A DNA stretch of 26,935 nucleotides from Neoconidiobolus thromboides FSU 785 (taxonomy: Eukaryota > Entomophthoromycota > Entomophthoromycetes > Entomophthorales > Neoconidiobolaceae): the NCBI GenBank assembly GCA_025603075.1, contig MU626504.1, positions 1-26,935 on the forward strand, read 5' to 3'. Below, one piece after another: positions 1 through 26,935 of the stretch. Both the position numbers and the translations under genes were made by a program. The stretch's first letter is position 1; every line of letters begins with the position of its first letter. Under the pieces are notes generated by a model. It did no database searches. It saw nothing but the letters and a program-made list of their open reading frames with translations, and was not told the DNA's origin.

Positions 1-134
1 ATTATAATAACGACTATAGTTCTGGGGCCACTGGGATAGGCGCAAGCTCTAACGGTGCTACTGGTGTTGGTGCATCCAATTCTAATGGGGGTATCGGTTT
101 AGGCCTTGGTCTTGGTCTAGGTTTAGATCTTTAA
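1..134 (+). CDS. 3' end of a Gly/Asn/Ser-rich protein gene (partial)
   Basis: The window opens inside a reading frame (codons from base 3) that runs to a TAA at 132-134. The visible 43 residues are rich in Gly, Ser, Asn and Ala, with two near-copies of a short block (GATGIGASSN then GATGVGASNS), and finish in an alternating Gly-Leu run (GLGLGLGLGLDL). Composition and strand match the two complete secreted Gly/Ser/Asn-rich genes that follow at 1902 and 5692, so it is probably a third member of that loose group. Start codon, signal peptide and any introns lie outside the window. There is no hydrophobic tail long enough for a membrane anchor. Function is unknown; a role as a structural extracellular or cell-wall protein is inference from composition only. 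Confidence 0.6.
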   Translation, partial: YNNDYSSGATGIGASSNGATGVGASNSNGGIGLGLGLGLGLDL

Positions 135-1793
135 GAGACTTAAAATTATTACTTTAATATTTCACATACTCTAATAATAAAATCATAATTCATATTTAAC
201 CAGTTATTTATAAATTTAAAAGTTTTAGCCATTTCAATACTAAAAATTCAACTTTAACTAGTTTTGTAAAGTAGTAAATGTACAACTGATAAACTTAATC
301 AACTCTTTTACTTTATAATATTAAGATTGAAACGACAAGTGGTATAACCAGAATATTGGTATCCTTTCCTAAATCAAAGTTGATTAAATTTCATTAGATT
401 TTTCTTGTTAAAGATTTCAAAAATATATTTTATATTGAAACTTTACAATTTTAATAGAATTTAGATATAAAATATTTAATACCTGGTTTTCTTAGTCTAT
501 TGCAGTAGAGTTTTTGAAATTTTATTGAGACAGAATTAAGTAATAGCCACCTAAATAAAAAATAAGGAGAACTTACAACTATTAAAATTTTGTCTCGATT
601 TAATTTGTATTTCATTCTAAAGCTAGTTGTTTGCCTGCTTAGCTTTTTGATCCTGATCTTTAGTCGTTATACTGATTTAAGTAGGATATATTCTTAATTA
701 TAGAACTAATCAGGTTACAATAGAAATGGAATGGTTGTATTTTAATAAGTGATTTGAACCTAAGTTTTTTGGTCAAAAAGAGGGTATTATTTTGAGGAGA
801 TGGGCTTACTCAATTCTAAACTGAGTTCAAGACCAAATATCAAATTTTCTTTTTAAATTTTTTTACATTGTCAATTATTCTTGACTACAACTTAAAACTT
901 GTTTCGCTAATAGATAACAATATAAATTATAGTCTACATAATGTAAATAAATTAAATAAAAGGGTGAAATCGTAAATTAGAAGTAATCTAAGAGTGGGGA
1001 TGGTTTTATTTTGAAATTGGCTTTATTTAAGATTTGTTTTTTTTAAATGCTCAGAATTGATCTAAAATACATGGTGTATACATGAGTTTTGAGAACAAGA
1101 TTTTCTTATTTAATACATTGATAATCAATAATAAATCTATTGATAATTAAAGCGAGAATAATACCTTACTGAAAGCTTTAACCTAGGCTAACACACAATA
1201 GTGATGCTTTAAAGGAAGCATAACAAATAAAATTTATTTTTATATAAAAAAATTAGATAACCTTTTATATTTGGAGCTATGGTTATTAATAACTCTTTGA
1301 CCTATTTTTATCTACTGATAAAACTACAAGCCAATTTAACTTTTGTTATAGAACTTTTCGATACTTTGATTTATCTATTTATCATAGTATGTTTTTTGAA
1401 CTTGATACTTAACTAGCCTACCCATTGCTTGCGGTTGTCATAGTACATATGGGTTTATATACCCCAGTATTTAATCAGTTCATATAAAGAGTTATTATAT
1501 ATTAAATGTATTATCTTGGGATTAAATCATATTATTGAGGGGCAGGAAAGTAGTTAACTTTAAACCATAATGTTTTAAAATCAAAAAATAGAATTTTTCA
1601 AACTTATCTTTCTTCACTTAGATTTTTTTAGCTACCAACCTTTTAGCTTAAAAAAATGACTAAATAGGGGGGTTTCGGGGTGATAAAAATTGGGCAGTTT
1701 TTCAAAAATTTGCTGAGTGGTGCGGCTAATTGAGCTAAGAATGCTCCCAATAAAATCTAAAAAGAAACAATTTAAAATTTGGTGTGAAGTATT
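135..1793. other. AT-rich intergenic spacer
   Basis: No convincing reading frame on either strand, no RNA gene and no copy of the 105-bp repeat. The sequence is AT-rich with many short homopolymer runs. A slightly more G-rich patch near 1665-1730 has no coding signal that I can see. Confidence 0.6.
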
Positions 1794-1821
1794 TAAACCC
1801 TAAACCCTAAACCTTAAACCT
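1794..1821 (+). repeat. Telomere-like TAAACCY heptamer run
   Basis: Four head-to-tail heptamers: TAAACCC twice, then TAAACCT twice. The first two match the CCCTAAA-type telomere repeat and the 'telo-box' motif. The run ends 80 bp upstream of the ATG at 1902, so it could be a promoter element or an interstitial scrap of telomere-like DNA. It is too short to indicate a chromosome end. Confidence 0.6.
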
Positions 1822-1901
1822 TAAAATAAAAATAAAATTTAAATCCAATATACCATTAATTCTTTCTTGTCTTTATATATTTCATTAATATTTTTAAAAG
1901 T

Positions 1902-2597
1902 ATGAACTTACGCTTCTTAATTCTTTGCATAGGATTTCAGTCTAGTTTATCCTATAGTATTCCATTGGCCTATCGTCTATTGATTCGAGATATAGCACCA
2001 GTGGATTATTCTGCTATAACCAATGTTCAAAATAATGTTAATTTATACGGTGGGGCGACTGGAAGTAATGCAGGATTTTCTGCTGGAGGTACATTTAACA
2101 CGCCCCCAACTGGCGGCCCTGCTACCTCCATTAGCAGTAGTTTTGGGACAATCAATAATGGTGTTATCACTACCGGCTCAGGCACAACTACCAGTAGTAA
2201 TACCATTGGAAGTTCTGGAACTGTAGGTGGGCAAAGCAATTTCAATTCTGGAGGTCAATTTTCTTCAACTTCACCTAACCAATCATCTTATGGAATTAAC
2301 TCCTCACAAGGTACTTCTTTAAACAACGGTCTAGGGATGGCCGGATCCATGTCAGGAGGCATTGAATTTATAAGACAACCTGATGGTTCAGTATCGACAT
2401 CTGCTTCCTATTCCTCAACCAATGGAGTTGTTTCTCCAATTTTTTCTTCAGTTACTTCTAATAATGCAGGTATTGCCAACGGTAACGCTGTTACTGGTGC
2501 TTCATCCAATTTTAATGTACAGCAACCCACTATCCCTAGTACCAATGTCAGTACTCCAGTCATACCAAATACTAATGTTTCTACTGCGCCAAAATAA
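1902..2597 (+). CDS. Secreted Gly/Ser/Asn-rich low-complexity protein, 231 aa
   Basis: A 231-residue protein of unrecognised family. Residues 1-18 form a typical secretion signal (Asn-Leu-Arg then a hydrophobic core, with probable cleavage near Ser-Tyr-Ser). Residues 19-40 are a more ordinary segment (LAYRLLIRDIAP...). The rest is almost entirely Gly, Ser, Thr, Asn, Pro and Ala, with no Cys after the signal region and a closing pair of near-repeats (IPSTNVSTPV / IPNTNVSTAP). There is no C-terminal hydrophobic tail, so it should be released or wall-bound, not GPI-anchored. Several Asn-X-Ser/Thr sequons and many Ser/Thr suggest glycosylation. A TATA-like TTTATATAT lies about 28 bp before the ATG. 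Neighbours on the same strand (1-134, 5692-6309) share composition but not clear sequence. An extracellular structural role is inferred. Confidence 0.75.
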   Translation: MNLRFLILCIGFQSSLSYSIPLAYRLLIRDIAPVDYSAITNVQNNVNLYGGATGSNAGFSAGGTFNTPPTGGPATSISSSFGTINNGVITTGSGTTTSSNTIGSSGTVGGQSNFNSGGQFSSTSPNQSSYGINSSQGTSLNNGLGMAGSMSGGIEFIRQPDGSVSTSASYSSTNGVVSPIFSSVTSNNAGIANGNAVTGASSNFNVQQPTIPSTNVSTPVIPNTNVSTAPK

Positions 2598-2900
2598 AAC
2601 ATAATTGGTAAGGTCAAACCATTATGATTTACCTTAATATACCGAGACACTTTTACTTACAAATCCTATACGCTTTATTTTTATTATTATATCACATTCA
2701 TTTTATATTTAAATTGTCTATTAAACTTTCTTTAAATCTTATTGATTTAGTTATGCATATTGTTATTTTAATTAAAGTTTATTAATTTCCAGACTTAGAT
2801 TCTAGACTATCAGCTTTTGAAAATAATTTTAAACATCACCTTGTTATTAGATTTTATATTGTGCTTTTATCTAATATTATAAGATTATGGGCTTTTAGTA

Positions 2901-3004
2901 CATGGGAATGTTTTTTTTAGTTTCATTATTTTTTCATTTTTTTAAGCGTTATTTGAGTAAGAAGATTGTTAGTAAAATCTTAAACAAAAAATACAGCCCC
3001 ATAT
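2901..3004 (+). repeat. MITE-like 105-bp repeat, copy 1
   Basis: Matches the family: left end CATGGGAATG followed by a T run, a TTTCATTA block, TTTTTTAAGCG TTATTTGAG in the middle, GATTGTTAGTAAAATC, and a right end ACAGCCCCATAT. The left end is slightly degraded (CATGGG in place of CATATGGG). Confidence 0.8.
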
Positions 3005-3795
3005 ACAGGATTATGGATTTTTACCTTTGCTTTAAATGAACCAGGTTAAAACAGGTTTTAGTTCAATTTTTCTTATTCTTGCCAAAAAGTTGAAAAAAGC
3101 ACCTCTTACTTCATTTTAGATCTTTTATTTGAATTTTGAAGACAGTATCTTCTTATCTATCTTCTCACCTCTCTTTCCACAACCTATACGTCCAGTTTAA
3201 TTAAACCAAAGTGATAATACCCCGACTTTTTAATCAAAATTATACTTTTTAAAACAATAGTAAATGCTAATCCCATAATGAAAATTTAACTTGAAAGCAT
3301 TTGGAATAGAATTCTACCTATAGAATATCTCTAAAGAAATGTTTTTATATGCAAAATCTATATAAAAATTTGATGATTCATCTAAAAAATATAGGAAATG
3401 CCGTCTGAAAGAAATAATTTGAAAGACAAACCTACTGAACTGAAATATATAGTTGCATAAATATAAAAATAATAATAAAAAATAAAATATTGATGGAGTT
3501 GAATGGGGGGGAGAGGAGGAGTATTGGTTAATAGAGCTGACTGCGTTAAATTGTGTAGAATTTTCAATCAAATCTATGATACACTTGTTTATTATGCTCT
3601 CTATAGTTTCTCATTAAATTCCTTATTCAAATTTGATAAGGTTCTTTTTGATTTATCGCCTTCAAGTATAATTGAAAAAGTTTGTGTTTAGTTTATTATA
3701 TAAGATGAAAAAATGATGAAAGCTAATGTTATTTTCATTCTAAAATCTTTATAGATTTAAACTATATTAACTACTTTTTATTAACTAACTTTACA

Positions 3796-4037
3796 ATGAG
3801 TATCTTGGACAGTAAACTTAGCACTAAAGTTCATAAATCATTAATCACTTGGCTGTCTGAAGGCCAACAAAGAGAGAGCTTAGAGCTAAAAGCGATCTTA
3901 AGCATCAATCAAACGAGCCGAAACCATCAAGTCTGTTTAACTATTTACATCATTACCTTGGACCACGTCTATCATTAAGCTCTCAAAACCTTAAACCAAT
4001 CCCACAACTTAGAAACAGTAAGAAAAAAGTCGGGTAG
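3796..4037 (+). pseudogene. Possible frameshifted coding relic, unidentified
   Basis: From an ATG at 3796 the frame reads a plausible protein start (MSILDSKLSTKVHKS...) through about residue 33. From about 3861 a different frame is open to a TAG at 4035-4037 and reads a well-mixed sequence (SDLKHQSNEPKPSS... ending NSKKKVG). Both halves have protein-like composition and the DNA is less AT-rich than its surroundings. That pattern fits a gene broken by a single frameshift around 3880-3900, but an unrecognised short intron or chance cannot be excluded. I do not recognise the family. Confidence 0.25.
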
Positions 4038-5640
4038 CATAAACTCCTGAATTTACTAAAGGGTATCCAGTTATCAAAATCAAGCTATCCAAATACCCTT
4101 GTTAATCAAATTCAAGTTGGTTACTCAAATATATTTGCGATTAGATGAAGTAACATGGACTTATTTAGTGCTTTTAAACAATTATTGTTTGATATAATCT
4201 TACTGTTAATTGTGCCAAAGCTCTACATTTAAAAATAGAAACTAAAATTTAACGCTATATAAGTATTCAAACTCCAGCAAGAATAAATGATTACTTTCGA
4301 AATATTATACAATTTTATAGCTGCTTTCAAAATAGAAAACAAATAATAAAATCAATAAGGCATAAGGGGGAGGGGTAGGAAGAAATTACCAAACTACGGG
4401 GAGTAGAGTAACTCAAGGATATTCAGTCTTTGAATGGCAGATTGGTACACATTGGCTTTGTGTTCTACTTTCTAAGTTAGTTTAGGGGAAAAAAAGGAAG
4501 ATATGACAGTGGAGAGGGGTAAACATATTATCTTCTGATGATTTTATGCATTAAGGGTGAATAATCCAAAGGCCAGCTCACAAAAAATGTTGAGGATATT
4601 TAAATCTTTTGAAATTTGAACTAATTAACGATGTCTAATGTTATTTTTTAAATATTACTTATGTCATAGCCTCATAATAGTACAAAATTTCAACTTAGAC
4701 GATACCAATCTATGGGATATGCCAACTAAGCTAATAAAATACTATTGTCTCAGTAAAAGTTGTAGGAGTCCTTTTCAACCACTCATCTAATAGTTCAATA
4801 ACTATTAGTATGCAAGAAATAAGGCTAACATCAATAGTCTTTATGAGAACTTGTAGCATCTTTACTATTATGTTTATCGGAAATCTGATCTAATTGAAAA
4901 TAGCTGTCTAGTTTAGAGCAGTGGAATGCTCCAAGTATTCAAAATAACTTAATAAGTAGGACCGGTTCTATTTTTAAACTTCAAGCAATTCAAATGATTA
5001 GTAATAAAGGGTGGTACTTTAGAATTGATACTTATTTTAAGTGCTGATACAATATTATGATATTTGAAATATTGATGCATTGAGGTACCATAAGTTATAA
5101 TGTGGGTGCAGATCAAATTATTGTCAAAAGTTTAAAGAACATCAATAATATTTAAGTATAAATAACATTTGGATTATTACAAAATAAACTAATTGTATTA
5201 TTTGAATGTGCATAATATATAATTTATTGACAATTATGGAGTTTTTAAATTCATTGATAAAACTGGACCGGAAATTTATACTTAAATAAATATTTTAGTA
5301 GTTTTATCTTTGTAATTTGTTTTATTAACCATTTTATTATTGATATAATTTCTTAATATTAGAAGAAACAATATAATTAAAAATGAATACATTTTAGTTT
5401 TACAACTCTGTTTATTATTAATAAGCAAGTATAGTGCTTGGCTATTAACTAATTGTATAACTTAAAACAACTTTGTAGTATTGAAACTTGGTCTTTATAT
5501 ATTTTTTATTTAATTTTAATTCTTAGCTTAATTACAACTGTGGAAAATTTAACTAAAAGTGGGCTAGTCTTACTTGGAACAAGCTAACAGTAAATAACAC
5601 TACCCCAATTTCTGATTTTGCCCCTGAATTTTGTTGGTAC

Positions 5641-5647
5641 TATAAAA
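5641..5647 (+). promoter_or_regulatory. TATA box for the 5692 gene
   Basis: TATAAAA about 45-50 bp before the ATG at 5692, in a less AT-biased stretch (5570-5650) where such a word stands out. Confidence 0.5.
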
Positions 5648-5691
5648 CCTTCAATTTAGAAATTATCTAATTTTACATATTTTTATTATCA

Positions 5692-6309
5692 ATGAGATTA
5701 CCATCTTTGCTATTAACGGTAGTAATCACCTCGATAAATGCCGCTCCAATACTAGAGAAAAGAGGTTTGATAGGTGCGTTAACTGGAAGTACTAACGGAC
5801 AGTCAACTAGCACAGGAAGCGCAACTGGTCAAGCTAATGGGCCTGGTGCTTCGTTTGGAAGCAGTGCATTTACAGGCACTAATGAAACGAACGGAAGTAC
5901 AGCAATTCAAGGAAGTACTTATCCTCCAGGAACGACCCCAGTGGCAAGTTCTGGCGTAAGTTACAATGCTAATGGGAATGGAGGCTCAAATTATGGCTCT
6001 GTATCTCAAGGTTCAAATTACTCTACTAGTTCTAGCTTCCAGTCCCAATCTCCCAATGGCTTTGCTACAGGTGGTGGAGCTTCTAATGGTAATATGATCT
6101 TAAATACGATAGGATTATCGAATTCTTATGGCGGCGCAATTTCAGCTAATGATCAACAGGGTATTGCTGTAGCAGGTGGTGTTTCTCAAGGTGTTGGTAT
6201 TGCTGGTACACCTATATCCACTACGGTAACTATTGGTGGGTCACTATCATTAGGTCCTGGATATACAACAAATCAATATTCTCAAAATCAAGTATATAGT
6301 AGCTACTAA
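5692..6309 (+). CDS. Secreted Gly/Ser/Asn-rich protein with Kex2-type site, 205 aa
   Basis: A 205-residue protein of unrecognised family. Residues 1-18 are a clear signal peptide (MRLPSLLLTVVITSINAA). They are followed by a short propeptide ending in Lys23-Arg24, the classic cleavage site for Kex2-like Golgi proteases, so the mature chain probably begins at Gly25. The mature part is rich in Gly, Ser, Asn, Thr and Gln, with short recurring words (GSTNGQ, GSNYGS, GSNYST, QGVGIAG) and a Tyr-rich end (QYSQNQVYSSY). There are no Cys residues and no hydrophobic tail. The composition resembles low-complexity extracellular or wall-associated fungal proteins; Tyr and Gln at the end could serve cross-linking, which is speculation. 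It is the same type of protein as the 1902 gene and the partial gene at the left edge, all on the + strand. Confidence 0.78.
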   Translation: MRLPSLLLTVVITSINAAPILEKRGLIGALTGSTNGQSTSTGSATGQANGPGASFGSSAFTGTNETNGSTAIQGSTYPPGTTPVASSGVSYNANGNGGSNYGSVSQGSNYSTSSSFQSQSPNGFATGGGASNGNMILNTIGLSNSYGGAISANDQQGIAVAGGVSQGVGIAGTPISTTVTIGGSLSLGPGYTTNQYSQNQVYSSY

Positions 6310-6668
6310 TCTTTCAAATATCAACTAATTTTATTGACTATTCAAAAACACTAATAAACTATATGTGATTTTATATTATATAAAGTACTGGTTTCAAAGA
6401 GAATTTTTTTTATAAATTTCTTAAAGCATAAAACCTTTAATTTAGAAAATGAATATATCATCTTTAACTAAATAGTTTAACAAACAAACATTTAACTTAT
6501 TCTACAATCTTTTATTAAATATTCTATTATAGTCCCAATATAAGCTATTTAGGTCGATATTTTTTTATGAAATTTAAATTTACTGAAAATATTTCATATG
6601 AGGTTTAACATATTTCTAATATTACAAAGTAAGGATGTATTTTACAAGCTTATCTAATTGAGTTATCT

Positions 6669-6775
6669 ATATGGAGATAAATTTTTTTATTTAAGAATTT
6701 CACTAACAGTTTTTCCGCCCAAACGGGGTTCAAAAAATGGAAAAAGTGATAAAACTATAAAAGATATCCCCATAT
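6669..6775 (-). repeat. MITE-like 105-bp repeat, copy 2 (degenerate)
   Basis: Reverse orientation. Left edge ATATGGAGATAAATTT, then ATTTAAGAATTTCACTAACAG, TTTTTCCGCCC, CAAAAAATGGAAAAAGTGAT, and right edge ATCCCCATAT. The middle is diverged (AAACGGGGTT where other copies have the AAGCGCT core). Confidence 0.7.
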
Positions 6776-6957
6776 TAAGATTAATAATAAAACAGAACTG
6801 AATTTTTTTGCAGATAAATAAGCGTTTTTAATCTATTGAACTTTACTATTAATTTTAATAAAAACATTGGTTGAGTTTGTAACCTTATAGCAGAAATTGA
6901 ACATGTATTTAAAAATACTAACTTCAGACCATATCAAAAATCCATGTTATAAATTTA

Positions 6958-6991
6958 AGTAAAATTCTTAAACACAAAAATACATCCCCAT
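6958..6991 (+). repeat. Right-end fragment of the 105-bp repeat
   Basis: Only the terminal part of the element is present (AAATTCTTAAACACAAAAA then TACATCCCCAT). The rest is missing, indicating a truncated or decayed copy. Confidence 0.6.
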
Positions 6992-7434
6992 TGTTTAAAA
7001 TGTATCATATTTTTAAATTTCTTCAGGAGACAACTCTCAAGTGATAAACAAAGTTTATAATAAAAAATGATTAGATAAAGGGGGTGTCTTACCATAAAGA
7101 TAAAGTATATCTACCTTTACGACTTTTGTCTAACCTAACTTTTGAAAAATCGAAATCGGTCTCCCAAGGAATATGCTATTCAATAAACATGGGGTAGGCT
7201 GAAGGGACTGGTTTCTCTAATGAAAAGAAAAGACCCAAAAGGGTTTTTTAGGTGGTCCATATGACTGAGAAGCTGAAATACACTAAAAAGGTAAAATGAA
7301 AGTTCTGCAAATAACTAACAAAAATCTATCCTTAAAATTAAAATAACTAATCATTATTATTATTAACAAAGTCAGTTATATTGCCAAATTTAAAGCTTGT
7401 TTTTGATTAATTTCGATTATTACATGAGATTAAA

Positions 7435-7542
7435 CATATGGGAGTGTTTTTTTTGACTTCATTATTTTTTCCATTTTTTAAGCGCTATTTGGGCGGAAAA
7501 TTTGTTAATAAAATTCTTAAACACAAAAATACATCCCCATAT
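7435..7542 (+). repeat. MITE-like 105-bp repeat, copy 3 (well preserved)
   Basis: Runs from CATATGGGAGTG through the AAGCGCTATTTG core and GGCGGAAAATTTG to ACATCCCCATAT. The two ends are imperfect inverted repeats of each other (CATATGGGAGTG against the complement of the right end, ATATGGGGATGT). Confidence 0.85.
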
Positions 7543-7555
7543 CTTGTAAAATAAG

Positions 7556-7659
7556 TTATAGGGACGCTTTTTTTGGTTTCATTACTTTTTCCATCTTTTA
7601 GCGCTATTTGAGTGGAAAGGTCGATAATAAAATTCCTAAAAAAAATACAACCTCTTATC
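7556..7659 (+). repeat. MITE-like 105-bp repeat, copy 4
   Basis: Directly follows copy 3 in the same orientation with a spacer of about 13 bp. It keeps the TTTCATTACTTTTTCCATC block and the AGCGCTATTTGAGTGGAAA core. Both ends are degraded (right end reads ACAACCTCTTAT). Confidence 0.75.
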
Positions 7660-7821
7660 TTGATTCCATTCTGCTTTAATTTCTGTACATCAAAATTTTA
7701 TTTTACAAATAAAAATCCATATGTAACATAAACCTTGAAAAACATACCGAAAATATAAAACGACCAACAAAAAATTACTGCTTTACTATTTAAATAAAGA
7801 TTTATTATTCGGGTACTCTTT

Positions 7822-8292
7822 TTAACTGAGCATGTAACCAATAGCCAATGTAGTAAACATAACATTAACGTAGCCAGATTGAAATAGCATAATTGAATTA
7901 TTCGAATTAAGCGAACTAGAATCACTGGAGTTAAGGCTATCAGTACCAGAACTAGCTGAACTTGCACTGGCATTAGAACTACTAATACTGCTCATTCCAT
8001 CCATACCATCATCAGTTCCAGAGGTTGGTGCACTAGAGCTATTATCAGAGGTTTGAGTAGCAGTTAAAACTGGACTTGAACTCATTGTGTTTCCAGAAGC
8101 ATCTGTAGCGGAAGAATCATTTATCGGAGTATGACTTCTAGTATGAGTACGTGAGCCCTTGTTACTCATATTTATACCATTATTGGTGCCATCATTTGGA
8201 CTCAGCTGAGTACTGAATATAGAATCATTATTATTAGATTGAGCAGCAATTAGAGTAAAGAATAAAATAGAAATTATAGTATTAAAACGCAT
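7822..8292 (-). CDS. Ser/Thr-rich GPI-type cell-surface protein, array member 1, 156 aa
   Basis: The most diverged member of a five-gene tandem family. Residues 1-18 (MRFNTIISILFFTLIAAQ) are the shared signal peptide. The body is rich in Ser, Asn, Thr, Asp and Gly with a short basic His/Arg patch (GSRTHTRSHT) not seen in its siblings. The C-terminus (GYVNVMFTTLAIGYMLS) is a hydrophobic tail aligned with the others and fits a GPI-attachment signal, with small residues (Ser/Asn) upstream as candidate attachment sites. An O-glycosylated mucin-like wall or surface protein is the likely role; this follows from architecture, not from a recognised domain. AATAAA (complement of 7801-7806) lies about 16 bp past the stop. 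It is convergent with the 5692 gene and last in the array. Confidence 0.8.
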   Translation of the reverse strand: MRFNTIISILFFTLIAAQSNNNDSIFSTQLSPNDGTNNGINMSNKGSRTHTRSHTPINDSSATDASGNTMSSSPVLTATQTSDNSSSAPTSGTDDGMDGMSSISSSNASASSASSGTDSLNSSDSSSLNSNNSIMLFQSGYVNVMFTTLAIGYMLS

Positions 8293-8316
8293 TTTTGTAT
8301 TTAAAGTTAAAAGTTG

Positions 8317-8340
8317 ATTATTATTATTATTATTATTATT
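8317..8340. repeat. (ATT)8 microsatellite in a promoter
   Basis: Eight ATT trinucleotides, 25 bp upstream of the ATG of array member 1, between the start codon and its TATA-like element. Likely length-variable. Confidence 0.85.
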
Positions 8341-8374
8341 TTGATTTTTTTATTGTTATTTTGACTTTCTTAGT

Positions 8375-8402
8375 ATTTTTATATACCAAAATTTTTGCCA
8401 AG
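8375..8402 (-). promoter_or_regulatory. TATA element and CTTGGC box of array member 1
   Basis: Read on the gene's strand, CTTGGC (8397-8402) is followed by GGTATATAAAAA, about 85-105 bp before the ATG. The same order is seen upstream of the other array genes; here it is pushed further from the ATG by the ATT repeat. Confidence 0.5.
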
Positions 8403-9900
8403 CTATTTTTTATTAATCATTTATACACTTGATCTATCCACTTATCATTTCTTTGTATGCTGGGTAGTTATGCTAGCTAGCTTTTTTTTCTTGGCTTGGA
8501 TTAAGTGGAATGTTCATTCATATTAAGATTGGTTAAAAAACAGGATGAGTTTTAAGGCTATTGTTTAATAAGCATAATGACTAGGAAGTAGGAAAGCTTC
8601 AAAAGCAAGTTGAACACTAAGGGTAGTAGTTAGTAAGATAAAATAAAAGGTTTTCTTGTCATAATATAGATGGATTCGGTTTATCTATTACGTTGATGCT
8701 CTTATATAAAATAATCAAACTCTTATAATAATTTCTTAATTTAGGCTTCATTTGATTTAAAAATATAACTTAATTAAATTAACAAATTACTAAAAATAAA
8801 GTTTTTGGAGTTTCTGAAAAATTTTTTTTATTGAAAACAGGGGAAAATGCAAATTGTTACAGCTCATTACGACTTTTTTAGTGGCGGTTTTTATAGCCTA
8901 TATATTATATAGTCAATTTTTTTTAATGCCTGATTTATATATTTTAAATAAATTTGCTACGAAATTTTTACTAAATTAAAAATTAAAAAGATCATAAAAG
9001 AACTGCAATAACTTAAATAAATTAAAATTCATTCATTTTAAGAAAATATTATGGTCCCCAAATCCATTTTAAACTATAATTATCGCTTATCTAATTTATT
9101 TAATAGAGTTTTAAAAACAAAAGATTTCAATTGATAAGGTTTTAAACATTGAGATTCCTTGGCTTGGATTAGATATGGTTTAAAGCATCCACTGCTAATT
9201 AAAATACTAGTACTAAATATAACGTTTTATTTTTAAAATTCTATTGAAATTCCAATTGAATTTAGATCAAAAGCTCATATTTATCTCATTCTCAGTTCCT
9301 TTTTACAAATATCACAAAGTAACGATAAATGCTAAAAAAACAATACCTTTTCTGGTAAAGTTTAAAGCTAACCATGATTTTTTTTTACAAACCAGAACCT
9401 AGATAAAACTGTGGAATTTTTTTAGAGCTTACCCTGTCGTTTAAACTTGTCGTATTTACCTTTTTAGTCTGATCTTTGGGACCTAGTATTTGAGTTTTTG
9501 ATTTAAGTTTTGACTATATTTATATGATAGTTTTTTAATAGATTTTCATTTTTTTGCCTTTCTATTAATAACCTCTAGTAAATAATAACGATCTAAAGGG
9601 ACCGGCAATATCCACATATTGCCATAAATACTATCTCACAGTTGGAAAGTAATGTCTTAAAAAATAAGTATTTAAGTTGTAAAGTGGGCTCGATTATTAC
9701 ATTTTTAAAAGGATTAAAATTTTCAAGTATTTGAATTATTAATATTTGTAAATTTATTATAAGATTCATACCTTATTTATCTGCCTTTATTTATAACAAC
9801 AATGCTATTATGTTATATAAAGGCGTAATTAAAGATGCTGATATATTATATTTTATACTTAAGAAAACTTTAAAAAATAATTTGATAAAAAATATTTATT
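8403..9900. other. AT-rich spacer between array members 1 and 2
   Basis: No gene seen. It contains a second CTTGGC box in the promoter of member 1 (8490-8495), a 14-bp word shared with 9158-9171 (CTTGGCTTGGATTA), and a perfect small hairpin at 9604-9623. Confidence 0.55.
9604..9623. other. Perfect 8-bp-stem hairpin
   Basis: GGCAATAT, loop CCAC, then ATATTGCC. It is perfectly self-complementary and isolated in a spacer, with no T run or gene next to it to suggest a function. Confidence 0.45.
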
Positions 9901-9919
9901 ATTATTAAAAAAAACTCAG

Positions 9920-10438
9920 CTAATTTACAAGATAGCTAACAAAAATAGTAGTAAAAAAGGAAACTAAATAATTGGACTTGATCATAACTCCAGAACTATT
10001 AAGATCCACAATAGTGTTTGTAGTAGAACCGGTATCGCTACTTCTTTTAGTCAATATAGAGGTACTACTTGAAGTGTAAGAGCCACCAGTTGAGCTTGAT
10101 CCAGAACTAGTGCTATTAGAGTCAGAATCAGCTGAACTAGAGTCATCACTAGCTGAAGTTGAAGGGGATCCACTATCATCAGTAGTTGGGGTAGCTATGA
10201 AAGTTACATTAGTGATAATACCATTACCAAATGTACTTGTATCTGTAGAATCAGTAACTGTAGTTGGAGATCCACTGAGAGAAGTATTAGAACTATTAGT
10301 ATCCATTATAGAATCTGTACTTTGTAAATCGGAACCACTATCAGTTATGGTTTGTGTACTTGAGCTACTATCCGTGTTACTTGATTGTGCAGTAATTAAA
10401 GTAAAGAATAATGGTAAAATTAAAGTGTTGAAACGCAT
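9920..10438 (-). CDS. Ser/Thr-rich GPI-type cell-surface protein, array member 2, 172 aa
   Basis: Signal peptide MRFNTLILPLFFTLITAQ, then a body of about 115 residues dominated by Ser, Thr, Asp and Gly with recurring DSG/SSS/TDS words. A short basic segment follows (LTKRSSD), and the family tail is NSSGVMIKSNYLVSFFTTIFVSYLVN. The final 15 or so residues are hydrophobic and end at the C-terminus, as in GPI-anchor signals; Asn/Ser/Gly just before them are candidate attachment sites. Acidic residues are more frequent than in the siblings. No catalytic domain is visible. A heavily O-mannosylated surface or wall protein is inferred. Poly(A) signal AATAAA is at 9895-9900 (complement). A + strand frame at 10110-10448 is only its antisense shadow. 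Confidence 0.82.
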   Translation of the reverse strand: MRFNTLILPLFFTLITAQSSNTDSSSSTQTITDSGSDLQSTDSIMDTNSSNTSLSGSPTTVTDSTDTSTFGNGIITNVTFIATPTTDDSGSPSTSASDDSSSADSDSNSTSSGSSSTGGSYTSSSTSILTKRSSDTGSTTNTIVDLNSSGVMIKSNYLVSFFTTIFVSYLVN

Positions 10439-10494
10439 ATATGATTAGGGTAAAATATTAATTTTTTTATAATTAATAAAGTTAATTTTCGATA

Positions 10495-10583
10495 GCTTTT
10501 ATAACGCTTGTTCGAAACATGGTGCTTCATGCCAAGCCAATCCTAAAAGGAGCATTGATTTATTTCAAATAAAGAGCCTTGGC
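10495..10583 (-). promoter_or_regulatory. Promoter of array member 2: TATA-like element and paired inverted boxes
   Basis: On the + strand, GCCAAG (10531-10536) and CTTGGC (10578-10583) form an inverted pair with starts 47 bp apart. On the gene's strand they precede a TATAAAA-like word (10497-10504) about 60 bp before the ATG. The same pair with the same 47-bp spacing lies before array member 4. Confidence 0.5.
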
Positions 10584-10693
10584 TGTTTGTAAATATATAT
10601 TAATAAATATATATTTGATACGATTTAATAGAAATTAAACTTAAATTAGTAATTTTAATTAATTTTAATAGTTTTACTGGGATATTAATAATT

Positions 10694-10790
10694 GAAGATG
10701 TTTTTTTGGCTTCACCACCTATTTATTTTTTGTGCTATTTAAGTGAAAAGATTGTTAGTAAAATTCTTAGACACAAAACATATTCCGTTG
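10694..10790 (+). repeat. MITE-like 105-bp repeat, copy 5 (degenerate)
   Basis: Recognisable by TTTTTTTGGCTTCA, GTGCTATTTAAGTGAAAAG and ATTGTTAGTAAAATTCTTAG followed by ACACAAAACATATTCCG. Both terminal CATATG ends are eroded. Confidence 0.7.
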
Positions 10791-11747
10791 TTTGTTGATA
10801 ATGATCAATTTTCTTTATTTAAGGTCAAAGCTAAAGGCCTATTTAAATAAAATTAGAAGCTCCCTGTTTGATTTTCTTATGGATAGTCCTAAACAAAAAA
10901 ATATTTGTAATGGTGGTTAACCATAACTTTCAAAGCAAAAAAAATCGATGTATAAACCAAATTACTCACTAAATATATATCTCTTTGTTTTCATCTTTTT
11001 TATAAAAAGTAAACGTAATTTAATTCATTAATGTTTTAGAGTAAATTTAAAGGACTTAATCAGAGTACAACTACAATATTTACAATTGTTTAAAATTTCA
11101 AATTAACACTATGTCAATATTTTAGTTTAATGTTGTTAAGTTAATTGCATCTTTTACTATTAAGAGGTTTTCAAATAATCTATTTTTAATATAGAAAACG
11201 GTAAAATTGTACATCTGCTATAATAAAAAAATTTACTATAAAAAGAACTGAGTTTTAAGCTAGATAAATTTTAATCAATGATGTATCAAAAAACAGGAAT
11301 AAAACTGTTACAACCAAAAACTTTCACTATTTTAACACTTGGCTATCAACAATGAGTATGATTAGTGATTGTTTTTTAAAGCAAGACTAAGAAAAGTTAA
11401 ACTCATTCAATTTGGTAGTCAAAAGACTACTTTAATTAAACTTATTTTCTCAAATTAATTTAGCACCCAAAGATTAAGGATCGTCCCAATAATTTAAAAT
11501 AAATATTTTTTAGATTCAAAAGGATCTCAACATATAGGTTTTTTAAAAACTTAGTATTTCGAATTTTTTAAATGACACTTGTGTATTCATATAATAAATC
11601 TTTAAATTCTTAAGTTTTTTACTTATAAGGAAAGACATACTACTTTTAAAAGCGTACTATAATTGAACTTATTAACAGTGTTTATTTTGTTAAAAGGCCA
11701 AAATAAAAAAGTAGCTTAAAATAATACACATTTATTAAAAAACTCTA
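10791..11747. other. AT-rich spacer between array members 2 and 3
   Basis: Nothing beyond AT-rich sequence is visible until the 3' end of array member 3, whose poly(A) signal AATAAA is at 11731-11736 (complement). Confidence 0.55.
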
Positions 11748-12503
11748 TCAATTTAAAAGATAGCGAATAATAATAGTAATAAGGAATGAAACAAAATAAT
11801 TGTACTTAAGTGTAAATCCAGAGCTATTAGAACTCACAACAATATTTGTAGTAGAAATGAAGTTTTTAATTGTTGTGGTCAATGCATAGGTACTACTTCT
11901 AGTATAAGGGCCATCAGTTAGATTTGATGAAGGATTACTGACACTGGAGCTTGAGCTTGAATCGGTTGAACTAACATTAGAACTAGTTGAGCTAGAATCA
12001 GATGAAGTTGACCCAGATGTAGTATTGTTGGTTGCAGTTGAAATAGATACATTATTGTCAGTTAAAGTTGAAGAAGGCATACCATTATCCATAGTTAAAG
12101 TATACACAGTCCCATTGATTGAAGTAGAGTCAAACACATTGCCATTGACTGAATTTGGAGCAGATATAATACCATCAGTTGAAGTTGAAGACAGTGGTGG
12201 ATCCTCCATGATTAGTGTAGATGTGAAAATTACGTTTTTAGTTGGTGTAATTGTAAAAATCTCATCTGTAGTTGGAGTAGATGTAAAGTTAACATGAGCA
12301 ATCATACCACTACTAAAAATATTTTTAGTACTCAAACCAGTCATTGTAGTTGATATTTGACTATCTGAAATACTAGAATTATCAGCTGAAACTATTGAAT
12401 TGGTCTCACTATCGACACTAACTAAAATAGAAGTACCTGTACTACTTGATTGTACAGTGATTAAATTAAAGAATAAAGACAGTATTAAATTATTGAAACG
12501 CAT
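11748..12503 (-). CDS. Ser/Thr-rich GPI-type cell-surface protein, array member 3, 251 aa
   Basis: The longest family member. Signal peptide MRFNNLILSLFFNLITVQ. The body is rich in Thr, Ser, Asn and Ile/Val, and includes a run of loose repeats built on TPT(T/K)(D/N)xIF(T)xT and 'S(T)DG/NG(x)' units (roughly residues 70-150), which explains its extra length. A dense Ser-rich stretch follows (about 160-195). The end is NSSGFTLKYNYFVSFLITIIIRYLLN, the family's GPI-type tail with an Arg inside the hydrophobic part, which could weaken GPI processing. Many Asn-X-Ser/Thr sequons are present. Surface or wall mucin-like role is inferred. The + strand frame at 12025-12297 is the antisense shadow of the repeats. 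Confidence 0.82.
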   Translation of the reverse strand: MRFNNLILSLFFNLITVQSSSTGTSILVSVDSETNSIVSADNSSISDSQISTTMTGLSTKNIFSSGMIAHVNFTSTPTTDEIFTITPTKNVIFTSTLIMEDPPLSSTSTDGIISAPNSVNGNVFDSTSINGTVYTLTMDNGMPSSTLTDNNVSISTATNNTTSGSTSSDSSSTSSNVSSTDSSSSSSVSNPSSNLTDGPYTRSSTYALTTTIKNFISTTNIVVSSNSSGFTLKYNYFVSFLITIIIRYLLN

Positions 12504-12555
12504 ATTGTATTAAATTAAAAGATTAATTTTTTATGTTTAATAATATTCATTTTCG

Positions 12556-12636
12556 AAAGCTTTTATATTAAAAACTTGATAATTTTATGCCAATTGGCTT
12601 CAAAAATGAGCATTATTTCAAAATAAAATCCTCAGC
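12556..12636 (-). promoter_or_regulatory. Promoter of array member 3
   Basis: A TATA-like TATAAAAG word (complement of about 12560-12567) lies about 60 bp before the ATG and a degenerate box GCCAAT (12589-12594) about 90 bp before it. The distal partner is degraded (CTCAGC at 12631-12636). Flanking words such as GAGCATTATTTCAAAATA are shared with the promoters of members 2 and 4. Confidence 0.45.
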
Positions 12637-13023
12637 TATCTTAAATCTATTTGTTATCTTTTTCTTGATTGAATTAGTTGCATTTAAATGATTCTATTAA
12701 GATAATTTGTCATCAATATTTTATAATGAATTTATAAAATATGATATTACATATGGCTCATAAACTCAATATGTAAGAAGCTAATTACATATTAAAATAA
12801 AATTAAGGCATCTAGATGTAATCAATTCTATGATTTAATAGAAATAAGGCTTTAAATAGAATATTCATTTCAATGGCGTTACCAGCATTTCAATATTTTT
12901 TAAAAGTGATCATCTATACTTTAACTATAAACAAAGTTAAAAGTCTAGCTATGTAAAAACATAGGCTCTCAAGTACTTTTTTATAGATACTACTGATATA
13001 ATTAAAAGAGGATTTTTTTACAC

Positions 13024-13130
13024 GATTTGGGGATGTATTTTTTGTTTAAGAATTTTACTATCAATCTTTTCACTCAAATAGCACTTAAAGATAGAAAAAT
13101 TAATGAAACCAGAAAAAACATCCTCAAATC
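13024..13130 (-). repeat. MITE-like 105-bp repeat, copy 6
   Basis: Starts GATTTGGGGATGT and ends ACATCCTCAAATC. The two ends are near-perfect inverted repeats of about 13 bp, here with GATTTG replacing the usual CATATG. Internal CACTCAAATAGCACTTAAAG and AATTTTACTATCAATC match the family in reverse orientation. It lies about 125 bp beyond the stop of array member 4. Confidence 0.85.
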
Positions 13131-13254
13131 AAGTAAATCCACGTTCAAATCAACAGTAGTTTGATAACAAAATATTTTAAGATGCAAGAGAAATCCATCT
13201 TTAAATTTAAAAGTAAGATTCAAATACTATACACATTTATTAGAAAAAACTTAA

Positions 13255-13749
13255 TTAATATACAAGATAACCAAGGGCCATAGTAGTAAAAAAGGAAACT
13301 AAATAGCTGGACTTAATTGTCAATCCAGAGCTACTATTGTCTACATTTGGTTTACTTGAGAAGGTAGAAACTGAAACAGTACTTCTAGTAGTTGTTGAGG
13401 TACTACTTGGAGTGTAAGAGCCATCAGTAGAACTTGATGAAGAGCTGATGCTACTTGAATCAGTTGAATCAGTTGTAGTGGATGCACTAGAATCAGTTGA
13501 GGTTGAAGTAGAAGTAGATGCAGTGCTATCAGTTGAAGTAGAAGTAGAAGTTACGTCAGTAGTTATACTACTTCCAGAAGTATTTGTGGTGCTTGAATCA
13601 GTAATTGTAGTTGGTGTTTGAGTCCCTAGAGTACTTGAATCAGTACCACTAAGGGTACTAGCTGAAGTAGTAGAGGTAGCATCTGTAACACTTGATTGTG
13701 CAGCAATCAAAGTAAGGATTGAAGATAAAATTAGAGGATTGAATTTCAT
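13255..13749 (-). CDS. Ser/Thr-rich GPI-type cell-surface protein, array member 4, 164 aa
   Basis: Signal peptide MKFNPLILSSILTLIAAQ, then an almost pure Ser/Thr body with interspersed Asp, Ala, Gly and Val (many TSTSTDS-type words), and a closing segment NSSSGLTIKSSYLVSFFTTMALGYLVY, the family's hydrophobic GPI-type tail. Of the five members this has the simplest mucin-like body, with no Cys and only a few Pro. Extended O-glycosylation at the cell surface is inferred from composition. Upstream it has the best-preserved copy of the array promoter; downstream it shares the CATTTATTA element (AATAAA on the gene's strand, 13236-13241) about 15 bp past the stop. Confidence 0.83.
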   Translation of the reverse strand: MKFNPLILSSILTLIAAQSSVTDATSTTSASTLSGTDSSTLGTQTPTTITDSSTTNTSGSSITTDVTSTSTSTDSTASTSTSTSTDSSASTTTDSTDSSSISSSSSSTDGSYTPSSTSTTTRSTVSVSTFSSKPNVDNSSSGLTIKSSYLVSFFTTMALGYLVY

Positions 13750-13805
13750 GTTATATTAAAGAAATTTGTAATTTATTTTAATAATTGATAATGTTCATTT
13801 TCAAT

Positions 13806-13893
13806 AGTTTTTATATAGTTTTAAAACTGGCTAATTTCATGCCAAGTTCTTCTAAATAGGGAGCATTATTCTTTTTAAAATAGAATTCTTGGC
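13806..13893 (-). promoter_or_regulatory. Promoter of array member 4: TATA element and paired inverted boxes
   Basis: + strand GCCAAG (13841-13846) and CTTGGC (13888-13893), starts 47 bp apart as in member 2. A CTATATAAAAAC TATA element (complement of about 13807-13818) sits 57-69 bp before the ATG. Between the boxes is GGGAGCATTATTC, also present in the other array promoters. Confidence 0.55.
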
Positions 13894-14301
13894 TTTTCAG
13901 AATCTATTTTTATTTTGATGTATTGAGATGATTTAATATAGTTCACCAATCATTTTAATTGAGATATTATGGGTCCATTTTAAAATGTGGTGATATTTTT
14001 TTATTTGTCATTTTATTCTACTGTGATTTAATAATGGAGGTGTTTAGCGAAGGAATTAACAATTTTAAATGAAAACAGTTACAAACTAAAAAATAAACTG
14101 TATTGAAATTAATTCAATGAAACTATATTATTAATAATGTGAATATTCTATTTTTTATTGTAACAGCCGTTTTTTTCTATAATGTATTTATATAATGGAA
14201 TAATAGATGATATAGAGAACACTTAATTTTAATTTTTATAATAACAAATAGTTTACAGTTAATATAAAATTAAGAAAAAAATGTTAAAAAACTACAATGA
14301 A

Positions 14302-14403
14302 CATATGGAAGTGTTTATTTTGACTTCATCACTTTTTCCATTTTTTAAGTACTATTCGAACGGAAAATTTGTTAGTAATTATACAAAAAATACATCCCCA
14401 TAT
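14302..14403 (+). repeat. MITE-like 105-bp repeat, copy 7
   Basis: CATATGGAAGTG at the left, TTCATCACTTTTTCCATTTT, AAGTACTATTCGAACGG in the core (AAGCGCT changed to AAGTACT), and TACATCCCCATAT at the right. A few bases are missing before the right end. Confidence 0.82.
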
Positions 14404-14555
14404 AAATTTTTATTGATTAAGCTATAATAAGCCTTTTGAAATAATCGGATTTGAAGTTGAATATAAAGCTATTGAGAAAATAATTAACTAGAAGGAGAAA
14501 AACTTGAAATCAAATAATAAACAAAAGAATAACAATATTTGACTAATAGATAAGT

Positions 14556-15520
14556 TTAGCAAATGTAATCTGGATAAACTCTAACATCTAAAATATCATC
14601 CATTAAGTGGTCTATCCAGCCATCATTAGCCCTAAAACAAATAACGGTATGGGACTTCTTGGGTTCAATCATATGACCAAGAGCTTTGATATAAAAAGCT
14701 AAAAAATGGGCCTTTCTAATCCCATTGTACCCAATTAGTAATATGGTTTTTATTAAGCTTTGTAAAGCCAAAATCAAGTTTCAAGGTAAACCCTTCTTTT
14801 TTAGAAAACTATTTTTTATGGACATTCCTATTTGTTCATAAATTTAGAACTATTTTTGGATTTTAAAATTTTAGGTTAGATTAAATCATAAAAATATGGA
14901 ATTGAAAACAAAAACTCGATTTCTACAATTCAATTCCAATGTCTTTACTTTGTAAATGCGGAATTTTGGATAACTCTGGAATTTACTTACAGAGAAATGT
15001 ATAGCTCTGGAACTAAGCTCAGACACTTAGAGGGTCTCTCTCAAAAGTTACGTTATAATAGTCTAAGACTATAGTTTCAAACCTTTAGTTCCAAAGCATT
15101 GCCTATTTGGCTATGAAGAGATGGGCAAAAAGTCTCTTATTATTTTGTTGACTCTAAATACAGTCAATCCTTTTAGAATTCTTATGATGCCGTCTTCATT
15201 AATGGTATAATATTTAATTATTTTTCTTAAAACATTGATTTTTTATAGAAGGAACATTCCTTGAGATTAATCTTTTTTCAATTCATGTTTACTGATACAG
15301 TGGCCTGGATTATTCACAGAAAATTCTATTGTCTGAACGTTGGATCAGTAACATTGCCTTCTCTAATAAATCCTATATTTTTAAACGGGACTTCCTTGAT
15401 TACTCAAGAAACCAAATATGATTTATTTTTTACTGATTGATCATTCAAGAGTATTGACTAGGCAGCGTATTTGAATCTCCTTAATGATCTCTCAAAGCTG
15501 AATTCATCCTTAGCCTTTAA
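14556..15520 (-). pseudogene. Decayed protein-coding region, unidentified
   Basis: An open frame at 14556-14777 gives 73 residues of mixed, protein-like composition (...GYNGIRKAHFLAFY...SHTVICFRANDGW...RVYPDYIC) in DNA clearly less AT-rich than its surroundings. Farther upstream on the same strand, stop-interrupted stretches also read as protein-like, for example around 15440-15500 (DEFSFERSLRRFKYAA then a stop), 15330-15400 (EVPFKNIGFIREGNVTDPTFRQ) and 15130-15200 (EDGIIRILKGLTVF). Several in-frame stops and frame changes suggest one decayed gene or mobile-element remnant spanning about 1 kb. I do not recognise the family; separate unrelated fragments, or exons with unseen introns, remain possible. 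Confidence 0.35.
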
Positions 15521-15593
15521 TTAGTTAGTCTATTTTTTTGTAAATAAATTACATTACTTTTCCCTATGTGTTAATAAGTTTATAAAAAAATAC

Positions 15594-15702
15594 CATATGA
15601 GAGTGTTTTTTTTGGCTTCATTACTTTTTCTATTTTTTAAGCGCTATTTAAGTGAAAAATTTGTTAGTAGAATTCTTAAACACAAAAATACATCCCCATA
15701 TG
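15594..15702 (+). repeat. MITE-like 105-bp repeat, copy 8 (type example)
   Basis: The most complete copy: CATATGAGAGTG at the left and ACATCCCCATATG at the right, imperfect inverted repeats of about 19 bp including the T/A runs. In between are the TTCATTACTTTTTC block, AAGCGCTATTTAAGTG and TTTGTTAGTAGAATTCTTAA. The word TTATAAAAA occurs on both sides, within about 15 bp of the ends, but not exactly abutting, so a target-site duplication is not proven. Confidence 0.88.
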
Positions 15703-15783
15703 CTTATAAAAACTTGATTATAAGCCAATAATTAATTTACTAATAACATTAAAAACAATTGAAATATTAAAAAAATAAACTAA

Positions 15784-15889
15784 CATATGTGGCTATTTTT
15801 TTTTGTTTCATTATTTTTACATTATTTAAGTGCTATTTGAGTGGAAAAACTGTTAGTAAAATCCTAAACACAAAAATACATCCCCATAT
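15784..15889 (+). repeat. MITE-like 105-bp repeat, copy 9
   Basis: CATATGTGGCTA at the left, TTTCATTATTTTTACATT, AAGTGCTATTTGAGTGG, CTGTTAGTAAAATCC and TACATCCCCATAT at the right. It has the same orientation as copy 8, about 80 bp away. Confidence 0.85.
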
Positions 15890-16209
15890 TATTAACTTCA
15901 ATCAACAATGACTTCATTTCCCTAATTATTAACCCCTTCGCTTTTAACTCCTTCAAGTATTCGATAGGAAATCAAATCCAATATTTTAATATGAAGACAA
16001 GTTATAGACAAATCATTCTAGTTCATCCTAATAAATGCTAAAAAATTGCAGCTCTAACTTTTTAATTAGTGATCCCTTAATATGTTCTTCAAGTAACTGT
16101 CTCTCCAATTACATGCTATCAATTTCTTAGCTAACACCATTATAAGGCAGATTTGAACTATGAATAATTGTAAAAAGATAGATAATAAACATGGTATGTT
16201 AAGGTATAT

Positions 16210-16311
16210 GATATGGATGTGTTTTTATTTCGTTACTTTTTCCTTTTAAGCACCATTTGAGCCGAAAAATTGTTAGTAAAGTTCTTAAACAAAAAAATAA
16301 ATCCCCGTATA
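16210..16311 (+). repeat. MITE-like 105-bp repeat, copy 10
   Basis: GATATGGATGTG at the left, TTTCGTTACTTTTTCC, AAGCACCATTTGAGCCG, AATTGTTAGTAAAGTTC and AATCCCCGTAT at the right. A few bases are missing from the T run before the core. Confidence 0.82.
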
Positions 16312-16391
16312 TTTGGCTTCCATATTTTTATATATCAACCTTAAAAATTCTTCAAATTCTTTATGTAAAACAAAAAGTTCATTGTTTTATA

Positions 16392-16496
16392 ATATGAGGA
16401 TGTATTTTTTTGTTTAAGAATTTTACTAACAATCTTTCCGCTCAAGTAGTGCTTAAAAATGAAAAAACCAATGAAGACAAAAAAACATTACCATAT
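16392..16496 (-). repeat. MITE-like 105-bp repeat, copy 11
   Basis: Reverse orientation: ATATGAGGATGTATTTTTTTG at the left and ACATTACCATAT at the right, with AATTTTACTAACAATC and CGCTCAAGTAGTGCTTAA inside. It faces copy 10 across about 80 bp, forming a large inverted pair, and lies about 95 bp past the stop of array member 5. Confidence 0.85.
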
Positions 16497-16591
16497 ATTG
16501 TAATTACCCTTATTGATCTATTTTGACTGTATAGAAAATATTGTAAATTAAAAAGCAAAATTAAATAATACTCATTTATTAAACAACTCAA

Positions 16592-16978
16592 TTAATTTAT
16601 AAGATAACCCATAACAATAGTAGTAAAAAAGGAAACTAAATAATTAGATTGAATCATAGATCCAGAACTACTGCTATTTCCATTTGGTCTATTTGAGGAT
16701 CTAGAAAATACAGTACCACTAGTTGAGGTAGATACAGCACCACTAGTTGAAGTAGATACAGCACCACTAGTTGAAGTAGATACGGTACCACTGATTGAAG
16801 TTGCAATAGAAGTTACACCAGTAGTAATGGTACTTGAGCCAACAATTATAGTTGATGTTTGGCTAGTGATATCAGTAGTAGTGCTAGTTTGAATAGTAGA
16901 AGTACTAAGTGTACTACTACTTGATTGAGCAGAAATTGAAGTAAGAAGTAATGGTAAAATTAAAGTATTGAATTGCAT
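16592..16978 (-). CDS. Ser/Thr-rich GPI-type cell-surface protein, array member 5, 128 aa
   Basis: The shortest and first-transcribed array member. Signal peptide MQFNTLILPLLLTSISAQ; a Ser/Thr body with Ile and Val; an octapeptide tandem repeat (STSTSGAV-type, about residues 64-90); a basic spot (SRSSNRPNG); and the tail SSSGSMIQSNYLVSFFTTIVMGYLIN, a GPI-type hydrophobic end. Small residues (Ser, Gly, Asn) precede the tail. Function is inferred as an O-glycosylated surface or wall protein. The repeat is nearly identical at the DNA level, so protein length may vary between strains. Poly(A) signal AATAAA is at 16575-16580 (complement), as in its siblings. Confidence 0.82.
   Translation of the reverse strand: MQFNTLILPLLLTSISAQSSSSTLSTSTIQTSTTTDITSQTSTIIVGSSTITTGVTSIATSISGTVSTSTSGAVSTSTSGAVSTSTSGTVFSRSSNRPNGNSSSSGSMIQSNYLVSFFTTIVMGYLIN
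16716..16787 (-). repeat. 24-bp in-frame tandem repeat, three copies
   Basis: Three nearly identical 24-bp units (CCACTAGTTGARGTAGATAC plus 4 bases on the + strand), followed by a diverged fourth start at 16788. Each encodes eight residues of array member 5. The unit length is a multiple of three, so copy-number change would keep the frame. Confidence 0.8.
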
Positions 16979-17035
16979 TATTGTATTAATCTAAGTTATT
17001 ATTATTATTTTTAATGATTATAACGTTCATTTTTT

Positions 17036-17312
17036 AATAGTTTTTATATAGTTTCTAAACTAGATGAACTTTATGCCAAGAAATTTTAAATAAATATTCT
17101 TTTAAATAAAGAATTTGAATGAGTAAAGTCCCAAGTATTTTATTATTGAAAGTAAAAGAAGATTAAATAAAAGTAAAGAGAGTGGAAGTCAAGGGTACGA
17201 TAGACTAAGAAAGCTAAAAATAAAGCAAAAACTCATTAAACGATTGGTAGAAGATATTTAAGTTCATAAGTATAGTACCCATGGGGTTTTTTTTCAAAAT
17301 AGAATTCTTGAC
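17036..17312 (-). promoter_or_regulatory. Promoter of array member 5, split by extra DNA
   Basis: A TATATAAAAA element (complement of 17041-17050) lies about 65 bp before the ATG and GCCAAG (17075-17080) about 97 bp before it. The distal half of the conserved promoter (AAAATAGAATTCTTG then ACT, with the box changed to CTTGAC at 17307-17312) is found about 230 bp away, not 47. About 185 bp of unrelated sequence (roughly 17110-17293) separates the halves. Confidence 0.45.
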
Positions 17313-18122
17313 TATTTTTAATCTATTTTTATTTTAATCATTCAAGAATATTTAATGTAATTGACCAAAAGTTTCAATTGAAATATTATAATAATACAGG
17401 TAATTAAACTGACTCAGATAAGTAATAAAAAAACCCTGTAAGATGATCAATACAATTTATATCTAATGAAGTTGATTTAAGACACTTGATTAGTTAAAAT
17501 AAAGATAACCTTTGGACAAAATTATTTCATTATTTGTTACAGTCAACTTAAATACCCAAATTGTTAGCCTAGTCCAAATTAAACATTGAATTTACTAAAT
17601 TTATTGTTTTTTTATTTATACTCTTAATAATAAAAGTTATAGACAAGGGAACTAATATTACGTAAACAGGGACAAATTCAAAAACTTTGATCAGATTAAA
17701 AATTCAGTTTATGATAGTTGTATTTGTAATAAAATAAAACAAATATTGTTATTTTGATGATAGACAAAATAAGTCATTATATTATTTATACTGATGTGCT
17801 AACATTCTTTTATATTAAATACTATTAGCTGTTTTAATATTCATTAATAATAGTTTTTTTAATTTACTAAATTTAGAAAAAATAATAGTATTTGTCGGAT
17901 ACTTTTATTGTTAGTTTTATTTAATAAAAAAGAAGCCATTAAAAACCAATAAACTTTTGATTAATAATAGTCGATTTATTAATAACTAATAGTAAATTAA
18001 AAGCCTAATATTCAAGTATTTGGAATTAAAATAATAATAAAAAATAATAAATCACTTAGGTAATATTTAAATAAAACAAAAATGGGCAAAAACTCACCCA
18101 AATGCAATTTTAGAAAATAATA
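17313..18122. other. AT-rich spacer before the tRNA gene
   Basis: Very AT-rich with many short poly-T and poly-A runs. I see no reading frame, repeat-family copy or RNA gene in it. Confidence 0.6.
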
Positions 18123-18194
18123 CTCTCGAGCGGGGAATTGAACCCCGGTCTCCCGCGTGACAGGCGGGGATACTCACCACTATACTACCCGAGA
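18123..18194 (-). tRNA. tRNA-Asp (anticodon GTC)
   Basis: On the - strand, 72 nt fold as a complete cloverleaf. The acceptor stem is TCTCGGG with CTCGAGA (one G-U pair), the anticodon stem CCCGC/GCGGG encloses loop CTGTCAC with anticodon GTC (complement of 18159-18161), and the T arm CGGGG-TTCAATT-CCCCG carries the B-box. The discriminator base is G, as expected for Asp, the A-box reads TAGTATAGTGG, and there is no intron. CCA is not encoded. A TTTT (complement of 18115-18118) just downstream can serve as the Pol III terminator. Confidence 0.97.
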
Positions 18195-18686
18195 CTTTGT
18201 TATTAATCCTTATTTAAATTTTGTATATATAACTTTTCAACAAAAATATGATTGTGTGATAATAACAAAACAGAAATAAAGATGTTAGATATTAAGAATT
18301 TTAGGATTCAAGAGTAAAAAAACTTAAAAAGATTAACAAGTTAAATAGATGAGTTTTCAAATGACTAATTAGTTGACATTAATGTGAATGAGTGATTTGT
18401 TTTAAAATGGCTGAAGTGGGAGAGTTATTAAGTTTAGTTTTTTGTATAAAAGTTGATGTTCAACATAAATAATAGTAATAAAATTTTAGTGAGTTTGATA
18501 GAAATTAATACAATCCTGTTGTATTTAAGTATATTCCATTTTGTTTAATTCGTTATCATTCTTTTTTATTCAATTTAGAAATCATATAGAATATTAAAAT
18601 TTTGAAAGTTATTAAAAACCAAATTTAGTAAATTAAAATAAAATAAAAACTATTCAAATGAAATTAGTTTTAAAAATGAGATTAAA

Positions 18687-18695
18687 ATCAGATAA
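18687..18695 (+). promoter_or_regulatory. Iron-GATA site ATCAGATAA, downstream of first NIS synthetase
   Basis: Exact match to ATCWGATAA, the extended site bound by fungal GATA-type iron repressors (Fep1/SreA/Urbs1 family). It lies about 80 bp past the stop of the 18774 gene, an unusual position, so it may be incidental. Confidence 0.35.
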
Positions 18696-18773
18696 AACAT
18701 TTAATAACAGATCAATTTATTTGTTAAAAAAATAAGCTAGATAAAAAATATAATAAAAATAAACAAAATTAAT

Positions 18774-20585
18774 CTAACGATTTAAGAACTTTGAATTAGG
18801 GGAAGAATCGGACATATTAAAGTCCTTAGGAATTTGATAGGAGATAAGATTAGGTACTTTAGTATATAAATAATCTCTATACAAACCACCTAATTTCATA
18901 GTAATAAAGGCTTTAAAATCAGTAGTTGGACTTTCTAACCAAAGTTTTCGAGTTAAACAATTTTCTTTAGGTAATAATTGATCTAACTCATTACGAACAA
19001 TTTCCCAACCTAATCCATTATAATGTAAATTTAAACTTCGAATTACTCGATGTAAATGCATCATAAACATAGTATGATAAGCTACATGATGCATATCTTC
19101 ACTATTTTTTGCAATTTGACAAGCTTCTGAATTCCATACATTTACTTGTAATCCAGTCACTTCCTTTAATTGAGTTTGATCTACTTTAATACCACCAAAA
19201 TCACGTACAGCAAAGCCAGTAATTTGATAATTATTATTATTATCTAATTTTAATCGACATAATACATTTTGTAAATGAGCTTCATAAGTTAAACCATATT
19301 TATAAACAGGAGTAGCAAAGGCTTTTAAATATTTTTGACAATAATTAGTAAAAAACTCAATACATTTAGCTTCTGTATTTAAATTCAATACTTTTTTCAT
19401 TACAGATATACCATCGGAATCAACTTCAGTTAATGCTGCTGTTACAATTAATTTTTCACCTTTTTGTTCACATTTTTGTTCAATTTCCTCTCTAATTAAA
19501 CAAGATAAATGTTTAGCAATATCGGAATCTTCATGTTTAGAAACAATAGAACCTACTTCATCCATTACCATTAAATTTTCAAAATCATCATTAATACGTT
19601 CATAAATAGGTCGAAAGTTGGGACCAACATGAGTTGTCCAGGGAGTAATTGTACGTAAAGCACTAGTTACTTTAATACCAACTGCTAATTTAAAACTATA
19701 ATTTGGTATCGAATCTAATACTACAGTTCTTAAGGCGGCCTGTGCTTTACTTTCTAATTTTTTACTTAATTGTTGGACAAAAGGAAATTTTTCTAAGATA
19801 TTGGGCATTTGTAATTCATGAATAAATATCAAAGCTTCCGTTTCTCTATTAATTTCATGTTTTAATTCTTCATATAAAGATTCAATAACTTGCTCATATT
19901 TTCCATTAATAGTGACTTGATCACGTGGTACTTTACATACAATGATTGTTGGATTTAATAAATTATTTTTTAATTCAATTGGCTGTAATGGAGGTAGAGC
20001 ATACCTTGACTTGTTCATTGGGTGAGTTGGATGACCTTCAACGATAGATTGTTCCCAATCAATTGCTTTAGAATGTTGAACATTTAATAAAGATTGTCTA
20101 TTTAAATAAGCATATTGTTGATGATCTACACTACATAATAATTCTTTACTTACTTTATTGACAATATTCATATCAAATTGATTCCATTTAGATATTAAAT
20201 TTAATATGAAATCTAAATCATTAATTTCAACAATATTTTCTTCCTTATTTTCATTAAAATAGTATAATGGAAATTGAATTTCTTGAGGATCTAATAGCCC
20301 AATTGAATAAATCTTATCTTGATTATTATTTCTAGTTTCATTAATTAATGGCATCTCTTTTAATCCAATAATAAACCCTTCTTCATATAACTTATCATGT
20401 TTTTGGTAAATTATACCATAATATTTATTATTATTAGATAGTTGATATTTACTCATAATAGAAGAAGAGACTAATTGAGTTTCTACCATACTTTCATTAA
20501 CAATACAAGATATCAATCTAGAAAACATAGCTTGTTTAGCTTGGGAATAAGAAGTATCCGTTGAATTTGAAGTTTTACTACTCAT
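18774..20585 (-). CDS. NIS (IucA/IucC-type) siderophore synthetase, 603 aa
   Basis: An NRPS-independent siderophore synthetase, which adenylates a carboxylate (typically citrate) with ATP and condenses it with an amine or alcohol. The fungal example known to me is the rhizoferrin synthetase of Mucorales (citrate plus putrescine). Family landmarks: GHPTHPMNK at 184-192 (the ATP-binding HPxHP motif), KVTSALRT at 305-312, the EAHLQN active-site motif at 435-440, RDFGG at 461-465, and a C-terminal FhuF-like helical part with MKLGGLYRDYL at 563-573. Length is normal for the family and no intron is needed, which fits the bacterial ancestry proposed for such genes. No signal peptide, so cytosolic. 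It is a paralog of the 24181 gene. Upstream lie four ATCWGATAA sites. Exact substrate (rhizoferrin or another citrate siderophore) is inferred. Confidence 0.92.
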   Translation of the reverse strand: MSSKTSNSTDTSYSQAKQAMFSRLISCIVNESMVETQLVSSSIMSKYQLSNNNKYYGIIYQKHDKLYEEGFIIGLKEMPLINETRNNNQDKIYSIGLLDPQEIQFPLYYFNENKEENIVEINDLDFILNLISKWNQFDMNIVNKVSKELLCSVDHQQYAYLNRQSLLNVQHSKAIDWEQSIVEGHPTHPMNKSRYALPPLQPIELKNNLLNPTIIVCKVPRDQVTINGKYEQVIESLYEELKHEINRETEALIFIHELQMPNILEKFPFVQQLSKKLESKAQAALRTVVLDSIPNYSFKLAVGIKVTSALRTITPWTTHVGPNFRPIYERINDDFENLMVMDEVGSIVSKHEDSDIAKHLSCLIREEIEQKCEQKGEKLIVTAALTEVDSDGISVMKKVLNLNTEAKCIEFFTNYCQKYLKAFATPVYKYGLTYEAHLQNVLCRLKLDNNNNYQITGFAVRDFGGIKVDQTQLKEVTGLQVNVWNSEACQIAKNSEDMHHVAYHTMFMMHLHRVIRSLNLHYNGLGWEIVRNELDQLLPKENCLTRKLWLESPTTDFKAFITMKLGGLYRDYLYTKVPNLISYQIPKDFNMSDSSPNSKFLNR

Positions 20586-20744
20586 TTTCTTAACACGATA
20601 TATATAAAATCTAATTTAAAATAATTTATTTTGTTTCAACTTGTTAAAGAATCGATTATATTTAGTTGACTTTAAATACTTTTTGTTTGACTAAGCAATT
20701 TAGAAAGATCACAGAATAAATTTTGATTGTTTCTTATCATCCAA

Positions 20745-20790
20745 ATCAGATAAAACCCATACGATAATGTGTATTTTTAGTTTATCAGAT
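20745..20790. promoter_or_regulatory. Two inverted iron-GATA sites upstream of first NIS synthetase
   Basis: ATCAGATAA at 20745-20753 (+ strand) and ATCTGATAA at 20782-20790 (- strand), 160 and 197 bp upstream of the ATG at 20585. Paired sites on opposite strands are a common arrangement for two-finger fungal GATA repressors of siderophore genes, so iron repression is the likely role. Confidence 0.65.
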
Positions 20791-20944
20791 AGAAGGTATT
20801 ATGACTTTTATAGTATAGAATATTATTTTATTCTAGATTGAACTAGATGTTATAGATAGCCTAATTAGAACATGTTAAAGATTAAATTTGTTGACTTAAT
20901 CCTTTATAATTAGATAATTGAAAATTCAATAAACTATTACAAAG

Positions 20945-20953
20945 ATCTGATAA
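20945..20953 (+). promoter_or_regulatory. Iron-GATA site ATCTGATAA
   Basis: Exact ATCWGATAA match 360 bp upstream of the first NIS synthetase, in the spacer shared with the divergent FetB-like gene. Confidence 0.55.
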
Positions 20954-21150
20954 AATTAAAGTTAAATTTGATTGGTTGATTAATTTTAATCGACATTTAA
21001 TCAATATCTAACTGTTAATATGAAAAGTGTACATTAAGTATAGCTTATTCTTTAGTCTAGTTCTACTAGTCATAATAAACGCAAGGTTTTAAAATAAACT
21101 TGTAATCTTATTAATCTACTATATAAATAAATTTAGTTTATTATTTCTTT

Positions 21151-21159
21151 ATCTGATAA
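21151..21159 (+). promoter_or_regulatory. Iron-GATA site ATCTGATAA
   Basis: Exact match in the middle of the divergent spacer, about 570 bp from the first NIS synthetase and 880 bp from the FetB-like gene. It could serve either. Confidence 0.5.
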
Positions 21160-21187
21160 AAACTATCATTAGCTTTTGTAATTATAA

Positions 21188-21229
21188 TAAGTAAAATAAG
21201 TAAAATAAGTAAAATAAGTAAAATAAGTT
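21188..21229. repeat. 9-bp tandem repeat (GTAAAATAA)n
   Basis: Four perfect copies of GTAAAATAA (21191-21226) with partial units on both sides, in the spacer between the divergent NIS synthetase and FetB-like genes. Confidence 0.85.
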
Positions 21230-21800
21230 ATATATTTTTATAAAATTAAGTTAAAGTGAAACAACACATAATATGGTAGCATTATCTAATAGTAAAGCAT
21301 TAAGGGGTTAATACGAATTAATGATGTAAGGATAATAGAATAGAGTCAATTAATTTTATGTCAGGGAGCTTTACCTTATAATAATCAACAATCATGTTAT
21401 CACTCCAACCCTTTTAATCTGATCACGCATAAATAGTTTATTCATTTCTATTTAATAGTTGTTTCATAGATTATCAATTTTCTATTTTATAAAAAAATAA
21501 CAAGATCAAAAAATAGGAGGATTTTATAGATTATCAGTAACCAAACAAATGTAAGTATTTTATTGAAAAAAAAAGAATTAAAAATTTAATAAAAGAAAAC
21601 TTATATTTTGCATAGCTTATCATACCCCATTGTATGGTGTTGATAATTTTAGTATTTGTATATAATGGGATTCAAATGCCTTATAGTTAAATTTACTAAT
21701 TTTAGCTAATTGTCAATTTAAATTAGAAATAAAATAAATCTTAGATTATTTCTGTTAAGCTAAAATAAACAACATAAATAAATTCAAGTAGAAATAAAAT

Positions 21801-21809
21801 ATCTGATAA
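21801..21809 (+). promoter_or_regulatory. Iron-GATA site ATCTGATAA upstream of the FetB-like gene
   Basis: Exact ATCWGATAA match 233 bp upstream of the ATG at 22034, a normal promoter distance, linking the membrane protein gene to the same iron control as the synthetases. Confidence 0.6.
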
Positions 21810-22033
21810 AAAGTAATCTATAATTCTAATATTCATTTTTATTCTTATAAATTCAATTGATTTATGATTTATTGATTTATTAACCTTCCCTTAATGTAAA
21901 AAAATTACAACTAATCATTATCAACTTTTATACATTATAAAAATCATTTCTCTTTTCTTTTCTTTTTTGATCATTCTTTTAATTAAAGTTCATTCATTTT
22001 ATTAATCTATTTCTCGATCTCTAACTCATAAAG

Positions 22034-23213
22034 ATGGATTCATCACAATGTCCTATTACAAACAACAATAAATATGTATCCGTTGGATGGGATGCAGTAG
22101 GCTGGTCAAGTTTATTTGTAGTATTTAATATAATATTATCCCTCGCATTACAATTAAAAATGGAAGTCTCTCTTATAATAGCTAGTGTACGATGTTTAGC
22201 CCAATTAACTTTAATGGCTTATATATTAAAACCTGTGTTAGATTCAGATGAAATTTGGATCCCATTTTTGATGGCTGGTAAGTTACTTTATTCCTTATAT
22301 TATTCTATATAATTCTATATAATTCTATATTATTCTATATTATTCTATATTATTCTATATTATTCTATATTATTCTATATTATTCTATATTATTCTATTT
22401 TATTCTATTTTATTTACAAATTTTGATTTTTATAGCTATCTTTGTTATCTTAGCAAGTTATGAAACAGTATATCATCAATCAAAAGTGCGACATCGATCT
22501 ATGGTAAGTCATATTAGTTAATTTTTTATTTTAAATTAATTAATTAATCCTATTATCTCTAGTTAATTATAGTCTTTATCTCTATTTTAATTAGCAATGG
22601 AGTAGTTGGAATTATTGGTCTCGCCTGTATTATTAAAGTATTACCTTTTTGGCAACCTCAACAATTTATTCCTATTATCGGTATGTTGCTTGGTAACTCA
22701 ATGTCTGGTATGGCCGTTGGTATTTCCCATTGTTTACAAACACTTAGTACTCAAAAAGATAGTATAGAAATGTATCTTTCATATGGTAGTACGCGTTGGG
22801 AAGCTTCACGTCCCATTGCTATTCAATCCATACGATTAGGTATGATACCCACTATCAATGCTATGTGTGTGATGGGAATTATCTCCATTCCAGGGATGAT
22901 GACTGGTCAAATTTTAGGTGGAGCTGATGTATTGGATGCTGTAAGGTATCAACAAGTTACCATGTTTATGATATTATCATCTACTGCATTAGGTACTTTA
23001 TTATCTGTCTCAGGTGCACTATTTGTGTGTATTGATAGATATCATCGTCATAGAGCTGATCGTATTTATAATACTCCTGCTTGGCAAGAGGTACTTTATA
23101 TCAAATACGTGGCTACTCCAATTAGTAAAGGGTTTTTGAATATTAAAGCTATGTTCAAGAATAAGCAAGGTGGAGCTATTGATGTTAATGAAGCTTTTAG
23201 GGAAAAGAATTAG
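22034..23213 (+). CDS. FetB/STAR2-like UPF0014 membrane protein, three exons, 320 aa
   Basis: Spliced gene with exons 22034-22277, 22436-22503 and 22563-23213 (963 coding bases), joined by GTAAGT...TATAG and GTAAGT...CTCTAG introns. Both junctions keep the frame and restore family sequence (...FLMA-AIFVILASYE and HRSM-LIIVFI). The family is UPF0014: E. coli FetB, the membrane half of the FetA-FetB iron exporter, and plant STAR2/ALS3. Signatures are GMLLGNSMSGMAVG in exon 3 (near residue 145), MGIISIPGMMTGQILGG (near residue 205) and several hydrophobic membrane spans. A charged cytosolic tail follows the last span. No ATPase partner is visible nearby. Its position between two siderophore synthetases and under the same GATA motif suggests a role in iron or siderophore movement; substrate and membrane are inferred. 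Poly(A) signal AATAAA is at 23273-23278. Confidence 0.9.
22301..22410 (+). repeat. 10-bp tandem repeat filling intron 1 of the FetB-like gene
   Basis: Eleven copies of TATTCTATAT or one-base variants (AATTCTATAT early, TATTCTATTT late) make up most of the 158-bp intron. The gradual change in variants at both ends is typical of slippage expansion. Confidence 0.9.
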
Positions 23214-23393
23214 ATATTTGAAAAGTAGAATTAGTTATTGTTTTTTAGTAGAAGATATTACATTACAAGTTTAATAAAAATTTAAGTTGTTTTTTTTGTA
23301 TTCATTTTATTTATTCACTTAGTTTTACTTATTTTGAATCTTTATTTATTTAATAAATAGAAAACAAAAAGTTTTTAAGTCGATTTTAATTAT

Positions 23394-23421
23394 AAAAATA
23401 AAAAATAAAAAATAAAAAATA
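23394..23421. repeat. 7-bp tandem repeat (AAAAATA)4
   Basis: Four consecutive AAAAATA units in the spacer after the FetB-like gene, directly before a degraded copy of the dispersed repeat. Confidence 0.7.
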
Positions 23422-23437
23422 TTGAAATATTAAGCTG

Positions 23438-23523
23438 AGTTTTTGAATTTCATTTATTTTTTAAGCATTATTAAAAAGTGAAAAATTGTTAGTAAAATTC
23501 TTTAAAAAAGGCATTTTCATATG
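23438..23523 (+). repeat. MITE-like 105-bp repeat, copy 12 (eroded)
   Basis: Recognisable from TTTTTTAAGC, AAGTGAAAAATTGTTAGT and AAAATTCTTTAA, and a right end TTTTCATATG. The left end is lost. Confidence 0.6.
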
Positions 23524-23923
23524 CTTATTTTGATTAATAAAATATCAATAAAATACTTTTATTTCAATTAAGAAACAAAAAAAATCAATATCTAGTTCAA
23601 CATATTAACTTCAATTATAAATAATTGATAATAATTAGTAACTTTTGTTAATTAAACTCTTATCCCTAATAATTAGAACTCATAAACCCTGTTTCTAATA
23701 AATTTGAGTTCATAAACTCTATTGTAAACTATAACAAATAGCCTAAACTAATTTTAGTTAAAGTATTTCTAAATTACTTTGAATAATAATTGATAAGTAA
23801 TCATGATAAACTAACAACATAACCCCAACCATCTAGATAAATGAATAATCTTTTAACCTTACACTAAAACTCATCTTAATCTTATAAGCCTCATTTTTAT
23901 TATGTACAATCATAATCACAGTG

Positions 23924-23973
23924 TTATCAGATATCCTATTTTATTCTTTCTATAAAAAAAAGCAATCAGATAA
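23924..23973. promoter_or_regulatory. Two inverted iron-GATA sites upstream of second NIS synthetase
   Basis: ATCTGATAA on the - strand at 23924-23932 and ATCAGATAA on the + strand at 23965-23973, about 257 and 216 bp before the ATG at 24181. As before the first synthetase, two sites lie about 40 bp apart on opposite strands, here in the opposite order. Confidence 0.65.
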
Positions 23974-24054
23974 AATTTTGATATTTTTAACAATCATCAA
24001 GAACAAATTATAATCTAGGATTAGCCAATAATATAAAACTCAAACAATTAATAT

Positions 24055-24063
24055 TTATCTGAT
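24055..24063 (-). promoter_or_regulatory. Iron-GATA site ATCAGATAA, promoter-proximal
   Basis: Exact match on the - strand 126 bp before the second NIS synthetase start, 34 bp upstream of a TATAAAA element (24097-24103). A repressor bound here could block initiation. Confidence 0.6.
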
Positions 24064-24180
24064 GAAAATATCAATTTCTCTATTAAAAGTGAAGCATATA
24101 AAAACTTAATTTCAGAAACAATGAGAATGCAAAATTCGAGTTAATCTCTTTTCATTTTATTCTTTGAAAAATCCACTAAA

Positions 24181-25926
24181 ATGACCCTGGATGATGTTGA
24201 TTTAAAACAAAAAGCTTCTGAAGCTATGATCAAACGTTTAGTTACTTGTATGGTTAATGAAGATATGGTAGCTACCAAATTACTTACTGACAATCATTCG
24301 TTTAATTTACCTACCTTCGATTATAATCATTTAAGTTTTATAACTCAAAAAGATTCTATTAATCCTCAAGAAGGTTTCTTATTAAAATTACAGCATTTAC
24401 CTTTACTTCGTGAAATTGATAGTGGATTTTCTATAGGTTTACTTGATCCCATGGATATTCAATTCCCATTCTATTATTATTCCAATGATAAATTAACTGA
24501 ACTCGATGATGTAACCTTTATAATGGAAAAAGTAAGTATATGGAATAATTTTGATGCTGTTATGGTGAAAAAAGTAACCTTAGAATTGTTGAGTTGTGTA
24601 GAACATCAATATCATGCCTATTTAAATAGAAAAGAAATATTAAATGTAGATACAGCTAAAGCAATTGAATGGGAACAATCTATTGTTGAAGGTCATCCAA
24701 CTCATCCAATGAATAAAGCAAGACATGCCATTGCACCTATCCCATACATTAAGCCAGAAGAAGATATGTTAAGTCCTAAAATGATTGTTTGTAAAGTACC
24801 ACGTGAGGAAGTAACTATCTTAGGTAAATATGAATCTGTATTAAAACCTTTATATGAAGAATTAGCTGGAGAAGTAAATATTGAAACTGAAGCTTTGATT
24901 ATGGTCCATGAATTACAAGTTTACAATTTAAAAGAGAAATTTCCTAATGTCAAAGTATTAAGTAAACAAATCTCAAGTTTGTCTCAAGCTACACTAAGAA
25001 CTATGAAAATTGATGGATTTCCAAACTTTAATTTTAAATTACCATTAGGTATTAAAGTGACTTCAGCATTAAGAACAGTGTCCCCTTGGACTACTTTCTT
25101 TGGTCCTAATTTTGGTCGAATTGCACAAAAAATTAATTTAGATAAAGAGAATTTAATTATTGTTGATGAAGTAGGCTCAATTGTTTCTAATCATCCATCA
25201 ATTGATATGGCTAAACATTTATCCTGTTTGATTCGAGAAGAAGTGGAAGTTCAATGTTTAAAAAGAGATGAAAAGGTAATTATTGCAGCTGCATTAACTG
25301 AAATTGATTTTGATAATGTATCTGTATTAACAAAAGTGTTTAATTTAAATACTTATGAAAAAAGAGTATCTTTTTTTAAAACATATTGTGAAAAATATTT
25401 AACTGCTTTCCTTACCCCAGTAATTAAATTTGGTATTGCATGGGAATCTCATTTACAAAATACATTATGTCGATTTAAAAAAGTAAATGAAGAATATCAA
25501 TTAGTTGGTTTTGCTATTCGTGATTTTGGTGGTATTAAGGTTCATCAAGATACTTTATTCGATGCCATTGGTGAAAAAGTACTAGTATTTAATGAAGATG
25601 CTTCCCAATTAGCTCATAATAAACAAGATATGTACCATGTAGCCTATCATACTATGTTTATGATGCATCTTCATAGAATTCTTCGCTGTTTAAATTTACA
25701 TTATAATGGAATAGGTTGGGAAATCGTTAGAAAAGAGCTAGACAGACAATTACCTAAAGACCATGAGTTGAGGCACCATTGGTTGGAAAATAAAGAAGCA
25801 GATTTCAAAGCGTTTATTTCCATGAAATTAGATGGTTTATTTAGGGATTATCTTTATACTAAAGTACCTAATTTAATTTCTTATCAAATACCTAAAAAGT
25901 TCGAAAGTAAAGTAGTTGATTATTAA
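24181..25926 (+). CDS. NIS (IucA/IucC-type) siderophore synthetase, second paralog, 581 aa
   Basis: Second NRPS-independent siderophore synthetase. By eye it shares well over half its residues with the 18774 product in the core, so the two are duplicates. Landmarks: GHPTHPMNK at 171-179 (ATP/phosphate motif), KVTSALRT at 292-299, ESHLQN at 422-427 (active site), RDFGG at 447-451, and the C-terminal segment MKLDGLFRDYLYTKVPNL at 548-565. All family motifs are intact, so both copies look active. They differ in the N-terminal region and in the loop after the HPxHP motif, which leaves room for different substrates or successive condensation steps, as in bacterial IucA and IucC. Intronless and cytosolic. 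Three ATCWGATAA sites and a TATAAAA element precede it. Poly(A) signal AATAAA is at 25970-25975. Confidence 0.92.
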   Translation: MTLDDVDLKQKASEAMIKRLVTCMVNEDMVATKLLTDNHSFNLPTFDYNHLSFITQKDSINPQEGFLLKLQHLPLLREIDSGFSIGLLDPMDIQFPFYYYSNDKLTELDDVTFIMEKVSIWNNFDAVMVKKVTLELLSCVEHQYHAYLNRKEILNVDTAKAIEWEQSIVEGHPTHPMNKARHAIAPIPYIKPEEDMLSPKMIVCKVPREEVTILGKYESVLKPLYEELAGEVNIETEALIMVHELQVYNLKEKFPNVKVLSKQISSLSQATLRTMKIDGFPNFNFKLPLGIKVTSALRTVSPWTTFFGPNFGRIAQKINLDKENLIIVDEVGSIVSNHPSIDMAKHLSCLIREEVEVQCLKRDEKVIIAAALTEIDFDNVSVLTKVFNLNTYEKRVSFFKTYCEKYLTAFLTPVIKFGIAWESHLQNTLCRFKKVNEEYQLVGFAIRDFGGIKVHQDTLFDAIGEKVLVFNEDASQLAHNKQDMYHVAYHTMFMMHLHRILRCLNLHYNGIGWEIVRKELDRQLPKDHELRHHWLENKEADFKAFISMKLDGLFRDYLYTKVPNLISYQIPKKFESKVVDY

Positions 25927-26174
25927 AAAAGAAGTTTGTGATAAAAAACGTTACATCTGATAGTGGATGAATAAAATAATTTTATTTTTTTAATATTTTG
26001 TTGCTTTGTTTTATCGTTTATTTTATTTTGATTTTATTGATGTTGATATGATGGACTTACATTAGTTTTTTGATATAACATATTGATAGATAGATACATG
26101 TAAGCTACAAGGGCTTTGAAGTCCTCAGACTCAGACCCAAAGGCGTATCAATTGATAAGTTGACATAAAGTAAG

Positions 26175-26276
26175 ATAAGAGGATTTTTTTGGTCCCATTA
26201 CTTTTTCCATTTTTTAAGCTCTATTTAAATCGAAAAGTTGTTAACAAAATCCTTAAACAAAAATACATCCCCATAA
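26175..26276 (+). repeat. MITE-like 105-bp repeat, copy 13
   Basis: ATAAGAGGATTTTTTTGG at the left, CATTACTTTTTCCATTTTTT, AAGCTCTATTTAAATCG, GTTGTTAACAAAATCC, and TACATCCCCATAA at the right. Confidence 0.8.
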
Positions 26277-26455
26277 GATAAGTTCAATACTCGGGCAATG
26301 GAAGTGAGAAGTTTTAAAGACTTCTTAAATATAAGATAAAAACTATAATTTAGATTAATTGAATTAGTGTAATTGATAAGACTTAAAAGAATGATTTATT
26401 TCATAATAAATAATAAAATAGAGCTTAATCAAGAGAAATTTTAAAAGGAATTTAT

Positions 26456-26563
26456 GATTTGGGGATGTATTTTTGTGTTTAAGAATTTTACTAACAAATT
26501 TTCCGCTTAAATAGTGCTTAAAAAATGGAAAAAATAATGAAGTTAAAAAAACATTCCCATTTA
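26456..26563 (-). repeat. MITE-like 105-bp repeat, copy 14
   Basis: Reverse orientation: GATTTGGGGATGTATTTTTG at the left, AATTTTACTAACAAATT, CCGCTTAAATAGTGCTTAA, ATGGAAAAAATAATGAAG and ACATTCCCATTT at the right. It faces copy 13 about 180 bp away. Confidence 0.85.
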
Positions 26564-26833
26564 TATACTTTTTATGAGTCTAAAAAGCATTAATGAACTA
26601 TATTTTATATTCATAATATATATCATCAAGATTAGTAATAATTTTAAGATTGATTTTCTTTATATTAATTTTTAAAATGCATTCAATTTTATAAAGTGAT
26701 TTGATTAATAATTCTGATAAAAACAGCTCTTACTTTTATTTTATAACTAATTTACTAAATTGATATTTTATTTTCACATAATATTTTTATTTAAAACAAT
26801 TATATTTTACATTAAAAATAAATAGATAAAAAC

Positions 26834-26935
26834 TTATTGAATGGATATCCTTATTTTCTTGTCTTCTTTCTTAACTCGCTTTGGAATTATTAGATTCAAT
26901 ACTCCATCAGTTAGATCTGCTTGAATCTCTTCAGC
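26834..26935 (-). CDS. Small heat shock protein (Hsp20/alpha-crystallin), C-terminal end (partial)
   Basis: The last 33 codons of a - strand gene that enters from the right edge, ending with TAA at 26834-26836. The residues (AEEIQADLTDGVLNLIIPKR...KKIRISIQ) match the end of the alpha-crystallin domain: the 'A-L-x-D/N-GVL-x-L-x-IPK' strand, a basic linker, then the I-x-I motif (IRISI) that docks onto neighbouring subunits in sHSP oligomers. The protein would be an ATP-independent chaperone that holds unfolding proteins under stress. The start and the rest of the domain lie outside the window, so length and introns cannot be judged. Confidence 0.8.
   Translation of the reverse strand, partial: AEEIQADLTDGVLNLIIPKRVKKEDKKIRISIQ

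Follow-up and report, generated by a model that had tools for sequence, protein, structure and literature searches.

A cluster of ATCWGATAA words upstream of two NRPS-independent siderophore (NIS) synthetase genes of Neoconidiobolus thromboides FSU 785 most likely represents candidate sites of SreA/Fep1/Urbs1-type GATA repressors, which would control NIS siderophore synthesis and feed back on the repressor itself; from the sequence, we give this reading a probability of about 0.8. The cluster lies in a window of 26,935 nucleotides, the whole stretch of DNA that was analysed (contig MU626504.1, assembly GCA_025603075.1). An earlier note, made from the letters of this window, had proposed two NIS synthetases and a FetB-like gene in what looked like an early-diverging fungus. 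The host is indeed such a fungus (Entomophthorales), and the three genes were confirmed by IucA_IucC, FhuF and UPF0014 matches above the Pfam cut-offs. Both NIS1 (IucA_IucC, 3.5e-27; FhuF, 1.1e-9) and NIS2 (2.9e-23 and 7.3e-8) carry an IucA_IucC domain followed by a FhuF-like C-terminal domain, and they are the only IucA_IucC matches in the whole genome. The two proteins are 57% identical and are sisters, with support of 100/99, in a tree that took in 26 of at least 120 relatives (the best 120 were listed); the best named relatives of NIS1 come from Basidiobolus, Dispira, Dimargaris, and Syncephalis. A single-sequence NIS search against solved structures gave no match, a profile of 14 fungal NIS sequences recovered AsbB, AcsD, DfoC, IucA, DesD, and IucC, and the FslA model gave a match far below its own cut-off. 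The last exon of the FetB-like gene matches UPF0014 (PF03649) at 1.4e-41, with 142.9 bits against a cut-off of 22.6, and the protein matches TIGR00245 FetB at 2.8e-22, under the curated cut-off. Its exon borders were set by eye, and the total length agrees with that of the deposited N. thromboides protein P0241 (320 aa), to which a 205-aa query was 100% identical.

Table 1. Genes of the siderophore locus and exact ATCWGATAA matches in the window
Feature	Position	Strand	Description
ATCWGATAA word, isolated	18687..18695	+	about 80 bp past NIS1 stop codon; exact match
NIS1, NRPS-independent siderophore synthetase	18774..20585	-	603 aa; single open frame
ATCWGATAA site	20745..20753	+	160 bp upstream of NIS1 ATG; exact match
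ATCWGATAA site	20782..20790	-	197 bp upstream of NIS1 ATG; exact match
ATCWGATAA site	20945..20953	+	360 bp upstream of NIS1 ATG; exact match
Palindromic double site	21149..21159	-/+	overlapping 21149- and 21151+; 564/566 bp upstream of NIS1 ATG, 883 bp upstream of FetB-like ATG; exact matches
ATCWGATAA site	21801..21809	+	233 bp upstream of FetB-like ATG; exact match
FetB/ALS3-like UPF0014 permease	22034..23213	+	exons 22034-22277, 22436-22503, 22563-23213; 320 aa
ATCWGATAA site	23924..23932	-	257 bp upstream of NIS2 ATG; exact match
ATCWGATAA site	23965..23973	+	216 bp upstream of NIS2 ATG; exact match
ATCWGATAA site	24055..24063	-	126 bp upstream of NIS2 ATG; exact match
NIS2, second NIS siderophore synthetase	24181..25926	+	581 aa

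An exact scan of both strands returned 10 ATCWGATAA matches in the window, all within 18.7-24.1 kb (Table 1), while positions 1-18686 and 24064-26935 were empty. The nine word positions listed in the earlier note, and its statement that the rest of the window is free of the word, therefore stand; the scan added a tenth, the reverse-strand word 21149- that overlaps 21151+. Counting this overlapping partner, 9 of the 10 sites fall in spacers that precede NIS1, NIS2, or the FetB-like gene, which agrees with the note's assignment of sites to three genes, and the word at 18687 is probably incidental. Over-representation was found upstream of NIS1 and NIS2; the FetB-like gene has one proximal site.

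With a base composition of about 27% GC and 1313 copies of the word in 23.1 Mb (658 forward and 655 reverse, or 0.057 per kb), most of them probably incidental, the cluster might be put down to chance or to an AT-rich artefact in a window selected after looking, for its unusual density. This explanation is extremely improbable. In 100 dinucleotide shuffles of the window, the mean was 1.49 words and the maximum 5, and none of the 100 reached 10; the estimate of under two words by chance was right, because the genome-wide density corresponds to about 1.5 per window-sized stretch. The two spacers hold 9 words versus about 0.18 expected from shuffling the spacers themselves, and in neither spacer did any of 2000 shuffles reach the observed count. 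For at least 9 non-overlapping sites in 5377 bp, the Poisson P value was 5e-11, and for at least 10 sites in the whole window it was 5e-6, both uncorrected for the choice of the window. Genome-wide, the reversed-pattern control occurs 956 times versus 1313 for ATCWGATAA. Spaced-pair searches across 23 Mb gave 16 events at 13 places versus about 3.5 expected, whereas the reversed-pattern control gave 1 pair in all versus 1.8 expected. An independent cluster of eight words at an SreA-type gene on contig C98 also argues against chance.

We compared how often WGATAA words are ATC-extended in the spacers and in several backgrounds. In the spacers, 9 of 22 WGATAA words have the ATC prefix, versus 2 of 349 in a 98.6-kb background (Fisher P = 8e-11). 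This background consisted of window positions 1-18600 and 8 of 20 fetched ten-kb stretches, three of them chosen for ferric-reductase matches and five regardless of motifs; the 12 stretches outside it were those of two regulators (L027 and L028), the weak reductase match L032, whose stretch carries a palindromic pair, and nine that had been selected for their words (L033-L041). Because its density of 0.02 words per kb is under the genome mean, the test was repeated with other backgrounds. The five blind-picked stretches gave 2 of 199 (P = 8e-9 versus the spacers), and all 20 stretches plus window positions 1-18600, a set in which most stretches were fetched for motifs or genes, gave 39 of 771 (P = 1.4e-6). 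Upstream of the C98 gene, the prefix is found on 8 of 23 WGATAA words. GATAA by itself also has a two- to threefold higher density in the AT-rich spacers (8.3 and 11.7 versus 4.5 per kb), an excess owed only partly to ATC-extended words. Generic GATA-rich sequence was nonetheless rejected as the whole story, since the ATC-extended share was raised against every background.

Of the 13 places with spaced pairs, 11 were read, C39:119757 and C61:38983 being outside this reading: eight lie before genes, two are coding, and one has no gene. Those before genes include NIS1, NIS2, the SreA-like gene, and genes for a DUF1636 protein, phytochelatin synthase, and deoxyhypusine hydroxylase. Genome-wide, convergent pairs (gap 0-30) occur just twice, and the 20745/20782 pair upstream of NIS1 is one of these; divergent pairs (gap 2-32) likewise occur just twice, one of them being 23924/23965 upstream of NIS2. 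The C124 and C113 pairs were rejected as regulatory targets; they lie within frames named by eye as helicase-like and protein-kinase-like, respectively. The C98 stretch holds 8 words in 1.8 kb, and the densest 5.4 kb on contigs C1-C6, among the matches listed, holds 5, or 4 non-overlapping. The checks proposed in the earlier note, as far as sequence bears on them, came down largely on its side: close pairs stand in good part before metal-related genes, but nine stretches on C1-C4 that were selected for a palindrome or for multiple words contain no recognised iron gene. In one of them (L035), a frame that by eye looks like HIS6 of histidine biosynthesis is preceded by two words, at distances of about 440 and 600 bp. 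Five words at C1:191082-191568, among the strongest clusters, have no recognisable gene within several kb, and Rfam gave no match on this cluster or on the C98 stretch. The word at C4:287498 stands 18 bp ahead of a major-facilitator frame, whose coding sequence contains C4:287862/287864.

Three ferric-reductase-family loci (L029-L031) have no word in 10 kb each, and a fourth, weaker match (L032), which is cytochrome-b5-reductase-like, has its palindromic pair upstream. Searches of the genome gave no match for FTR1 or VIT1 and 12 matches for multicopper oxidases. A TRI12 search returned 25 major-facilitator matches, and the three that were checked (C4, C5, and C8) have no word upstream. A common repeat was rejected as the source of the clusters, because the promoters align only in short, mostly AT-rich stretches. 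Aligned with each other, the upstream regions of NIS1 and NIS2 scored 18, which is within what 20 shuffles gave (-0.5 to 20).

The genome encodes two SreA/Fep1/Urbs1-type factors, on contigs C98 and C85, so that the GATA protein with two zinc fingers and a Cys-rich linker that the earlier note had placed beside such sites was found twice. Each has two Cys-X2-Cys-X17-Cys-X2-Cys fingers and, between them, a Cys-rich linker with four conserved Cys, C-x-GDG-x-C-x-GTGG-xxx-C-x-GCP (CAGDGHCNGTGGSSACSGCP in C98 and CPGDGNCDGTGGKVACDGCP in C85). By regular expression, 118 of the best 120 listed relatives of C98 have two fingers and such a linker, and some are named Suppressor of ferric uptake 1 or URBS1; the GATA tree took in 31 of at least 120 relatives (the best 120 were listed). 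Eight words lie upstream of the C98 gene and one upstream of its C85 paralogue.

Further GATA matches comprise C70, with two close fingers and no Cys-rich linker, C71, with a single finger, and shorter frames. The sites might therefore serve a nitrogen or general GATA factor of the AreA/Gat1 type (C70 or C71), with the locus answering nitrogen rather than iron, the more so as some word-rich stretches have no recognised iron gene. Moreover, the linker-less C70 gene also has three words upstream, so that the word's role may extend beyond iron. However, it is the ATC prefix that is concentrated in the spacers, and the close pairs occur at metal-related genes and at the SreA-type gene; in the A. 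fumigatus SreA regulon, HGATAR is reported to be enriched only slightly, compared with 5.4-fold for ATCWGATAA (PMC2610380). We consider the nitrogen explanation unlikely. The direction of control is a separate matter, not given by sites alone: the GATA factors could be low-iron activators or dual regulators instead of high-iron repressors, and a GATA-type factor of Lichtheimia corymbifera is described as up-regulated under iron limitation (PMC4133162). On the other hand, a paper on an Alternaria member of the group calls it a repressor that acts when iron is replete (PMC10146468). A low-iron rise of the factor is equally expected from self-repression. Other SreA/Fep1/Urbs1-type factors are repressors too, and activation or dual control appears quite improbable.

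Returning to repression by SreA-type factors, we infer binding, iron dependence, the direction of control, and the siderophore product as follows. When iron is plentiful, the C98 factor, the C85 factor, or both would occupy the NIS1 and NIS2 upstream sites, at 126-566 bp from the start codons, together with the one proximal site before the FetB/ALS3-like permease gene, and would turn off production of a siderophore of the citrate type, probably rhizoferrin. When iron is scarce, the factor would leave the DNA, and NIS1, NIS2, and the FetB-like gene would be turned on. Given the eight words before its gene, the C98 factor probably limits its own expression or is under the control of paralogue C85. 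A CAS plate assay reported for this species counts against this reading: one of three replicates gave a small halo and the others gave none (PMC7466969).

Given dense sites at siderophore genes of an early-branching fungus and two such repressors in its genome, one with a similarly dense array at its own gene, the iron switch probably predates the divergence of the main fungal lineages. A wider reading, which as a whole we hold tentatively, as possible with the odds somewhat against it, is that the ATCWGATAA code and its two-finger, Cys-linker factor predate Dikarya and were kept while targets changed. In Entomophthorales, the code would then govern the making of NIS siderophores in the apparent absence of FTR1-type uptake, and its targets would further include phytochelatin synthase, deoxyhypusine hydroxylase, the DUF1636 protein, and a KDM4-like demethylase. 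The work would be shared by two old paralogues of the SreA type, each of which has a counterpart in Entomophthora muscae, and the C98 gene would itself be a strong target of the circuit, forming a built-in feedback loop. As far as we found, published iron regulation in early-diverging fungi consists of single-gene observations; in the N. thromboides genome, sites, factors, and candidate regulon can be read together. This provides a testable prediction about the age of the fungal iron-GATA circuit and its control of a chemically different siderophore class, and it nominates phytochelatin synthase and the DUF1636 protein as iron-regulon members.

Among known systems, the FetB-like gene belongs to the same family (UPF0014, PF03649) as bacterial FetB, whose model name describes it as part of an iron exporter, where FetA is its partner; plant ALS3-STAR2 are also UPF0014 members. 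Schizosaccharomyces pombe and Ustilago maydis, both members of Dikarya, have one factor each, Fep1 and Urbs1, whereas two paralogues occur in N. thromboides, and a dense array precedes the gene of one of them. Studies of A. fumigatus report that SreA recognises ATCWGATAA (PMC2610380, PMC10500206) and that Fep1 and Urbs1 are SreA orthologues whose in vivo sites fit this word (PMC2610380), so the word was correctly identified as a known iron-repressor target. Like the N. thromboides system, the A. fumigatus SreA regulon combines over-representation of the same nine-base word, siderophore genes as targets, and a factor that has a Cys-rich region besides its two GATA fingers (PMC2610380, PMC10500206). 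Unlike N. thromboides, with its NIS-type synthetases and no FTR1 match in the genome, A. fumigatus uses hydroxamate siderophores and reductive iron uptake. There is also a likeness to Mucor lusitanicus, another early-diverging fungus, where the mRNA of the NIS gene for rhizoferrin synthetase (rfs) is described as more abundant in low iron and less so when iron is in excess, and where an SreA element has been named in silico in the rfs promoter (PMC9226013). The proposed extension of the circuit to NIS genes, which the sites and factors found here support, is thus not wholly new. M. lusitanicus differs in belonging to Mucoromycota, and the available part of that report names the element without a genome-wide test or copy number (PMC9226013). 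Thus, this kind of system is already known from Mucor, and what is new here is the lineage, the density of sites, and the proposed feedback on the repressor.

Ten exact copies of ATCWGATAA, the word recognized by SreA/Fep1/Urbs1-type iron GATA factors, lie in the window, all inside 18687-24063. The nine positions given in an earlier note were correct; its count fell short by the reverse-strand partner in a palindromic double site. Dinucleotide shuffling of the window (100 shuffles) gave a mean of 1.49 copies and a maximum of 5. The window is the entire contig C247, and the genome-wide count that the note had proposed yielded 1313 copies in 23.1 Mb (392 contigs), compared with 956 for the reversed pattern. 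Nine words fall within 2.4 kb of spacer upstream of NIS1, NIS2, and the UPF0014 permease gene; shuffled spacers yielded 0.112 and 0.065 words, and the observed number was reached in 0 of 2000 shuffles for either. Thus, ATCWGATAA is mildly overrepresented genome-wide and strongly concentrated at the siderophore locus.

The ATC extension is concentrated in this setting. It preceded 9 of 22 WGATAA words in the two spacers, compared with 2 of 349 in a 98.6-kb background (Fisher P = 8e-11), and 8 of 23 upstream of the GATA factor gene on contig C98. The spacer excess persisted under alternative backgrounds: 2/199 in five blind-picked stretches (P = 8e-9 versus the spacers), 4/379 when the L032 stretch was added to the background, 30/687 in every stretch but the two regulator ones (P = 5e-7), and 39/771 in all 20 stretches (P = 1.4e-6), the last two drawing on stretches mostly fetched for motifs or genes. 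The spacers held GATAA itself at two to three times the background density, partly because of the extended words and lower GC.

Features of the window and genome. Plain numbers are window positions; C, contigs; L, fetched stretches; G000, genome. "Pair" marks a place found in the spaced-pair search.
Feature	Location	Strand	Details
MRFN/MKFN/MQFN proteins	7822, 9920, 11748, 13255, 16592	minus	
Secreted-looking Gly/Ser-rich frames, two	1902 and 5692	plus	
tRNA-Asp (GTC)	18123-18194		past 3' end of NIS1
NIS1	18774-20585	minus	Pfam IucA_IucC + FhuF; pair
ATCWGATAA palindromic double site	21149-21159	both	reverse-strand partner is the tenth word
UPF0014 permease	22034-23213	plus	Pfam UPF0014; three exons, borders set by eye
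NIS2	24181-25926	plus	Pfam IucA_IucC + FhuF; pair
GATA regulator	C98		words 190, 251, 416, 490, 783, 923 bp before ATG; palindromic pair about 2 kb before ATG; pair
GATA factor	C85		one word, 182 bp before ATG
GATA factor	C70		pair
DUF1636 gene	C18		five words, 54-218 bp before candidate first exon; pair
Phytochelatin synthase	C103; L048:492-1310	minus in L048	four words, 104-451 bp upstream; pair
JmjN/KDM4-like gene	C140		words 363 and 383 bp upstream; pair
Deoxyhypusine hydroxylase	C230		words 111 and 145 bp upstream; pair
ATCWGATAA palindromic pair	L032:4885-4887 (G000 C16)		spacer before cytochrome-b5-reductase-like gene

NIS1 and NIS2, the only IucA_IucC matches in the genome, are 57% identical. 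In a 28-row tree they were sisters, with Massospora next (support 100/99 and 96/94), and the pair therefore probably arose by duplication inside this lineage. The remaining rows sorted broadly by lineage, with Mortierella among Zoopagomycota-type rows and Agaricomycetes adjoining Mucorales as exceptions. The 205-residue UPF0014 query matches a segment of a deposited N. thromboides FSU 785 protein at 100% identity. Elsewhere in the window, short, similar, secreted-looking Ser/Thr-rich proteins starting with MRFN, MKFN, or MQFN occupy 7822-16978 on the minus strand; of these and the two Gly/Ser-rich frames together, the two checked had no Pfam match. A fragment resembling, by eye, the end of a small heat shock protein, truncated at the contig end, lies at 26840-26935 (minus strand). 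A short frame resembling FFPFFKRYLSGK recurs in spacers (L027, L033, L036, L048, L050, and window 26367-26579) and probably represents a family of repeats interspersed in this genome.

Two-word searches were run across the genome without choice of gene (tandem gaps of 0 to 30 and 31 to 61, divergent gaps of 2 to 32, and convergent gaps of 0 to 30). They returned 7, 5, 2, and 2 events, respectively, or 16 at 13 places, against 3.5 expected under random placement; the reversed pattern gave 1 against 1.8 expected. Eleven of the 13 places were read (C39 and C61 were left out), and a recognizable gene, its start taken from reading frames rather than gene models, lay downstream at 8. We take deoxyhypusine hydroxylase and KDM4 enzymes to require iron; their genes are the weakest of the pair-linked ones, since two words in 600 bp were reached in 5 of 2000 shuffles for each. 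Two further places, on C124 and C113, were inside coding frames. The pair at C1:191459-191568 is in a stretch without a recognizable gene: five words occupy <500 bp (C1:191082-191568; L033:5082-5560), and the next clear frame, about 4 kb off, has a start that looks homogentisate dioxygenase-like by eye. Among the eight genes, the phytochelatin synthase, here in an Entomophthorales fungus, has its four words within 451 bp upstream.

A GATA search of the genome gave 12 matches. The earlier note had proposed looking for a two-finger protein with a Cys-rich linker; the genome holds two, encoded on C98 (403 residues from the first ATG) and C85, both with C-x-GDG-x-C-(N/D)GTGG-xxx-C-x-GCP between the fingers. 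The C70 protein also has two fingers and lacks the linker. By regular expression, 118 of 120 listed C98 relatives carry both fingers and such a linker; some are named in their sources as, for example, Suppressor of ferric uptake 1 (in Basidiobolus and Entomophthora) or URBS1 (in Choanephora). In a 33-row tree, the two factors each grouped with a different Entomophthora muscae protein (98/98 for C98, 98/93 for C85), a pattern suggestive of an old duplication. The branches involved are long, and the tree program cautions that joins of this kind may be false. The presence of SreA-type factors in this species is not new, since Conidiobolus thromboides appears in a published GATA factor tree whose accompanying text calls siderophore regulators well conserved (PMC5311114).

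Other observations count against an iron circuit. In a reported CAS assay of this strain, one of three replicates showed a small halo (PMC7466969). No iron gene was recognized in nine C1-C4 stretches (L033-L041) fetched for several words or a palindrome; their contents include the C1 desert, a major-facilitator gene, and a HIS6-like frame (named by eye) preceded by words at about 440 and 600 bp. ATCWGATAA was absent from the 10-kb stretches of three of four ferric-reductase-family matches; upstream of the fourth, which is weaker and nearer cytochrome-b5 reductase, lies a palindromic pair. FTR1 and VIT1 were not found in the genome, provisionally, because the search reads exons without splicing; multicopper oxidases gave 12 matches.

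In Aspergillus, SreA is described as recognizing ATCWGATAA, its Cys-rich region being most likely the iron sensor (PMC2610380, PMC10500206). The simplest reading is that a circuit of this type would operate here: an SreA-type factor acting through ATCWGATAA would silence an NIS-type pathway, and the dense array at the C98 factor's own gene would imply feedback. The reported rise of a Lichtheimia GATA-type factor in iron limitation (PMC4133162) would fit such self-repression. NIS synthases are described as conserved in early-diverging fungi (PMC8070225), and the host, which the earlier note took for such a fungus, belongs to the Entomophthorales. The earlier note's proposal that the circuit is thereby extended to NIS genes is not wholly new: the element had already been named in silico in the Mucor lusitanicus rhizoferrin-synthetase promoter, in a report that also links excess iron to lower rfs mRNA (PMC9226013). 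Of the literature found for ATCWGATAA, this is the sole report whose title points to an early-diverging fungus. We found no report of this circuit in the present lineage in a search mostly without subscription journals. In the available text of literature pairing Conidiobolus or thromboides with rhizoferrin, iron, or siderophore, nothing was found on iron regulation in this species. The circuit proposed here is therefore of a known kind, placed in a lineage for which no report was found, and its support is genome-wide rather than from one promoter. We class it as a variant because its putative targets are NIS genes, its regulators come as a pair, and an array precedes the gene of one of them.
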